Positions 1-64,000 of a stretch of 64,000 nt of DNA are shown here, piece by piece. The position numbers were made by a program, and so were the translations under genes. Below the pieces are notes generated by a model. The model saw only the letters and a program-made list of their open reading frames with translations. It searched no databases and was not told the DNA's origin. This stretch comes from Amaricoccus macauensis (GTDB taxonomy: Bacteria > Pseudomonadota > Alphaproteobacteria > Rhodobacterales > Rhodobacteraceae): positions 310,001 to 374,000 of the forward strand of contig NZ_JACHFM010000003.1 in the NCBI RefSeq assembly GCF_014201905.1, in the 5' to 3' direction. The first letter of the stretch is position 1, and the number at the start of each line of letters is the position of its first letter.

Positions 1-312
1 ATTGTGGCTCTGGCCATCGCCAGGGCGGGGTCGGCCGAACCGGCAGCGATCAAGGCGGCGATCCCGCAGGTCGTCGCCGCCGACGGGGAACCGATCCACG
101 CCGGCAAGGACGAGTTCGCAAAGGCCCTGAAGCTGATCGCCGAAGGCAAGCCGATCCGCTACGAAGGGGTGATCGGGCCGGTGTCATTCGACAAGAACGG
201 CGACATCATCGGGCCCTTCCGCCTGTGGCAGATCCAGAACGGCGAAGTGACCACGGTGGGCGAGATGAGCGCCGACGAGGTCGCGAAGATCAAGGCCGGC
301 CTCGACGGCTGA
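1..312 (+). CDS. Branched-chain amino acid/amide-type ABC substrate-binding protein, C-terminal part
   Basis: The reading frame is open from the first base of the window and stops at 312, so only about the last 103 residues are present. The sequence has the typical tail of periplasmic Leu/Ile/Val- or amide-binding proteins (Peripla_BP_6): an alternation of LIAEGKPIRYEGVIGPVSFD, a beta strand with FRLWQIQNGE, and a closing helix. By family it would be a periplasmic ligand receptor for an ABC importer whose other genes lie upstream, outside the window. The ligand cannot be told from this fragment. A hairpin follows the stop codon, suggesting it is the last gene of its transcript. Confidence 0.8.
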   Translation: MVALAIARAGSAEPAAIKAAIPQVVAADGEPIHAGKDEFAKALKLIAEGKPIRYEGVIGPVSFDKNGDIIGPFRLWQIQNGEVTTVGEMSADEVAKIKAGLDG

Positions 313-332
313 ACCTGCCAGACATGACAGTC

Positions 333-362
333 GACGGCCGGGACTCGCGCCTCCCGGCCGTC
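333..362 (+). terminator. Hairpin after binding-protein gene
   Basis: An 11-bp perfect inverted repeat (GACGGCCGGGA / TCCCGGCCGTC) with an 8-base loop starts about 20 bases after the stop codon at 312. No T tract follows, so it could be a weak terminator or an mRNA-stabilising hairpin. Confidence 0.55.
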
Positions 363-442
363 GCACGCGCCGTTCGGCGCCGGGCCGAAGTCTTGCTCCC
401 GTCGACGCTTGCGCTGCACCAGAGATCGCCGCGGAGGACGCC

Positions 443-1429
443 TCAGCGGCGGGATCGCCGCTGCGTCCAATTCAGCCGCCACCATCCCCATGCCCCGGCA
501 AGCTCCCCCCGCAGCGTGGTTGGCCGGCGAAAAACACGGTATGGTAGCTCAAGCCAGCCGCGCACGCCCGCCAGACGCGTACCGGATTGCGAGATGAGCT
601 TCATGTGATACGCTCCCCGACCGAGGTCGTAGGAGGAGTGCACAGTCCTAGCCTCGGCCAGATCGCGTCTGTGGTCATGCTGGACCACCACTTCCGGGAC
701 GTAGCGACCAGCCCATCCAGCAGCGCTTGCGCGGGCAGCGGCATCGCAGTCCTCAGCCGGAAAGCGTGCGCCGCTCCCAAACTCCAGGTCAAACCCCCCG
801 ATCGCTTCAAGAACCTCTCGCCGGAACGCCATGTTCGCTCCGAGCACCCGCCCCGTTCGTACATAGCCATATGGACGAAGCTCGTAGGGCTCACTCCGCT
901 CATTGATAGCGGTGCGGGCAAAACGCGGATCGTATTGCTGAACCTTGCCTGTCAGATAGCCGAGCCGCGGTTCGTCAAATGCTGCCACCAAATGTGCGGC
1001 GTATCCGGGCGTCACATAGCAGTCATCGTCAGTAAAGGCGATTATCCTTCCCGAAGAAGCCGCCATCCCCCGATTCCGCGCTCGGCTCAGGCCCGGCAAG
1101 GGCTCATTGACGGAAATGACCCGAAACGAAACTCTCGCCCGAAATTCTTCAATAACATCAACTGTATGATCGCGTGACCCATTATTGACAATGACAACCT
1201 CCCATTCCGGGGGAAGGGAAACTGTCTCCAGCGCAGAGAGACACCGAGCGAGGACATCACATCGATCACGGCTGCATATGACGAGGCTTGCCACCACGTT
1301 GGGTTGCGCTCCCGATCCACCATCCGGCACGACAGTTGGTGACTTCGATACTGATTGCCGGTCCGCCGACAGGTCCGTCGGTCGCGATGGCTTCATGCCA
1401 ATTGTCTCAGTCACCAAGTCCGCCACCAC
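443..1429 (-). CDS. Family 2 glycosyltransferase
   Basis: A 328-residue GT2-type (GT-A fold) glycosyltransferase that should transfer a sugar from a nucleotide-sugar donor. Visible landmarks are the N-terminal strand VASLVICSRDR, the nucleotide-binding VIVNNGSRDHT segment, the metal-binding TDDD motif near residue 133, and a C-terminal acidic AEDCD motif typical of the catalytic-base region. It has no clear membrane segments, so it is probably cytosolic or membrane-associated. The start at 1429 is GTG; an ATG at 1396 gives a protein 11 residues shorter and is an equal alternative, since the catalytic domain begins only about 45 residues in. The acceptor is unknown. It lies just outside the island-like region and faces the binding-protein gene convergently. 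Confidence 0.8.
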   Translation of the reverse strand: MVADLVTETIGMKPSRPTDLSADRQSVSKSPTVVPDGGSGAQPNVVASLVICSRDRCDVLARCLSALETVSLPPEWEVVIVNNGSRDHTVDVIEEFRARVSFRVISVNEPLPGLSRARNRGMAASSGRIIAFTDDDCYVTPGYAAHLVAAFDEPRLGYLTGKVQQYDPRFARTAINERSEPYELRPYGYVRTGRVLGANMAFRREVLEAIGGFDLEFGSGARFPAEDCDAAARASAAGWAGRYVPEVVVQHDHRRDLAEARTVHSSYDLGRGAYHMKLISQSGTRLAGVRGWLELPYRVFRRPTTLRGELAGAWGWWRLNWTQRRSRR

Positions 1430-1982
1430 TGATGCCGTCTGTCAGCGCCGAACCCCGCTCGATCCCTGGCGAACTCTGCCCGACCGTACGAGACCTGGCA
1501 TCCAAGCCGGTGTGGCAAAAGTCGTGGGACAAGAGCGCGCGCCCAAGAACCAAATACCACACTTCCATGGAACCATTCCTGCCGAGGTCGTTCCATCGTC
1601 AGAGTTCCTGTCCGGTAGCGCACGCTCGCAATGCCACCTATCCGAACGCCGCCGAGGTGTCCACTTGGCCTCCCTGAGACGGCCCCCACTGCCCCTCGGT
1701 CAGGCAGAAGGCGCCGCGACCCCGCGCTGGTGAACACGGTCAAAGGGCGCATCAATCATGACGATGTCGCCGCGGGTAAACCACCGAGACCGCTCCGGCA
1801 AGCCCGTCTGAGGCGCCCGCCTCTCGACGGACGAAGTGTTTGTCGCACGGGACGGTGGCGCATACGATTCGGGACCACGGTCCGGCGTGACCTGATGCGG
1901 AAGCGCAAGTCCGGCGAGCCCCGGCCGATCGCCATCGTTGGGGCGGCTCGTGCGCGCCCTGGCCGTCGAAATCTTTCAGCAA
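1430..1982. other. Intergenic stretch, no convincing gene
   Basis: Open frames exist on both strands, but their translations are Arg/Pro-rich and show no recognisable family. A minus-strand frame ending near 1411 overlaps the glycosyltransferase start and was not accepted. The stretch ends at the repeat that copies the tRNA-Gln 3' end. Confidence 0.5.
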
Positions 1983-2014
1983 GTCAGCGGAAAGCATGGC
2001 TGGGGCGGGAGGAT
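1983..2014 (+). repeat. attachment-site-like copy of the tRNA-Gln 3' end (left)
   Basis: This 32-bp segment begins GTCAGCGGAAAGC and continues into TGGCTGGGGCGGGAGGAT, which is the complement of the tRNA-Gln T-arm and acceptor 3' end including CCA. It matches 40485-40516 in the same orientation with one mismatch (A at 1996, T at 40498). The rest of the tRNA is absent here. An A+T-rich tract (about 2021-2075) follows immediately, unlike the surrounding sequence. Confidence 0.65.
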
Positions 2015-2641
2015 GCACGGATAAATCACTGATTTAATTATCTTTTACGATATAGATTTAGAACATGGGTGCGACAAGAAGATGCGGAAACCCACGGTGG
2101 CTGGCATCGATCGACAAGCCGCTCACCGGCCTCGAGCCCGACGAACGTCAGGCCGTTGCTGTGCGGCGCTACCGAACCGGAGCTTCACGCCCGTCAGGTC
2201 GTTTCGTAGGAGCCATCAGGCCGTATCGGCGGGCAAGATAGTCCATCGCGAGAGAACATGGTCGCCATTGCGTCCTCGAGGGGATGGGCAGACATTCGCT
2301 CGACGCCCCCTTTGAGCATCTCCTGCAGCGCAGCGGCATCTTCGGTCGTGTCGCCCATCGGCCAGAGCGCCGACCCCGGTCTCAGTGGGTCATCTCAGGC
2401 TGGAGTGCGCCGGCTCGGGCGCGGCCGGTGCGAGTTGCTGGCTGGTCCCGGCGGAGACCTGGTCACCGGCGTCGAAAAACACGCAAAGCGGGACATGCCG
2501 CTCGCCGGAGCGGCAACCCATCCGCTCGCTGCGAAAGTGACGCTCTGCAACCAGGTCACTGCGCTGCCGAAATTTTCAACACCGTTGACGGATGTATCGA
2601 CCTGCCGCAGTTTGTTCGGTAGCAGAACTAATAGGCCGGAA
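2015..2641. other. A+T-rich tract and upstream region of the ROK gene
   Basis: About 2021-2075 is markedly A+T-rich (for example TGATTTAATTATC), standing out in a high-GC window. The rest holds one short minus-strand frame (2194-2358, listed separately) and the presumed promoter of the ROK gene. No integrase or other complete gene is visible. Confidence 0.45.
2194..2358 (-). CDS. Short hypothetical protein or C-terminal gene remnant
   Basis: A 54-residue minus-strand frame from an ATG at 2358 reads MGDTTEDAAALQEMLKGGV and continues into an acidic/hydrophobic helix-like pattern, ending GSYETT. Composition and codon choice look like real protein rather than a shadow frame, but there is no clear ribosome-binding site and no family is recognised. 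It could be the tail of a gene destroyed when the island formed, since the frame upstream is closed by a stop only about a dozen codons before the ATG. Confidence 0.3.
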   Translation of the reverse strand: MGDTTEDAAALQEMLKGGVERMSAHPLEDAMATMFSRDGLSCPPIRPDGSYETT

Positions 2642-3859
2642 ATGAGTCGGGCGCTCCAGCTCTCCAGACAGTTCTCCAAGCGGGCCGTGATGGAGGCATT
2701 GCTTCAGCAAGCGCCGATCTCGCGCGCGTCGATCGCCAAGCAGACCGGTCTGTCGAAGCAGACCATCTCGGAGATCGTCCGGCACCTCGAGGACGCAGGC
2801 TGGGTCATCGAGACGGGTCGCACCAACGGGCAGGTCGGGCGCAGTGCCGTCACCTATGAGGTTGTGCCTGACGCGGCCTTCGTCGCCGCAGTCGACCTTG
2901 GCGGAACCAAGGTGCGGGTCGGGCTCACCGATCTTCGCGGTGCCATCGTTCGGGAGGCCACCGAGTTTACCCGCCCCGAGGGCGGACAGGTGGTTGTCGA
3001 GCAGATCGGGCGCCTCTGCCTGCAGGCCGCAGCCGCGGCGGGCGTCGGTCGCGAGCGCGTGCGCATCGCGGTCGTCGGGGTGCCTGGCGCCCCCGACCCG
3101 TCGAGCGGGCGCGTCCGGTTCGCACCCAACATCCCGGACTTCGACCGGATGGATGTGGCGGCGGCGCTCGAGGCCGTGCTCGAATGCGACGTGCTGCTCG
3201 AGAACGACGTGAACCTCGCGGTCCAGGGCGAGGTCTGGCAGGGCGCGGGCCAGGGGCTCGACACGCTCGCCTTCATCGCCCTCGGGACCGGCATCGGCGG
3301 CGGGCTGATCGTCGGGGGCGAACTCGTTCGCGGCGCGGACAACGCCGCCGGCGAACTCGGTTTCCTGCCGTTCGGCGCCGACCCTTTCGAGGCGGAGTCC
3401 CTGCGGACTGGCGCCTTCGAGCGGCTGGTCGCCTCCGCCGGGATCCGGGCGCGCTATCGGACGCTCACGGGCGGCACCGACGCACCCGGAATGACGGTGC
3501 CAGAGATCTTCTCCCGCGCCGGCGCGGGAGAGCCGGCCGCCACGCAGGTGATCGACGAGACCGCTTGCCTCCTCGCGCGCGGCGTCGCGGCCATCGCGGC
3601 CATCGCCAACCCCAGTCTCGTCGTGCTCGGCGGCTCGATCGGCAGCCGCCCGGAGATGACCGAGAGGGTGCGCGCGCTTCTTCCCGGGTGCATGTCCTCC
3701 CCCGTCGACGTCGCGGCGAGCCGGCTCGGTCCGCAGGCGGCGCTGATCGGGGCGGCGGCGATCGGACTCAGTCATCTGCACAACGCCCTTTTCGGCGCCG
3801 ACGCCCCGGAGGCGAAACTCTCGCTGCCGCCGCCGCGACAGGCAGGCAGCAAAGCATGA
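2642..3859 (+). CDS. ROK-family transcriptional regulator
   Basis: A 405-residue NagC/XylR-type protein. Residues 8-60 form a winged helix-turn-helix (RASIAKQTGLSKQTISEIVRHL), followed from residue 82 by the ROK sugar-kinase-like fold: phosphate-1 motif DLGGTK at 85-90, the ENDVNLA segment, and the phosphate-2 motif GTGIGGGLIVGG. It likely represses or activates the downstream transport operon in response to a sugar-like ligand. The start was set at 2642 because homology begins there; the frame is open further upstream but that part is not protein-like. The cysteine-rich zinc motif (CxCGxxGC) usual in ROK proteins is absent after GELGFLPFG. The stop overlaps the next start (ATGA). Confidence 0.85.
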   Translation: MSRALQLSRQFSKRAVMEALLQQAPISRASIAKQTGLSKQTISEIVRHLEDAGWVIETGRTNGQVGRSAVTYEVVPDAAFVAAVDLGGTKVRVGLTDLRGAIVREATEFTRPEGGQVVVEQIGRLCLQAAAAAGVGRERVRIAVVGVPGAPDPSSGRVRFAPNIPDFDRMDVAAALEAVLECDVLLENDVNLAVQGEVWQGAGQGLDTLAFIALGTGIGGGLIVGGELVRGADNAAGELGFLPFGADPFEAESLRTGAFERLVASAGIRARYRTLTGGTDAPGMTVPEIFSRAGAGEPAATQVIDETACLLARGVAAIAAIANPSLVVLGGSIGSRPEMTERVRALLPGCMSSPVDVAASRLGPQAALIGAAAIGLSHLHNALFGADAPEAKLSLPPPRQAGSKA

Positions 3860-5112
3860 GCACCGCGCTCGACAACCGTCTCGCCGCCGCCCTCGACGCG
3901 GAGGACGCGCTCGGCCTGCTGCGCGGTGCCATCGGTCACGAGAGCATTACCGGCAACGAGGCCGGGTTCGCGCATTTCCTCGCCGAGGAGATGCGGCGGC
4001 GGGGCCTCGGCGAGGTGCGGCTCGACGACTTCGTACCCGGCCGCCCGAACGTCCGGGGAGAACGGCGTGGTGCCGGCGGCGGGCCCCGGCTCCTCTTCAT
4101 CGGGCACACCGATACCGTGCACGTCGAGGGCTGGCGCGATTATTGGAAGGGGACGGCGCGCGAGGATCCCTTCGCCGCGCCGGTCATCGACGGTGCGGTC
4201 TGGGGGCGAGGCGCGGGTGATCTCAAGGCCGGGATCGCCGCGAGCCTCGCGGCGCTCGGTGTCCTCGACCGGGCAGGCGTCCGGCTCGCGGGGGACCTGG
4301 CCTACGCCTTCGTCGGCGACGAGGAGAGCGGGGAGCCGGGCACCGGCATTTCGGCCGGCGTGCGCGCCTATGCCGGCGAGATCGCGGCGGGCGCGGTATC
4401 GCGACCGGACTTCGTCGTCTACGTCGAGCCGACGCGGCTCGCGGTCTACGCGGCGCAGATGGGTTTCTTCATCGCCGAGATCACCGTTCGGGGCCGCTCG
4501 GCCTACTTCGGCGTTCCCGAACTCGGGCACGACGCCCTGAAAGCCACACACGCGATCATCAGTGCCCTCTGGGCGCATTCGGAGGAGATCGGCGCTCGGG
4601 CCGAGCACCCGCTCGTCGGTCGCGGCTTTCTTCTCGTCACCGGGATCGAGGGCGGCGGCTTCATCGCGGTGCCCGAGCGCTGCAAGCTGTCGCTGATCCG
4701 CAAGCTCCTGCCCGGCGAAAGCCTCGATGTCGCTTCCGCCGAACTCGAGGCGGTAGTGCGTGGTGCGATCGCTGATCCCGAGATCCGCGTGGAGATCGCC
4801 TACCCGGCTGGACGCGACCATCCGCTGGGCGGAACACCGGCGGAAACAGACCCCACGCTCGATCCGGTACGCCAGCTCTCGGCGGCGGTCTCAGGCGCCA
4901 TGCAAGGACGGGGTGGCATCGAAGGGGCGCCCTTCTGGTCGGAAGTGCCGTTCTTCACCGCGATCGGAGCGCCGGCGGTCTACTGCGCGCCTGGTGATAT
5001 CCGCAATTGCCACACTTTCGATGAGCATGTGGAGCTCGACGAGTTCCATGCGGGCGTCCTCGCCTTCGCGCGGTTCATCGCGAGCTACTGCGGTGTGGTC
5101 GAAGGGTCATGA
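3856..5112 (+). CDS. M20-family metallopeptidase/deacylase
   Basis: A 418-residue cytosolic enzyme of the M20 amidohydrolase superfamily, which hydrolyses amide bonds of N-acyl amino acids or small peptides with two metal ions. Visible are the GHTDTVH motif (His84, Asp86), the bridging aspartate in GRGAGDLKAG (Asp122), and the catalytic glutamate pair in VGDEESG (156-157), with a later NCHTFDEH segment that can supply the last histidine. The gene overlaps the ROK stop codon by four bases and is followed after 18 bases by the first binding protein, so it belongs to this operon. It probably processes the imported compound. The exact substrate is not readable from sequence. Confidence 0.8.
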   Translation: MSTALDNRLAAALDAEDALGLLRGAIGHESITGNEAGFAHFLAEEMRRRGLGEVRLDDFVPGRPNVRGERRGAGGGPRLLFIGHTDTVHVEGWRDYWKGTAREDPFAAPVIDGAVWGRGAGDLKAGIAASLAALGVLDRAGVRLAGDLAYAFVGDEESGEPGTGISAGVRAYAGEIAAGAVSRPDFVVYVEPTRLAVYAAQMGFFIAEITVRGRSAYFGVPELGHDALKATHAIISALWAHSEEIGARAEHPLVGRGFLLVTGIEGGGFIAVPERCKLSLIRKLLPGESLDVASAELEAVVRGAIADPEIRVEIAYPAGRDHPLGGTPAETDPTLDPVRQLSAAVSGAMQGRGGIEGAPFWSEVPFFTAIGAPAVYCAPGDIRNCHTFDEHVELDEFHAGVLAFARFIASYCGVVEGS

Positions 5113-5130
5113 CAACAGGGAGACAGCACG

Positions 5131-6183
5131 ATGCGACGGAACCTCCTCGGATGCGCCCTTGCGGCGCTGATGCTCGCCGGACCAGCCTGGCCGCAGACGG
5201 TCGGTCCGGGCGGCGAGAGCGCCACACCTTCCTCGGCAATCACCCTCTCCGACGCCGACCTTGCAGCCCTGAAGGACAAGGGGCACAAGGCGGCACTGCT
5301 CTGGCACACCTCGTCAGACTTCGTGAATGCAGTCACCTCCGGCGCCACCGATGAATTTGCCCGGGCCGACATCCCCGTCGTCGTCACAACCGACGCCGGA
5401 TTCGACGCCGCCAAGCAGCGCTCTGACATCGAAACCGCCCTCGCCGCCGGCCCCGACGTGGTGCTTGCACTGCCGCTCGACCCGGTGACCTCCGCCGAGG
5501 CGTTCCGCGAGGCCGCTGGCGCAGGTGTGAAGCTCGTGTTCCTTTCGAACGTACCAGCCGACTACAAGCAGGGCACCGACTATGTCGCGGTCGTCACCGA
5601 CGATCTCTTCCAGATGGGCAAGCAGGCCGCCGACGTGCTGGCCGAGGCGCTCGGAAAGAAAGGCAAGATCGGCTGGATTTTCCACGACGCGACCTACTAC
5701 GTGACGAACCAGCGCGACAACGCCTTCAAGACGACGATCGAGCAGGACTATCCCGACATGCAGATCGCTGCCGAGGCGGGGATCGCCGATCCCGCGCGGG
5801 CTGAAGAGATCGCCAGTGCGATGCTGCTCAAGAACCCCGACCTCGACGGCATCTATGTGACCTGGGCCGAGCCCGCCGACGGTGTTCTCGCGGCCCTCCG
5901 GGCCGCCGGCAACACCCACACGAAAGTGGTGACGCTGGATCTCTCCGAGCCGGTTGCCCTCGACATGATGAAGGGCGGCAACGTCGTCGGACTCGTCGCC
6001 GACGAAGCCTACGAACTCGGCCGTGCGATGGCCGCAACCGGGATGAAGGCGCTCCTCGGCGAACCGAGCCCACCCTTCATCGTCGCGCCGGCCCTGGCGG
6101 TGACCAGGAAGAACGTCGCCGATGGCTGGCAGAAGTCGCTGCACCGCGATGCTCCGCAGTCAATCCTCGACGCCGCGAAATGA
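5131..6183 (+). CDS. Sugar-type ABC substrate-binding protein, copy 1
   Basis: A 350-residue periplasmic receptor of the ribose/galactose-binding family (Peripla_BP_4). It starts with a signal peptide (RRNLLGCALAALMLAGPAWPQ). The core contains the typical strand-loop pattern, including an ALPLDPVTS strand, DDLFQMGKQAADVL and the PDLDGIYVTWAEPADGVLAAL region. It would deliver a ligand to the RbsC-like permease encoded downstream. It is a close paralog of the next gene, by eye roughly 60 percent identical, most strongly in the C-terminal two thirds. An AGGGAGA ribosome-binding sequence precedes the ATG. Confidence 0.85.
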   Translation: MRRNLLGCALAALMLAGPAWPQTVGPGGESATPSSAITLSDADLAALKDKGHKAALLWHTSSDFVNAVTSGATDEFARADIPVVVTTDAGFDAAKQRSDIETALAAGPDVVLALPLDPVTSAEAFREAAGAGVKLVFLSNVPADYKQGTDYVAVVTDDLFQMGKQAADVLAEALGKKGKIGWIFHDATYYVTNQRDNAFKTTIEQDYPDMQIAAEAGIADPARAEEIASAMLLKNPDLDGIYVTWAEPADGVLAALRAAGNTHTKVVTLDLSEPVALDMMKGGNVVGLVADEAYELGRAMAATGMKALLGEPSPPFIVAPALAVTRKNVADGWQKSLHRDAPQSILDAAK

Positions 6184-6194
6184 CGGAGGCCAAG

Positions 6195-7250
6195 ATGCGC
6201 ACCCTTGTCGCCCTGCTGACCGCTTCCATCCTCGCCGCGCCAGCGCTCGCGGTCGAGGGCATCACCACCGGCCCGAACGGCGAGACGGCCACGCCTGCCG
6301 CCGATCTCATCCTCTCGCCGGACGAAGTGGCGACGATCCGGCAGGGCCACCACACCGCCGCGCTCGCATGGCACGAGATGAGCGAGTACACCCGCGCCGT
6401 CGATCGCGGCGCGCGCGACGCGTTCGCCGATCTCGGGATCGAGGTGGTAGCGCAGACCGACGCTGGCTTCGATGCCGCCCGGCAGAAGGCCGACGTCGAG
6501 ACGGTGCTCGCAAAGCACCCGTCGATCATCCTGTCGCTCCCGGTCGATCCGGCGACGGCGGCACCGGTCTTCCAGCCGGCGGTCGATGCCGGTGTGAAGC
6601 TCGCGTTCGTCGACAACTCGCCGGCGGGATTTGTGCACGGGCGGGACTACGCTGCCGTCGTCTCGGACGACCTCTTCCAGATGGGCAAGAAGGCTGCCGA
6701 CGCCATGGCGGCCGTGCTCGGCGGCAAGGGCAAGCTCGGCTACATCTATCACGATGCCGACTTCTACGTGACGAACCAGCGTGACGGTGCCTTCAAGGCG
6801 ACGATCGAAGCCGACTTTCCCGACATGGAGATCGTCGCGGAGCAGGGAATGGCCGATCCGGCGCGGAGCGAGGAGATCGCGCAGGCGCTCCTCACCCAGA
6901 ACCCCGATCTCGACGGCATCTACGTCACCTGGGCCGAGCCCGCGCTCAGCGTCCTCGCGGCGCTGAAAGCCGCCGGCAATTCGCACACGAAGATCGTGAC
7001 CCTCGATCTCAACGAACCCGCCGCGCTCGACATGGCGACCGGCGGAAACTTCGCGGCGATTGTCGCGGACGAAGCGTACGACATTGGCCAAACCGCCGCC
7101 CGCGCCTCGGCCGCCGCGCTGCTCGGCAAGGCCGCGCCCCCCTTTCTCGTCGTCGACTCGCTCGCGGTAACCCGGGACAACATCGCCGAGGGCTGGCAAC
7201 GCTCGCTTCATACCGATGCGCCCGTGAGCGTCCTCGAGGCTGCGAAGTAG
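6195..7250 (+). CDS. Sugar-type ABC substrate-binding protein, copy 2
   Basis: A 351-residue paralog of the preceding gene with its own signal peptide (RTLVALLTASILAAPALA). The ATG at 6195 was chosen because a GGAGG ribosome-binding site lies at 6185-6189; an in-frame ATG at 6180 overlaps the previous stop and would add five residues. It keeps the same YVTNQRD, NPDLDGIYVTWAEP and LAVTRDNIAEGWQ segments as copy 1, while the N-terminal ligand-facing half differs more. Two receptors for one permease suggest related ligands or a recent duplication that is diverging. The permease gene follows after two bases. Confidence 0.85.
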   Translation: MRTLVALLTASILAAPALAVEGITTGPNGETATPAADLILSPDEVATIRQGHHTAALAWHEMSEYTRAVDRGARDAFADLGIEVVAQTDAGFDAARQKADVETVLAKHPSIILSLPVDPATAAPVFQPAVDAGVKLAFVDNSPAGFVHGRDYAAVVSDDLFQMGKKAADAMAAVLGGKGKLGYIYHDADFYVTNQRDGAFKATIEADFPDMEIVAEQGMADPARSEEIAQALLTQNPDLDGIYVTWAEPALSVLAALKAAGNSHTKIVTLDLNEPAALDMATGGNFAAIVADEAYDIGQTAARASAAALLGKAAPPFLVVDSLAVTRDNIAEGWQRSLHTDAPVSVLEAAK

Positions 7251-7252
7251 CA

Positions 7253-8221
7253 ATGTCGGGGACCGTTCAGGACACCCGCCGGAACCCCGCGCGGCGTATC
7301 GACTGGCAGCAGCACGTGGTCTATCTCGGCTTTCTCGCGATCTTCGTGTTCTTCGCGGTGGTGCTGCGCGACACCGGCTTCCTGACGGTCCGCAACCTCT
7401 CGAACATCGTGCTGCAGACGGCGCCGGTCACCATCATGGCGATCGGCCTCGTGTTTGTCCTGTCGGCGGGAGAGATCGATCTCTCGGTCGGCTCCACCGT
7501 CGCGGTCTCGGCCCTCTCGGCCGCGGTCGCCCTCAACGGCTGGGGGCTGGTTCCCGGGGTGCTTGCGGGACTTGGCGCGGGACTTCTGATCGGTGCCTTC
7601 AACGGTGCGCTCGTGGCCTGGTTGCGCCTGCCCTCCTTCCTCGTCACGCTCGCGACCATGGGGCTCTTCGCCGGCGTCGCGCGGTCCTTGACCGATCTGC
7701 GCTCGATCCCGGTGACGAACGGCGCCTTTACCGGCTTCTTCGGCTCCGGGACGCTCTTCGGCATTCCCTCGCTCGTGCTTTGGACGGTCGCAGCCGTGGC
7801 GTTCGGGCATCTCGCCTTCCGCGAGACCCGCTTCGGCGCCCACGTTCTCGCCACAGGCGACAATCCGAGGGCGGCGCTGGTGTCAGGTATCCGGGTGCCG
7901 CGTGTCCGCCTGGCCGTGCTGACGCTGAGCGGAGGGCTCGCCGGGCTCGCCGGGCTCCTCTACGCCGGTCGGCTGCAAGCTGCGAAGTACACGCTCGGCG
8001 AGACCGACCTCATGACGGTGATCGCCGCGACCATCGTCGGCGGGACCCTTCTGAATGGCGGGAAGGGTTCGATCGTCGGAGCCCTCGTCGGCTCGCTCAT
8101 GATGGGCATGCTCAACAACGGGCTGATCCTGATGGGGCTGTCGGTCTCCGACCAGATGATCGTGCGCGGCTTCATCATCCTCGTCGCGGTGGCGTTGTCG
8201 CTCCGCGAGAAGGCAAGCTGA
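7253..8221 (+). CDS. Sugar-type ABC transporter permease (RbsC-like)
   Basis: A 322-residue inner-membrane permease of the BPD_transp_2/AraH family. It has about eight to ten hydrophobic segments and the conserved GEIDLSVGS motif near residues 78-86, characteristic of ribose-type permeases, plus the C-terminal GGTLLNGGKGSIVGALVG segment. It should form a homodimeric channel with the ATPase encoded at 9420. It starts two bases after the second binding protein. The partner ATPase is separated from it by the YhfX-like gene, which is an unusual gene order for this transporter family. Confidence 0.88.
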   Translation: MSGTVQDTRRNPARRIDWQQHVVYLGFLAIFVFFAVVLRDTGFLTVRNLSNIVLQTAPVTIMAIGLVFVLSAGEIDLSVGSTVAVSALSAAVALNGWGLVPGVLAGLGAGLLIGAFNGALVAWLRLPSFLVTLATMGLFAGVARSLTDLRSIPVTNGAFTGFFGSGTLFGIPSLVLWTVAAVAFGHLAFRETRFGAHVLATGDNPRAALVSGIRVPRVRLAVLTLSGGLAGLAGLLYAGRLQAAKYTLGETDLMTVIAATIVGGTLLNGGKGSIVGALVGSLMMGMLNNGLILMGLSVSDQMIVRGFIILVAVALSLREKAS

Positions 8222-8232
8222 GGAGAGAACCA

Positions 8233-9432
8233 ATGTTTCTCGAAGTCCTCCGCCGGCGCAATCCGCGCTTCGTCGAGGCCGCGATCGCGCTGCACCGCGA
8301 AGGCCGGATCCCGGCCAATGCCTACGTGCTCGACCTCGACACCGTCGAGGCGAACGCGCGCGGCCTGAAGGCCGAGGCGGACCGCCACGGCCTGCGCGTC
8401 TTCGCGATGACGAAGCAGGTTGGCCGCTCGAGCGGCTTCTGCCGGGCCGTGCAGCGCGCCGGCATCGATCGCTCGGTCGCGGTCGACATGGCATGCGCCC
8501 GCGCCACGCATCGTGCGGGCCTCAGGGTCGGCCACCTCGGCCATCTCGCGCAAGTGCCGCGCGCCGAGGCCAAGGCCGCGGCTGCATCGATCCGGCCCGA
8601 CTACTGGACCGTCTTCAACGACGAGAAGGCCGGCGAGGCCGCCGCCGCCGCCGCCGACGCGGGCTATGTCCAGCAGCTCCTCGCGCGCATCCAGGCCGGG
8701 GGCGACACGTTCTATCGCGGCCACGAGGGAGGCTTCGAGGCCGCCGAGATCACGGCCGTCGCCGATCGACTCGACGCCCTCACTGGCGGTCACTTCGCCG
8801 GGATCACCACCTTTCCTGCGCTGCTCTTCGACCCGGAAAGCCGCGCGGTCCGCCCGACGCCGAACCTCGCGACGCTTGAGCGCGCCGCCGAGGCGCTGGC
8901 AAGGTCCGGTCGGACCGGCATCGAGGTCAATGCGCCCGGCACCACCTCGTCGGTCGTCGTCGCCGCGCTCGCCGAAGCGGGCGCCACCCAGATCGAGCCT
9001 GGCAACGGCCTGCACGGGACCACGGCGCTCCACGTCTTCGAGGACCTGCCGGAGCTGCCAGCGATCCTCTATCTCACCGAGGTCTCGCATCTCTCTGGCC
9101 GGCACGCCTACTGCTTCGGTGGCGGCTTCTACATCGATCCGATTTTCCCGCCCTATGACGTGAAGGCGATCGTCACCGATACGCCGACTACGGCCGAGGC
9201 CGCACTCCGCGGCGTCGAGGTGCCCCCTCCCTCCGCGATCGATTACTACGCTATGATCGACGCGGGCGGCGCCCGTCCGCCGCGTGTCGGCGACACCGCG
9301 ATCTTCGGCTTCCGCGGCCAGGCCTTCGTCACCCGCGCCTACGTCGTCGGCGTCTCGGGCATCTCGTCCGGCGAGCCGGTCGTCGAGTCGATCGAGAACG
9401 GCTTTGGCGAGCCGGAGACATGGCCCGTATGA
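8233..9432 (+). CDS. YhfX-like PLP-dependent enzyme (alanine racemase N-terminal fold)
   Basis: A 399-residue fold-type III PLP enzyme. The probable PLP-binding lysine is Lys61 in FAMTKQVG, and a TIM-barrel-like alternation follows with GITTFPALLFD and INAPGTTSS-like phosphate-binding loops (here VNAPGTTSS). It resembles E. coli YhfX, whose reaction is not settled; an amino acid racemase, aldolase or lyase activity is inferred from the fold. AGGAGAG at 8221 is a good ribosome-binding site for the ATG at 8233. It sits between permease and ATPase genes of one transporter, which suggests that it acts on the imported ligand. Its end overlaps the ATPase start by 13 bases. Confidence 0.75.
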   Translation: MFLEVLRRRNPRFVEAAIALHREGRIPANAYVLDLDTVEANARGLKAEADRHGLRVFAMTKQVGRSSGFCRAVQRAGIDRSVAVDMACARATHRAGLRVGHLGHLAQVPRAEAKAAAASIRPDYWTVFNDEKAGEAAAAAADAGYVQQLLARIQAGGDTFYRGHEGGFEAAEITAVADRLDALTGGHFAGITTFPALLFDPESRAVRPTPNLATLERAAEALARSGRTGIEVNAPGTTSSVVVAALAEAGATQIEPGNGLHGTTALHVFEDLPELPAILYLTEVSHLSGRHAYCFGGGFYIDPIFPPYDVKAIVTDTPTTAEAALRGVEVPPPSAIDYYAMIDAGGARPPRVGDTAIFGFRGQAFVTRAYVVGVSGISSGEPVVESIENGFGEPETWPV

Positions 9433-10175
9433 CGGCCCCGGTTCTCGCGCTCCGTGACATCCGCAAGACCTTCGGGGGCGTCGTCGCTGTCGAAGACTTC
9501 TCCCTCGATATCCACCCGGGCGAGATCGTGGCTCTCGTCGGCGACAACGGCGCCGGCAAGTCGACGCTCATCAAGATCATCTCCGGGGTCCACCCGCCGA
9601 CTTCAGGCGCGCTCACGATCGACGGCGCCGATGTCACCATGTCGAGCGCGACCATGGCGCGGGCCCACGGCATCGAGGTCGTCTATCAGGACCTCGCGCT
9701 GGCCGACCGGCAGAGCGTCTACATGAATCTTTTCCTCGGCCGCGAGCGCGTTCGCAACCGGCTCGGCCTGCTTGACCGGCGCGCGATGATTGCCGAGACG
9801 GCCCGTCTGGTCGAGGAACTCGACGTCCGGATCCCATCGCCGCATGCAATCATCCGCGATCTCTCCGGTGGCCAGCGCCAGGGCGTCGCGATCGCCCGCG
9901 CGACGCATTGGGCGAGAAAGCTCGTACTCCTCGACGAGCCGACCGCCGCCCTCGGGGTCGCCGAAACCGCCCGCGTAGAGGAGATCATCCTCGGGCTGAA
10001 GGCCCGGCGGATCGGCGTCCTGATGATCAGCCACAGCCTCGACCAGGTCTTTCGGCTCGCGGACCGGATATGCGTCCTCCGCCGCGGCCGCCAGATCGGG
10101 GTCCGCCGCACGGCCGAGACCGACAAGAACGAGATCGTCGCCATGATCACCGGCGTCGCGTCGGGCGTGGAGTAA
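9420..10175 (+). CDS. Sugar-type ABC transporter ATP-binding protein
   Basis: A 251-residue single-domain ABC ATPase. Visible motifs are Walker A GDNGAGKST, the Q-loop in VVYQDLAL, the signature LSGGQRQ, Walker B LVLLDEPTAALG and the switch histidine in ISHSLD. It should energise the RbsC-like permease. Most ribose-type ATPases (RbsA) carry two fused ABC domains of about 500 residues, so this half-size form would work as a homodimer. The start overlaps the YhfX-like stop; a second in-frame ATG lies at 9429. It is the last gene of the operon. Confidence 0.87.
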   Translation: MARMTAPVLALRDIRKTFGGVVAVEDFSLDIHPGEIVALVGDNGAGKSTLIKIISGVHPPTSGALTIDGADVTMSSATMARAHGIEVVYQDLALADRQSVYMNLFLGRERVRNRLGLLDRRAMIAETARLVEELDVRIPSPHAIIRDLSGGQRQGVAIARATHWARKLVLLDEPTAALGVAETARVEEIILGLKARRIGVLMISHSLDQVFRLADRICVLRRGRQIGVRRTAETDKNEIVAMITGVASGVE

Positions 10176-10815
10176 GGCTCACGTGCGGCCTCCGATGGTG
10201 CCGGCCCTCGGCCACATCGTCGCGCGCTCCGGTCAAGGTTATCCGTGACAAGGTCGGGGACTTGGAGGACGGCTACGGGATCACACCCGCCGCGAGGTGA
10301 ACCCGGCCACGCGCTCGGAGACCTGTCCGCCAGGGCAGCGTGGGGGTCAACTCCCTCGCGGCAGCTGAACGCCGCCAAGAGAAATCTGCCACAGTCAGCC
10401 CTCGAGCAGTTCAAGGGGCTGGCGCGCATCCGGCGCACCGTGCGCAGATGGGCGCCGCCGATGCGGCGGCGTCGCTTCGCCACCTCGAAAGCTCCGCGCC
10501 GATGCCCGTTGCTACCGTCACCCGGACGCGCGATCTCACCTTGGGATTCCAGATGGCCCCGGATGAAAGATCGGGGTCACGTCAGCGAAAGCCCGGCTGC
10601 ATGGGAGGCGACCTCTGCGCACAAGGCTCGATCGACCCGGACAAGGCCTCGCACCTCCCCCGGCCGGCTCATCCGCCGGCATCGAGGTGGAAGGTTGACG
10701 TGGCCCCCAACAGTTGATCAGGGGCCAACCGGAACACCGATCAGGGACTTGCGAGGCGGCGCCGGACCTCGGACGGCACGCGCGTGGGGGCCGGAACGCG
10801 CGCCGGAGGACCGGG
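10176..10815. other. Intergenic stretch without a gene
   Basis: Between the ATPase stop and the broken SDR gene no frame on either strand shows a recognisable family, start signal or protein-like composition. It marks the boundary between the transport operon and the ketone module. Confidence 0.5.
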
Positions 10816-11307
10816 TCACTGGGCGGTGTAGCCGCCGTCGATGACGAGTTCGGAGCCGGTCATGAATTTCGACTCGTCCGAGGCCAGGAACAGGATGCCG
10901 TTGGCGATGTCGGAAGGCTCGCCGACGTGGCCGATGGGGTGCTTGGCGTCGAGCGCGGCCCTGACGGCCTGCTTGCCGCCAAGCGACTCGGCGAAGTTCT
11001 CGACCACCGGTGTCCAGATATAGCCCGGATGCACCGAGTTCACCCGGATGTCGTAGCCCTGCGCGCCGCAGTGCAGGGCGGCGGACTTCGTCATGATCCG
11101 CACCCCGCCCTTGCTGGCGTTGTAGGCCGCGAGGTTCGGATCGCCGATCAGCCCCTCGATCGAGGAGAGGTTGATGATCGACCCCTTGCCGTCCTTCATC
11201 GCCAGGATGCCGTGCTTGGTGCCGAGAAATACCGCGTCGAGGTTGACCGCCATCAGCCAGCGCCATTGCTCGAGGGTCGTCTCCTCGATCGAGGCCGCCA
11301 GGGTCAT
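10816..11307 (-). pseudogene. SDR oxidoreductase, C-terminal two thirds (broken, inverted relative to its N-terminal part)
   Basis: This 163-residue frame begins at MTLAASIEETTLEQWRWLM, which is internal to a short-chain dehydrogenase/reductase, just after the usual NNAG motif. It keeps the catalytic serine (NLSSIEG), the YNASK active-site motif and the C-terminal ...GSELVIDGGYTAQ tail of the classical family. The Rossmann nucleotide-binding part is missing. A matching SDR N-terminus lies head-to-head on the other strand, starting two bases away at 11309. The two together would make a nearly complete 3-hydroxyacyl- or alcohol-type SDR lacking about 30 central residues. As it stands it cannot bind NAD(P) and is most likely non-functional. 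Confidence 0.75.
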
Positions 11308-11308
11308 A

Positions 11309-11497
11309 TGGGACGGGTTTCAGGCAAGGTCGCGATCGTCACCGGGGGCGCGAAGGGCATCGGCCGCGAGGCGGCGCTGACGCTCGCGCGCGAGGGCGCG
11401 AGCGTAGTCGTCACCGACATGGACACGGCCGCTGGCGAGGCTGTAGCGGCCGGGATCGTCGCGGCGGGCGGCAAGGGCGCGTTCCTGCAGCACTGTT
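11309..11497 (+). pseudogene. SDR oxidoreductase, N-terminal Rossmann part (broken)
   Basis: From the ATG at 11309 the frame reads SGKVAIVTGGAKGIGREAAL and on to VVVTDMDTAAGEAVAAGIV, the TGxxxGIG cofactor-binding motif and second beta strand of a classical SDR. Homology ends at about residue 62, after FLQH, and the frame continues as unrelated Arg-rich sequence. The continuation of the protein is on the opposite strand at 10816-11307. This is best read as one ancestral gene broken by an inversion with loss of roughly 100 bases. Confidence 0.75.
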
Positions 11498-11576
11498 TTC
11501 GCTGTCGGTGGCCGGCCCGCGGCCGCAAAATTGTCCCGGGGCAGCCGCCAGCGCTGCCCCGCCCGTGCCGGGCGGC

Positions 11577-12467
11577 TCAGAACACCTTGACCAGGCGGAG
11601 CTGGACGATCGGCTGCTGCTTGAAGCCGCCTTCGACGTTGAGATCGGCACCGAGCATGCCCTGGATCTGGACCGTCGGCGAAATCATGGTGTTGGCGAAG
11701 AGGCGGACCTGGTCGTAGCGGACCTTCTGCCCCGAAGCGCTGCCGTCGAAATCGAGCTTGCCGCCAGTGGCCCCGGCATAGCCGATCGACAGGTTGGTCG
11801 TCGGCTCGGGCTGATAGCGGAGATAGGCCTGGAACGAGTACACGGGATCGCGTGAGACCTGGACGCCCTGCTACCGGTGGTCGAGCGCGAATGCCGCGTC
11901 GATCCCCGCATCGAGGAAGAGCTTCGGCCCGAGCCCCTGCACGAGGCCGATCTGCGGCGTGAAGGTGATCGTGCCGCTGCCGAGGCTCACCTTGCCGAAG
12001 TCATAGGCGCCGGTCGGAAGAGTGACGTAGAACGTCCCGCCGATCGTCGTGCCGTAGTAGGGATCGGCGACGACCGGCCAGTAGCCGGCGGCGACCGTCA
12101 CGTCGGCGATGCCGTCATCCACCGGAAGATCCGTGCCGCCGATCTTCGCCGAGTTGATCCTGCCGAACGGCGCGATCACCTGGAACTCCGCCGCACCGCC
12201 GGCGAGCGGGGTGTAGTGGACGAAGCGCGCGATGCCGACCACGGTCCCGAGCTTCGAGTCCGGGACACTGCCCACGCCGTCCAGTCGGAACTCGGTGCTC
12301 CGCGCCCCCTGGAGGTAGCCGGCGAAGATCGTCGTCCCCGCCGGCAGCGGCACATAGTCGCCCGGCGCGAAGTCGAAGGCCTTTGCCGGGGCGGTTGAGG
12401 CGAGGGCACCTGCGACGACAAGTGCGGCGAGTCTGTTCATGATCTGCTCCTTTGTCCTGTTCATCAT
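11577..12467 (-). pseudogene. Outer-membrane channel protein (phenol-degradation MetA-like) with in-frame stop
   Basis: Two collinear parts in one frame, 12467-11874 and 11870-11577, are separated by a single TAG codon at 11873-11871. Together they make about 295 residues: a signal peptide (NRLAALVVAGALASTAPAKA), then beta-strand-rich sequence with FAPGDYVPLPAGTTIFAGY and a terminal aromatic residue (LRLVKVF), as in outer-membrane channels of the 'transporter'/Phenol_MetA_deg family. Such proteins accompany degradation of hydrophobic compounds and probably help uptake. The TAG is followed by CAG, so a CAG-to-TAG change is the simplest cause. It lies next to the ketone module and would fit that pathway if intact. 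Confidence 0.7.
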
Positions 12468-12819
12468 GGGGTGGGCGAGGCTGGTGCGGGATGTCGCATC
12501 TGCGGGATCCCTCCGACGCGCCCATGCCTCGCAACTGGCCGAGAAAGCTTCCTGATCCCGGGTCTATTCTAGGGTTGCGCCCCGTGAGCGGTCTTGAATG
12601 ATCCGCCGGCAGTGTTTGAACGGACCGGCGGCCGGCTGCGCGCATGGCCAGGTCCGGAGCGAAAACCGCGGCTGCTGTCCGGGGGTGAGGCGCGCAGGCG
12701 TGGGGCGATCGTCGCCGCATCGGGCAAGGCCGCACCCTCCGGCGCGGCGATGTCCGGGCCGCTCGATACGGTCGGGGGCGAAGCGGGATGCCGCGGGCGC
12801 CGGGCGCGGCGCTCCCGGG
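12468..12819. other. Intergenic stretch upstream of the channel gene
   Basis: Contains the presumed promoter and leader of the minus-strand channel gene; a ribosome-binding-like AGGAG lies just upstream of its start. Otherwise no gene or striking repeat is visible. Confidence 0.45.
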
Positions 12820-13752
12820 TCAGAAGGCGACGTTCGCCGCGCCCTTGGTGCCGAGCATCGCGCGGGCCTCGTCGGGGCTGGCGGTCTCGATCGACAGCTC
12901 GGAGAGGATGCGGCGGATCTTCGTCACCTGCTCGGCGCTCGTCCGGGCGAGCTCGCCCTTCGAGAGGAAGAGCCTGTCCTCGAGCCCGACGCGCACGTTG
13001 CCGCCAAGAATCGCGCTCATCGTGACGAAGGGCATCTGATGGCGGCCGGCGGCGAGAACCGAAAGCAGGTAGTCGTCGCCAAACAGCCGGTCGGCGGTCG
13101 CCTTCATGTGCATGAGGTTCTCGGGCTCGGGGCCGATGCCGCCAAGGATGCCGAAGATCGCCTGAACGAAGAACGGCGGCTCGACGAGGCCGCGGTCGAT
13201 GCAATGCGCCAGATTGTAGAGATGGCCCACGTCGTAGCACTCGAACTCGAAGCGCGTGCCGACCGCGCCGAGGCGGCGCATCGCGGCCTCGATCTGCACG
13301 AAGGTGTTGGACATGACGAAGCCGCGCGTCGATTCGAGATAGGGGCGTTCCCAGTCGTGCCTGAAGGAGGGCACGCGGGCGGCAGCACCGGAGATGTTGA
13401 AGTTGAACGAGCCCATGCTCATCGAGGCGAGCTCGGGCCGCGCCCAGAGCGCCGCAGCGAGCCGTTCATCAATTCTCATGCCAAGGCCGCCGCCAGTGGT
13501 GATGTTGACGATGGCATCACTGGCCTCGCGGATGCGCGGCAGGAAGTCGGCGAAGATCTCCGACGAAGGCGAGGGGCGGCCGGTCTCGGGGTCGCGCGCG
13601 TGCAGGTGGACGACGGCGGCGCCCGCCTCGGCCGCGCCGATCGCCTGCGCGGCGATCTTGTCCGGTGTCACCGGCAGGTAGGGCGACATGCTGGGCGTAT
13701 GGATCGAGCCGGTGATGGCGCAGCTCACGATGACCTTGCCGTTCTTCTTCAT
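12820..13752 (-). CDS. BKACE-family beta-keto acid cleavage enzyme
   Basis: A 310-residue (alpha/beta)8-barrel protein of the DUF849/BKACE family. These zinc enzymes convert a beta-keto acid plus acetyl-CoA to acetoacetate plus an acyl-CoA; the founding member is Kce of lysine fermentation. The zinc ligands are visible as HLHARD (His49, His51) and Glu258, with Arg254 and Asp259 at the same spacing as the catalytic Arg226/Glu230/Asp231 of Kce (RVGLED). The ITTGGG loop for the carboxylate is present at about 84-89. It is divergent from acxA, sharing a 286-bp upstream region, so it probably acts on the product of that carboxylase. The family assignment is firm; the substrate is inferred. Confidence 0.85.
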   Translation of the reverse strand: MKKNGKVIVSCAITGSIHTPSMSPYLPVTPDKIAAQAIGAAEAGAAVVHLHARDPETGRPSPSSEIFADFLPRIREASDAIVNITTGGGLGMRIDERLAAALWARPELASMSMGSFNFNISGAAARVPSFRHDWERPYLESTRGFVMSNTFVQIEAAMRRLGAVGTRFEFECYDVGHLYNLAHCIDRGLVEPPFFVQAIFGILGGIGPEPENLMHMKATADRLFGDDYLLSVLAAGRHQMPFVTMSAILGGNVRVGLEDRLFLSKGELARTSAEQVTKIRRILSELSIETASPDEARAMLGTKGAANVAF

Positions 13753-14038
13753 GGCTCCCTCCCTGCGGCAGTGTTCCGGCCGCCACGGACAGCACGATGA
13801 TAGGGCCGCCCCGGGCCGGTGCTCTTGAACGCTGCTGCGGCGGCTTTTGAACGATCCCTCACTGACGGGCCCGCCACCCGCGCAACGTTCGCGCCTGCAG
13901 CAACGGCAAATGAGCAGGAATGTTCCATGATCGGCCCCTGCCCGTTCAATAACGGTGCCTCTCGACGGGCGTAGGGTTCTGACATCGGGTTGCGGCAGCT
14001 CCGCCCGACCCCCGGCAGGATTTCACGGAGGGAGATGC
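13753..14038. promoter_or_regulatory. Shared divergent control region of BKACE and acxABC genes
   Basis: This 286-bp region separates two divergent starts and must hold both promoters. It contains two similar segments with TTGAACG (about 13826 and 13855) spaced roughly 28 bases, a possible regulator site. No convincing sigma-54 element was found. The AraC gene at the end of the carboxylase operon is the obvious candidate regulator. Confidence 0.45.
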
Positions 14039-16186
14039 GTGGAACGATCCTACATCATGTCCATGGACGCCGGCGGCACCATGACGGACACCTTCTTCGT
14101 CGATGGTGACGGCCGCTTCGTCGTCGGCAAGGCACAGACCACCCCGCAGGACGAGTCGCAGGGGTTCGCGCAATCCTGTGTCGATGCGCTGCAGCAGTGG
14201 GGCACGACGCCGGAGGCGGTGTTCCCGAGCGTGCAGACCGGGATCTACTCGGGCACGTCGATGCTCAACCGGCTGCTGGAGCGCAAGGGCCAGAGGCTCG
14301 GGGTCATCGTCAGTGCCGGGCTCGAGGACTATTTCCAGCTCGAGCGCGGCATCCAGACCTACCTCGGCTATTCCTATCAGGATCGGCTCAAGGTCGTCAC
14401 TCACCGCCACAACGTGCCGCTGGTGCCGCGCTCGCGCGTCTACGGCGTGCGCGGCCGGGTCGACGTCTTCGGGGACGAGGCGATCCCGCTCTACGAGGAA
14501 GAGGCACGCGCGGCAGTGCGCAGGCTCATCGCCGAGGAGGTGAAGGGCATCGTCGTCAACCTGCTGTTCTCCTACGCCAATTCCACGCACGAGGACCGAG
14601 TGCGCGCGATCTGCGCCGAGGAGTGCGGCGCGGCCGGCGTCACGATCCCGGTCTACCTGTCCTCGGACCTCTATCCGGTGATGCAGGACTTCGCCCGGCT
14701 GAACACGGTGACGGTCGAGGCCTATGCGGCGGAGCCGAGCCGCGGGCAGTTCCGCAAGATCGCCGGGAGGACGCGCGGCTATGGCGCCGACTTCGAGCTC
14801 CGGGTCATGGCCTCGCACGGCGGGACCATCTCGACCGAAGCCAAGGAACTGGCGCGCACGCTCATCTCCGGGCCGATCGGCGGCATGGTCGGCGCGCGCT
14901 ACGTGGCCGAGAAGCTCGGCGTGAAGAACGTGGTCTGCTCGGACATCGGCGGCACGTCGTTCGACCTCGGGCTCATCACCAACGGCGGCTTCACCGTGAA
15001 GTCGCAGCCGGACATGGCGCGCTTCATGCTGAAGCTGCCGCTCGTCGACATCGACTCGGTCGGTGCCGGCACCGGCTCCTATGTCCGGGTCAATCCGGTC
15101 TCGAACCGCATCGAGATCGGCCCTGATTCCACCGGCTCGCGGGTCGGCGTCTGCAACCCACAGGGCGGCGTCGAGACGGTGACGCTCTCGGACTGCAACG
15201 TGCTGCTCGGCTACCTGAATCCGAACAACTTCCTCGGCGGCGAGGTGATCCTCGATCCCGAGAAGTCGCTTGCCGCCATCAAGGCGCAGATCGCAGAGCC
15301 GCTGGGCCTCGACCCCTACGACGCCGCCGAGGGCGTGCTCAGCCTCTTCGAGGACCATTTGCGCAACGAGGTCTATGCGCGGGTCTTCGGCAAGGGGTAC
15401 GCCCCCGAGGACTATCACCTCTATTCCTACGGCGGCGGCGGGCCGCTGCACGTGGCGGGCTATGCCAAGGGGCTGCGGTTCGCCAAGGTGGTGGTCCCGG
15501 CCTGGGCCGCGGGCTTCTCGGCCTTCGGCTGCGCCTGCGCGGACTTCGAGTACCGGATGGACCGGACCGTCAACGTCGCGGTCCAGAGCCCGGAGCTGAA
15601 CGCCGCGGGCTTCAAGGCGGGCTTCGACGGCTACGCCAGGGCGGTCAACGAGGCCTGGGCGACGCTCGAGCAGCGCGTCGAGGACGAGTTCAGCAAGTCC
15701 GGCGTCGCCCGGGACCGGGTCGAGTTCCGGCACTTCGGCTGCGTGCAGTACGTCGGCCAGCTCAACGACGTCGAGGTGCAGGTGCCCTTCGAGCGGGTGA
15801 AGACCGAAGCGGACGTGCGCGAGATCATCACGCGCTTCGAGGAAGCCTACGCCAAGCTCTACTCGCGCGCTGCCACCTCGCCGGAGCTCGGCTATCTCAC
15901 CACGACCGCGGTCATCACCGGCGTCGTGCCGGTCGAGAAGCCGCGCCTGCCCGCCGAGCCTCTGGCCGGTCCCGAGCCGTCGCCCGACGCGCTGAAGGGC
16001 ACGCGCAAGGTCTATCGCGAGGGCAAGTGGCACGACGCGAAGATCTACCACATGGAGCGGCTCGAGCCCGGCAACCGGCTGTCCGCGATCTCGGTCATCG
16101 AATCCCCCTCGACCACGCTGGTCATTCCCCTGGGGTTCGAGGCCAACCTGGACGAGCACCGGCTCTTCCACCTGACCGAAGTCTGA
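14039..16186 (+). CDS. acxA: Acetone/ketone carboxylase beta subunit (hydantoinase A-like)
   Basis: A 715-residue protein of the HyuA/acetone carboxylase beta family, close in length to known AcxA. It should phosphorylate ketone and bicarbonate with ATP for carboxylation to a beta-keto acid. Landmarks are the phosphate-binding MDAGGTMTDTFF near the N-terminus, and the actin-like SDIGGTSFDLGL and SYGGGGPLH motifs. The GTG at 14039 was chosen because GGAGGGAG lies seven bases upstream; an ATG at 14057 is possible but shortens the protein before the first motif. It is followed by the alpha and gamma subunit genes. Acetone is the family's usual substrate, but the BKACE neighbour raises the possibility of another methyl ketone. 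Confidence 0.88.
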   Translation: MERSYIMSMDAGGTMTDTFFVDGDGRFVVGKAQTTPQDESQGFAQSCVDALQQWGTTPEAVFPSVQTGIYSGTSMLNRLLERKGQRLGVIVSAGLEDYFQLERGIQTYLGYSYQDRLKVVTHRHNVPLVPRSRVYGVRGRVDVFGDEAIPLYEEEARAAVRRLIAEEVKGIVVNLLFSYANSTHEDRVRAICAEECGAAGVTIPVYLSSDLYPVMQDFARLNTVTVEAYAAEPSRGQFRKIAGRTRGYGADFELRVMASHGGTISTEAKELARTLISGPIGGMVGARYVAEKLGVKNVVCSDIGGTSFDLGLITNGGFTVKSQPDMARFMLKLPLVDIDSVGAGTGSYVRVNPVSNRIEIGPDSTGSRVGVCNPQGGVETVTLSDCNVLLGYLNPNNFLGGEVILDPEKSLAAIKAQIAEPLGLDPYDAAEGVLSLFEDHLRNEVYARVFGKGYAPEDYHLYSYGGGGPLHVAGYAKGLRFAKVVVPAWAAGFSAFGCACADFEYRMDRTVNVAVQSPELNAAGFKAGFDGYARAVNEAWATLEQRVEDEFSKSGVARDRVEFRHFGCVQYVGQLNDVEVQVPFERVKTEADVREIITRFEEAYAKLYSRAATSPELGYLTTTAVITGVVPVEKPRLPAEPLAGPEPSPDALKGTRKVYREGKWHDAKIYHMERLEPGNRLSAISVIESPSTTLVIPLGFEANLDEHRLFHLTEV

Positions 16187-16190
16187 GGCG

Positions 16191-18412
16191 ATGGAGGACA
16201 TGCCCATGGACATGCTTGTCGACGCGCCGGTGATGCGGGCGCCCCTCGGCTGGAACGGCCGGACACTGAAGCAAATGCTCGAGGACTCCGAGCGCCTCGT
16301 GGCCGAGACCGGCCGCTATAACGGCCTCGATTACCTGAAGCTCCAGACCGAGCAGCCGATCCTCTACGAGAAGATATTCTCGCGGCTGCGCGGCGGCCTG
16401 GTCAACGCCCGTTCGACGGCGCTGAACATCCCGCCTCGCCGATCGTCAAGGAGATCGGTGAACTCTCCTTCGCGATCTACACTCCCGAGGGCGACTCGAT
16501 CGCGCTTTCGACCGGGATCATCGTTCACGTCCACACCATGTCGGACGCGATCAAGTTCATGATCCGCAACAACTACGAGGCGACACCGGGCATCAAGCAC
16601 GGCGACGTCTTCTGCAACAACAACTCGATGATCGGCGACGTGCACACCGCCGACGTGCACACGATCATCCCGATCATCGTTGGTGACGAGCTGGTCGGCT
16701 GGGCCGCCGGCGTCACCCACGAGATCGACGTGGGCGGCATCGAGCCCGGCTCGATGTGCTATGGCCACGCCGACCGCTACGGCGACGGGCTCCTCGTCTC
16801 GTCGGAGCGCGTGGGCGAGAATGACGAGTTCTACGCGCACTATCTCCAGCGCTGCCGCGAGGGCGTCCGGGCGGAAATGTACTGGGTGCTCGACGAGAAG
16901 ACCCGGCTCGCCGGTTGCCAGATGGTGCGCGAGCAGGTGATGCGCACCGTCGAGGAGGTCGGGCTCGACACCTTCAAGGCGTTCATGCGCGAGGCGATCG
17001 AGGAAGGCCGGCGCAGCTTCCTCGCCCGGTCCCGGCAGATGCTGGTGCCCGGCGTCTACGAGGCGCCGAGCTTCACCGACCTGCCGTGGTCCGAGGACGC
17101 CAACGTCCATCGGCTCGCGCGCAAGGACATGATGATGCACGCGCCGTTGCAGATGACCGTCGGAGGCGACGGCCGGCTCGACCTGTCATTCGAGGGAGCG
17201 AACAAGTGGGACTTCCACTCGTTCAACTGCGCCCCCTCCCCGATGCAGGGGGCGATGTGGGTGCAGCTCACCCAGACGCTCTGGAACTCGGACAAGATCA
17301 ATGACGGGGCCTATTTCGCCACCAGCCTGAAGCTGCCTTACGGCTCCTGGTGCAACCCGGATTACGAGAAGGTCTCGACCACGCTCACCTGGTTCTTCCT
17401 GATCCCCGGCTTCTCCGGGATGATCCGGGCGATCGGGCGCAGCTACTTCGCCCGCGGCTATGTGGAGGACATCTCGGCGAGCTACTGCACCTCGTGGAAC
17501 CTGATGCAGGGGGGCGGGATCAACCACTACGGCGTGCCCTCGGCCTTCACCAACTTCGAGGTCTCCTGCGGCGGCACCGGCGCGCTTTACGTCAAGGACG
17601 GCGAGACATCGTGCGCGGCCATGTGGAACCCCGAAGGCGACATGGGCGAGGTCGAGACCTGGGAGGCGCTCGAGCCGCTGATCTACCTCGGCCGCGGCAT
17701 GAAGCCCTCGACCGGCGGCCCGGGCAAGCAGCGCGGCGGCACCGGATCCGAGGCGCTGCGGCTGCTGTTCAAGACCGACTCGCAGACCATCTTCAACGGC
17801 GGCGAGGGCCACGTCTTCTCGAGTTACGGCATCTTCGGCGGCTATCCGGGCAATTCCGGCTATCGCCACAACATGCACGACACCGACCTCAAGGCCCGAT
17901 TCGACAAGCGCGAGCCCTATCCGGTGCTCGACGGCGACCCGGAAGCGTCGCAGATCTCCGCACTCTGCACGGCCGCCCGCGAAGACTTCGATATGAAGGC
18001 GATCCAGGGGCCGCAGGAGTACGACCTCTACCTGTCGATGAACCGCGGCGGCCCCGGCCTCGGCGACCCGCTGGAGCGCGAGCCGGAGGCGGTGGCGCGC
18101 GACGTGAACGAGGGCCACGTGCTCGAGCGTTTCGCCCGCTCGCTCTATAGCGTGGAACTGCTCAAGGGGACGGGCGAGCTCTTCACGGCCGACCTCCCGG
18201 CCACCGAGGCGCTGCGGGCGGAGATGCGCAAGTCGCGCCTCGCCCGGTCGAAGCCCGCGGCGGAATTCTTCGCCGAGGAGAAGCAGCGGGTCGAGAGCCG
18301 CGCGGTCATCAGGCCGGTGGCCGACATGTACCGCTCATCCATGAAGCTGTCGCCGGAGTGGGCGGCGAAGTACCGCGGCTTCTGGGCACTGCCGGACGAC
18401 TGGACCTACTGA
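16191..18412 (+). pseudogene. acxB: Acetone/ketone carboxylase alpha subunit (hydantoinase B-like), one-base frameshift
   Basis: The HyuB-type subunit is encoded in two frames. The first, 16191 to about 16436, reads from APLGWNGRTLKQMLEDSE to STALNIP. The second, from about 16437 to 18412, continues ASPIVKEIGELSFAIYTPEG and runs in frame to the stop. Restoring one G after the CCG codon near 16437 joins them perfectly into roughly 740 residues, near the family's usual size of about 770. The remainder is intact, including HGDVFCNNNSMIGDVHTAD and GGTGSEALRL. Translation starting at the ATG at 16538 would lack about 115 N-terminal residues. A sequencing error, a real mutation or programmed frameshifting are the options; the first two are more likely. 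Confidence 0.82.
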
Positions 18413-18424
18413 GGAGGACAAGCG

Positions 18425-18916
18425 ATGACGAGCTACACCGTCGAGCATCTCGCGCAGCTCAAGGACGGCCGGCTGCCGGCCAACGCCGTCCACGACATGC
18501 AGAGCAAGTACAAGGACGCTGACCGCTTCTTCAAGATACTGGAGGTCTGGCAGGCCTCGGTCGAGTGGGACGACCCGATCCTGCTGCCGCTCGCCGAGCA
18601 CCTCTTCGTGGTGCAGAAGCCGGACGGCCGCCGGGTGATCAAGTCGAAGTGGGGCCACGAGTACGGCGAGGCGCACGAGAACTGGAAGCTGCACGCCCGG
18701 GTCTTCGTCCGCGACACCGAAGAGCTGATGGACGAGATCTATCCGCGCCGCATGGCCTCGCACCCGGACTGGATGGTGATCCGCGAATACTACGACCCGG
18801 TGAGCGGCACGCTGCTCGAAGTCGAGGCGGTTCCCCCGGGCTATCCGCCGGTCCACGACTTCAAGCCGGACATCGACACCTTCTACCGCGATTGGCTCGG
18901 CAAGCCGTTCGCGTGA
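18425..18916 (+). CDS. acxC: Acetone/ketone carboxylase gamma subunit
   Basis: A 163-residue protein matching the small gamma subunit of acetone carboxylase (about 165-170 residues). It contains the segments WGHEYGEAHENWKLHARVFV and RRMASHPDWMVIREYYDPVSG, characteristic of that subunit. Its presence argues for an acetone carboxylase-type alpha2beta2gamma2 complex rather than a hydantoinase or acetophenone carboxylase. GAGGAGG lies just upstream of the ATG, 12 bases after the alpha-subunit stop. A strong hairpin follows the stop, so it ends the operon. Confidence 0.87.
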   Translation: MTSYTVEHLAQLKDGRLPANAVHDMQSKYKDADRFFKILEVWQASVEWDDPILLPLAEHLFVVQKPDGRRVIKSKWGHEYGEAHENWKLHARVFVRDTEELMDEIYPRRMASHPDWMVIREYYDPVSGTLLEVEAVPPGYPPVHDFKPDIDTFYRDWLGKPFA

Positions 18917-18920
18917 CCCT

Positions 18921-18950
18921 CGGCGCGGGCCATCCGCTTGGCCCGCGCCG
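18921..18950 (+). terminator. Rho-independent-like terminator after acxC
   Basis: An 11-bp perfect inverted repeat (CGGCGCGGGCC / GGCCCGCGCCG) with an 8-base loop, starting four bases after the acxC stop and followed by only a short CTT. It likely ends the carboxylase transcript. Confidence 0.7.
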
Positions 18951-19059
18951 CTTGACATGATGCCCGGACGCGCGCGCGTGCTTGCTGCAACGACATGAGA
19001 GGGCCGATCGGGAGACGCCGCAGCAAAACCGGCGCGGTGCGGGCCTCGGGGGGACTTCA

Positions 19060-19977
19060 ATGACGAAGCTCATCAAGCCGGAGGAACTCCCGCGCTGGGT
19101 CCCCGGTGATGTGACGATCGACAGCGGCCCGCTCGACTGGAACGGGATCAGCCTTCGTGGCTATCGCTACGCCCCGTCCGACGTCGAGGTGCCGGCGATG
19201 CAGACCTACATGATCGTGGTCTACCGCGACGGCGCCACCCCGATGACCCGACGCTGCGGCGCACCCTGGCGCTCGGAGCACGTGGCACCGGTCAGCGTGT
19301 CGCTCCTCACCCACGCCGCGCCGTCGCACTGGCGCTGGAGCGAGGAGATCGCGGTCAGCCACCTCTACCTGTCGCCCCGCGCGGTGGCGGCGGTGGCGGA
19401 GGACGTCTTTGGCCGCGACGTCGACAGAGTCGAGCTTTTCGACGTGCTGAAGGTCGAGGATCCCGTCCTCGCGGCCATCGCCACGCAGCTCGAGGCGGAG
19501 GCGATCCAGGGCGGGCTCGGCGGCACGCTCTACACCGATGCGCTGCGCAACCAGCTCGGCATCCATATCCTGCGCAACTACGCTGACGTGCACTTCAAGG
19601 CCCCCTTCGTCGCTGGCGGCTTTACCGTCCGCCAGCGCAAGGCGGTGCGCGACTTCATCGAGGCGAACCTCGACCACGCCTTCACGCTCGCCGAGCTTGC
19701 AGAGGTGGCGAAACTTGGCGTCTTCCACTTCGGCTGCAAGTTCCGCACCGAGTTCGGCTGCACCCCGCACGCCTACCTGCTGCACCGCCGGATCGAGACC
19801 GCCAAGCGCCAGCTTACCGCGTCGCTCCTCCCGCTGAAGGCGATCGCCGCCAACGCGGGCTTCGCCGACCAGAGCCACATGACACGCCTGTTCCGCCGCT
19901 TCCTCGGCGTGACACCGGCCGAGTTCCGCCGCGCGACGAGCACGCGCCCCGGGGATCCGGTCAAAGACACGATCTGA
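19060..19977 (+). CDS. AraC-family transcriptional regulator
   Basis: A 305-residue regulator with an N-terminal sensing domain (about 1-180) and a C-terminal double helix-turn-helix (about 205-295). The second contains TAKRQLTASLLPLKAIAANA followed by GFADQSHMTRLFRRFLGVTPAEFRR, the classic AraC signature. It probably activates the adjacent acxABC and BKACE genes in response to a ketone or related alcohol. Known acetone carboxylase operons in Xanthobacter use a sigma-54 activator instead, so this would be a different control scheme. The ATG at 19060 is the first start with domain homology following it. It is separated from acxC by a terminator and so has its own promoter. Confidence 0.85.
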   Translation: MTKLIKPEELPRWVPGDVTIDSGPLDWNGISLRGYRYAPSDVEVPAMQTYMIVVYRDGATPMTRRCGAPWRSEHVAPVSVSLLTHAAPSHWRWSEEIAVSHLYLSPRAVAAVAEDVFGRDVDRVELFDVLKVEDPVLAAIATQLEAEAIQGGLGGTLYTDALRNQLGIHILRNYADVHFKAPFVAGGFTVRQRKAVRDFIEANLDHAFTLAELAEVAKLGVFHFGCKFRTEFGCTPHAYLLHRRIETAKRQLTASLLPLKAIAANAGFADQSHMTRLFRRFLGVTPAEFRRATSTRPGDPVKDTI

Positions 19978-20062
19978 ACCTCGCAAATACCACATCACGC
20001 AGTCCGGGATCCGACGGTCGCTCCGCGCGGCCGCCTCCACCCGACTCACAGGAGAGCAAGAC

Positions 20063-20500
20063 ATGCAGCGACTTCAGGGCAAGGTGGCAATCATCACCGG
20101 CGGCGCGGGCGGCATCGGCGAGGCGACGGCTGCGCGCTTCGTCAGCGAGGGGACGAAGGTGCTGCTGGTGGACATCGACGCCGGCGCGCTCAGCCAGGTC
20201 GCCGGGCGCCTCGACGCCGGCAGCGTCGCGACCTGCGTCGCCGACGTCTCCTCGGCCGAGGACGTGCAGCGTTACGTGGCAGAAGCGATTGACCGCTTCG
20301 GGCGGCTTCACACGATCTTCAGCAACGTCGGAACCGAAGGGGCGATCGCGCCGATCACCGACTATCCGCTCGAGGCCTTCGACAAGGTGATGGCCGCCAA
20401 CGTCCGCGGCGTCCGGCGTCAAGGCGACCGCCGGAGAGCAGGGATTGTCGCGACGAAGAATTCGGCAAGAACCGTCGCGAAATCCACGCTCCACATCTGA
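20063..20500 (+). pseudogene. SDR oxidoreductase, truncated after the NAD-binding half
   Basis: The frame starts well, with an AGGAGAG ribosome-binding site and QGKVAIITGGAGGIGEATAA, the TGxxxGIG cofactor motif, and proceeds through CVADVSSAEDVQRYV and NVGTEGAIAPITDYP to MAANVRGV at about residue 118. After that the sequence becomes unrelated and basic, and stops at 20500. The catalytic Ser/Tyr/Lys half is missing, so it should be inactive. Neighbours suggest it once belonged to the ketone module, perhaps as an alcohol or 3-hydroxybutyrate dehydrogenase. The stretch 20501-20780 after it holds no recognisable gene. Confidence 0.75.
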
Positions 20501-20780
20501 TGAATCCGACCGGTCACGCCGCCGTCGTAACCGGCCGGACCCTGTGCGACGCGCGTAACCTCCACCTTTCATCCGGCTGAAGCTGGAGTCCCGCAGCCAA
20601 TTTGGCGCGCCAGCGGCGAGGGCGGGTCCGCTCGCCGGAGATCATGTCGGCAGGCTTGCCGACCGGCCCGCCTGCCGGTGGACCGTGCCGGGTGAAGTGG
20701 GCCAGAGACCGGCTCGCTTCAGCGCCTTGTGGACCTCCCGCATCACCGCTTCCGCGGCCGAAATTCCAGTTCATCTCCAC

Positions 20781-23700
20781 TCAGTTGTCATTGCGTGCGT
20801 TGGTTACCGACAGTGTCAGTTGTCCAAAATCCTTGGGGTCGCTCTCATTCTCTCCGCTGATGACCTTGATCGTCGCCCCCGCCGTCTGGTCCGGCCAGAC
20901 CCGAAAATCTATGGTGTTGATGCCCTCGAGGTCTTTGCTGTTTTCCGACGTTCCTTCGTAAAGGGAGGCCAGCACGTCGATATCGATGATGTTGTCGCCG
21001 AGCCACCGCGCCGTGATGCGGTATTCAACGCGAACTTCTCCGCCCCAGCGGTAGGTGAGCGTCTGGGCATTTGTCAGCCGATCCGGCCCCAGTTCCAGTT
21101 CGAAATAGGTCGGGCCAGGGTCCTCGATCTCGTTATCGGCCCCCCACTCATCATCCTCGCCGTAGAAATCGGCCGTCACCTTCGCGACACGAAAGCGGTC
21201 TTCCGGCAGAACCAGTCGCAACTCCGTGTAGAAGTCCGCGCTATCGAGAGAAATGGGTTGCCGGACGGTCTGCAGCACGCCTTCGATAACCGGGCTTGCG
21301 CTGATCTCGTAAGCGCCGAACCCGACATCGCTGATCTCGAAGTAGCCGCTGGCATCGGCATTGTCCCACTTATCGCCTGCCAGCTCGACCCTCGCGCCCG
21401 CGGCCGGACTGCCATTGGCCGCGAACACTCGTCCGCGTACGGTGCCGCGCGTGAGAACAAGCTTCCACCGGCTGAGCGTATAGCTCTCCCGGCGCGGCTC
21501 CCGGAATATCGCGACCTCGGAGAATCCGTAGACGCCTCCGCGCTCAGGCCCGTCCCACCAGAGAATGTCGTCGGGTGAAACGGCGTCCGCATCCGTTGCC
21601 TGGCGCCAGTCATCATTGTCCTTGCCGTCGGCGTCGTCCCGCCCGAACGCGTTGAGAAACTGGTTCGCCGTGTCGTCGGCGGCATCCGTCAGCGCCTCTC
21701 CGAGCCAGCCGGCCTTGTCGTATGCGATGTCGTAGACGGTATTGTAGAGGTGCTCGCCGGCGGCGAGCCGCTCGTCAGCGGTGTAGGTATAGAGACCGTT
21801 GCGCGTGCCCGCGCGCACGCGCGCACCTGCGTCCACTACCTCGACGTCGGGTTCGGTGACAAAATCACCGTCACTCTCGAGATGAATGTTTCGAGCCCGT
21901 GCATGAAGCCAGATAAACGAAGAACACACGCTCGGCAGAGTGCCTTCCGACCATGTCCCGACTGCCAGATCATCATTCGCCGATTGATCAAAGCCGATTG
22001 AGGGATCGGTGTAGCAGTACCAGCGATAGTGGTATTTTCCCGGACGGTCGCGCACTCCCGCATCGCGCAGGCAATCGTCCGCCAGCTCCTGCAGCCTCTG
22101 ACGCACCTCGTAAGTATCGAGCAGAGGATCAGGCTTCACGATCAGGGGCGGGATCATCTTCATGTCATCGGTGATGGTCACGCCGACCCTCTGCCTGCCG
22201 AATGGACTGATCGGGTAGGTCTTCACGACGTCCGTCCGGCGAGACGGAGCCGGGTGGGGCGGAGCGATGAATTCCTCCTCCTTTGTGTTGAAGACGGACT
22301 GATCGACGGTCTGGACGATCGCGCCTGGCCAGGCATACTTCAGTGTGCCGGGGTGGAAACCGTCGGACCCATCGTCGATCACGCCGATCATGGAGTCGAT
22401 CAACCGCTCCTGACTGCAGGTGCTGTGGGCGATCTGCTGATAGTTCTGAGTCATGATTCCGCAATGCACATACCATTGCGGTGGATCGACCATGGTCATC
22501 ATGCCGCCGATGAGCCCGTCGCCACCAGGCGACAAGACGATGTCGCCACGAAGCGCATTCATCCATCGGGCAGGCATGAGCGCCTCCCTGACCTCACCCG
22601 TGATCTGGCAAACCAGCTGGGCGTCTTCAGCGGCTTTCGCGTCGGCGGTGCTGATGTTGTGGGGATCGCAGATCTGCCCCTCCGCGACCGGTCCTGCGGG
22701 CTCGGGCCCGCCGAGGAAAACGAGAGGAGGGATGCCCGGCGCTCCAGCGGCGTTTTGCAGTTCCGATTTCAGGAGGACCTCGGCGAGCATGCCAGCGGCC
22801 CGGCGCTGCGCGATACCATCACGTGCGCTGCGGAGCATTGCCGGTTTCGCGTTCATCACCGGGTGGGCGGCAATTTCGCCGAGAGGCACCATCACGGTGA
22901 GCGATGTCCGCTCCATGACCGGAGCAGCCTCGCCGATGATCTCCTCAATCCCGAAGCGTTCGTCGATACCGGGTCTGGTCAGTTCGCCCCACTTTTCCTT
23001 TGGCCACACCACGAGAGGCACGTCGGGATCGATCCGGCCAGGATCGATGGATGGAGGGGGGACAAAGGGGTCCGGCGGACGCCATGCCTGTTCCCTCAGC
23101 GGAATATCGAAGGTGGCGTTGATCCTGACGGGCAAGCCGGCCGCCGTGCCGGAATAGACGACGCTGAACCCGGTGACATCGTGGGGCAAGGAACCGGGGC
23201 CACCCGCGCCTTCGACGAAGGGGACGTTGACGTTGATCAGCGCGCTCGAACGGGCCGCGATCGTCAAGGGCTGACCGAGGCGGACAAACTGGCGTTGCGG
23301 CACGGTGGAGTCAGGCGCCACGTATGGCGTGAACGCCACCTGGTCGAGCGAGATCGCGGCCGGCTCGACGTTGTGGACAACCATCGAGGCCTTGAACAGA
23401 CCGGAGAACAGACCGTAGTCCTTGTGAGCAAGGACGTCAGCCACCACATGCGGCACCACAAACCCCCGACGCCGCATGGCCGCGCACGACGAGCTGACGA
23501 CGATGCTGCGCCTGACGGTGACGTTCGAATGTACCGCGCGACAGCTGACCTCGAAGCTGGTCGACTCGCGTCCGTGGTCCATCGCCGGAAAGAAGTCGTG
23601 GTTGACTGTCGGCACATGGGTGGTGACCCTTGTTCCGTCGCCGAAATCCCATTCATATCGTTCGGTCGGAACGACGAACTCGGGCGGCCTCTCCAGATCG

Positions 23701-24284
23701 AAGACACTTGAGCTGACCGAGATGGTCGACAGGCGGTCGGATCCGGATCGACGTATCGTTCTGGCGGGCGCGGTGGTTCTCAGCCGGGTCAGGGACCTCC
23801 CGAGTTTGCGGGAGAGCCCCCGGGATTGCGCAAGCTGTTTCCCGAAGGTGATCAGGTCCTGGCTCGATGCCGTGTTGAGCCTGGCGTGCCGAACTGTCAG
23901 CGGCGAAAACGCCAGACTCCTGGCGCGATCACCAAGCTCCATTGTGAGCTCGTAAGGTCTGGCAAGGACGGGAGTAAAATGCAGCATTGCCAACAGCCGC
24001 AGCCCGCCATGCGAGAACTGGAGTGGCTCGCCGGCCACCTCAATCTCGATGATCTTGCTTTCGCGGCGGCCGTCACGCGCCGATGCATGGACGAGAAGGC
24101 GGCGTTTTCCCGGCTTGTCTGCCTGAAACACCTGTTTCGCGCCGATCAGTCCATTGATCCTGACGGTTACTTCGTCTTCGTCGAATGCATTGCCATCATC
24201 AGCCCTGATTTCGATCTCGCAGGAGCCGCCTGGGGCAATTGGCATCGGCGTGGTCAACACTTCGCCGATCAGAGGCTGCGACAT
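20781..24284 (-). CDS. Large multidomain protein of unknown function (PKD-like, permuted NlpC/P60-like, CarboxypepD-reg-like)
   Basis: A 1167-residue protein started at the ATG at 24284, which has GGAGGG just upstream. There is no signal peptide or membrane segment. Residues 205-265 include YEWDFGDGTRVTT, a PKD-like beta domain. Residues 575-800 resemble a permuted papain-like (YiiX/NlpC-P60) hydrolase: GDIVLSPG (580-587), His607 in YVHCGIM and Cys787 in SVCSSFIW are in the order expected of that fold. Residues 946-1000 match a carboxypeptidase regulatory-like beta domain (GTVRGRVFAANGSPAAGARV). The C-terminal ~130 residues are beta-rich. The whole is not a family I recognise. It stands alone on its strand, and its sequence is visibly less GC-rich than the flanks, suggesting transfer. 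Confidence 0.65.
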   Translation of the reverse strand: MSQPLIGEVLTTPMPIAPGGSCEIEIRADDGNAFDEDEVTVRINGLIGAKQVFQADKPGKRRLLVHASARDGRRESKIIEIEVAGEPLQFSHGGLRLLAMLHFTPVLARPYELTMELGDRARSLAFSPLTVRHARLNTASSQDLITFGKQLAQSRGLSRKLGRSLTRLRTTAPARTIRRSGSDRLSTISVSSSVFDLERPPEFVVPTERYEWDFGDGTRVTTHVPTVNHDFFPAMDHGRESTSFEVSCRAVHSNVTVRRSIVVSSSCAAMRRRGFVVPHVVADVLAHKDYGLFSGLFKASMVVHNVEPAAISLDQVAFTPYVAPDSTVPQRQFVRLGQPLTIAARSSALINVNVPFVEGAGGPGSLPHDVTGFSVVYSGTAAGLPVRINATFDIPLREQAWRPPDPFVPPPSIDPGRIDPDVPLVVWPKEKWGELTRPGIDERFGIEEIIGEAAPVMERTSLTVMVPLGEIAAHPVMNAKPAMLRSARDGIAQRRAAGMLAEVLLKSELQNAAGAPGIPPLVFLGGPEPAGPVAEGQICDPHNISTADAKAAEDAQLVCQITGEVREALMPARWMNALRGDIVLSPGGDGLIGGMMTMVDPPQWYVHCGIMTQNYQQIAHSTCSQERLIDSMIGVIDDGSDGFHPGTLKYAWPGAIVQTVDQSVFNTKEEEFIAPPHPAPSRRTDVVKTYPISPFGRQRVGVTITDDMKMIPPLIVKPDPLLDTYEVRQRLQELADDCLRDAGVRDRPGKYHYRWYCYTDPSIGFDQSANDDLAVGTWSEGTLPSVCSSFIWLHARARNIHLESDGDFVTEPDVEVVDAGARVRAGTRNGLYTYTADERLAAGEHLYNTVYDIAYDKAGWLGEALTDAADDTANQFLNAFGRDDADGKDNDDWRQATDADAVSPDDILWWDGPERGGVYGFSEVAIFREPRRESYTLSRWKLVLTRGTVRGRVFAANGSPAAGARVELAGDKWDNADASGYFEISDVGFGAYEISASPVIEGVLQTVRQPISLDSADFYTELRLVLPEDRFRVAKVTADFYGEDDEWGADNEIEDPGPTYFELELGPDRLTNAQTLTYRWGGEVRVEYRITARWLGDNIIDIDVLASLYEGTSENSKDLEGINTIDFRVWPDQTAGATIKVISGENESDPKDFGQLTLSVTNARNDN

Positions 24285-24701
24285 GTAAACGCCCTCCAGG
24301 ATTTTCAAAATATTTGTCCGAAGTCGGCGCCAAAAACGGCGCGGGACTCGGAAATGATACTCGTCATTCTGGAAAATGTACAGTCGTGTTGCGGAACCAG
24401 AAGGCAGGCATCGTCCAACGAAACGCTCGACGTCACCGCGCCGGCTCTCTCGGTGGCCGAACCGCATCCTCGCGCGCTCGGGCCGCAAGGTCGTGCGCGA
24501 GAAGCTCCGGAACTTCGACGACCGCTACGGGCATCACCTTCGCCGAGGTGAAGCCGGCACGTGACCGACGCGAGGACTCCGGAGGGCGGACGTTCCGCCT
24601 TCGATCGGACCTTGCAGCCTCCGGGTGACGGGAGACCGTCATCCGGAGGCTGCCCGCAGAATAAGGTACGGAACAGGCGATCCAGGAGCCGCAGACGCCG
24701 C
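24285..24701. other. Intergenic region upstream of the large protein and the toxin-antitoxin pair
   Basis: Holds the promoter of the minus-strand large gene, including its GGAGGG ribosome-binding site, and a G+C-rich hairpin-like segment near 24605-24655 (two nearly complementary copies of CTCCGGGTGACGG). No gene is seen. Confidence 0.4.
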
Positions 24702-24730
24702 TTGATTTGGTAAGGATTTCTCCTTACATT
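24702..24730 (+). promoter_or_regulatory. Promoter with embedded operator of the prlF-yhaV genes
   Basis: A TTGATT (24702-24707) and a TACATT (24725-24730) are separated by 17 bases, as in a sigma-70-type promoter. Between and overlapping them is a perfect 7-bp inverted repeat, GTAAGGA-TTTC-TCCTTAC (24710-24727). An operator in the spacer fits negative autoregulation by the antitoxin or the toxin-antitoxin complex. The gene start is 28 bases downstream. Confidence 0.65.
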
Positions 24731-24757
24731 CTACGTGACCGATTATGGAGGCCCGCC

Positions 24758-25093
24758 ATGGGAGTCGTACTGAAAGAAGAAAGCACCATCACTGCCAAGG
24801 GGCAAACCACCGTGCCGAAATCCGTTCGGCAGGCGCTGGGCGTTGACTATGGCGGGCGAATTTCCTTTTTCGTTGATGAACAGCGCCGCGTCCATGTCCG
24901 GAAGGCCGAAGTTGAAGAAACCGCCGATCCCGTGATCGACAGTTTTCTCGAATTCCTCGCCAGGGACATGGCGAAACACCCCGAGACATCTGTCCTCCCG
25001 TTCCCGCAATCCCTGCTTGACCGGGCAGCTGCCCTGACGGCAGGAATGACGGTCGACCTCGATGCCGAGATCGAGGGAGACGTCTCGATCTGA
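24758..25093 (+). CDS. prlF: PrlF-type antitoxin (AbrB/MazE fold)
   Basis: A 111-residue protein with an N-terminal swapped-hairpin DNA-binding domain (STITAKGQTTVPKSVRQALG), the hallmark of AbrB/SpoVT-type antitoxins, and a C-terminal acidic segment likely to wrap the toxin. It should neutralise the YhaV toxin encoded directly downstream and repress the shared promoter, whose inverted repeat lies about 30 bases upstream. The ATG at 24758 is preceded by GGAGG. The pair is coupled, with toxin start two bases after the antitoxin stop. Both proteins match their E. coli counterparts in length. Confidence 0.87.
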   Translation: MGVVLKEESTITAKGQTTVPKSVRQALGVDYGGRISFFVDEQRRVHVRKAEVEETADPVIDSFLEFLARDMAKHPETSVLPFPQSLLDRAAALTAGMTVDLDAEIEGDVSI

Positions 25094-25094
25094 T

Positions 25095-25586
25095 ATGCTG
25101 ACGATCAATGGTTGGGCCGTCCTCGCACATCCTCTTTTTCTCGATCAATGGGAAACACTGATCGAGGCTGTCGAGGCGCTCAAGGCGAAGAGGCCGAAGG
25201 ATTATCAGAAAGCCGCCAACGCCAAGCTGCTCGCAGTCTTGGTCCAACTCGTCACCGTCACGGTCCCATCGGACCCAACGGCCGCGATCTATCGCCAAGG
25301 CTCCAGCCTTGGCGACGATCGCAAGCACTGGTTCCGCGCCAAGTTCGGCAACGGCCGATTCCGGCTTTTCTTTCGCTACAGCAGTGCCAGCAAGGTCATC
25401 ATCTTCGCCTGGGTGAACGACGAGAACAGCTTGCGGACCTACGGTTCCAAGACGGATGCCTACAAGGTTTTCAAGGGAATGCTGGACGGCGGCAATCCGC
25501 CCGATGATTGGAGCGCGTTGCATGAGCAGGCATCCTATCCCGAAGCCGTTGCGCGGCTGAAAAAGACCTCTCTCTCGAAACCGTGA
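25095..25586 (+). CDS. yhaV: YhaV-type ribonuclease toxin
   Basis: A 163-residue RelE-superfamily toxin similar to E. coli YhaV (154 residues), which cleaves mRNA. The segments INGWAVLAHPLFLDQWETL, IYRQGSSLGDDRKHWFRAKF, RFRLFFRYS and VIIFAWVNDENSLRTYGSKTDAY match the family throughout, with the conserved basic and aromatic residues of the active site (Arg/His in DRKHWFRAKFG, Arg in RFRLFFR). No lesion is visible, so the pair appears functional, in contrast to the decayed genes that follow. In this setting it may help retain the island. Confidence 0.9.
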   Translation: MLTINGWAVLAHPLFLDQWETLIEAVEALKAKRPKDYQKAANAKLLAVLVQLVTVTVPSDPTAAIYRQGSSLGDDRKHWFRAKFGNGRFRLFFRYSSASKVIIFAWVNDENSLRTYGSKTDAYKVFKGMLDGGNPPDDWSALHEQASYPEAVARLKKTSLSKP

Positions 25587-25921
25587 CGGATAGTCCCGGC
25601 ATGGGCGTCACCCTTCGGGCGGCACTTGCGGCTGCGCAGGAACCACGCCCTGCGGGCGCGTTCCGCGATGCGGCTTCAATCATCGATGCGACAAGCGGCG
25701 GTGGCCATCTCGCGAACGCCCCGCAGCGGTGAGGCTTCATGAGGGCCGGCCTCAATCGTCATCGCATCGACATCGCCCGAACTGCGGGGGGCCGACATGG
25801 ACGAGCCGGGAGACACTGAGCGTCCACCTGGGCGCAGGATGTCGGGACAGCGGTGGGCGTCGGACGTCCTGAGCTGTGGCTGAGGCGCCGGCGCGAGGCA
25901 CGGGCTGACCTTGCTCCACGA
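25587..25921. other. Intergenic stretch without a recognisable gene
   Basis: No family is seen on either strand. It separates the toxin gene from a run of gene remnants and may contain further decayed sequence of the sigma-54 activator that starts at 25922. Confidence 0.4.
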
Positions 25922-26224
25922 TCATCCGCCATGGCGCGGCATCGAGATGCAGGCGCGGTCGCCGAAGCTCGGTTCGGAGGCTCGCATCACCATCTCGAGA
26001 ATGGCCGGTACGTCCGGGTCGGCGAGAGGCGGCAGCTCGAAGCGGGTCAGCCCGGCCACCGGCTCGAGGGCTGGTCCGGAGGCAACGAGCAGCCGAACGT
26101 CGATCGGGATCGCGCGGTCGTCGCCGATCCGCGGCAGGTAACCGCGCGCTACGGCCGTCGCCACCTCCTCGACGAGATCGCTGGAGGCGCCGACCGCAAT
26201 CTTGAGGATGAGTGTCCCGCCCGG
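25922..26224 (-). pseudogene. Remnant of a sigma-54-dependent activator (AAA+ domain)
   Basis: The minus-strand frame from about 26221 reads GGTLILKIA, then VARGYLPRIGDDRAIPIDVR and LLVAS, followed by RFELPPLADPDVPAILE. This follows the order GGTLFLDEIG...RLLRVL..G...RVG...P..VDVRIIAAT...LPPLRER of NtrC-type AAA+ domains, with Walker B acidic residues lost (KIA in place of DEIG). The Walker A and GAFTGA parts are absent. The frame is cut at 26224 by the IS3 fragment and ends in a stop at 25922. An AcoR/AcxR-like activator would fit the ketone genes nearby, but that link is speculative. Confidence 0.5.
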
Positions 26225-26302
26225 AGGTCGGCTATCCAAAGACGATCCTGGTGGACAACGGCAGTGAGTTCGTCTCGCGCGATCTCGATCTCTGGGCTCG
26301 GC
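26218..26302 (+). mobile_element. IS3-family transposase (OrfB) fragment
   Basis: About 28 codons read RPEVGYPKTILVDNGSEFVS and then RDLDLWA, the unmistakable second-aspartate region (VDNGSEF) of IS3-type DDE transposases. Sequence on both sides belongs to other genes: a sigma-54 activator remnant on the left and a YqiJ remnant on the right. No terminal inverted repeats or other transposase parts are visible, so this is a scar. Confidence 0.75.
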
Positions 26303-26671
26303 TACCTGACACAATGGCTGGCGAGCAGCTTCGCCGGTTCGCTCCTGCCGGCCCTTCCGGCCGCGGTCGGCGTGTCGGTTCCGGCACTCTTCGCTGCCCG
26401 GCGCCTCGCCCGTGGCATCGGGCGTCTGGTTCCGCGGATAGAGACCTCGGCGATCTCCGAGCGCAGCTATGGCCGGCGGGCCGGCGTCGTCACGACCGGG
26501 GTCTCCCGCCGGGGTTATCCGGCTGAAGTCCGTTTCACTGACGGCCATGGCACCCAGCACTACGTACTCGCCGAACCACTCGACGCCGGTGACGAGATCC
26601 CGGCGGGCGCCGAGGTCGCCGTCATCAGGCTTCGGACCGGCGAGATCCGCATCGTCCGCACCGATGGCTGA
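26303..26671 (+). pseudogene. YqiJ-like NfeD-family membrane protein, C-terminal part
   Basis: The frame from about 26303 reads GYLTQWLASSFAGSLLPALP with a hydrophobic segment, then ARGIGRLVPRIETSAISERS and an OB-fold domain (RAGVVTTGVSRRGYPAEVRF ... VAVIRLRTGEIRIVR). This is the C-terminal half of YqiJ, which pairs with the flotillin YqiK and is thought to act in membrane organisation. The N-terminal half is missing and the IS3 scar abuts directly, so the gene was probably cut by the element. The flotillin remnant follows 72 bases downstream, keeping the usual yqiJ-yqiK order. Confidence 0.65.
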
Positions 26672-26743
26672 AGAAAGCCGGCGGCCGAACGACACCGACG
26701 AGCGCCGCGTCCGCGGCGCGCCTGAAAACCTGAACAGGATCCC

Positions 26744-28395
26744 ATGGAAAGGCTCATCGGCCTCGGATTTCCCGTCGCTGTCATCCTCGCCGGCCTCGTC
26801 GCCGTCAGCCTCATCCTCGCGCGGCTCTATCGTCGCGCCACCAAGGAGATCGCCCTGGTCAAGACCGGCCTTGGCGGCCGCAAGGTGGTGATGGACGGGG
26901 GCATCGTCGTGCTTCCGCTCTTTCACGAGATCGCCAGAGTCAACATGAACACGTTGCACCTGCCGGTCTCCCGCACCGGCGCCAGGCCCTGATCACCCAG
27001 GATCGGATGCGCGTGGATGTGACGTGCGAGTTCTATGTGAAGGTGAAGGCGAGCGAGGAGGGCGTCTCCACCGCTGCCCAGACCCTCGGCGACAAGACCT
27101 TCGACGCCGATGCGCTGCGCGAGATGGTCGAAGGCAAGCTCGTCGACGTGCTGCGTGCCGTGGCGGCCCAGATGACCATGGACCAGCTCCACGAGAACCG
27201 GTCGGACTTCTCCCAGCAGGTCCAGCAGGCGGCCGCCGAAACCCTGCTGAAGAACGGCCTCGAGCTCGAGAGCGCGGCGCTGACCGGCCTCGACCAGACC
27301 CCGTTCGACATGCTCGACGAGGCCAACGCCTTCAATGCCGTCGGCATGAAGAAGTTGGCCGAGGTCATCGCCGACTCCAAGCGCCAGCGCGCGCAGATCG
27401 AGGCCGAGACCGACACCGCCGTCGCCGAAACCCGGCTTGCCGCCGAGAAGCGCAAGCTCGAGCTTTCCAAGCAGGAAGAGCAGGTCCGCATCCAGACCTC
27501 GATCGAGGTCGAGACCCTCAAGGCGAACGAAGCCGCCGAGGTCGCGTCCGGGCGCGAGGAAGGACAGCAGCGCTCCGAAGAGCCTCGCATCACCCGCGAG
27601 CAGGCGACCCGGACCGCGGAGATCGAGTAGCAGAAGGCTGTCGAGATCGCCGAGCAGGATCGCCAGATCGCGATTTCGGAGAAGTCGGAGGCGCAGAGCA
27701 AGGCCAGGGCGGCAGCCGACATCGCCCGCGCCGAAGCGGTGCTCGCCGAGGAAAGCGTCGCGACGAACCGGAAGGTCGCCGAGGCCGAACGCCAGAAGCG
27801 CATCGCGATCCTTGCCGCCGAGGAAGAGGCCGAGAAGGAGGCTACCCGCGTCCGCGTCGAGGCCAAGGCCGAGCGCGAGGCCGCGGCCGACCGGTCGGCG
27901 TCGATCCGCGCGATCGCGGAAGCCGAGGCGGCGCAGATCACCATCCGCGCCGAAGCGACCAGGACGGAGAAGCTCGCGGAGGCCGAGGGCCAGACCGCGC
28001 TGATCGCGGCAGAGAACGCGCTCTCGCCGGAGATCATCGAGCTCAAGCTCGCAATCGCCCGCCTGGAGGCGCTGCCGAAGATCATCGCCGAGATGGTCAA
28101 GCCGGCCGAGAAGATCGAGTCGATCCGCATCAACCAGGTCACCGGCCTCGGCGCGGGGCAGGGGGCCGGACCCCTCGGCGCCGGCACCGGCGCCCAGGGC
28201 GGGCTCGTCGACCAGGCGGTCGGCGCGATCGGCGCGATGGCGCTCCAGCACCCGGTGCTGAAGGCGATCGGCGAGAGCGCTGGGCTGACCCTCGGCGAGG
28301 GTCTGAACGGCATCCTCGATCGCGAGCTCGGCAACACGCCGGCCTCGGCCGGCGCCCAGGTGATCGAGCTTCCGCAGGCCGACCAGACGGCCTGA
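26744..28395 (+). pseudogene. yqiK: YqiK-like flotillin with a frameshift and an in-frame stop
   Basis: Three collinear segments make one flotillin/SPFH protein of about 550 residues. Segment 1 (26744 to about 26978) has an N-terminal membrane anchor (LIGLGFPVAVILAGLVAVSL) and ATKEIALVKTGLGGRKVVMD. After a one-base loss near 26975 the frame shifts and continues with ALITQDRMRVDVTCEFYVKV. A TAG at 27628-27630 then interrupts the long Glu/Ala-rich coiled coil, which goes on in the same frame to ...[13 protein letters not shown] at 28395. The protein would normally scaffold membrane microdomains with YqiJ. Two separate lesions make decay more likely than sequencing error. A clear terminator follows. 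Confidence 0.8.
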
Positions 28396-28432
28396 TCCAG
28401 CGAGGACCGGAGCGGGACACGACCATATCATC

Positions 28433-28468
28433 GGGCTGCGCGGCACCGCCGCGCAGCCCTTTCGTCTT
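28433..28468 (+). terminator. Rho-independent terminator after the flotillin remnant
   Basis: An 11-bp perfect stem (GGGCTGCGCGG / CCGCGCAGCCC) with a 5-base loop, followed by TTTCGTCTT. It lies about 40 bases after the flotillin stop and also faces the end of the minus-strand adenine deaminase gene. Confidence 0.8.
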
Positions 28469-28529
28469 GACGTTGCGAGCGCGAGCTCGTCGGCCGAGAA
28501 AAGGTAGACTGGAAGACCCTCCCGGGCGC

Positions 28530-30269
28530 TCAGCCCGGGATGATCTCGAACTTCACCACGTCCACCAGCCCGCGATCGGTGATCTTGAGCGCCGGTATCA
28601 CCGGCAGCGCGAGGAAGGCGAGCTGGAGGAACGGCTCCTCCAGCACCACGCCGAGCGAGAGCGCCGCCTGTCGCAGGGCCGCGAGGCGGTCGCGCACCGC
28701 CTCGAACGGCTCGAGGCTCATGAGCCCGGCCACGGGCAACGCGAGCTCCGCGAGGATCTCCCCGTCGCGCGCCACCACAAAGCCCCCCTCGATCTCCGAG
28801 AGCCGGTTCGCCGCCAGCGCCATGTCGGCATAGTCGGCACCGACCGCGACGATGTTGTGGTGGTCGTGGCAGACCGTCGAGGCGATGGCGCCCGCCTGCA
28901 TCCCGAAACCGCGCACGAAGCCGGTGGCGATGTTGCCGTTCTTCCCATGCCGCTCGACCACGGCGATGCGCATCAGGTCGCGGGCCGGGTCCGGGCGCTT
29001 GTCGCCGTCGACGATGGCGATCTCCTCGCGCAGGTGCGCGGTGATGATCTTGCCCTCGACGATGCCGATGACGTCGGTCTCGGTGCGGTTGCCGCCGTTG
29101 CGGAAGTCCTGCGGCGTCACCTTCGGCGCGCGCACCGAGTTGCGCCCGATCGGCGCCAGCGTCTCGCGCGCGGCGAAGGCGTCCGCGTCCGCGACCTTGC
29201 CGCCGCAGAGCACCAGCCGGGCGTGGCAGCCCCGCAGGCTGTCGATCGCCACGATGTCCGCGCGCAGCCCCGGCGCGATCAGCCCCCGATCGGTGAGCCC
29301 GAACGCGCTCGCCGCCGAGAGCGAGGCGGCGCGATAGGCCGCGAGCGGCGCCGTGCCAAGCGCGATCAGCCGGCGGATCATGTAGTCGAGATGCCCGTGC
29401 TCGGCGATGTCGAGCGGATTGCGGTCGTCGGTGCAGAGACAGAGATAGGCGCTCGTCGCCTCGGTCAGGACCGGCTGCAGCGCATCGAGATCCTTCGAGA
29501 CCGACCCCTCGCGGATCAGCACCCGCATGCCCTTGCGGAGCTTCTCGAGCGCCTCCGCCGCCGTCGTCGCCTCGTGCTCGGTGCGGATGCCTGCGGCGAT
29601 GTAGGCGTTGAGGTCGCGCCCCGAGAGCTGCGGGCAGTGGCCGTCCACGTGGCCGCCGGCAAAGAGCCGCAGCTTCGCCATCGCGCCGGGATCGCGGTGG
29701 ATGACGCCGGGATAGTTCATGAATTCGGCCAGCCCGATCCCCGAGGGATGGCCCATGAGCGGCGCCAGATCCGCCGCCTCGATGCGGGCGCCCGCGGTCT
29801 CCATGTCCGTCGAGGGCACGCAGGACGAGATCTGGACGCGCAGGTCCATGACGAGCTGCGCCGATGCCTCCTGAAACCAGCGGATACCGTCGACGCCGAT
29901 GACGTTGGCAATCTCGTGGGGATCGCAGATCGCCGTGGTGATGCCGCGCGGCGTCACGCAGCGGTCGAACTCGTGCGGCGTGACGAGGCTGCTCTCCACG
30001 TGGAGATGCGTGTCGATGAAGCCCGGGACCAGAACGAGGCCGCCGACGTCGATCACCCGGCTGCCCTCGTAGTCCGCGCCGATCCCGGCGATGCGCTCGC
30101 CCGTGATCGCCACGTCGCCCTCGATCATCGCGCCGGTCACCAGATCGAAGACATGGCCCCCGCGCAGCACGAGATCGGCCGGCTCGTCGCCCCGCGCCTG
30201 GGCGATGCGGCGTTCCAGATCATCGGCGGCGAGATCGGCGCGGGGATTTTCTGTCACGGAGGACCCCAT
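28530..30269 (-). CDS. ade: Adenine deaminase
   Basis: A 579-residue amidohydrolase-fold enzyme that deaminates adenine to hypoxanthine. The N-terminal metal-binding motif is [12 protein letters not shown], and further conserved parts are [15 protein letters not shown], the [12 protein letters not shown] segment and the [11 protein letters not shown] metal site, all typical of the Ade family, as is the C-terminal [12 protein letters not shown] block. Length fits the family. The ATG at 30269 was chosen because the deaminase begins MGSSVTEN there, two bases after the upstream permease stop; the frame stays open upstream but is not protein-like. As the last gene of the ABC transporter operon, it suggests that the imported compound is a purine or yields adenine. 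Confidence 0.9.
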
Positions 30270-30271
30270 CC

Positions 30272-31837
30272 CTATTCGACCATCTGCATGCCGAGCCGCT
30301 TCAGTGTCGCACGCTCCACCTCGAGCACCGCATAGTAGATCGCGACGGACAGCAGAACCGAGACCGAGGCCACCGTCCAGATCATGCCGTAGTCGAGATA
30401 GCCGCGCGACTGATTGAGAAGATTGCCGAGGCCGGTTCCCGTCGCGAGCCACTCCGCGATCATGACACCGAGGAGCGCGCGGGGGACCGTCAGGCGGGTC
30501 GCGGCGAAGAGGTAGGGCAGAGCGGCGGGAATCGAGACCTTGCGCATCTCGGTCCAGGCCGTCGCGCCGTAGGCCCGCGGCAGGTCGAGGACCGACTGGG
30601 GCACGCGCGAGATGCCCTGCACGAGGAGGACGAAGGCGGGGAAGAAGGTGACCGAGATGGTGATCCACATCGTCACCGCGTAGCCACGTCCGACCAGCAG
30701 CACGAGAAGCGGCGTCAGTGCGACGAGCGGCATCGTCTGGGTGAAGAGCGCGATCGGCATCACCGCGCGGATCACAGCGGGCGACATCTGGGCGAGCACG
30801 GCGAGGAGGAACGCGAAGCCGAGGCCGCAGACCATGCCGACGAAGGCGACGGGCAGGGTTTCGGCAAGGGCGGCAATCAGCTTCTGGCGCGCGATCGCCG
30901 ATTGATCGCCCACGAAGAGGTAGTCGATCACCCCCAGGGGCGTCTTGGCGATCATGTCGGGCACGCCGGTGAACGTCACGAAGGCCCACCACGCCACGAA
31001 CGGCAGGAGGACAGCGCCGCAGGCGAGCGCGAGCCGGCCAATCGGCGAAAGGGCAGAAGCGGGCGCCGGGATCGCGGTGTTCAGCGTGACGGACCTGGTC
31101 GTGCCGAGGACCCGCTCCGAGATGATGGCGAAGACGGCATAGCTGAGGCCGGCGATCACCGTGGCGACGAGCCCGATGCCCCAGAGCCGGAAAGGATCGC
31201 CGCGGCCGAGCGAGCCGAGCAGATAGGAACCGAGACCCCAGCGCCCTCCGCCGCCGAATTCCGCCAGGATCGCGCCGAGGACGGCGTTCGGGGCGGCAAT
31301 GCGGAGTCCGCTGAGGACGTCGGGCACTGCGCCACGCAGGCGGACGAGGCGCATTACCATCCAGTTTCCGCCGCCGTAGGCGCGAACGACGTCGCCGCTG
31401 CGTGTGTCGTATTGCGAGAGGCCGATCACCGTCGCGCTCATGGTGACGAAATAGACGCCGAGGGCGGCCAGCGTGACCCGTGGCGCCATGCCGGACAGCG
31501 TCAGGTTCAGGATCGGCGCGATCGCGATCGGTGGCAGGGCGAAGATCGCGATGTTGACGCCGCGCAGCAGTCGGAGCGTCGCCGGCATGAGGACGAAGAT
31601 CAGACCGGCCAGCACCGCGACGACGTTGCCGATCAGGAAGCCGAGGCCGGAGCCGGAGACCGTCGCCAGGACATGCTGGGGATAGTCGGCGCGGTCGGCC
31701 CAGAGCTGGAGAAGGATCCCGCTCGGCGCGGGCAGGGCGCCGCCCGCGACGAGGCCGAGACGACCGATGATCTCCCAGAGGGCGACGATGACGACGACAT
31801 TGCGGATCATGCCGGCGCGGGACGCCTCATGTGCCAT
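30272..31837 (-). CDS. ABC transporter permease, two permease domains fused
   Basis: A 521-residue inner-membrane protein with two tandem BPD_transp_1 (SsuC/TauC/ThiX-like) permease domains, each with about six membrane segments. The EAA-loop regions are visible twice, around [20 protein letters not shown] (domain 1) and [20 protein letters not shown] (domain 2), each followed by GAILAEF or GVMIAEW. Most relatives are single-domain homodimers of about 260 residues, so this is a fused version that can work as a monomer. The start overlaps the ATPase gene by 11 bases; an ATG at 31810 is a possible alternative. It should pair with the ATPase and the NMT1-type receptor encoded upstream. Confidence 0.85.
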
Positions 31838-32657
31838 GGAGGACCTCGGCGATATGGTCCGCCAGCCGGTGGAACTCCGGCATGGAAAAGAGATCGGGCG
31901 TGCGCGGCCGCTCGAAGGGCACGTCGATCACGGCGACGACCCGGCCGGGATTGGCGTGCATGACGACGACGCGGTCGGCGAGGAACACCGCCTCGTCGAT
32001 GCCGTGCGTCACGAGAAGGGCAGTCGAGCCGGTCTCGAGCCAGATGCGCTGCAACTCCACGTTCATGCTGCGGCGGCGGATCTGGTCGAGGGCGCCGAAC
32101 GGCTCGTCGAGGAACAGGACCTGCGGCGCGGTGATCAGCGAGCGCGCGATGGCGACGCGCTGTCGCATGCCGCCCGAGAGTTCGCCCGGCAGGGCATTCT
32201 CGTAACCGTCGAGGCCGACGAGGCGGATCAGGCCAGCGATCTGCTCCTCGTGCGCGCGAGGATCGCGGCGGAGGACCTCGAGGGGGAGCGCGATGTTCTT
32301 CCGGACCGAGCGCCACGGCAGCAGCGCCGCATCCTGGAACGCGACGCCGGTCAGGCCACTCCGCGTTGCCTCGGCCGGGGTCTTGCCGGCAACCCGCACG
32401 GTTCCGCCGTCATGCGACTCGAGTCCGAGCGAGATGCGGAGCGCCGTCGACTTGCCGCAGCCGGACGGCCCGATCAGCGCCGTGAACGAGCCTTCCGGGC
32501 AGTCGAGGTTCAGGTCGCGAAGCGCCTCGACCTCGGTGCCGCGTCCGCGATAGGTCTTGGACACGCCGGTCAGCGAGATCCCCTCGCCGCGTGCTGCAGC
32601 ACGCGCGCTCCTGTTCGTGATGGGCTGCAGGAACCGTGATGGGAGGGCTCCCATCAC
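31827..32657 (-). CDS. ABC transporter ATP-binding protein (nitrate/sulfonate/pyrimidine type)
   Basis: A 276-residue ABC ATPase with Walker A GPSGCGKST, Q-loop AFQDAALLPW, signature LSGGMRQ, Walker B QVLFLDEPFGALD and the switch His in VTHGIDEAV. The AFQDAALLPWRSVRKN pattern is typical of the SsuB/TauB/ThiZ group. It powers the fused permease encoded downstream. Its start overlaps the receptor gene's stop (ATGA), indicating translational coupling. The first ~20 residues are an unusual extension before the domain starts at GISLTGVSKTY. Confidence 0.87.
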   Translation of the reverse strand: MMGALPSRFLQPITNRSARAAARGEGISLTGVSKTYRGRGTEVEALRDLNLDCPEGSFTALIGPSGCGKSTALRISLGLESHDGGTVRVAGKTPAEATRSGLTGVAFQDAALLPWRSVRKNIALPLEVLRRDPRAHEEQIAGLIRLVGLDGYENALPGELSGGMRQRVAIARSLITAPQVLFLDEPFGALDQIRRRSMNVELQRIWLETGSTALLVTHGIDEAVFLADRVVVMHANPGRVVAVIDVPFERPRTPDLFSMPEFHRLADHIAEVLHGT

Positions 32658-33613
32658 AGTTCCTCAAGGAGCGTCGTGTCGAACATGTCGCGGGTTGCGC
32701 GGATGCCGATGGCCGAAAGGGCCTCGATGTTGTGCTCGATCGACTCGTCGGTCATCGCGAACACGCCCGCGTCGGACAGGATGAGGCCCTTCTGGGCGGT
32801 GTTGAAGTAGATCTCGTTCTCGATGGTGCGGCCGGTGCCTGCGAACCAGGTGTCCGCCCACTGCGGCGGATAGGCGGCGGGGTCGACCAGGTTCTCCTCC
32901 CAGCCGCGGCGGCTGGCGCGAAGCCATGCGACGAGATCGCCGCGCTTCTCCTTGAGAACGTCCTCGGTGACGACGACGGTGTCGTTGAAGATGGTGACGC
33001 CATGATCGTAGAGCAGGAAGGAATGCGCTTCCTCGCCAAGCGTCCCGATGGTGAAGGGCACGTTGGTGGTGAAGTCGAGCGAGGCGTCTATCTCGCCCCG
33101 GACCAGCGGCGTCGGATCATAGGCGTAGGGGACGATGTTCACCTGATCGCGGGCGATGCCGTTGACCTTCAGCAACGCTTCCATCGTCATGGTGTTGACG
33201 GGGGGAACGGCGACGGTCTTGCCGATCAGGTCGGCGGGCGTTTCGATCGGGTTCTTCTTCAGTGAGACGATGCCGTGCGGGCTCTTCTGGTACTGCGCAC
33301 CGATGATCTTGAACTTCGCTCCCTGCTCGGCGATCGCCCGGGTTGTCGTGTCCGGGGTCGTGAGCGCCAGGTCAGCGCGTCCGGCGATGATCGTGCTCTC
33401 GGGGATCACGTCGGGTCCACCCGGCAGATAGGTCAGTTCGAGCCCGTTTTCGGGGTAGTAGCCCTTGTCGATTGCGAGGAAGTAGCCGGAAAACTCGGCA
33501 TCGTTGATCCACGCCGCCTGCATCGCCAGTGGCGAGGCCGCCGCCGCGCGGATTGGCAGGGCGGTGAGGGCGAGGCCGGCAAGGCCGGTGCCGAGGAATT
33601 GTCTTCGATCCAT
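32654..33613 (-). CDS. NMT1/THI5-like ABC substrate-binding protein
   Basis: A 319-residue periplasmic receptor with a twin-arginine-type signal (DRRQFLGTGLAGLALTALP). The NMT1/THI5 fold is seen in AAWINDAEFSGYFLAIDKGY, YPENGLELTYLPGG and AGRADLALTTPD. Relatives bind pyrimidines such as hydroxymethylpyrimidine precursors, or riboflavin, or sulfonates. With adenine deaminase as a neighbour, a purine or similar heterocycle is a reasonable guess. The start at 33613 follows the AGGGAGG-type sequence upstream. It lies 31 bases after the cyclo-ligase-like gene, in the same operon. Confidence 0.83.
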   Translation of the reverse strand: MDRRQFLGTGLAGLALTALPIRAAAASPLAMQAAWINDAEFSGYFLAIDKGYYPENGLELTYLPGGPDVIPESTIIAGRADLALTTPDTTTRAIAEQGAKFKIIGAQYQKSPHGIVSLKKNPIETPADLIGKTVAVPPVNTMTMEALLKVNGIARDQVNIVPYAYDPTPLVRGEIDASLDFTTNVPFTIGTLGEEAHSFLLYDHGVTIFNDTVVVTEDVLKEKRGDLVAWLRASRRGWEENLVDPAAYPPQWADTWFAGTGRTIENEIYFNTAQKGLILSDAGVFAMTDESIEHNIEALSAIGIRATRDMFDTTLLEEL

Positions 33614-33644
33614 CCTGTGGTCCTCCCTGTTGGCCGTTCTCGGA

Positions 33645-34382
33645 TCACGCCAGCCCGCGGATCCGCTGAAGCTCGCGCAGCGGCGGCGTCTGGTCGATCT
33701 GCTTCTTCTCGAGCAGTTCCCAGATGACGCCGCGCGGGCGCTTGGCGCGCCGTTCAACCGTGTGCAGGCCGCCCGGCGTGGCGATGTAGTCGACCAGAAT
33801 GTCGGTGCTGCTGGGGTGAAGCTTTTCGTGCACCACCTGGCAGTCGTGGACGACTGCCGCGACGGGGGTCTGCTCGTTGACGAGGCCGAGATCGGTGAAC
33901 ATCCCCCATTCGAGGTCGAAGAAGCCGTGCCCCTTTCCGAAGCGCACGCCGTCGACCGAGACCGCCGAGGCGCCGGTGACCAGGAAGTCGATCCTGCCGC
34001 GTCGGGCGATCTCCTCCAGCGTCACAGGGCGAGCGAAGTGCTCCATCCCATCGAGCCATGCAGCATAGAGCTCGTGGCCCTTCGGCACCATTCCCGGCTC
34101 CATCATCAGGAAGCCGCGATAGATCCCGTAGGTCGACATGAAGAAGGTCTTGCCGCGCTCGATCAGGCGCCGGCGCAGATCAACGAGGCAGTTGTCCGGC
34201 GTGATGAAGAGCAGGTCGGCGTTGTCGATCTCCGGCATGCCGAGGATGCGGTCGGCCGCGATCTCGGACCCTTCGAAATCGGGAATCACCTCGGCGAAGT
34301 TCTTGTCGAAGCGAGTGTCAGGCTTGGCGACGTCCTTCAGCCGGGACCAGATCTGCTGCCGGATGATGTTTGATTTCGACAC
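33645..34382 (-). CDS. 5-formyltetrahydrofolate cyclo-ligase-like protein
   Basis: A 245-residue protein of the 5-FTHF_cyc-lig/MTHFS-like superfamily. Conserved features include FITPDNCLVDLRRRLIERGK near residue 60-80, the GVRFGKGHGFFDLEWG glycine-rich loop that binds phosphate in the family, and VHDCQVVHEKLHP, equivalent to the C-terminal substrate loop. True cyclo-ligases convert 5-formyl-THF to methenyl-THF; this divergent member may act on another substrate. It is the first gene of the transporter-adenine deaminase operon, divergent from the RpiR regulator, whose repeats lie in the intervening region. Confidence 0.72.
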   Translation of the reverse strand: MSKSNIIRQQIWSRLKDVAKPDTRFDKNFAEVIPDFEGSEIAADRILGMPEIDNADLLFITPDNCLVDLRRRLIERGKTFFMSTYGIYRGFLMMEPGMVPKGHELYAAWLDGMEHFARPVTLEEIARRGRIDFLVTGASAVSVDGVRFGKGHGFFDLEWGMFTDLGLVNEQTPVAAVVHDCQVVHEKLHPSSTDILVDYIATPGGLHTVERRAKRPRGVIWELLEKKQIDQTPPLRELQRIRGLA

Positions 34383-34397
34383 GAGCCATCCTCTACT

Positions 34398-34467
34398 GTT
34401 TCACCGCGCGGTTTCAGGTTTCCGCAAGGGGGTTTCTCTGTTTCATAGATTTGCAACGCCCGTTTCA
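34398..34467. promoter_or_regulatory. Four GTTTCA repeats between the divergent operon and rpiR-type gene
   Basis: GTTTCA occurs at 34398, 34411, 34440 and 34462, all in one orientation within 70 bases, in the region between two divergent starts. This density is far above chance in a high-GC window. It is a candidate operator for the RpiR-type regulator encoded at 34508, controlling both directions. Confidence 0.5.
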
Positions 34468-34507
34468 ATGTGTCAAACACTATCGTAAGCTGTTGATTGG
34501 AAGGGTA

Positions 34508-35356
34508 ATGTCAACGCGACTTTCGCTGCGAGTCCAAGAGCAGATCGGACGACTGACCACGAGTGAACAGAAACTCGCGCAGGTGATTCTGCGTGATCCG
34601 GCGATCATTGAAACCCATTCCGCGACCGAGCTGGCGCGGCTCGCCGACGTCTCCAAGGCCACCGCGGCCCGCTTCTTCCGCACGCTCGGCTACAGCGATT
34701 TCGAGGAGGTGAAGCTTCAGGCCCGCGAAGAGCGCAACCGCACCCAGCCCTACAGCTATGCGGCCGGTGCGGGACAGCACGTGGCCCTGGGCCGGACCAT
34801 CGAGGAGCACATGGCGCTCGAGATCAACAATCTCTCGAGGACATTCGAGGAGCTGCTCCCCGACACCCTGCGCGCCGCGGTCCGGGCGATCGAGGCGGCG
34901 CCGCGGATGTGGTTCCTGCCCGGCGGCGATCACGCATGGTTTGCCGGTTACGGACGGCGGCTCTTCTCGCGGCTCCGGCCGGACGTCTTCCTGCTCGGAC
35001 AGGGCGAGCAGTCGCTGGCCGAGGACCTGGCGATGACCGGTCCGCGCGACCTGCTTCTCGTGCCGCTGCTCGGTCCGCAGCCGCGGACGGTGCGCCCGGT
35101 CCTGTCTCACGCGCGAACGACCAGGATGGCGGTGCTCGCGATCACCGACCACCTCAATCTGGCGCTGGCAAGAAAGTACGCCGCCCTGGCGATCCACTGT
35201 CATGGCGCACGGTTCGGTCCACTGCCGAGCGACACCAGCGCACTCAGCCTACTGAGGTTGCTCGCGGTGTCCTATGCCGGGCACGTCGGCGAGCCGGCCG
35301 CAACTCGCTTGGAGCTGATCGACAACATCGTCGAGGAGCTCGATTTGCTGGAGTAG
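34508..35356 (+). CDS. MurR/RpiR-family transcriptional regulator
   Basis: A 282-residue regulator with an N-terminal HTH_6 domain (residues 1-75; TSEQKLAQVILRDPAIIETH, then ARLADVSKATAARFFRTLGY) and a C-terminal SIS domain (about 125-255) that in this family binds phosphosugars or other effectors. The ATG at 34508 lies after GGAAGGG; an upstream in-frame start would add non-homologous sequence. It is divergent from the cyclo-ligase/ABC/adenine deaminase operon and most likely regulates it through the GTTTCA repeats. Its 3' end abuts a truncated lodB gene on the other strand. Confidence 0.85.
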   Translation: MSTRLSLRVQEQIGRLTTSEQKLAQVILRDPAIIETHSATELARLADVSKATAARFFRTLGYSDFEEVKLQAREERNRTQPYSYAAGAGQHVALGRTIEEHMALEINNLSRTFEELLPDTLRAAVRAIEAAPRMWFLPGGDHAWFAGYGRRLFSRLRPDVFLLGQGEQSLAEDLAMTGPRDLLLVPLLGPQPRTVRPVLSHARTTRMAVLAITDHLNLALARKYAALAIHCHGARFGPLPSDTSALSLLRLLAVSYAGHVGEPAATRLELIDNIVEELDLLE

Positions 35357-35776
35357 GCGCGGTGTGCGGGAGCCTCGGTCGGCGGCGTCAATGGTCCAGC
35401 CTTTCGGATCGGTGTCGTCGGTCTCTCCGAAGCGGACGCCGGACCGAATCGCGAGGCCGGCGAGAAGCTCGTCGAAGGCTGGTCGATCGACAGACCAGGC
35501 ACCCGAGAGGCTACGCATGTGATCGACGCAGTACGGTTCTCCGCCCCAGTCCACCCATCGGCCCGGGCAGGGCCTGGCCACGCCAGTGACGTCGTTCCGG
35601 CCGAGACCAAGCCGTTCCAGCACCGGGAGTGCCGCCCCCCCAAGCACGTCTATCCGGGCAGGACGCTGGCGGCACGCCGCCTTGAGGCTGACACGCCATC
35701 CGCGCTGCGCGAGCGCCAGAGCGGCGACAAGGCCCGCCGGCCCGTCGCCGATGATATGGGCGCTGCGCGCGCTCAA
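35357..35776 (-). pseudogene. lodB: LodB-like FAD-dependent oxidoreductase, N-terminal third only
   Basis: From the ATG at 35776 (overlapping the lodA stop as ATGA) the frame reads SARSAHIIGDGPAGLVAALA, the GxGPAG dinucleotide-binding motif, and goes on through AWSVDRPAFDELLAGLAIRS to about residue 140 (GWTIDAADRGS). After that it runs into the antisense of the RpiR gene and stops at 35249. LodB proteins are about 370 residues, so two thirds are missing. LodB is needed to make the cysteine tryptophylquinone cofactor of the LodA partner. The deletion junction with the rpiR-type gene is at about 35360. Confidence 0.75.
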
Positions 35777-37671
35777 TGCCCGAAGCGCATCCGGCGCATG
35801 GCGTCGCGCTCCGCCGGATCGGGGATGCCTCGCGGGTCTGCCGCCTCAGCGGCTGGCGTTTCCGCCTTCAGTCCACCGGGCGGAGCCGGCGGCAGCGTCT
35901 CTGCATAGATCGTTGGCGGAATGTCACGATCGCCTGCAAGGCCTTCGTATGCCTCGATCACTCCCATGCTTCCGAAGGCGTCGATCAACTGCTCGCCCCA
36001 GTTGCTCGTGCCGAGCCTGTAGAACCAGCTGCGTCGCTCGGCAAAGGCTTCCGAACGATCGGCGGCCGAACTGCCAGGCTCGATGGCTTTCAGATAGTTG
36101 GCATGCGACAGGACTGTGTTCGGCACCCGCGCCGGCCAGAAGCTGGGACCGTCCTCGAGAAGGTTGGTCAGGTAGCCCGACAGGCACCCGCCGGTATCGA
36201 TCTGCCACGGCACCAGCATCCACCGGGACAGCGAGCCGGGAGACTGCCCATGCAGCGGCCCGCCGGCCCCGAGTGCGATCCGCGTATCGAGCATGGGCCC
36301 GTAGTCCGGCTCGGGGTCCTGCCTGCGCCGGATGCGGAATCGTTCCGAATAGATCGACAGGTGACGCATCGGCCACGTCAGCTCAATTCCGGGGTGGAAA
36401 GCGTCCGCCACGCAGAAGTCGAGCGACGCGCGGTCAAGCGCGGCTGGCTGCAGCGCCAAGGGATACTCCCCGATGCTGGAAGGTGCAGGAACGGCGACGT
36501 CAGCGAGGAAATCTCCCCTCACCCACGCCTCCATCATGCGCAGCCGCTCTCCGCCGAGCGGGAGGAACTGGTTCGGGTCGGCGTTCTTCGGCGAGGCGTC
36601 GAATGAGTCGCCATAGAGCCATGGCCACGTGCCTGGCTCCGCGTCCAGCAGCCGATGTCCGGTCCGGGCGCCCCGGACCGTGCGAAACATGCTGAAGACC
36701 GCGCCGCGCAGCGGTTTGTGGACGTCCGGCTCGTCGTTTCGGCGAAGCCTGTCGAGGAGGGCCGGATTGGCGAAATCGAAGGGCGCGCCATGACCGAAGA
36801 CCGAGGCGAAGGCGGCATTGACCCATTGCAGTCCACTCAGGCGCGCGAAGATGGGCTGGATGTCCCGCGCGAAGGAGACCTGGGCGGGCCGCGGCAACCA
36901 TCCGTTTTCGACGTAGAGATCGACGAGGACATCGAAAAGCGTGCGCCACGACTTGAGGTCCGGTGCGTAGCTCGGAGGCGCGCTGACCACCCAGGCGCCC
37001 GTCACGGGCACCGGCTTTCCGTCGATGCGGACGACGGCGTCAACCGGCCCGTCCGCCATGTCGTCGTGCCAGCCGGCTGCATTGCCGAAGGCATCCTGTT
37101 CCTTGGCAACGTAAGGCGGCAGTCCGTCCGGCGAAGCCGAGACCCCGCGGCCCGGAAGGAAGCGCAGTCGCCCCTCCTCGCAGGTGGTGAGCTCGCCGAG
37201 ATAGACCCTGGAGCCCTTGAAGGCGCCGGTGTCGAAGGCATGCTCCCGCCGACCCCCCTGACCCTTACCCGAAATCGACCGGGGACCCGGGTCGATGACG
37301 AGGGCGCGACGGGCCCTCGGGTCCGTTACCTCCGGGTTTCGCCGGGAGACGACGGTTTCGCTGAGCGCAGGCAGATCCATTGCGTGGCGGAACTTGTACC
37401 AGGCGGCCTTGGTGTTGGCGACGTGGACGGTCCAGACGATTTCGGCGGAGTCAGCGGTCAGTTCCGCGACGACCGCACCAGCGGAATCGTATCCGTAGAT
37501 GCGAAACTCCACCGCCTCACGCTTCAGCTGTCCGCTCGGGTCATGGGAATTGCCTACGACGCGCAGCGCGGGCTCGGGGACCTGGGGCGCCAGCAGCCAG
37601 TCTTCGCTGCTTCCGACGCGGGCGATGCCGATCGCCGGATGGATCGCGGCCCGCACAATCTTCCCTGCCAC
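35773..37671 (-). CDS. lodA: LodA/GoxA-family cysteine tryptophylquinone-type oxidase
   Basis: A 632-residue protein of the LodA-like family, whose characterised members oxidise an amine of an amino acid (lysine 6-oxidase, glycine oxidase) with release of H2O2. Family landmarks are the N-terminal IVRAAIHPAIGIARVGSS, WTVHVANTKAAWYKF, the LDFCVADAFHPGIELTWPMR block (from Leu417) and SRWMLVPWQIDTGGC. Candidate cofactor residues are Cys496 in TGGC and Trp512 in SFWPARVP. There is no signal peptide. The gene seems intact, but the partner LodB is truncated, so the cofactor may not form unless another LodB exists elsewhere. The substrate is unknown. Confidence 0.82.
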   Translation of the reverse strand: MAGKIVRAAIHPAIGIARVGSSEDWLLAPQVPEPALRVVGNSHDPSGQLKREAVEFRIYGYDSAGAVVAELTADSAEIVWTVHVANTKAAWYKFRHAMDLPALSETVVSRRNPEVTDPRARRALVIDPGPRSISGKGQGGRREHAFDTGAFKGSRVYLGELTTCEEGRLRFLPGRGVSASPDGLPPYVAKEQDAFGNAAGWHDDMADGPVDAVVRIDGKPVPVTGAWVVSAPPSYAPDLKSWRTLFDVLVDLYVENGWLPRPAQVSFARDIQPIFARLSGLQWVNAAFASVFGHGAPFDFANPALLDRLRRNDEPDVHKPLRGAVFSMFRTVRGARTGHRLLDAEPGTWPWLYGDSFDASPKNADPNQFLPLGGERLRMMEAWVRGDFLADVAVPAPSSIGEYPLALQPAALDRASLDFCVADAFHPGIELTWPMRHLSIYSERFRIRRRQDPEPDYGPMLDTRIALGAGGPLHGQSPGSLSRWMLVPWQIDTGGCLSGYLTNLLEDGPSFWPARVPNTVLSHANYLKAIEPGSSAADRSEAFAERRSWFYRLGTSNWGEQLIDAFGSMGVIEAYEGLAGDRDIPPTIYAETLPPAPPGGLKAETPAAEAADPRGIPDPAERDAMRRMRFGH

Positions 37672-38121
37672 TTCCTCCTCCTCCGTTGCTTGTCGTCGAA
37701 CTCGCGGGGCTCGCTCTTCGCCCCGTGATCAAGTCGCCGTGATCAAGTCGCCGGGACACAGCCCGAACCGGACGCCTGCCGGGTGGCCGGCGTTCGGGAG
37801 CTGTAGCCCGGAACGATGTCGGCCGAGAGCACGGCGTCACTCCCGCGGGAGGCGCAACCGGGGACTCCGTTCGCGCCTGTGTGCCCCTTCGCTGTTCAGG
37901 CATCGGCAGACTCGAGAGGTCCTGAAGTGGGCCTGAGAGAAACCCGCAGGCGCATAGTCTGTATGCCGTGAGAAGAACGAAGAATGAAGAATGATGTGGA
38001 GCGAGAGTTGATCCGTTGGAGGGGATCACACTTACGCCAAACGGTACATCAGACCTGCTTGCAATGCGAGAGTTGATTGCCAGACTATCGCGCCTTGCGG
38101 TCGTGCGGCGTCCAGACCCTT
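37672..38121. other. Intergenic stretch with a short tandem repeat
   Basis: Upstream region of the LodA-like gene. A 14-bp unit CCGTGATCAAGTCG occurs twice in tandem at 37723-37750. No gene is seen in the remainder. Confidence 0.45.
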
Positions 38122-38523
38122 TCAGGTCATGCGCCCGGCAGCCAGAGTCGCGTCGCGCGGAAAGACGGCCATTGCCCGATGCGCACGTGCTCTCCCGGCG
38201 AAAGTGCTCTGCTGCGATCCTGCCGGGTGTGTCGGGACTGCGGGTGTTCGCAAGCAAGTATTGGTCTCCCACAAGCCATTGAGTCCGCTACTAATATCGA
38301 TCGGGCTCTCCAGCGTGACGTAGTTGAACTTGCGCTGGAGGAGGGCCACGTCCTCGGCAATGCTCTCGACACTGGCCTGATAGAGTCCACAAAGAAGCGA
38401 CACCGCCTCGTGCCACTCCTCGGTCAGCGGGTCGGGCACCTTGTCGAGCCTGTCGAGCGCGATCTTTGCCTCGACCGCCGATTCAGCCTCCTCGAACGCG
38501 CGAACAGCGATCGCAATGACGGC
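38122..38523 (-). pseudogene. Unrecognised gene remnant
   Basis: A minus-strand frame open from 38523 (just after a TGA) reads AIAVRAFEEAESAVEAKIAL, then LTEEWHEAVSLLCGLYQASV and SIAEDVALLQRKFNYVTLES, a protein-like, helix-rich pattern for about 75 residues. Beyond about 38298 the sequence becomes Arg/Pro-rich and unlike protein until the stop at 38122. No good start codon precedes the helical part. I do not recognise the family. It meets the 5' end of the glycine-rich remnant on the opposite strand, so both look like broken pieces joined by rearrangement. Confidence 0.4.
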
Positions 38524-39626
38524 TCAGTCGCCCATCCAGTACGATCGATTGCAGCTGCCGTCGCACTCCAGAAAGGCGCGGGCGGCGAGATCCTCGCGAC
38601 GACGGGCCTGTTCGATGGTCCGATCGCGCTGACCCCGGATACGATCCTGCGGGGAGGGTATTCCGCCGACTTCTCGACGGCATCTCCGTTGGGCGACAAG
38701 GTCTGGAACAGCGACGCCAGGGCGGCCGACGGCTACGCGACGATCGCGAGGGTCTTAAGCAACACCGGCGGTCGACTGAGCATCGTCGGCAACGCAGGAA
38801 ACGGCGACACGACGCTCGAGAACATCGTTGTGATTGGCCCAGACCGCGGGAGCGGTCCGCGCCCGGCGCTCGAGAAGGGAAGCCCCGACCAGCGGTCCAA
38901 CAACTACTGCGGTGTCGGCGCGGCCGGTGGCAAGGTGGAGTTTTATCAAACGGCGCGGCCGTGTCCCAGCTGCGTGCCGTTAGGTACGTACACCTGCGAT
39001 GGCGGCGAGGGATACAGCGGCGCGAGCGTCAGCGTCACACCTGGAACCGGGGAGACTTATACGATCCCCGGAGGCAGCGGCGGGAAGCCCGGCTTTTCAC
39101 TGTGCGGGGATAGACACAAGAATCCCGGCGACAACGCCGGCGCCGGAACAGGCGGCATGGTCGGCAAGCCTGGTGTCGCCGGCACCAGCGGGATCGCCAG
39201 CATCGCCGAGGTCGAGCGGGCCGGCGGGGCTTTGGTATGGACCGCCAGGCCGGGTGGCGCCGGCGGCACTGGTGGATGGGGAACGGCGGCGGCGGGAACC
39301 TGTACGCCCATTGGCCTCTTGGGTGCAACAATACATATCAGTTCGGACAGACCGGTGGGACAGGCTGCGGCGGCGACGGTAGCAACCTCGGTGCCGTCGG
39401 TGGCGGATCATTCGGCATCGTGCTGGAAAAGAGTGCCCCGAAAATGGACGGGACCGTCCACGTCGTCCACGGAGCGGGCGGCCGCGGTGCCGCTGGCGGC
39501 AACGGCGCGCAAGGCTCCGGAGTCGAGGAAGGTCCGTGCAGTGGCGGAACCGGCGGGGACGGCGGCCACTCCGGACTCCCCGGGAAAGCAAGCCCCAGCC
39601 AGAAACTCGAGGTGCGAGTCCGATAG
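38512..39626 (+). pseudogene. Secreted-type pectate-lyase-fold/glycine-rich protein, truncated and frameshifted
   Basis: From about 38512 the frame reads NDGSVAHPVRSIAAAVALQK, then ILATTGLFDGPIALTPDTIL and RGGYSADFSTASP, a pattern common at the start of right-handed beta-helix (DUF1565/pectate lyase-like) surface proteins. It then turns into long Gly-rich repeats (GGKVEFYQ, PGGSGGKPGF, GAGTGGMVGKPG). Near 39275 the frame shifts by one, and the Gly-rich part continues as GNGGGGNLYAHW, QTGGTGCGGDGSNLGAVGGG to the stop at 39626. The 5' end, including any signal peptide and start codon, is missing. Probably once a cell-surface or exported protein; now non-functional. Confidence 0.55.
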
Positions 39627-40050
39627 GGAGACAGGCCGGGTCGCTTCCCGCGTCGCCAGTGACTGACCGATTGCCCGTCGGCGGTCTGTGGAAACTCGCC
39701 CGGACCTCCGGCGTCTGCGGCGAGGCCGTGCGGGTCCGCGCCGCGCTTGCCAGAATTCGTCCTGGCTCGCCGAGCTGGGATCAGGAGTCAGGATCTGGAG
39801 CGCCTCGATGCCTGGGGTCTCCTGGGATCAGGAGGACGCGGCCGATCCGGACGGGAGACCCGCCATCTCGGCAGACGCTGACCCATGCATGAGCCGACTT
39901 CCACGCCGGAGCGGACCAGGTGCCCTCGCGGTAACCGAAGGCTTCCGAGAGGCGCCGGGCACGTCCCGTTCGAGAACTTCGCCGATGGCTTCCTCGAGGA
40001 GATCGAGCTGCCGATGCGTTCCCGTCGCCGTATCAAATCGGATACTGAAA
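39627..40050. other. Intergenic debris before the SDR remnant
   Basis: No frame with recognisable homology on either strand. It lies between two gene remnants near the tRNA end of the putative island. Confidence 0.45.
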
Positions 40051-40322
40051 ATGTCGAACGAACACACACATGACATCCCCGACCTGCTGAAAAACGAGGT
40101 GGCGGTGGTCACCGGAGCCGCGCAGGGCACGGCGCGGCGATCGCCCGTGGCCTCGCCCGCGCCGGCGCGCGCGTCGCCGCGGCGGACCGCGACGTCAAGA
40201 GACTCGGCGCAACCGTCGAGGCGATCCGGGCCGAGGGAGGCGAGATCGCGGCGTTCGGCCTCGACGTAACGGATCTGGCGGCGTCTGAATGGTTCGCCGA
40301 GGAGCCTGCACCACCGGCTTAA
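40051..40322 (+). pseudogene. SDR oxidoreductase, frameshifted N-terminal remnant
   Basis: Starts at the ATG at 40051 with DIPDLLKNEVAVVTGAAQG, the beginning of an SDR Rossmann fold. The frame is lost at about 40129, and continues in another frame as GAAIARGLARAGARVAAADR, then EAIRAEGGEIAAFGLDVTDL, up to a TAA at 40320-40322. The catalytic half is missing altogether. This is the third broken SDR gene of the putative island, and is the gene piece nearest to the tRNA. Confidence 0.7.
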
Positions 40323-40484
40323 TTCGGGCTTGCCGACAACGGATCGCGCGGCCGGGCCGAGCGGCGGGGCCTCGAGAACGCCCCGAGCCGTACACGGTGG
40401 CTGCATGCCGAGGGCCGGTCGGCCCGTCGGAAGCGGCACCACGGTGGCGGATCGAAGGTCTTCCGATCTGTTGTTTATCGGTGT

Positions 40485-40516
40485 GTCAGCGGAAAGCTTG
40501 GCTGGGGCGGGAGGAT
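40485..40516 (+). repeat. attachment-site-like repeat at the tRNA-Gln 3' end (right)
   Basis: Right copy of the 32-bp direct repeat described at 1983-2014. Bases 40499-40516 are the 3' end of the tRNA-Gln gene (CCA, acceptor strand, part of the T-arm); 40485-40498 lie just downstream of the tRNA. One mismatch to the left copy, at 40498. Confidence 0.65.
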
Positions 40517-40573
40517 TCGAACCTCCGAATGGCGGTACCAAAAACCGCTGCCTTACCGCTTGGCGACGCCCCA
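40499..40573 (-). tRNA. tRNA-Gln (anticodon TTG)
   Basis: The minus strand gives a full 75-base cloverleaf: acceptor TGGGGCG pairing with CGCCCCA, D-arm region GCCAAGCGGTAAGGC, anticodon stem GCGGT/ACCGC with loop TTTTGGT (anticodon TTG), and T-arm GGAGG-TTCGAAT-CCTCC, then discriminator G and an encoded CCA. It reads glutamine codons CAA/CAG. It appears intact, as expected when an element integrates at the 3' end and rebuilds it. Confidence 0.95.
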
Positions 40574-40744
40574 AGTGCGGTCTTCTTAGGCGTCACGGGA
40601 GGCGGCGGCAAGATCGGATGGGGGAGGAGCCGGTGGTCCGGCTCCGCGCCCGAGGCAGCGGAGACGAGCTTGCGGTTTCCCTTCGGCGGGGCCCTTGCTA
40701 TGGCGGGAGCGATGCGTTTCGGACGCGGCGGGAGACGGGAAGAA

Positions 40745-41374
40745 ATGGCTGAGGATGCGCCGGGTGGGCCACACTTCCGCTTCGAGTGCGAGGGGCCGGC
40801 TCCGGTCTGTGGCATCGACGAGGTCGGCCGGGGGCCCTGGGCCGGGCCGGTGGTTGCTGCGGCGGTGATCCTCGATCCCGCGGCGATCCCCGATGGCCTG
40901 AACGACAGCAAGCGGCTGAGCGCGCCGCGGCGCGTCGAACTCGCGGCGGTGCTCGCGGCCCGCGCGAGCGTGTCGGTCGGCATCGCGAGTGTCGCCGAGA
41001 TCGAGACCATGAACATCCTGCAAGCGAGCTTTCTCGCCATGCGCCGCGCAATCCTCGGGCTCGCGAGCCGCCCGGCGCTGGCGCTGGTCGATGGCAACAA
41101 GGCGCCTCCCGGCTTGCCGTGCGCCTGTCGGCCCGTCGTCGGAGGTGACGCGCTCGTGCTGTCGATTGCCGCCGCGTCGATCGTCGCCAAGGTGGCTCGC
41201 GACCGGATGATGGTGACTTTGGCGCAACAGTTCCCGGGCTACGGCTGGGAGACGAACATGGGATATGGCACGCGAGCCCATCAGGAGGGGCTCGCCCGAT
41301 TCGGTGTCACCCCACATCATCGGCGGTCGTTTCAGCCGATCCACAAGATGTTGTGTGAAACCGCTTCGGCTTGA
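40745..41374 (+). CDS. rnhB: Ribonuclease HII
   Basis: A 209-residue type 2 RNase H that removes misincorporated ribonucleotides and RNA-DNA hybrids. Conserved blocks are GIDEVGRGPWAGPVVAAAV (with the first catalytic Asp-Glu pair), LNDSKRLS, ALVDGNKAP (third acidic residue) and the SIAAASIVAKVARDRMM segment with its Asp, in the right order and spacing. Of several in-frame ATGs (40700, 40712, 40745) the one at 40745 has the best upstream GGGAAG and gives the usual length. It is followed by ccrM, a conserved arrangement in Rhodobacterales. Confidence 0.92.
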   Translation: MAEDAPGGPHFRFECEGPAPVCGIDEVGRGPWAGPVVAAAVILDPAAIPDGLNDSKRLSAPRRVELAAVLAARASVSVGIASVAEIETMNILQASFLAMRRAILGLASRPALALVDGNKAPPGLPCACRPVVGGDALVLSIAAASIVAKVARDRMMVTLAQQFPGYGWETNMGYGTRAHQEGLARFGVTPHHRRSFQPIHKMLCETASA

Positions 41375-41394
41375 GGTTCCTTCGATAAGTTGTT

Positions 41395-42593
<1,199 letters not shown>

Positions 42594-42641
42594 CGGCGCG
42601 GGCCTTGAGCCGGGCGGCGGGCGCCGTCCGTTCCCGGCGCC

Positions 42642-43442
42642 TCAGCCGCGCGTCTCGCGAGTGCGGCCGAGGTCAACGCCCGATCGCCGGTGCAGCATCA
42701 CCCGTTCGACCACTTCCCGCATCCCGAGCTGATGGTCGAACGCGCCGGTCTGCAGGAAGGTCATGACCTGCGCGATCACCAGCGGGTTGTTCATCAGGAA
42801 GGTGTGGGTCGCGGGCACGACGATGTGGTCGGCCATACCCGCGACCTTGGTGCTTTCGACGGAGACCATGCCGTCGTTGGGCCCGGGAATCATGCTTGAG
42901 AAAAGCGGATTGATCGACCGGTCCCCGGCGATCACCCCGAGGTCGAAGTGGACCGGTCCGAGGCGTTCGGGCACGGCATCGGCTCCGGTGCGCAACTCCT
43001 GTCCCGCCGGGCCGGCGATGCGGGAAAACAGCGCGAGGTTGCCGAGCGTGTCCGCGACCTCGGCGCCGTGGTTCGGGGGTGCCAGCATCACCACCCGCCC
43101 GAGGTTCTCCGGCCGGTGCCCCGCGAGCCAGGCCCTGACCAGAATGCCGCCCATGGAGTGCGTGACGAAGTTGATCCGGTCGCTTCCGCAGGCGGCGACC
43201 GAGTCCGAGACGTGGCCGAGCAGCGACTCGATCGACGTCTCCGTGGAGGGATAGCCGCGGTTTACCACCCGGTAGCCGCCGGCCGTCAGCATCTCCTCCA
43301 TGATCCAGAGCGAGTTCTCGCTTCTCCCGAGGCCGTGCATCAGCACGACGCACTGGCCAGCTCCGGGCAGCGGCCCCGTTGTGGGGAGATGCGGGCTGCA
43401 GGCTGCGAGGGCGAGAGCGAGGAGGGTGATGGCGCGAGGCAT
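42642..43442 (-). CDS. Alpha/beta-hydrolase lipoprotein (lipase/acylhydrolase-like)
   Basis: A 266-residue protein with a lipoprotein signal peptide ([12 protein letters not shown]; Cys15 would be lipidated), so it is probably anchored in a membrane facing the periplasm. The hydrolase fold has [10 protein letters not shown] with the oxyanion loop, the nucleophile elbow THSMGG, a late Asp in [10 protein letters not shown] and His in ATHTFLM. It resembles triacylglycerol-lipase-type or PGAP1-like acylhydrolases; the substrate is not predicted. It is convergent with ccrM. Confidence 0.78.
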
Positions 43443-43517
43443 GTGGACAGAGATATCGTGAGTTGAGCGCGCCTTCCATGCTTCGCGTGGCCCTTTGACG
43501 CGCTGGAGGGAGGGGGA

Positions 43518-44060
43518 TCAGTTGCGCGCGGTTCGCATCCCGGCCAGCGCGTCCATCAGATCGCGATAGAGCGACTCACGTTCCCACGGGCTCAGGAACG
43601 CGCCGAGTTCGATCTCACGGCCATTGCCCTGCAGCGTCAGGTAGTTCTCCAGCCGGGCGTCGGGATCGAGGCGGACCCGCACCCAGAACGGGTTGGCGTG
43701 CCAGCTCAGGATCTGCCCGCGCGGCTCTCGCCGGACGACGGTGATGAGATCGCTCCAGAGTTTCAGTTCCTCGCTGAGGCGACCGTCCTGCTGATTCCGA
43801 CGGAGGGCGGCGTAGAGTGCCGCGAACGCGGCAATGAGGAACGGCAGCATTCCCCAGGCGACCTTGGTGCCGGCAAGGCCGATGAGGGGGGCGGCAAGTC
43901 CTGCGGCGAGCAGGGCCATCAGCCCGGTGCCCACGGCAGGGGTCAGCGAACGGTTCGGTCGCAGCGTAACCGCCATGAGCGGCGGATCCATGCGCTCGAA
44001 CGGACCGGGGGCAGGCGCTGGTGCGCCTGCCCCCGGTGCAAATCCGTCTTCGCGTGGCAT
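43518..44060 (-). CDS. DUF2244-family membrane protein
   Basis: A 180-residue protein with two adjacent membrane segments (about 45-60 and 68-86: AVGTGLMALLAAGLAAPLIG and WGMLPFLIAAFAALYAAL) followed by a soluble tail with WSDLITVVRREPRGQILSWH and GAFLSPWERESLY, as in the DUF2244 family. The start overlaps the ctaD stop (TGATG on the minus strand), so it is translationally coupled to cytochrome oxidase subunit I. The function is unknown; the coupling suggests a role with the oxidase, such as assembly. Confidence 0.8.
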   Translation of the reverse strand: MPREDGFAPGAGAPAPAPGPFERMDPPLMAVTLRPNRSLTPAVGTGLMALLAAGLAAPLIGLAGTKVAWGMLPFLIAAFAALYAALRRNQQDGRLSEELKLWSDLITVVRREPRGQILSWHANPFWVRVRLDPDARLENYLTLQGNGREIELGAFLSPWERESLYRDLMDALAGMRTARN

Positions 44061-45703
44061 CAATGCGACCGGCTGTGGTCCCACATGTCCTGCGTGGGGA
44101 GGGTCTCGAAGGTGTGCGCCGGCGGCGGGTTCGGCAGCGTCCACTCCAGCGTCGGGTCGGGCTGCGGGCCCCAGTAGGCCGGCTCGGTGACCCGCTGGCC
44201 GTAGCGGACGGTGTAGAACACGATCCAGAAGAAGAACACGAACGAGGCGGCCGAGAGGAAGGCGCCGTAGGACGAGACCGTGTTCCACAGCGTGAACTGC
44301 TCGGGATAGTCGAGGTAGCGGCGCGGCATGCCCTGACGCCCGAGGAAGTGCTGCGGGAAGAAGGTCAGGTTCGCGCCGATGAACATCATCCAGAAGTGGA
44401 GCTTGCCGGCCCACTCGGGATACTGACGTCCCGTCACCTTGCCGATCCAGTAGTAGACACCGGCAAAGATACAGAACACCGCGCCGAGGCTCATCACGTA
44501 GTGGAAGTGCGCCACGACGTAGTAGGTGTCGTGATAGCTCCGGTCGATCGCGGCCTGGCTGAGCACGATGCCGGTCACGCCACCGACGGTGAAGAGGAAG
44601 AGGAACCCGAGCGCCCAGAGCATCGGCGTCTTGAACTCGATCGACCCGCCCCACATCGTCGCGATCCACGAGAAGATCTTCACGCCGGTGGGCACTGCGA
44701 TGACCATTGTGGCGAGCATGAAGTAGCTCTGCTGGGTGATCGACATGCCGACGGTGTACATGTGGTGCGCCCACACGACGAAGCCGAGCGCCGCAATCGC
44801 GATCATCGCGTAGACCATCGGCAGGTACCCGAAGATCGGCTTGCGCGAGAAGGTCGAGATGACGTGCGAGACGATGCCGAAGCCCGGCACGATGATGATG
44901 TAGACCTCGGGATGGCCGAAGAACCACAGGATGTGCTGGTAGAGGATCGGGTCGCCGCCGCCCGACGGGTCGAAGAAGGTCGTCCCGAAGTTGCGGTCGG
45001 TGAGCAGCATGGTGATGGCGCCTGCGAGCACCGGCAGCGCGAGCAGGATCATGAACGCGGTGACCATGATCGACCAGGCGAAGAGCGGCACCTTGTGCAG
45101 CGTCATGCCGGGGGCGCGCATGTTCATGAACGTGGTGATCATGTTGATCGCGCCGAGGATCGACGAGGCGCCGGAGAGGTGGACCGCGAAGATCGCGAAG
45201 TCCATCGACATCCCGCCTTCGGTGGTCGAGAGCGGGGCGTAGAGCACCCAGCCGACGCCCGTCCCGGACAATCCGTCACCACCCGGGGCGAGGATCGAGA
45301 GGACCGCCATGGTCGCGCCCGCGACATAGAGCCAGAAGCTGAGGTTGTTCAGCCGCGGGAAGGCCATGTCAGGCGCGCCGATCATCAGCGGCATGAAATA
45401 GTTGCCAAAACCGCCGAAGAGCGCGGGAATGACGACGAAGAACATCATCAGGATGCCGTGCCCGGTGATGAGCACGTTCCAGAGGTGTCCGTTGGGTTCG
45501 CCGTCGATGTTGAGGTACTGCACCCCGGGGTGCATCAACTCGAGGCGCATGTAGACCGAGAAGGCCACCGCGACGATACCGAGCGTTGCCGACACCACGA
45601 TGTAGAGAATTCCGATGTCTTTGTGGTTGGTCGACATGAACCAGCGGGTGAAGAACCCCGGCTCGTCGTGATGACCTGCGTGCGGATGGGCGGCGTCGGC
45701 CAT
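44060..45703 (-). CDS. ctaD: Cytochrome c oxidase subunit I (aa3-type)
   Basis: A 547-residue, 12-helix heme-copper oxidase subunit. Visible hallmarks are [20 protein letters not shown] with a low-spin heme ligand, the D-channel [13 protein letters not shown], the CuB helix [17 protein letters not shown] with the His-Tyr pair, [10 protein letters not shown] with two further CuB histidines, and HFHYVMSLG with the heme a3 and heme a ligands. It reduces oxygen in the inner membrane and pumps protons. The other subunit genes are not adjacent, as in Rhodobacter-like genomes. It starts at 45703 with AGGAG upstream, and is followed by the DUF2244 gene. Confidence 0.96.
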
Positions 45704-45771
45704 GTGCTTGCTTTCTCCTGACGAGCCTCGCTGGCCCGGCTGTGCCGCGGGCCCGTGTTATCCTCCTTCTC

Positions 45772-45785
45772 TAACGCGAGCGTTA
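45772..45785. promoter_or_regulatory. Inverted repeat TAACGC-N2-GCGTTA upstream of ctaD
   Basis: The 14-base palindrome TAACGCGAGCGTTA lies between ctaD (minus, starting at 45703) and mmcB (plus, starting at 45869). It looks like a binding site for a dimeric regulator, for example of the TetR type; no regulator gene is adjacent. An AGGAGG-like sequence follows on the ctaD side. Confidence 0.4.
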
Positions 45786-45868
45786 CCGGGCCTTCAAGCC
45801 CTTATGGGCGCGTGAATACGTCGCATGGTCGGGGTTGACCGGTCGGGCGCGGGCCGCCATCAGAGGGG

Positions 45869-46324
45869 ATGGAGAGCCTCCTCGATGCGCTGCAGCCCGG
45901 CCAGCGGCTCGCCCGCGGGGTGAGCAGGTTGCTGCGGACGCTCGACTTCGCCCCGCTTCCGGAATTCGTGCCGTCGCCCGGCTTGCGTGTCGATGTGGCG
46001 GGACTGGGGCCGCGCGGCGAGATCTGGGTGGTCGAGTGCAAGTCGAGCCGGGCCGATTTCGTCTCCGACCTGAAGTGGGGCGGCTACCTCGAGTGGTGCG
46101 ACCGGTTCTTCTGGGCGGTGGATTCGGAGTTTCCCGCGGAATTGCTGCCGGGGGATGCGGGGCTGATCCTCGCCGATGCGTGGGATGCCGAGATTGTCCG
46201 GTGGCCGGAGGAGTCAGTCCTCCCCGGCGCCCGCCGCCGGGCACTCACCCGGCGTTTCGCGCGCACGGCCGCCGGACGGCTCGCGCTCCTCGCCGATCCG
46301 GGGCCGGGGCTCGCCGGGCGATGA
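45869..46324 (+). CDS. mmcB: MmcB-family DNA repair protein
   Basis: A 151-residue PD-(D/E)XK nuclease-like protein of the MmcB family. The core contains RVDVAGLGPRGEIWVVECKS, with the acidic residue and ECKS matching the D...ExK motif, followed by DLKWGGYLEWCDRFFWAV. In Caulobacter a member is part of DNA damage tolerance. It appears complete, with GAGGGG before its ATG. Its stop is immediately adjacent to the end of the convergent tauE-type gene. Confidence 0.83.
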   Translation: MESLLDALQPGQRLARGVSRLLRTLDFAPLPEFVPSPGLRVDVAGLGPRGEIWVVECKSSRADFVSDLKWGGYLEWCDRFFWAVDSEFPAELLPGDAGLILADAWDAEIVRWPEESVLPGARRRALTRRFARTAAGRLALLADPGPGLAGR

Positions 46325-47077
46325 TCACTCGAAGAAATAGTAGATCGCGAGGGCGATGCCGGTGAAGATGACGAACGCGCGGAGTGCCGACTGCGGCACG
46401 CGCTTCGCCGCATAGACGCCGATATAGCCGCCAAGCGCGACGGCGGGGATCATCACCGCAGCCTCGGGCCAGCTGATGAGGCCGCCGGAGACGAAGACCG
46501 CGATCGCGACTGCGGCCATCACCACGGAGAGGAGGCACTTCAGGGCGTTCAGCCGGTGATAGTCGCCGGGCTGGGTCAGTCCAAGCGTCGCGAGCATCAT
46601 GACGCCCATGCCGGCACCGAAAAACCCGCCGTAGATGGCGGTCACGAACTGGACGATGCCGCCGGTGAGCGGCCCGAGAACCGCCACGTGCTCGCCATCG
46701 GCCCGCTTCGGCTTCAGCCAGGGGCCCGCCGCAAACAGCGCCGTGGCGCCGAGGAGGAGCCAGGGCACGAGCGCGCTGAACTCGGCATTGTCGAGCGCGA
46801 GCAGGATCAGCGCGCCGACGAGCGCTCCGACCGCCGACAGGATCGAGAGCGCGAGGGCGGCCCGAAGCGTCGGCACGATCTCGTCGCGATAGGCGACGCT
46901 CGAGGTGATGTAGCCGGGGAACTGGGCGATCGAGGACGTGGCGTTCGCCATGACCGACGGCACGCCGAGCAGGCTGAGGGCCGCAAAGGTCACGAAGGTG
47001 CCGCCACCCGCCACGGCGTTGATCGCCCCCGAGCAGAAGCCTGCGACGAACAGCGTCACAATGGAAAGGATCGTCAT
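46325..47077 (-). CDS. TauE/SafE-family sulfite/anion exporter
   Basis: A 250-residue membrane protein with about eight hydrophobic segments. The N-terminal FVAGFCSGAINAVAGGGTFV repeat and the later LTGGIVQFVTAIYGGFFGAG repeat are the two family signature motifs of TauE/SafE proteins. Relatives export sulfite, sulfoacetate or other organic anions. No sulfonate genes are adjacent, so the substrate is open. It is the first of four minus-strand genes in a row but has 67 bases to the next. Confidence 0.85.
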   Translation of the reverse strand: MTILSIVTLFVAGFCSGAINAVAGGGTFVTFAALSLLGVPSVMANATSSIAQFPGYITSSVAYRDEIVPTLRAALALSILSAVGALVGALILLALDNAEFSALVPWLLLGATALFAAGPWLKPKRADGEHVAVLGPLTGGIVQFVTAIYGGFFGAGMGVMMLATLGLTQPGDYHRLNALKCLLSVVMAAVAIAVFVSGGLISWPEAAVMIPAVALGGYIGVYAAKRVPQSALRAFVIFTGIALAIYYFFE

Positions 47078-47144
47078 CAGGGGAGCTCCCGGGGTATGCG
47101 GAATCGTTTCTCCCCCACAAACCTGCGCACCGCAAGATCACTCG

Positions 47145-48911
47145 TCAGTGCAGCGGCCAGACGAGGATCAGGGCAGGTACCGATACGAGCAGCACGAGGG
47201 CCGAGAGCGGCAATCCGAGGCGGGGATAGTCGCTGAAACGATAGCCGCCCGGCCCCATGACCAGCGTGTTGCTCTGGTGGCCGATCGGCGTGAGGAAGTC
47301 GCAGCCCGCGCCGATCGCCACAGCCATCAGGAACGCCTCCGGCCGATAGCCGAGCGACTGGGCGAAGCCCGCAGCGATCGGCGCCACGACGAGGACGGTG
47401 GCGGCATTGTTGAGAAATGGCGTCACCGCCATGGCCACGGCAAGAATGAGCAGGAGCGCCCCCCAGCCCGGCAGACCGTGGCCGACCATGGCGAGCCAGT
47501 CGGCGAGCACGTCGCTCGCGCCGGTGGTGCGAAGCGAGTCGCTGACCGGGATCAGCGTGGCGAGCATCACGAGGATCGGGCCATCCATGGCGGAGTAGAC
47601 CTCGCGCGACGGGATGACGCGAAAAATCACCATGGCGACGGCGGCGGCGAAGAACGCGACCGAGACGGGCAGGGCGCCGGTGGCGGTCGCCACCATGGCC
47701 ACGATGAGGATCAGCACGGGTGGCAGGCCGCGCCGGAGGCTGCCGAGCAGCACGAGCCTTTCGGCGAGCGGCAGGACGCCAAGATCGCGCAGGACCCCGG
47801 GCAGCTTGCCCGGCGAGCCCTGCAGCACGACGACGTCGCCGAGCCGCAGCCGGACCGCGCTCGGTCGCTCGCCGATGCGCTCGCCTCGGCGGCTGACGGC
47901 GAGAAGATTGACGCGGAAGCGGTCGAAGAGCGCGAGGCTCTCCGCCGACCAGCCAATGAGGGGCGACCCGCTGGCGACCACTCCCTCGACGGCGACCGGC
48001 GACTCGGCCTCGCCCGAGTCGCGCCCGCCCGTGATGCTGAGGCGCGCGCGCGCCACGATCCGGTCGAGCGCGGCGTGGCTGCCCTCGATCAGCAGCACGT
48101 CGCCCTCCCGCAGGATCGCGTCGGGAAGCGGCGTGATCCGCCGTTGCTTGGCGCGCAGGATCGAGGTGACGACCGCCTCGCCGCCGGCCATCTCCAGCAA
48201 CTCGGAGACCGGCCGTTCGAGCACCGCCGACCCGGCCATCACCTGCGCTTCGATCACGTAGTTCGCGATGTCGAGCGCCTCGTTGATCGAGCCGTCCCGC
48301 CGCTCCCGCCGCGGGACGAGCCAGTAGAAGAAGACGAGGAAGACGATCCCGACGGCGGCGAGCGTGGCGCCGACGGGAGTGAAGTCGAACATGGTGAAGC
48401 TCTCGCCCGTCAGTTCCTGCCGGACGCGCGAGACGACGATGTTGGGCGAGGTGCCGATCTGGGTCATCAGTCCGCCGAGCAGCGAGCCGAACGCCATCGG
48501 CATCAGGAAGACCGAGGCGGAGACCTTGGAGCGCCGGGCGAACTGGAAGGCGATCGGGATCATGATTGCCAGCGCGCCGATGTTCTTCACGAAGGCCGAG
48601 AGCACGGTGACGATGGTGACGAGCAGCAGGAGCTGCATCCTGACCTGTCGCACGTTCGGCGCGAAGCGACGGATCGCCGCCTCCATGATCCCGGTCCGCG
48701 CCACTCCGGCGCTCACCAGAAGCGCCGAGCCGACGATGATGACAATATCGTCGCTGAACCCGCTGAAAGCGTGGTCAAACGGCACGACCCCGACCGCGAC
48801 CGCGAGCAGGAGCGCGCAGGCGCCGACGAGATCGTAGCGGAAGCGGCCCCAGATGAAGGCCGCCATCATCAGCGTGATGACGGCGATCGAAAGCAGTTGC
48901 GGCGGGGTCAT
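47145..48911 (-). CDS. SLC13/DASS-family anion transporter with RCK_C domains
   Basis: A 588-residue permease with two membrane halves split by a cytosolic insert of two TrkA-C (RCK_C) domains (about residues 205-385). The paired SNT-like motifs appear as TQIGTSPNIVVSRV in the first half and TPIGHQSNTLVMGPGG in the second, which carry sodium and substrate in this family. Domain cues are the two REGDVLLIEGSHAALDRI- and RLGDVVVLQGSPGKLPGV-type strands. Relatives take up sulfate or dicarboxylates. The start at 48911 has GGAGCG upstream and begins at TPPQLLSIAVITL. Confidence 0.85.
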   Translation of the reverse strand: MTPPQLLSIAVITLMMAAFIWGRFRYDLVGACALLLAVAVGVVPFDHAFSGFSDDIVIIVGSALLVSAGVARTGIMEAAIRRFAPNVRQVRMQLLLLVTIVTVLSAFVKNIGALAIMIPIAFQFARRSKVSASVFLMPMAFGSLLGGLMTQIGTSPNIVVSRVRQELTGESFTMFDFTPVGATLAAVGIVFLVFFYWLVPRRERRDGSINEALDIANYVIEAQVMAGSAVLERPVSELLEMAGGEAVVTSILRAKQRRITPLPDAILREGDVLLIEGSHAALDRIVARARLSITGGRDSGEAESPVAVEGVVASGSPLIGWSAESLALFDRFRVNLLAVSRRGERIGERPSAVRLRLGDVVVLQGSPGKLPGVLRDLGVLPLAERLVLLGSLRRGLPPVLILIVAMVATATGALPVSVAFFAAAVAMVIFRVIPSREVYSAMDGPILVMLATLIPVSDSLRTTGASDVLADWLAMVGHGLPGWGALLLILAVAMAVTPFLNNAATVLVVAPIAAGFAQSLGYRPEAFLMAVAIGAGCDFLTPIGHQSNTLVMGPGGYRFSDYPRLGLPLSALVLLVSVPALILVWPLH

Positions 48912-48976
48912 CGGCGCTCCCTTCGGGCCGTCGGCTCTGAACGCGGCTCGACGCCCGCGGATTCGGTCTCCACCGG

Positions 48977-50149
<1,173 letters not shown>

Positions 50150-50158
50150 GTTTTTCCC

Positions 50159-51307
50159 TCAGTGTTCGAGATGCCGGATCAACCGGCGCACGAAGGCGGC
50201 ACCTTCGGCGAGTTGGTCGACAGAAATGAATTCGTCCGGCTGGTGGGCCTGCGCGATCGAGCCCGGCCCGCAGATCACCGTGGGCAGGCCCGCCGCCTGG
50301 AAGTGGCCCGCCTCGGTCTGGTACGAGACGACCGTCTGGCCATTGTCGCCCGTCAGCGCGCGGGCGAGCGTCTCGGCGGCCGGATCGGCGATGAAGCCCG
50401 GCAGCTCCATCCGGGTCTCGAAGCGGAACGTCGCCGCCGGATGCACCGCCCGCGCCGCCGCCTCGCGCCGTGCTGCCTCGGCCTCGATCCGCTCGCGCCA
50501 CGTGGCCGGGTCGTCCCACGGCAGGGTGCGGACCTCGCCGGAGAAGATGCACTCCCGCGCGGTGATGTTGTTCGCGGTGCCGCCGGAAATCAGGCCCACA
50601 TGCACCGTGGCATGGGGCGGCTCGAAGTGGTTCGGGTCTGTCGCGGCGGCGCTCTCGCGCATCATCGCGGCCATGGCGTCGATCATTCCGGCGGATTCCA
50701 TGACCGCGGAGACGCCGGTGTGCATGAGGCTCGAATGCACCTCGTGCCCGGTGAAGCGGGCGCGAAAGCCCCAGCTTCCCTTCTGGCCGGTGACGACGCG
50801 CATCTCCGAGGGCTCGCCGACGATGACCGCCCCGGGTCTCGGGCCCGCCGCGAGCATCGCCTCGATGAGCGGCGGCGCCCCGATGCAGCCGATCTCCTCG
50901 TCGCGGGAAAACGCCAGCCAGACCGGCCGCTTCAGGTCCGCCGCGAGCATCTCGGGCACCGCCTCCAGCGCACAGGCGAGGAAGCCCTTCATGTCGCAGG
51001 TGCCGCGGCCATGGAGGCGCCCGTCGCGCCCGGTCAGCTCGAAGGGGTCGGTGCTCCACGCCTGACCCGTGACCGGCACCACGTCCGTGTGGCCGGACAG
51101 CACCACGCCGCCGGGGACATCAGGGCCGACCCGCGCGAAGATCCCGGCCTTCTCGCCCGTCGCGTCGGGTACCCGGGTCGTGGCGACGCCAAGCCCGGCC
51201 AGATGAGCCTCGACGAACGCCACGAGATCGAGGTTCGACTCGGTCGAGACTGTCGGAAACGCGACGAGCCGCGCCAGCATCGCCTCCGGTCCGCGGGCGG
51301 ACGGCAT
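50159..51307 (-). CDS. argE: Acetylornithine deacetylase-like M20 enzyme
   Basis: A 382-residue M20A enzyme like ArgE of Rhodobacterales. The metal site is seen in VVLSGHTDVVPVTGQ (His, Asp), GRGTCDMKGFLA (Asp) and FSRDEEIGCIG (Glu-Glu), with VIVGEPSEMRVVTGQKGS typical for ArgE. It would convert N2-acetylornithine to ornithine, or deacylate related N-acyl amino acids. The ATG at 51307 matches the family's start. Together with the M20D neighbour and the divergent peptide transporter, a scavenging role is as likely as arginine synthesis. Confidence 0.8.
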   Translation of the reverse strand: MPSARGPEAMLARLVAFPTVSTESNLDLVAFVEAHLAGLGVATTRVPDATGEKAGIFARVGPDVPGGVVLSGHTDVVPVTGQAWSTDPFELTGRDGRLHGRGTCDMKGFLACALEAVPEMLAADLKRPVWLAFSRDEEIGCIGAPPLIEAMLAAGPRPGAVIVGEPSEMRVVTGQKGSWGFRARFTGHEVHSSLMHTGVSAVMESAGMIDAMAAMMRESAAATDPNHFEPPHATVHVGLISGGTANNITARECIFSGEVRTLPWDDPATWRERIEAEAARREAAARAVHPAATFRFETRMELPGFIADPAAETLARALTGDNGQTVVSYQTEAGHFQAAGLPTVICGPGSIAQAHQPDEFISVDQLAEGAAFVRRLIRHLEH

Positions 51308-51527
51308 GAATGGGATCCCCTCGTTGGTCCCGCCAGTCTTCCGGCCCGCCGCCGCCGGGTCAAGGCTGCGGCGGCACGAAAGTTGCCGCGATGTCCTGTG
51401 CGTGGTCTCGGCGGAGACGCCCGGTACTCCCAGATGACTGTTGTCGCGAAAGAAACTCTGAGAGTACACTTCGCCGATCTCTTGCCCGCCCAGCGTGTCC
51501 GGCCGGCATCACCAGGGGGCGATATCG

Positions 51528-52532
51528 ATGCTTGACGGCCCTGGGCCGGTTCTCGAGGTCTCCGGCCTGAGAACGGTCTTTGCGACACGGGGCGGCTCGG
51601 TGCACGCGGTGAACGGCGTGAGCTTTGCCGTCGCCGAGGGCGAAATCCTTGGCGTCGTCGGAGAAAGCGGCTCGGGCAAGTCGGTGACGATGATGTCGCT
51701 CATGGGCCTGCTGCCATCGCCCCCGGCCGAGATCGTCGGCGGCTCGATTCTCTATCAGGGCCGCGAGGTCCGCGACATGAGCCCCCGCGAGATTCGCAGC
51801 CTGCGGGGCGGGGAGATCGGCTTCGTCTTTCAGGACCCCATGACGAGCCTCAACCCCGTGTTCACCGTCGGATTCCAGATCATGGAGCCGATCCGCAAGC
51901 ACATGGGGCTCTCGAAGGCGGCCGCCCGCCGACGCGCGGCGGAGCTGCTGGCGCTCGTCGGGATCCCGGACGCGCGGGCGCGGCTCGACGACTACCCGCA
52001 CCAGTTCTCGGGCGGCATGCGCCAGCGGGTGATGATCGCCATGGCGCTCTCCTGCGATCCGAAGGTGCTGATCGCCGATGAGCCGACCACCGCGCTCGAC
52101 GTGACGATCCAGGCGCAGATCCTCGAGATCGTGCGCGAACTGCGCCGGCGGCTCGGGACCGGCATCGTCTGGATCACCCACGACCTCGGGCTCGTCGCCG
52201 GCATCGCCGACCGCGTGATGGTGATGTACGCGGGCCTCGTGGTCGAGCAGGGACCGGTGGCCGCGATCTTCTCGCGGACTCAGCACCCCTATACCCGCGC
52301 GCTCCTCGCCACGGTGCCGAGCGTCACCGAGGGCCGGCAGGCGCGGCTTCGCACCATCGAGGGCCAGCCGCCGATCCTGATGGCCGCGCCCGTGTCCTGC
52401 CCGTTCGCCCCGCGCTGCCGCCACGCCTTCGACCGCTGCCACCGCGAGAACCCGCCGCGGATCCCGGTCGGCAATGGTCACGACGTGGCCTGCTGGTGGG
52501 ATCCTGCGACCGGCGGAGCCCGCGATGTTTGA
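51528..52532 (+). CDS. Peptide ABC transporter ATP-binding protein (DppD-like)
   Basis: A 334-residue ATPase of the oligopeptide/dipeptide group. Motifs: Walker [11 protein letters not shown]-loop [11 protein letters not shown], signature FSGGMRQ, Walker [13 protein letters not shown] and His switch ITHDLG. The C-terminal oligo_HPY region has [19 protein letters not shown] with the cysteines that in DppD-type proteins can hold an iron-sulfur cluster. First gene of a five-gene operon (ATPase, ATPase, receptor, permease, permease). The start at 51528 was preferred over one 33 bases upstream because homology begins soon after it. Confidence 0.9.
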
Positions 52533-53565
52533 CGATCCCGCGCGCGAGCCGCTTCTCCGGGTCGAGGGGCTGAAGATGCACTTCCCGATCTATCGGGGCG
52601 TCTTTCGCCGCCGCGCCGGCGAGGTCCGGGCGGTCGATGACCTGAGCTTCGAGATCACCGCCGGCGAGACTCTTGGTCTCGTGGGCGAATCCGGTTGTGG
52701 CAAGTCGACGACGGGTCGGGCGATCCTGCGGCTTTACGAGCCGACAGCGGGCTCGATCCGGCTGGAGGGCCGCGAGATCGCGACGCTGGAGGGTGGGGCG
52801 CTTCGCGCGATCCGGCCCGAGATGCAGATGATCTTTCAGGATCCGCAGGCGAGCCTCAACCCGCGCATGACCGTGGGCTCGATCATCGCCGAGCCGCTCG
52901 ACGAGCATGGCAGGCTCTCGCGGTCGGCGCGTCGGGCGCGGGTGATGGCGCTCATGGATGCGGTCGGGTTGAACCGCAGCTTCGTGAATCGCTATCCGCA
53001 CGAGTTCTCCGGCGGCCAGCGGCAGCGGATCGGCATCGCGCGGGCGCTGGCGCTCAACCCGAAGTTCATCGTCTGCGACGAGCCGATCGCGGCGCTCGAC
53101 GTGTCGATTCAGGCGCAGGTGGTGAACCTGCTCGAGGATTTGCAAGACCGGCTGGGGCTCACCTACCTCTTCATCAGCCACGACCTCTCCATGGTGCGCC
53201 ACATCGCCGACCGGGTGGCGGTGATGTACCTCGGGCGGCTCGCCGAGATCGGCCCGACGCAGGCGCTCTTCGCCCGGCCGCTGCATCCCTACACCGAGGC
53301 GCTGATCTCGGCGGTGCCAAGCCCCGACCCGGACGCCGAGGCCGGACGCAAGCGGATCATCCTCAAGGGCGACGTGCCGAGCCCGGCGAAGCCGCCGGCG
53401 GGCTGCGTCTTCCACACCCGTTGTCCGAAAGTCTTCGACCGATGCCGCAAGGAAGTGCCGCAACTGCTCGACAAGGGCGACGGGCGGCGCGTCGCCTGCC
53501 ATCTGCATGATGATTCCGTGGTACACGTCCGGGAGGACGTGGCTGAACCAGGGGCCGCGATATAA
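52525..53565 (+). CDS. Peptide ABC transporter ATP-binding protein (DppF-like)
   Basis: A 346-residue ATPase partner of the preceding DppD-like protein. It has Walker [11 protein letters not shown]-loop [15 protein letters not shown], signature FSGGQRQ, Walker [15 protein letters not shown] and ISHDLS. The tail contains the oligo_HPY segment [16 protein letters not shown] and a cysteine set ([17 protein letters not shown]). It overlaps the upstream gene by eight bases, so both are co-translated. The receptor gene follows 33 bases on. Confidence 0.9.
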
Positions 53566-53598
53566 GCGGTCCGTTTTTCGACAGAGGAGCGTTTTTCG

Positions 53599-55308
53599 AT
53601 GAAGCTCAGACATCTCCTGACGGGAGCGGCGATCGCTGCCCTGATTGCCACGACGGGGGGAGCGCCGGCCTTCGCCGAGCGCGGAGCGGACGGCCAGGTC
53701 AACCTCCTCTACTGGCAGGCGGTGTCGATCATGACGCCGTACCTCTCGAACGGCACCAAGGACCTGCAGGCCGCGAGCCTCGTCATCGAGCCGCTCGCCC
53801 GCTACAACGAGAAGGGCGATCTCGAGCCGTTCCTCGTCGAGGATATTCCCACGGTTGAGAATGGCGGCGTCTCGAAGGATCTTCTCACCATCACGTGGAA
53901 GCTCAAGGAGGGCCTCCTCTGGTCGGACGGCACGCCCGTCACCGCGGATGACGCGGTCTTCACCTGGCAATACTGCACCCACCCCGACGGCGGCTGCGCG
54001 CAGATCTCGAACTTCTCCGACGTGACGAACGTCGAGGCGGTCGACCCGCGCACGATCAGGATCACCTTCGGCGTGCCGAAGCCCTTCCCCTACGGCCCGC
54101 TCGTCGGCGGGCAGGCCCCGCTCATCCAGAAGGCTCAGTTCGCCGACTGCCTCGGGCCGAAAGCGCCTGAATGCACCAAGGCAAACACCTATCCGATCGG
54201 CACGGGGCCGTTCCGGGTCGTCGACTTCAAGGCGAACGACGTCGTGACCCTGGAGGCGAACCCGAACTACCGCGATCCCTCGAAGCCCGCGTTCGCGACG
54301 GCGGTGATCAAGGGCGGCGGCGACCCGGCGAGTGCCGCGCGCTCGGTCCTCGAGACCGGCGAGTACGATTTCGCCTGGAACACGCAGGTGGAGCCGGAAA
54401 TCCTCGCGCAGATGGCCGCGGCAGGAAAGGGTCAGATCCTGTCGGCGTTCGGCACGCTGCTCGAGCGTCTGCAGGTGAACCAGACCGATCCCGACCCGGC
54501 GCTCGGCGCGGAGCGCTCGACCGTCGCGCATCCGCATCCCTTCCTGACCGACGAGCGGGTGGTGAAGGCGCTGTCGCTGGCGATCGACCGGGAGATCCTC
54601 GTCGAGACCGGGTACGGCGAGGCGGGGCGCGCCACCTGCAACTTCATTCCGGCGCCGGATCTGAACGTCTCGCCGAACAATGACTGGTGCCTGAAGCAGG
54701 ACATGGAGGGCGCGAAGAAGCTCCTCGACGAGGCCGGCTGGACCGAAGGCTCGGACGGTGTCCGCGAGAAGGATGGCAGGAAGCTCTCGATCCTCTACCA
54801 GACGTCGACCAACTCGGTCCGTCAGGCGGCGCAGGCGCTCATCAAGCAGTGGTGGAACGAGATCGGCGTCGAGGTCGAGCTTCGCAACATCGACGGCTCG
54901 GTGTTCTTCGGCAGCGATCCGGGCTCGCCGGACACGCTCCAGAAGTTCTTCGCCGACGTCGAGATGTACGCGAACGAGTTCGACGGGACCGACCCCGAGA
55001 AGTACCTCGGCGAGTGGACCTGCGGCGAGATCCCAGGCCCCGACACCCAGTGGCAGGGTGGAAACACCTCGCGCTGGTGCAACGCGGACTTCGACGCGGC
55101 CTTGGCCGAGCTCGCGAAGACCGCCGGGCTTGATGGGCGCGCGAAGGTGATCATCAAGGCGAACGATCTCATCGTGAACTCGCCCGCGGTGATCCCGCTC
55201 GTCCATCGCGGCCGTCTCTCCGCCGCCGTGAACTCCCTCGCCGGCGTCAAGATGAACGCCTGGGACAGCGAGCTCTGGAACGCCGCGGACTGGTATCGCG
55301 CGAAGTGA
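53599..55308 (+). CDS. Peptide/oligopeptide ABC substrate-binding protein
   Basis: A 569-residue receptor of the SBP_bac_5 family, which bind peptides, some opines or oligosaccharides. The signal peptide is KLRHLLTGAAIAALIATTGG followed by APAFA. Recognisable parts are the WKLKEGLLWSDGTPVTADDA strand-helix region and the NTYPIGTGPFRVVDF segment. It is the ligand-recognising part of the operon. Position after two ATPase genes and before the permeases is unusual; a hairpin after the stop may raise its transcript level relative to the permeases. Confidence 0.9.
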   Translation: MKLRHLLTGAAIAALIATTGGAPAFAERGADGQVNLLYWQAVSIMTPYLSNGTKDLQAASLVIEPLARYNEKGDLEPFLVEDIPTVENGGVSKDLLTITWKLKEGLLWSDGTPVTADDAVFTWQYCTHPDGGCAQISNFSDVTNVEAVDPRTIRITFGVPKPFPYGPLVGGQAPLIQKAQFADCLGPKAPECTKANTYPIGTGPFRVVDFKANDVVTLEANPNYRDPSKPAFATAVIKGGGDPASAARSVLETGEYDFAWNTQVEPEILAQMAAAGKGQILSAFGTLLERLQVNQTDPDPALGAERSTVAHPHPFLTDERVVKALSLAIDREILVETGYGEAGRATCNFIPAPDLNVSPNNDWCLKQDMEGAKKLLDEAGWTEGSDGVREKDGRKLSILYQTSTNSVRQAAQALIKQWWNEIGVEVELRNIDGSVFFGSDPGSPDTLQKFFADVEMYANEFDGTDPEKYLGEWTCGEIPGPDTQWQGGNTSRWCNADFDAALAELAKTAGLDGRAKVIIKANDLIVNSPAVIPLVHRGRLSAAVNSLAGVKMNAWDSELWNAADWYRAK

Positions 55309-55314
55309 GTGTGA

Positions 55315-55341
55315 CGGCCCGGCTCCGAGGGGGCCGGGCCG
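55315..55341 (+). terminator. Hairpin between receptor and permease genes
   Basis: A 9-bp perfect stem (CGGCCCGGC / GCCGGGCCG) with a 9-base loop, six bases after the receptor stop, with no T tract. Probably a 3'-end stabiliser or partial terminator that keeps receptor mRNA more abundant than the permease mRNA; a true terminator is less likely because the permease genes follow in the same direction. Confidence 0.6.
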
Positions 55342-55460
55342 GTGCCTGTCGTGCGGTGGGCGCGACAGGTCTGCGTATACGGAAGCCCGGGTAAGGCCAT
55401 GATGTTACGAGTGATCATTCTCGATTGCATTGCGCGAAAGCGTCCGTCGGCGGGGGCGGA

Positions 55461-56471
55461 ATGCTGACCTACACGCTCCGCCGGCTGCTGTTCGCCATCC
55501 CGACGCTTCTCGTCATCAGCTTCATCATCTTCGCGCTGCTCGACCTCTCGCCGGGGGATCCAACCGCGAACCTGCCGATGACGATCCCGCCGGAGGTGCG
55601 CGAGAAGATCCGCGAGAGCCTCGGTCTCGGGCAACCGTTTCACATCCGCTATCTGCTCTGGATGCAGCAGTTCTTCATCAATGAACCGCTCAATCTCCTT
55701 GAAAAGTGGACAGGATGGACGATTGGCGATGGGAACCGCCTTCGGGTCATCAGCTGGCAGACCCGCTCTCCGGTCGTCGATCTCATCGTCCAGCGCCTGC
55801 CGCAGACGCTCTGGGTCGTGGGCCTCGCCTATCTGATCGGGGTGCTGATCGCGATCCCGCTCGGGGTGATCTCGGCCTATCGGCAGTATTCCTGGATCGA
55901 CCAGTTCGCGACGCTGTTCTCCATGATCGGATTCTCGGTGCCGACGTTCTTCACCGGCCTCGCGCTCATCGTGATCTTCTCGGTCAAGCTCCAGTGGCTG
56001 CCGACGATCTACGACACCAACCTGCGCGTCACCGATGCGCACACATTCTGGTTGCAGATCAAGCAGATGATCATGCCGGTGAGCGTGCTGGCACTCTACA
56101 ACGCCGCGCAGATCAGCCGCTACATGCGGGCGGCGATGCTCGACAACCTCAGCCAGGACTACGTGCGCACGGCCCGCGCCAAGGGCATGTCCGAACGGTC
56201 GGTGCTTCTCGTCCACGTGCTGCGCAACAGCCTGATCCCGGTCGTCACGGTGATCGCGCTCGGCGTGCCGACGATCTTCGGCGGCGCGATCATCACCGAG
56301 CAGATTTTCCGGGTGAACGGCCTCGGACAGTTGCTGATTTCGGGGATCCAGTCCGCGGACATGCCGCTGGTGCAGACGCTCACCTTCATCTTTGCGGTGC
56401 TGATCGTCTTCTTCAACCTGATTGCCGATGTCCTCTACGGCATCCTTGACCCGCGGATCCGCTATGACTGA
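55461..56471 (+). CDS. Peptide ABC transporter permease (DppB-like)
   Basis: A 336-residue permease starting LTYTLRRLLFAIPTLLVISF, the classic DppB N-terminus, with about six membrane segments. The EAA loop is at DYVRTARAKGMSERSVLLVH, and VLRNSLIPVVTVIALGVPTI follows. The ATG at 55461 was chosen because it starts at the family-typical N-terminus with GGCGGGGGCGGA upstream. It pairs with the DppC-like protein, whose gene overlaps by eight bases. Confidence 0.9.
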   Translation: MLTYTLRRLLFAIPTLLVISFIIFALLDLSPGDPTANLPMTIPPEVREKIRESLGLGQPFHIRYLLWMQQFFINEPLNLLEKWTGWTIGDGNRLRVISWQTRSPVVDLIVQRLPQTLWVVGLAYLIGVLIAIPLGVISAYRQYSWIDQFATLFSMIGFSVPTFFTGLALIVIFSVKLQWLPTIYDTNLRVTDAHTFWLQIKQMIMPVSVLALYNAAQISRYMRAAMLDNLSQDYVRTARAKGMSERSVLLVHVLRNSLIPVVTVIALGVPTIFGGAIITEQIFRVNGLGQLLISGIQSADMPLVQTLTFIFAVLIVFFNLIADVLYGILDPRIRYD

Positions 56472-57387
56472 CGCGGCGGCACCCACTGTGGCGAGCGGGA
56501 TCGACACGCCCGAGCACAGCCTCTGGAGCGATGTCTGGTATCAGTTCCGGCACCACCGCGGCGCCATGGCGGGCGTGGTGATCTTCGCGCTCATCGTTCT
56601 GCTGGTGATCGCCGGCCCGTGGATCTGGAACACCGATCCCACCTACATCGACGTCAAGGCCCGCAATGCCTGGCCGTCGTTCGCCCATCCCATGGGCACC
56701 GACAACATCGGGCGGGACATTTTCGCGCAGGTGATCCAGGGCGGGCGGGTGTCGCTCCTCGTGGGCTTCACCGCGATGTTGATCTCGCTCCTGGTCGGCA
56801 CCCTCGTCGGCGTCCTTGCCGGCTACTACCGCCGGCTTGACGGCATCCTGATGCGCGTCACCGACCTTTTCCTCGCGTTGCCGCTGCTGCCGCTGCTGCT
56901 CGTGGTGATCATGCTGTTCCGGGATACGCTCCGGGCGGCTTTCGGACCGGAGACCGGGATCTTCCTGCTGATCGTCTTCATCATTGGCATCACGTCCTGG
57001 ATGAACACCGCGCGGATTGTCCGGGGTGACGTGCTCGGCATCAAGGAGCGGGAGTTCGTGGTGGCGGCGAAGTCGGTCGGCACGCCGTCGCGGCGCATCA
57101 TCCTGCGCCACATCCTGCCAAACGTCCTGTCGCCGATCATGGTCTCCGCAACCCTCGGCATTGCCAATGCGATCATCACCGAGTCGGCACTTTCCTTCCT
57201 CGGGCTGGGCTTTCCCTCGGACTTCCCGACGTGGGGCCGGCTGCTGTTCGACGGGGCGAATTTCATGACGCTGACGCCGGCGCGGGTGATCTGGCCGGGT
57301 CTGGCGATTTCCATGACCGTGCTGTCGATCAATTTCATCGGCGACGGCCTGCGAGACGCGCTCGATCCACGGATTCGCGGTCGCTGA
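56464..57387 (+). CDS. Peptide ABC transporter permease (DppC-like)
   Basis: A 307-residue DppC-type permease: an N-terminal cytosolic stretch with FRHHRGAMAGVVIFALIVLL, then PMGTDNIGRDIFAQVIQGGR, typical of the family, and the EAA loop EFVVAAKSVGTPSRRIILRH. The final segment VIWPGLAISMTVLSINFIGD and DALDPRIRGR end like other DppC proteins. Start at 56464 overlaps the DppB-like stop. It ends the operon; no strong terminator is seen. Confidence 0.9.
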   Translation: MTDAAAPTVASGIDTPEHSLWSDVWYQFRHHRGAMAGVVIFALIVLLVIAGPWIWNTDPTYIDVKARNAWPSFAHPMGTDNIGRDIFAQVIQGGRVSLLVGFTAMLISLLVGTLVGVLAGYYRRLDGILMRVTDLFLALPLLPLLLVVIMLFRDTLRAAFGPETGIFLLIVFIIGITSWMNTARIVRGDVLGIKEREFVVAAKSVGTPSRRIILRHILPNVLSPIMVSATLGIANAIITESALSFLGLGFPSDFPTWGRLLFDGANFMTLTPARVIWPGLAISMTVLSINFIGDGLRDALDPRIRGR

Positions 57388-57546
57388 GACATTTGAAAAA
57401 CCGCGACGCGCGATTCTGAAACAGTGGTCGATCATACAGTCTCTTGTCATCGGGCGGCGTTGGACATGCCTCCCGACGCCAGGGCGGCGGCACCCCCAAT
57501 TGTCGTAGCCCTTCGATATTTCATCATATACATAAGAGGTATTCAC

Positions 57547-58014
57547 ATGAAGTACTCTGCATTTGCTGCCGTGCTCCTGGCCCTTGGCGCGGTTCTGCCT
57601 GCCAACGCGGCGACGCAGGTCGTGGCCGGGAACGGGATGACCCTGACCGACGCGGCGCGGATCAAGTTCAACCGGGACACGCGTTCCGACGATCAGCAGG
57701 CGACGGTTGCGCCCGCCACACCGTCGGGTGACTATTCGCGTCTCGCCGCGTCCTTTGGCATGGACCCGCGCGAGGCTCAGGGACTGAGCCTTGAGCGGGT
57801 GTTCGTGGCGAAGATCAACCACGGCAAGGGTGAGTCCGAGTTGCAGCTCGAGCAGGACAGCAGCGTCGGAATGGCCACCCGCTCGCCCTATCGGGCGGTG
57901 GACCGGTCGCAACTCGCGGCCAGCGCCGGGCTCGATGCGGACGCGGCCGCTGCCATGAGCATCCGCGAGATCGCTGCGGCAAAGTTCGATCGGGACGGGA
58001 CTTCGAACCACTGA
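57547..58014 (+). CDS. Small secreted protein with a threefold repeat, unknown function
   Basis: A 155-residue protein with a signal peptide (KYSAFAAVLLALGAVLPANA). The mature part contains three related units, each ending in a Lys-Phe/Ile-Asn/Asp patch: LTDAARIKFNRDTRSDDQ, LSLERVFVAKINHGKGES and MSIREIAAAKFDRDGTSN. The last two also share upstream YSRLAASFGMDPREAQG and RSQLAASAGLDADAAAA. The repeated unit is about 70 residues long in the better-preserved pair. I recognise no family. ATAAGAGG before the ATG is a ribosome-binding candidate, and a terminator follows. Confidence 0.7.
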   Translation: MKYSAFAAVLLALGAVLPANAATQVVAGNGMTLTDAARIKFNRDTRSDDQQATVAPATPSGDYSRLAASFGMDPREAQGLSLERVFVAKINHGKGESELQLEQDSSVGMATRSPYRAVDRSQLAASAGLDADAAAAMSIREIAAAKFDRDGTSNH

Positions 58015-58035
58015 GCGGTCAGGATTTTCGGAGGG

Positions 58036-58063
58036 GCGCCGCCCACCCCGGCGGCGCTTCTTC
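58036..58063 (+). terminator. Rho-independent terminator after the repeat protein
   Basis: An 8-bp perfect GC stem (GCGCCGCC / GGCGGCGC) with a 6-base loop, followed by TTCTTC, about 20 bases after the stop. Confidence 0.7.
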
Positions 58064-58151
58064 GCACATGCAACAATTTGTGAGCACATGCGGGATGATT
58101 CTTCCGTCGCGGTGATTTATATTCCCCACTGAAATGGTGAGGATCGCAGAA

Positions 58152-58751
58152 ATGGCGTTCGGTTACCCGCATATGAGTTTTATTGGCTACCCGGTCCCGC
58201 TGCCATGCGCGGGACACTCCGGGCTTGGCCTTCGCGCTGCCGTCGACAGTGATTCTCCGGCGGTGCTTGATCACCTGCGCCGCCTCAGCGCCGAGGATCG
58301 CCGCATGCGCTTCTGCGCGACAATGGGAGCGGCGGCGCTTGAACGGCACGTTGAGCGAATCGGCTCGCGCGGCGGAGTGGTGCTGCTCGCCTTCGACGGC
58401 CCGCTGTTCGAGACGCCGTTCTTCCGCACCGGTCCGGTGCGGGCAGTCGCCGAGCTGGTCGGCACCGGCCGGGAAATGGAGCTCGGCATCAGCGTCGACA
58501 GCGGACTGCGCCGGAACGGCATCGCGACGGAACTCGTCGAGACAGCGGCACACGTTCTCGCGCCTCGCGGCGTTCGGATCATTCGGGCCTACACGCTGCC
58601 GGGGAATCGGTCATTCCTGACAATGGCAAGCCGCTGCGGTGCTGCCGTCGAGGCGGGGAGAGATGAGGTCGAAGTGACCTTCGATGTCGGAACTTTGCGC
58701 AGATCTTATCTTCGTCGGCGGGCGGGAAACGCATTTCTGCTCGGAAAATGA
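58152..58751 (+). CDS. GNAT-like N-acetyltransferase
   Basis: About 199 residues with the GNAT fold: an N-terminal LRAAVDSDSPAVLDHLRRLS helix pattern, the central strand VAELVGTGREMELGISVDSG, the acetyl-CoA-binding loop LRRNGIATELVETA (the R-x-x-G-x-A/G motif), and a late VRIIRAYTLPGNRSFLTMAS strand-helix, in family order. Possible starts are 58134 and 58152; the second has GTGAGGA upstream at a good distance. The substrate is unknown. It stands alone between the terminator and a Crp-type regulator. Confidence 0.72.
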   Translation: MAFGYPHMSFIGYPVPLPCAGHSGLGLRAAVDSDSPAVLDHLRRLSAEDRRMRFCATMGAAALERHVERIGSRGGVVLLAFDGPLFETPFFRTGPVRAVAELVGTGREMELGISVDSGLRRNGIATELVETAAHVLAPRGVRIIRAYTLPGNRSFLTMASRCGAAVEAGRDEVEVTFDVGTLRRSYLRRRAGNAFLLGK

Positions 58752-58889
58752 CACTCTTGGCAGAGATTTGTGCACCGCGGGGTTGAAAGGGAACCGGGAT
58801 CGCAGCGTGAACGTTTCTTCTTGGCTAGTGTGGCGTATGATGGGGGGTTAAGAGCCCTCATTCCGGCGTTGCGTTGGTCGGGGGGAAGT

Positions 58890-59633
58890 ATGAGCGACAA
58901 CCGGATTCGTGAATTGACCGAGACTGTCCTGCGGAAAGATGGCTGGCTATCGCGCCAGACAAGCACGCTTGCTGATGAACTGCTGCGCCGCGGAACGCCG
59001 CAGCGGTTCGCGTCAGGCAGCACTGTATTCCGGCCTGGAGATCAGGGCGGCGGAATCTATGGAGTAGTTGACGGTGTGGTGGCCCTGACCGCAGTGCCGG
59101 TCGGGTTGCAGCCCGCGATTGTCCAGCACGCCGCTGTCGGCAGCTGGCTCGGCGCCCTGACTTTCTTCGGGGCACCAAGGCGGGCCGTGGCGTTGAGCAC
59201 GGTGACGGAGGCCACTCTCTTCCATGTGCCGCTTCGTGCCATGGAAGTGGTCGTGGCGGCTGAGCCGGCCCATTCCCGGGCCTTCGGAGAGATCGCGGCT
59301 GACGACGCCGCGCTCTGGCTGCGGGTCGTCGAGGATCTGTTGCAGCCGGACACCGGAAGGCGGGTGGCGGCGACGTTGCTGCGCGCAACCCGAGACGGTG
59401 AGGTGCGCGTGCCGCTCACCCAGCTCGACCTCGCGACAATGGCAAATGCCTCGCGGCGGCAGGCAAACACCATACTGCAGGGGTTTGCGGCGCAGGGCTG
59501 GATCGCCCAGGGCTATGGCTCGGTGACGGTGCTGGATGCCGAGGGCCTGCGCCGCTCCCTTGAGGGAGCGGGCAGTGGTCCGAGGACCGACCGGCGCGAG
59601 AGCTACTCGCCGCCGCCGAGTGTGTTGACGTAG
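58890..59633 (+). CDS. Crp/Fnr-family transcriptional regulator without iron-sulfur cysteines
   Basis: A 247-residue regulator with a cyclic-nucleotide-binding-like beta roll (about 25-130) and a C-terminal winged helix (about 150-220), including LATMANASRRQANTILQGF as recognition helix. There is no N-terminal cysteine cluster, so it is not an oxygen-sensing FNR. The start at 58890 follows GGGGGAAG. Its last 31 bases overlap the 3' end of ccoP on the opposite strand, so the two genes are convergent and may affect each other's transcription. Confidence 0.8.
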   Translation: MSDNRIRELTETVLRKDGWLSRQTSTLADELLRRGTPQRFASGSTVFRPGDQGGGIYGVVDGVVALTAVPVGLQPAIVQHAAVGSWLGALTFFGAPRRAVALSTVTEATLFHVPLRAMEVVVAAEPAHSRAFGEIAADDAALWLRVVEDLLQPDTGRRVAATLLRATRDGEVRVPLTQLDLATMANASRRQANTILQGFAAQGWIAQGYGSVTVLDAEGLRRSLEGAGSGPRTDRRESYSPPPSVLT

Positions 59634-60472
59634 ATCGCGACCTTGGCGATGTCGGCCGGGCTGAGGCGTGTACCGAAGGCCGGCATCTGCCCGTGGCGAC
59701 CGTGCAGGATCGTATTGCGGATTGCGGCCGGGTCGCTGCCGTAGAGCCAGATCGCGTCGGTGAGATTCGCCGACCCGAGTTCGCGCATCCCCTTGCCATC
59801 CTCGCCGTGGCAAGTCGCGCAGTTGTCGATGAAGAGCTGCGTCGATTGCTCCGCACTGGCCGGATCCTGAGCCGTGCCTGAGAGAGACAGGACGTACTGC
59901 ACCAGCCCGTCGATGTCCGCCGGCTCGATCACACCGTCGAAAGCGGGCATGTCGCCGATCCGGGTGTCCTCGTCAGCGTCGAACCGGATCCCGTGAGCGA
60001 TCGTCTGGTCGATGTCGTCGATCGTGCCGCCCCAAAGCCAGTCGTTGTCCAGAAGGTTCGGATACCGGCCGACCACGCCGCCTGCACCCGCTCCGTGGCA
60101 GGGGGCGCAGTTGTTGCGGAACACCGCCGCACCGCCTGCCATGGCGTAGCGCAGGAGCTCGGGGTCGTTCTTGGCCTCGCTCAGCTCGCTGGAGACCAGC
60201 CGCTCGTCCAGCGCGGCATTCGCCTGGCTCGCGGCAGCAAGCTCGGTCGCGACGGACTGCCGCGTCGAGTAGCCGAGCAGCCCCGGCATCGCTCTGTTCA
60301 CCATCGGCCAGCTCGGCATCAGGATGGTGAAGATCACTCCCCAGACGATCGTGGCGTAGAGGGTCCACAGCCACCAGCGCGGCATGGGGGTGTCGAGTTC
60401 CTTGATCCCGTCCCATTCATGGCCGGTGGTCTCGGTCTGTGTGGCCTCGTCGAGCTCACGCCTATCGGCCAT
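59603..60472 (-). CDS. ccoP: cbb3-type cytochrome c oxidase diheme subunit III
   Basis: A 289-residue membrane-anchored cytochrome c with two heme-binding motifs: CAPCH (122-126) and CATCH (218-222). The N-terminal part carries HEWDGIKELDTPMPRWWLW, typical of CcoP, with one membrane segment. It passes electrons to CcoO and CcoN in the periplasm. The start at 60472 overlaps the ccoQ end by 11 bases, so expression is coupled. It is the last gene of the oxidase operon; the assembly genes ccoGHIS usually found next are not in the window. Confidence 0.94.
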   Translation of the reverse strand: MADRRELDEATQTETTGHEWDGIKELDTPMPRWWLWTLYATIVWGVIFTILMPSWPMVNRAMPGLLGYSTRQSVATELAAASQANAALDERLVSSELSEAKNDPELLRYAMAGGAAVFRNNCAPCHGAGAGGVVGRYPNLLDNDWLWGGTIDDIDQTIAHGIRFDADEDTRIGDMPAFDGVIEPADIDGLVQYVLSLSGTAQDPASAEQSTQLFIDNCATCHGEDGKGMRELGSANLTDAIWLYGSDPAAIRNTILHGRHGQMPAFGTRLSPADIAKVAIYVNTLGGGE

Positions 60473-60644
60473 CGGAGTCGTCCTTCGGTCGGTCTTCATT
60501 GCGGAAGATCTGCATTGCCGCCTCATTCTGGGCCGCGCGCGCGCCCGGGCGGAAGATCCACACGGCAACCACCGTGAAGAACAGCACCATGCTGAGCAGG
60601 CCCCAGCTGTCGGCGAGTTGGCGCAGGAAGGTGTAGGTTTCCAT
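60462..60644 (-). CDS. ccoQ: cbb3-type cytochrome oxidase subunit IV
   Basis: A 60-residue small subunit with one membrane helix (LLSMVLFFTVVAVWIFRPGA). Position between ccoO and ccoP and sequence pattern (METYTFLRQLADSWGLLSMV) identify it as CcoQ, which helps stabilise the complex. It overlaps ccoP by 11 bases, and it begins 12 bases after ccoO. Confidence 0.9.
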   Translation of the reverse strand: METYTFLRQLADSWGLLSMVLFFTVVAVWIFRPGARAAQNEAAMQIFRNEDRPKDDSDGR

Positions 60645-60656
60645 TACACCCCCCGA

Positions 60657-61382
60657 TCAGCGGCTGGCTTCGGGCTCGAAGGTCGAGAAATCGACCAGGG
60701 TCCCGAGCATCTGCAGATAGGCGATCAGCGCGTCGAGTTCGCTCACTCCGGGCTGGGCGTCGAAGTTGCGCGCCTGCGCCTTGGGATAGCGCGCGAGGAG
60801 AGCGTCGACGTCACCGGCGTCCGGGTTTTCCTGCGTACGGAAGTCCAGGACCGCATTCTCGATCATTTCGTCGGTGTAGGGCACGCCAGTCCGGCGGTGC
60901 GCTGTCATCATCTGCGCGATGAGGTCTGTCGAGACCGGCGTCTCGGCGAGCCAGGGATAGGCCGGCATGATCGATTCCGGCACGATGTCGCGCGGATTGT
61001 GCATGTGAGCCACGTGCCAGTCGTCGGAGTAGCGGCCACCGACGCGGGCCAGATCCGGCCCGGTGCGCTTCGATCCCCACTGGAAGGGATGGTCGTACAT
61101 CGATTCCGCGGCAAGCGAGTAGTGGCCGTAGCGGTCCACCTCGTCGCGCATGACACGGATCATCTGGCTGTGGCAGGTGTAGCAGCCTTCCCGGACGTAG
61201 ATGTCGCGCCCCGCAAGCTCCAGCGGGCTGTAGGGGCGCATGCCCTCGACCTTCTCGATGGTATTGTCGAGGTAGAAGAGCGGCACGATCTGCACGAGAC
61301 CACCGACCGAGACCACGATGAAGCTGAGGACGAGCAGCGCGAAGGCGTTGGTCTCGGCCCACTGGTGAAGTTTCATGAACAT
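60657..61382 (-). CDS. ccoO: cbb3-type cytochrome c oxidase monoheme subunit II
   Basis: A 241-residue subunit with one N-terminal membrane helix ([20 protein letters not shown]) and a single heme c site CYTCH (67-71) in [14 protein letters not shown], an exact CcoO signature. The axial methionine is likely in the [11 protein letters not shown] segment. The ATG at 61382 has GAGGACG upstream; an internal ATG at 61376 lies two codons on. The gene follows ccoN by ten bases in the operon. Confidence 0.95.
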
Positions 61383-61392
61383 GGTCGCGTCC

Positions 61393-62994
61393 TCACTCGG
61401 CCGGCACGTGTTGGGTGCGCGCGGCGCCCTCACCAGCGATGGTCTTCCAGAGGTTCCACAGCATGATGACACCCCCGAGCAGGAACATCGTACCGCCGAG
61501 CGCGCGCACCACGTACATCGGGTGCATTGCAGCAACCGAGTCGATGAACGAGTTCACGAGGAAGCCCTGGTCGTCGATCTCGCGCCACATTAGGCCCTGC
61601 ATGATGCCGCCGACCCACATGGACGCGGCGTAGAGCACGATGCCGATGGTCGCGAGCCAGAAGTGCCAGGAAACGAGGGCGTTCGAATAGAGCGCCGGCC
61701 GGTTCCAGAGCCGCGGCACCAGATAGTAGAGCGCCCCGAAGGTGATCATGCCGTTCCAGCCGAGCGCGCCGGAGTGGACGTGCCCGATGGTCCATTCGGT
61801 GTAGTGGCTGAGCGAGTTGACCGAGCGGATCGACATCATCGGCCCCTCGAACGTCGCCATGCCGTAGAAGCCGACCGCGACGACCAGCATCCTGAGGATC
61901 GGATCGGTGCGAAGCTTGTCCCAGGCGCCCTGCAGCGTCATGAGGCCGTTGATCATGCCACCCCAGGACGGCATCCACAGGACGATCGAGAAGACCATGC
62001 CGAGCATCTGTGCCCAGTCGGGCAGGGCGGTGTAGTGCAGGTGGTGCGGACCGGCCCAGATATAGAGGAAGATCAGCGCCCAGAAGTGGATGATCGACAG
62101 CTTGTAGCTGTAGATCGGGCGGTCGGCCTGCTTCGGGATGAAGTAGTACATCATCCCGAGGAAGCCTGCGGTCAGGAAGAAGCCGACCGCGTTGTGGCCA
62201 TACCACCACTGCACCATCGCGCCCTGCACGCCGGGGAAGAGGATGACCGAGTTCGACCCCCAGATCGACACGGGAACCGCGAGGTTGTTCACCACGTGCA
62301 GCATGGCGATGGTGACGATGAACGCGAGGTAGAACCAGTTCGCCACGTAGATGTGGGGTTCCTTGCGCTTCACGATCGTCATCAGGAACACCAGCAGGTA
62401 GGCGACCCAGACGACCGTAAGCCACAGGTCCACGTACCATTCGGGCTCGGCGTACTCCTTGGACTGGGTCTGGCCGAGCAGGTATCCGGTCGCGGCAAGC
62501 ACGATGAAGAGGTTGTAGCCCCAGAAGACGAACCACGCGGTCTTGCCGCCCCAGAGCCGCACGGCGCAGGTGCGCTGCACGACGTAGAACGAGGTGGCGA
62601 TGAGGGCGTTGCCGCCGAAGGCGAAGATCACGGCGGAGGTGTGCAGCGGACGGAGGCGGCCGAAGCTGGTCCAGGGGAGATCCCAGTTCAGCATCGGGAA
62701 TGCGAGCTGGAAGGCGATGTAGACGCCCGCGAGGAACCCGATGACGCCCCAGAGGGCTGTGGCGATGACCCCGTAGCGCACGACGCCATCCATGTAGCCC
62801 GTTTCGGGAACGGGGCCGTCCGGGTCCTTCGGGCCGCTGCCGGCGGTGCGGATCGACCAGATGAACATGGTGGCGCAGACCACCATCAGGAGGATGGCAT
62901 GGAAACGGTAGGCGACGTCCGTGCCCCAGTTCGCTCCCATGGCAAAGAACAGTATGAGCAGGCCCCAGCCCGCAATCTTGACAGCGTCAGACAT
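61393..62994 (-). CDS. ccoN: cbb3-type cytochrome c oxidase subunit I
   Basis: A 533-residue, 12-helix catalytic subunit of the cbb3 oxidase. Typical features are [20 protein letters not shown] with a low-spin heme ligand, [20 protein letters not shown] with the CuB His region, [16 protein letters not shown] with two CuB histidines, and [19 protein letters not shown] with heme ligands near the C-terminus. It is the first gene of ccoNOQP. The upstream region contains a perfect FNR box at 63071, so expression should rise at low oxygen. High-affinity oxygen reduction in the inner membrane is the expected role. Confidence 0.96.
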
Positions 62995-63070
62995 GAAGTC
63001 CCCCGATCCGCAAGCTTCCGGAAGACCCGTCCGCCTCGCGCGTAGCTGTCACGCAAGCGTCGGAGGTTCT

Positions 63071-63084
63071 TTGATTCAGATCAA
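63071..63084. promoter_or_regulatory. FNR box upstream of ccoN
   Basis: TTGATTCAGATCAA is a perfect match to the FNR consensus TTGAT-N4-ATCAA. It lies 77-90 bases upstream of the ccoN start and just after the end of fnrL. A site centred near -41.5 of a start of transcription would put the ccoN promoter near 63036. Confidence 0.88.
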
Positions 63085-63101
63085 GGGATCGTGAGGAAGG
63101 C

Positions 63102-63845
63102 TCAGACGGCTTCGCCGGCGGCGGTCATGAGGCCTGAGAGATCAAGGATTTCGAGGGTGCGCTGAGACCCGTGGGCGACGAGCGCGTCGCGGGCGAGGGC
63201 GCTGAACTGGCGGCTGACCGTCTCGATCGTGAGCCCGAGATAGTCGGCGATCGCTTGTCGGGTGAGGCGCAGCGGAACGTGCTGGCCCTCGGTCGGCTCC
63301 TCGCCGTTGAGGGCGGCGTCGCGGCGGGCGATCATCAGCACGAGGCTCGCCACGCGTTCGCGGGCGCTCTTGCGACCGAGCAGCGTCATCCAGTCGCGCG
63401 CCGCGTCGAGCTCGTCGAGCGTCATGTCGAGCAGCCGCCGTTCGATCGCCGGATTCGATGCCAGCAGCCGCTCGAAGTCGGGCTTGCGGAAGGTGCAGAT
63501 CGTGACCGGGGTGGCGGCGACGATGTCGTAGTCGATGCGTGACCGGCCCGGGCGCCCGACGAAGTCCGAGGGCAGCAGCAGGCCCACCATCTGCCGGCGC
63601 CCGTCGGGCAGCAGCGTCGAGATGTGGGCGACCCCTTCCACCAGCGAGCCGACGACCGACGGCTCCTCGCCGGTCGAGGCAATCACCTGGCCGGGCGTGT
63701 AGCTGCGGTAGCGCTTGATCCGCTCAAGCTCGGTCAGGGCGAGCATGTCGGCATGTGCACAGACCGCCCGTAACCGGATGGTGCAATCGCGGCAGCGGAT
63801 CTGCCCGGGGCCTGCGGCCGTGAGGGTCATGCGGTTCTGTGACAT
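63102..63845 (-). CDS. fnrL: FnrL-type oxygen-sensing regulator
   Basis: A 247-residue Crp/Fnr regulator with the cysteine set for a 4Fe-4S cluster: Cys18, Cys21 and Cys29 near the N-terminus (IRCRDCTIRLRAVC) and Cys117 (PVTICTF). The C-terminal winged helix has LTRQAIADYLGLTIETVSRQ with the E-SR contacts that recognise TTGAT. It should bind DNA when oxygen is low. It is oriented toward ccoN with an FNR box in between, the arrangement known from Rhodobacter relatives. The protein appears complete. Confidence 0.93.
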   Translation of the reverse strand: MSQNRMTLTAAGPGQIRCRDCTIRLRAVCAHADMLALTELERIKRYRSYTPGQVIASTGEEPSVVGSLVEGVAHISTLLPDGRRQMVGLLLPSDFVGRPGRSRIDYDIVAATPVTICTFRKPDFERLLASNPAIERRLLDMTLDELDAARDWMTLLGRKSARERVASLVLMIARRDAALNGEEPTEGQHVPLRLTRQAIADYLGLTIETVSRQFSALARDALVAHGSQRTLEILDLSGLMTAAGEAV

Positions 63846-63857
63846 CGTCCTAGTCTG

Positions 63858-64000
63858 TCACGTTCGGAGCGCCGAGGCGAGCGGGCGACGTGCCCGCTTG
63901 CGTTGCAATTCGAGATGCCCGAGCGGCGTCCAGCCGACGACGTTCGTGTCGATGCCGTCAGCCCGCAGCGCCTGTGTGAGCGTGCGCTCGACGCGCGGGC
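63858..64000 (-). CDS. Probable ribonuclease E/G-family protein, C-terminal end
   Basis: The minus strand is open from the window edge to a stop at 63858, giving about the last 47 residues. They include VERTLTQALRADGIDTNVVG and WTPLGHLELQRKRARRPL, similar to the end of alphaproteobacterial RNase E/G proteins (the ...TRLGLLELTRKR... strand-helix). Only this short piece is available, so another family cannot be excluded. It ends 12 bases before the fnrL start on the same strand. Confidence 0.45.
   Translation of the reverse strand, partial: PRVERTLTQALRADGIDTNVVGWTPLGHLELQRKRARRPLASALRT

Follow-up and report, generated by a model that had tools for sequence, protein, structure and literature searches.

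The window analysed here, a stretch of 64,000 nucleotides from Amaricoccus macauensis, carries a gene for a beta-keto acid cleavage enzyme (BKACE; 12820–13752, minus strand) back to back with the ketone carboxylase-type genes acxA-acxB-acxC (approximately 14039–18916, plus strand). An earlier note on this DNA had placed a BKACE gene and divergent acxABC genes at 12820–18916, and these positions were borne out by the open reading frames and Pfam matches. A porin-like gene and an SDR gene (SDR1) lie on the BKACE side, and an AraC-family regulator gene and a second SDR gene (SDR2) follow acxC. A search of plasmids gave no nucleotide-level relative that spans 80% of the stretch.

The BKACE and carboxylase genes

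The intact BKACE gene encodes a 310-aa protein that matches Pfam BKACE (PF05853) with 333 bits (cut-off 24.8) and NCBIfam NF053538 with 497.6 bits (cut-off 430); its ATG start at 13752 has a strong Shine–Dalgarno sequence, as judged by eye. Residue checks agreed with the earlier note on the zinc ligands His49, His51 and Glu258 and on Arg254/Asp259. The protein aligns over its full length with BKACE15 of Paracoccus denitrificans (8RIO; also 8RIP and 9HNF), which belongs to the same BKACE branch. The zinc ligands and Arg254 are kept, as is Glu171, the proposed catalytic base of BKACE15 in the portion of PMC11961710 available. The protein is predicted to cleave a beta-keto acid with acetyl-CoA. 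According to the same partial text, BKACE15 takes 3-oxopentanoate, 3-oxohexanoate, 5-hydroxy-3-oxohexanoate and 3,5-dioxohexanoate, and its gene context suggests aromatic degradation, unlike that of the window.

Identity with the lysine-fermentation enzyme Kce was rejected: Glu14, which holds the 5-amino group in Kce, is absent, and the NF052387 score is 213 bits against a cut-off of 382. CsTAL of Clostridium scatologenes is another BKACE-family enzyme, which converts a beta-keto acid and acetyl-CoA into an acyl-CoA and acetoacetate, although its keto acid comes from phloroglucinol and not from ketone carboxylation (excerpts of PMC10470551). An alternative is an acetylacetone route, in which the carboxylase would form 3,5-dioxohexanoate (triacetate) and the BKACE would yield acetoacetyl-CoA and acetoacetate, as the Clostridium triacetate acetoacetate-lyase does. 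The triacetate reaction, shown for CsTAL in those excerpts, is the one named by NF053538, whose cut-off the window BKACE passes. However, the label is broad, since three other BKACEs from differing contexts exceed it too (the genome's second BKACE, 540.9 bits; L035, from an aromatic-type cluster, 499.7; L060, 504.8), and we rejected the name as a substrate call. Ile17 may also speak against acetylacetone: read through two alignments, it stands at the place of Kce Glu14 and, placed indirectly, at that of Trp16 in the CsTAL substrate pocket. A narrow literature search found no paper on acetylacetone carboxylation, and we consider this route quite unlikely.

The carboxylase begins with the intact acxA-like gene (14039–16186, plus strand), whose product resembles the beta-type, nucleotide-binding subunit (phmmer, 820 bits against acetone carboxylase beta, 5m45_B); its GTG start, set by eye at 14039, also follows a strong Shine–Dalgarno sequence. 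The acxB-like gene for the alpha-type, metal-binding subunit (16191–18412, plus strand) changes frame at about 16430–16433, two homologues matching 16227–16430 in one frame and 16433–18406 in another. The acxC-like gene (18425–18916, plus strand) encodes a gamma-type subunit (Pfam Acetone_carb_G, 148.5 bits). HyuA, HyuB and Acetone_carb_G domains are thus distributed over the three genes as in Acx enzymes. The earlier acxABC assignment therefore holds for the three subunit genes by Pfam and phmmer, but acxB is not a single open frame and the gamma subunit has no cysteine.

Comparison with the acetone carboxylase of Xanthobacter autotrophicus (PDB 5M45/5SVB) revealed the same three subunits, gene order and Mn ligands: His150, Asp153 and His175 of the Xanthobacter alpha subunit align to H36, D39 and H61 in the second acxB frame, and a further ligand of the AMP-bound form, Glu89, aligns between the frame change and an ATG at 16538. 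With L110–L112 as proxies for the Xanthobacter type, the window beta subunit is about 52% and the alpha subunit about 43% identical. The window differs in its broken acxB frame and in its gamma subunit, where none of the four zinc cysteines (Cys74, 76, 124 and 127) is present; as the protein contains no cysteine at all, it lacks such a zinc site. Since 10 of the 26 gamma subunits compared keep a single one of these cysteines and that of L134 keeps none, the four residues are not a strict Acx requirement. The acetophenone carboxylase ApcABCDE of Aromatoleum aromaticum (PDB 5L9W) belongs to the same hydantoinase/ketone carboxylase superfamily and likewise turns a methyl ketone into a beta-keto acid. 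It comprises four core genes plus apcE, located beside a benzoylacetate-CoA ligase (PMC5214803, in part), whereas the window has three genes, and the window carboxylase scores far under the Apc model cut-offs. In an alpha-subunit tree the window and L134 form a group outside the two known types, with weak support (80/66) and long branches for both. The window carboxylase is an uncharacterised lineage, free of gamma cysteines and shared with L134, L230 and L231; it is predicted to act on ketones and merits substrate tests irrespective of the role of the BKACE.

The AraC regulator and a repeat common to two promoters

The gene at 19060–19977 (plus strand) encodes a 305-aa AraC-family protein (Pfam HTH_18), the probable regulator of the cluster, in contrast to the sigma-54 regulator found in all five annotated plasmid acx loci read. 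It is 49% identical to an AraC protein encoded just upstream of acx in L238. Plasmid relatives are 41–45% identical, and two of their five loci adjoin genes for an esterase, a flavin oxidoreductase and an SDR; the best family match of the oxidoreductase, below cut-off, is a Baeyer–Villiger enzyme.

A direct repeat, YTTGAAYG-N14-YTTGAACG with 22-bp spacing, occurs at just two positions in the window. Putative operator site 1, CTTGAATG-N14-TTTGAACG, lies upstream of the porin-like gene (12593–12622, plus strand), and the promoter region from which BKACE and acxA diverge contains putative site 2, CTTGAACG-N14-TTTGAACG (13824–13853, plus strand). For this pattern, built after both sites had been seen, the scan gave two hits without mismatch, against 0.13 expected at up to two mismatches, and none of 100 shuffles reached two; with site 2 alone as the query and up to three mismatches, 7 of 100 shuffles likewise gave two hits. 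Apart from its own copies, the repeat pair was absent from 328 kb of the same genome and about 3.0 Mb of other loci, some of them near-identical or overlapping, so that the numbers of loci and of bases include non-independent entries. Because the BKACE/acxA and porin promoters carry the same repeat, the cluster genes may form one regulon, and we infer that the AraC protein would bind the shared sites. This locus-specific repeat counts against the alternative that an ordinary acetone-type carboxylase operon and a BKACE–porin pair derived from a cluster for aromatic ring cleavage have become neighbours by chance and serve separate pathways.

A related form, TTGAAC-N16-TTGAGC, with the same pitch, is found in L238 at the head of the AraC gene preceding acx and has no occurrence in 3.3 Mb of other loci. 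It reaches as far as the ATG that opens the AraC frame as listed, where one would not expect an operator unless translation in fact begins further in. The three sites cannot all be matched by one strict pair of hexamers. We rejected the 22-bp repeat as a hallmark of the AraC subfamily, since it is missing from five other loci of AraC relatives. Scans for sigma-70 promoters and terminators performed no better than chance.

Lesions in the cluster

Four cluster genes are damaged in this assembly: acxB, the porin-like gene and both SDR genes. The porin-like outer-membrane gene (Phenol_MetA_deg, PF13557; 11577–12440, minus strand, start by eye) has an in-frame stop at 11871–11873, beyond which reading continues in frame. 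SDR1 is split into a C-terminal part of 163 aa (10816–11307, minus strand; Pfam adh_short_C2 positions 86–236) and an inverted N-terminal part (11308–11497, plus strand; located by tblastn, end by eye). With the L142 SDR as the query, residues 1–43 matched 11308–11436 (plus) and residues 85–253 matched 11331–10828 (minus); some 30 residues are missing between the two parts. Phase variation was rejected as an explanation of the inversion, given this loss and the fact that the inverted repeats nearby are only short and do not flank the segment that was turned round. SDR2 (20063–20500, plus strand) is truncated, covering only positions 1–112 of the 195-position adh_short profile, with homologues aligning just to about residue 117.

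With these four genes damaged, the pathway is probably non-functional in this genome. Assembly errors in an intact, working cluster would be another explanation, consistent with the small size of the acxB and porin lesions in genes that otherwise read well, and with intact BKACE, acxA, acxC and araC genes. Against it, the inversion with loss in SDR1 and the truncation of SDR2 exceed single-base errors, and the median open reading frame is 174 aa at 10.2–26 kb of the window versus 302 aa when 16 other stretches (312 kb) are taken together. Short frames are not unique to the cluster: of 17 stretches sampled in other parts of the genome, one (L175) has a median of 168 aa, which fits the error explanation. 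We regard assembly error as unlikely and genuine decay as the better account.

Genomic context and the proposed ketone pathway

The earlier note had asked for recurring adjacency of BKACE and acx genes, which we did not observe within the available flanks at any of 80 BKACE loci (the best 80 of 543 matches listed, counting neighbour matches of 60 bits or more) or 48 acx loci. Flanks of 5 kb on both sides were lacking at 27 of the 80 BKACE loci, 15 of which had less than 2 kb on a side; among the 48 acx loci, 5 had a flank shorter than 5 kb. The acx loci came from five partly overlapping draws (390, 398, 385, 340 and 367 genomes) and from six plasmid records of 985 with a match; a weak gamma match (G257), weak second matches (G024 and G115), G1662 and two G1775 fragments were left out. 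A gamma subunit was present in 4 of 40 genomes searched from the 80 BKACE genomes. The sequence of L134, which is among the three closest carboxylases, stops shortly before acxA, at the place expected for a divergent BKACE; in that genome no BKACE match exceeds 32% identity. L060 was rejected as a second pair: its divergent hydantoinase-like genes have no gamma match, its HyuA-type gene scores best, below cut-off, as a caprolactamase type, and a 302-aa frame lies in between.

The lack of any joint occurrence in these samples fits chance neighbours, as does the wide variety of BKACE gene contexts. So does the recurrence of a BKACE–porin pair in L035 and L197, with porin-like homologues 41–42% identical to that of the window, next to extradiol-dioxygenase-like (VOC) and flavin monooxygenase genes in what resemble aromatic meta-cleavage clusters. 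SDR1, however, lies on the BKACE side and has acx-linked relatives: it is 57–60% identical to SDRs encoded directly after acxC in three genomes, although the acx genes of L113 and L144, which are of the same type, have no such SDR next to them. We give the chance-neighbour account clearly less than an even chance.

We lean, with a confidence a little short of even, towards BKACE and acxABC as an AraC-controlled unit for a methyl ketone larger than acetone, most likely of C4–C5, that once worked and is now damaged and decaying in this genome. One ketone pathway for both, as the earlier note had it, is suggested by the shared locus-specific repeat and by some flanking genes with ketone-cluster relatives; the missing recurrence and the four damaged genes weigh on the other side. 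We infer the coupling and the substrate as follows. An SDR would possibly make the ketone, most likely one such as butanone or 2-pentanone, from a secondary alcohol; AcxABC would carboxylate its methyl group to a beta-keto acid; and BKACE would exchange this with acetyl-CoA for a shortened acyl-CoA and acetoacetate. The earlier argument that acetone itself would give a null cycle, with acetoacetate in and out, is correct chemistry. The description "CoA-ligase-free" was overstated, because each turn leaves one free acid, acetoacetate, that still requires activation.

More specifically, and only tentatively, a carboxylase lineage that lost its zinc site might share one AraC regulon with a BKACE that transfers the keto acid from a C4–C5 methyl ketone straight to CoA and releases acetoacetate in return. 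As far as the literature was searched, no paper combines acetone carboxylase with BKACE, such a ketone route is absent from print, and few gene-level accounts exist of how aerobic bacteria activate the beta-keto acids that butanone and longer methyl ketones yield. The link would also hint at what some BKACE enzymes do in the cell; even the well-studied BKACE15 is said to have an unknown role (PMC11961710). A shared operator joining the two enzymes would make the pathway testable with few purified proteins. If the proposal is true, one general acetoacetate-activating enzyme would serve many ketones; general CoA-transferases would take this part, and three A-type CoA-transferase genes elsewhere in the genome score over the cut-off.

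Identity and lineage of the gene set

The genes around the beta-keto acid cleavage enzyme (BKACE) and the ketone carboxylase subunits form a real gene set that is probably co-regulated and is decaying, and its key pairing is so far unique. Profile and homology matches place both gene groups where the earlier note had put them. BKACE (12820-13752, minus strand, 310 aa) scores 333 bits against Pfam BKACE and 497.6 bits against NF053538 (cut-off 430), with the residues named in that note at their named positions. The acxA, acxB and acxC products match the Xanthobacter acetone carboxylase beta, alpha and gamma subunits with 820, 614 and 166 bits, respectively. By eye, BKACE starts at 13752 and acxA at a GTG at 14039, and near-identical GGAGGGAG ribosome-binding sites precede both divergent genes. 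No BKACE more than 60% identical to this one was detected in the 10 other genomes of the genus. A sixth BKACE-family match in the window's own genome (C2:1330846-1331598) contains an in-frame TGA and is probably a broken copy.

The alpha subunit shares 42-45% identity with enzymes of the Xanthobacter type, 38% with the Sinorhizobium type and 50-51% with three carboxylase loci, L134, L230 and L231. Zinc cysteines are described for the X. autotrophicus gamma subunit in PMC5543143; in contrast, the gammas of the window, L134, L230 and L231 lack them (for L230 and L231, over the stretch compared). Among 26 gammas compared, all four zinc cysteines occur in 15, one in 10 and none in L134. The ten with a single one of these cysteines (L108, L109, L114-L121) indicate that zinc-site loss is common in acetone carboxylase gammas. 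A single contig at L134 (2491-12752) carries, in tandem, an Acx-like carboxylase belonging to the window's lineage and a gene set resembling acetophenone carboxylase, every gene of which scores under the Apc model cut-offs. G1368 and G1275, two genomes from the same class as the Advenella genome, each encode three different Acx-like carboxylases (L230, L231, L232, L233, L234, L239), which suggests several ketone substrates.

A shared repeat and the AraC regulator

The divergent BKACE/acxA promoter contains the putative operator CTTGAACG-N14-TTTGAACG (13824-13853), and a second, CTTGAATG-N14-TTTGAACG (12593-12622), lies upstream of the porin-like gene; the earlier note had overlooked this feature of the locus. 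The 22-bp pitch of both is close to the usual AraC-family site spacing. The window holds just these two matches at up to two mismatches (0.13 expected; two reached in 0 of 100 shuffles), with a pattern derived after both sites had been seen. When the BKACE/acxA promoter site alone served as the query at up to three mismatches, two hits also arose in 7 of 100 shuffles. Copies of the window itself excepted, the 22-bp pair is absent from 328 kb of the same genome and 3.0 Mb of other loci.

Common regulation of the two promoters is possible, and the gene set as a whole is probably co-regulated. The case is strengthened by L238, in which an acx operon comes immediately after an AraC gene that shares 49% identity with the window's. 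A motif-blind search at that locus returned two short repeat families, one of which, GAGTTGAACCA-N11-GAGTTGAGCCA, again has a 22-bp pitch, and TTGARC-N16-TTGARC has no occurrence across the other loci (3.3 Mb). Counting against this, the L238 repeat reaches as far as the first ATG of the AraC ORF as listed, with alignment to the window's AraC starting 11 residues inside that ORF, and the repeat was not found at five plasmid loci carrying AraC relatives. Two of these five have an SDR, an esterase and a flavin oxidoreductase as neighbours, and the best family match of the oxidoreductase, well under the model cut-off, is a Baeyer-Villiger enzyme. This is a hint that the regulator family responds to ketones; the remaining three loci have different neighbours.

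Damage in the cluster

The genes had been read as present and correctly placed, which holds; the damage to acxB, the porin-like gene and both SDR genes had been missed. Two single-frame relatives match acxB in one frame at 16227-16430 and in another at 16433-18406, with one residue between. The porin-like gene behind BKACE has a stop at 11871-11873, after which the same frame resumes. SDR1 consists of two pieces in opposite orientations with roughly 30 residues missing, and SDR2 is alignable to relatives only up to about residue 117. The median ORF is 174 aa at 10.2-26 kb versus 328 aa at 26-64 kb. In the rest of the genome, ORF length is mostly normal (median 302 aa, pooled over 16 stretches, 312 kb); stretch medians span 168-387 aa, with one stretch (L175, 168 aa) as low as the cluster. 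The genome holds a single gamma subunit, and none of its other HyuA-type genes exceeds 33% identity to acxA. The strain is therefore probably unable to carboxylate ketones with this enzyme, barring an assembly error behind the acxB frame change.

Immediately to the left, 2258-10175 holds an apparently intact transport/catabolism set (ROK regulator, two sugar-type binding proteins, permease, ATPase and an alanine-racemase/YhfX-like gene). A YhaV-type toxin gene (25062-25586) lies in DNA that matches part of a Rhizobium sp. Q54 plasmid at 84% identity; that part of the plasmid is annotated with a YhaV toxin and AbrB-family partner. A flotillin-like gene (27007-28395) is apparently in two pieces (Band_7, 27007-27630; Flot, 27739-28395), and 35773-37671 encodes a LodA-like L-lysine epsilon-oxidase.

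Recurrence of the pairing and candidate substrates

The acetone and acetophenone carboxylases and the BKACEs are all established families. The earlier note knew of no described pathway coupling a ketone carboxylase with BKACE. A search, with most subscription literature outside it, found no paper combining acetone carboxylase with beta-keto acid cleavage or 3-keto-5-aminohexanoate cleavage, or, among the papers listed, carboxylase terms with BKACE or DUF849. A 2012 paper on Aromatoleum butanone metabolism may bear on the question.

The expected recurrence of BKACE-acxABC adjacency failed to appear in the sample examined, which the earlier note had named as grounds for refutation. No acx genes lay within the available flanks of the 80 nearest BKACE loci (the best 80 of at least 543); among these, L060 has a hydantoinase-like pair with no gamma match and L037 a distant hydantoinase-like match about 8 kb away. 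BKACE was likewise absent from 48 acx loci (26 and 22 in two sets). Of the three closest carboxylases, L230 and L231 are covered by this result, and L134 terminates just before its acxA. Gamma subunits occur in 4 of 40 BKACE genomes, in none of them within the available flanks of BKACE. The pairing is so far unique. In three genomes (G440, G459 and G701) acxC is followed by the closest SDR1 relatives (57-60%), which links BKACE's side of the cluster with acx; no SDR1-type match was present in L113 and L144, both of the same acx type.

In the proposed route, Acx would carboxylate a methyl ketone to a beta-keto acid, which BKACE would convert with acetyl-CoA to an acyl-CoA and acetoacetate. Acetone would yield acetoacetate, and BKACE would then only regenerate the same pair, so the argument that the step makes sense solely for larger methyl ketones is sound. 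The label 'CoA-ligase-free' does not hold up, as the route would swap a dedicated ligase for acetoacetate activation of the general kind. Elsewhere in the genome, three CoA-transferase A-type genes score over cut-off. BKACE15 aligns with the window's BKACE over its full length. Its substrates, as given in PMC11961710, are 3-oxopentanoate, 3-oxohexanoate, 5-hydroxy-3-oxohexanoate and 3,5-dioxohexanoate, which as carboxylation products would correspond to butanone, 2-pentanone, 4-hydroxy-2-pentanone and acetylacetone, respectively; that list does not include benzoylacetate, and hence not acetophenone as the ketone.

The porin-like gene's relatives point elsewhere: they adjoin BKACE in L035 and L197, in clusters that contain a flavin monooxygenase and a gene resembling extradiol dioxygenases. 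At these loci (L035, 4803-11722; L197, 3189-9679), the BKACE clusters also include flavin reductase and aldolase genes, and possibly represent an aromatic pathway ending in BKACE.
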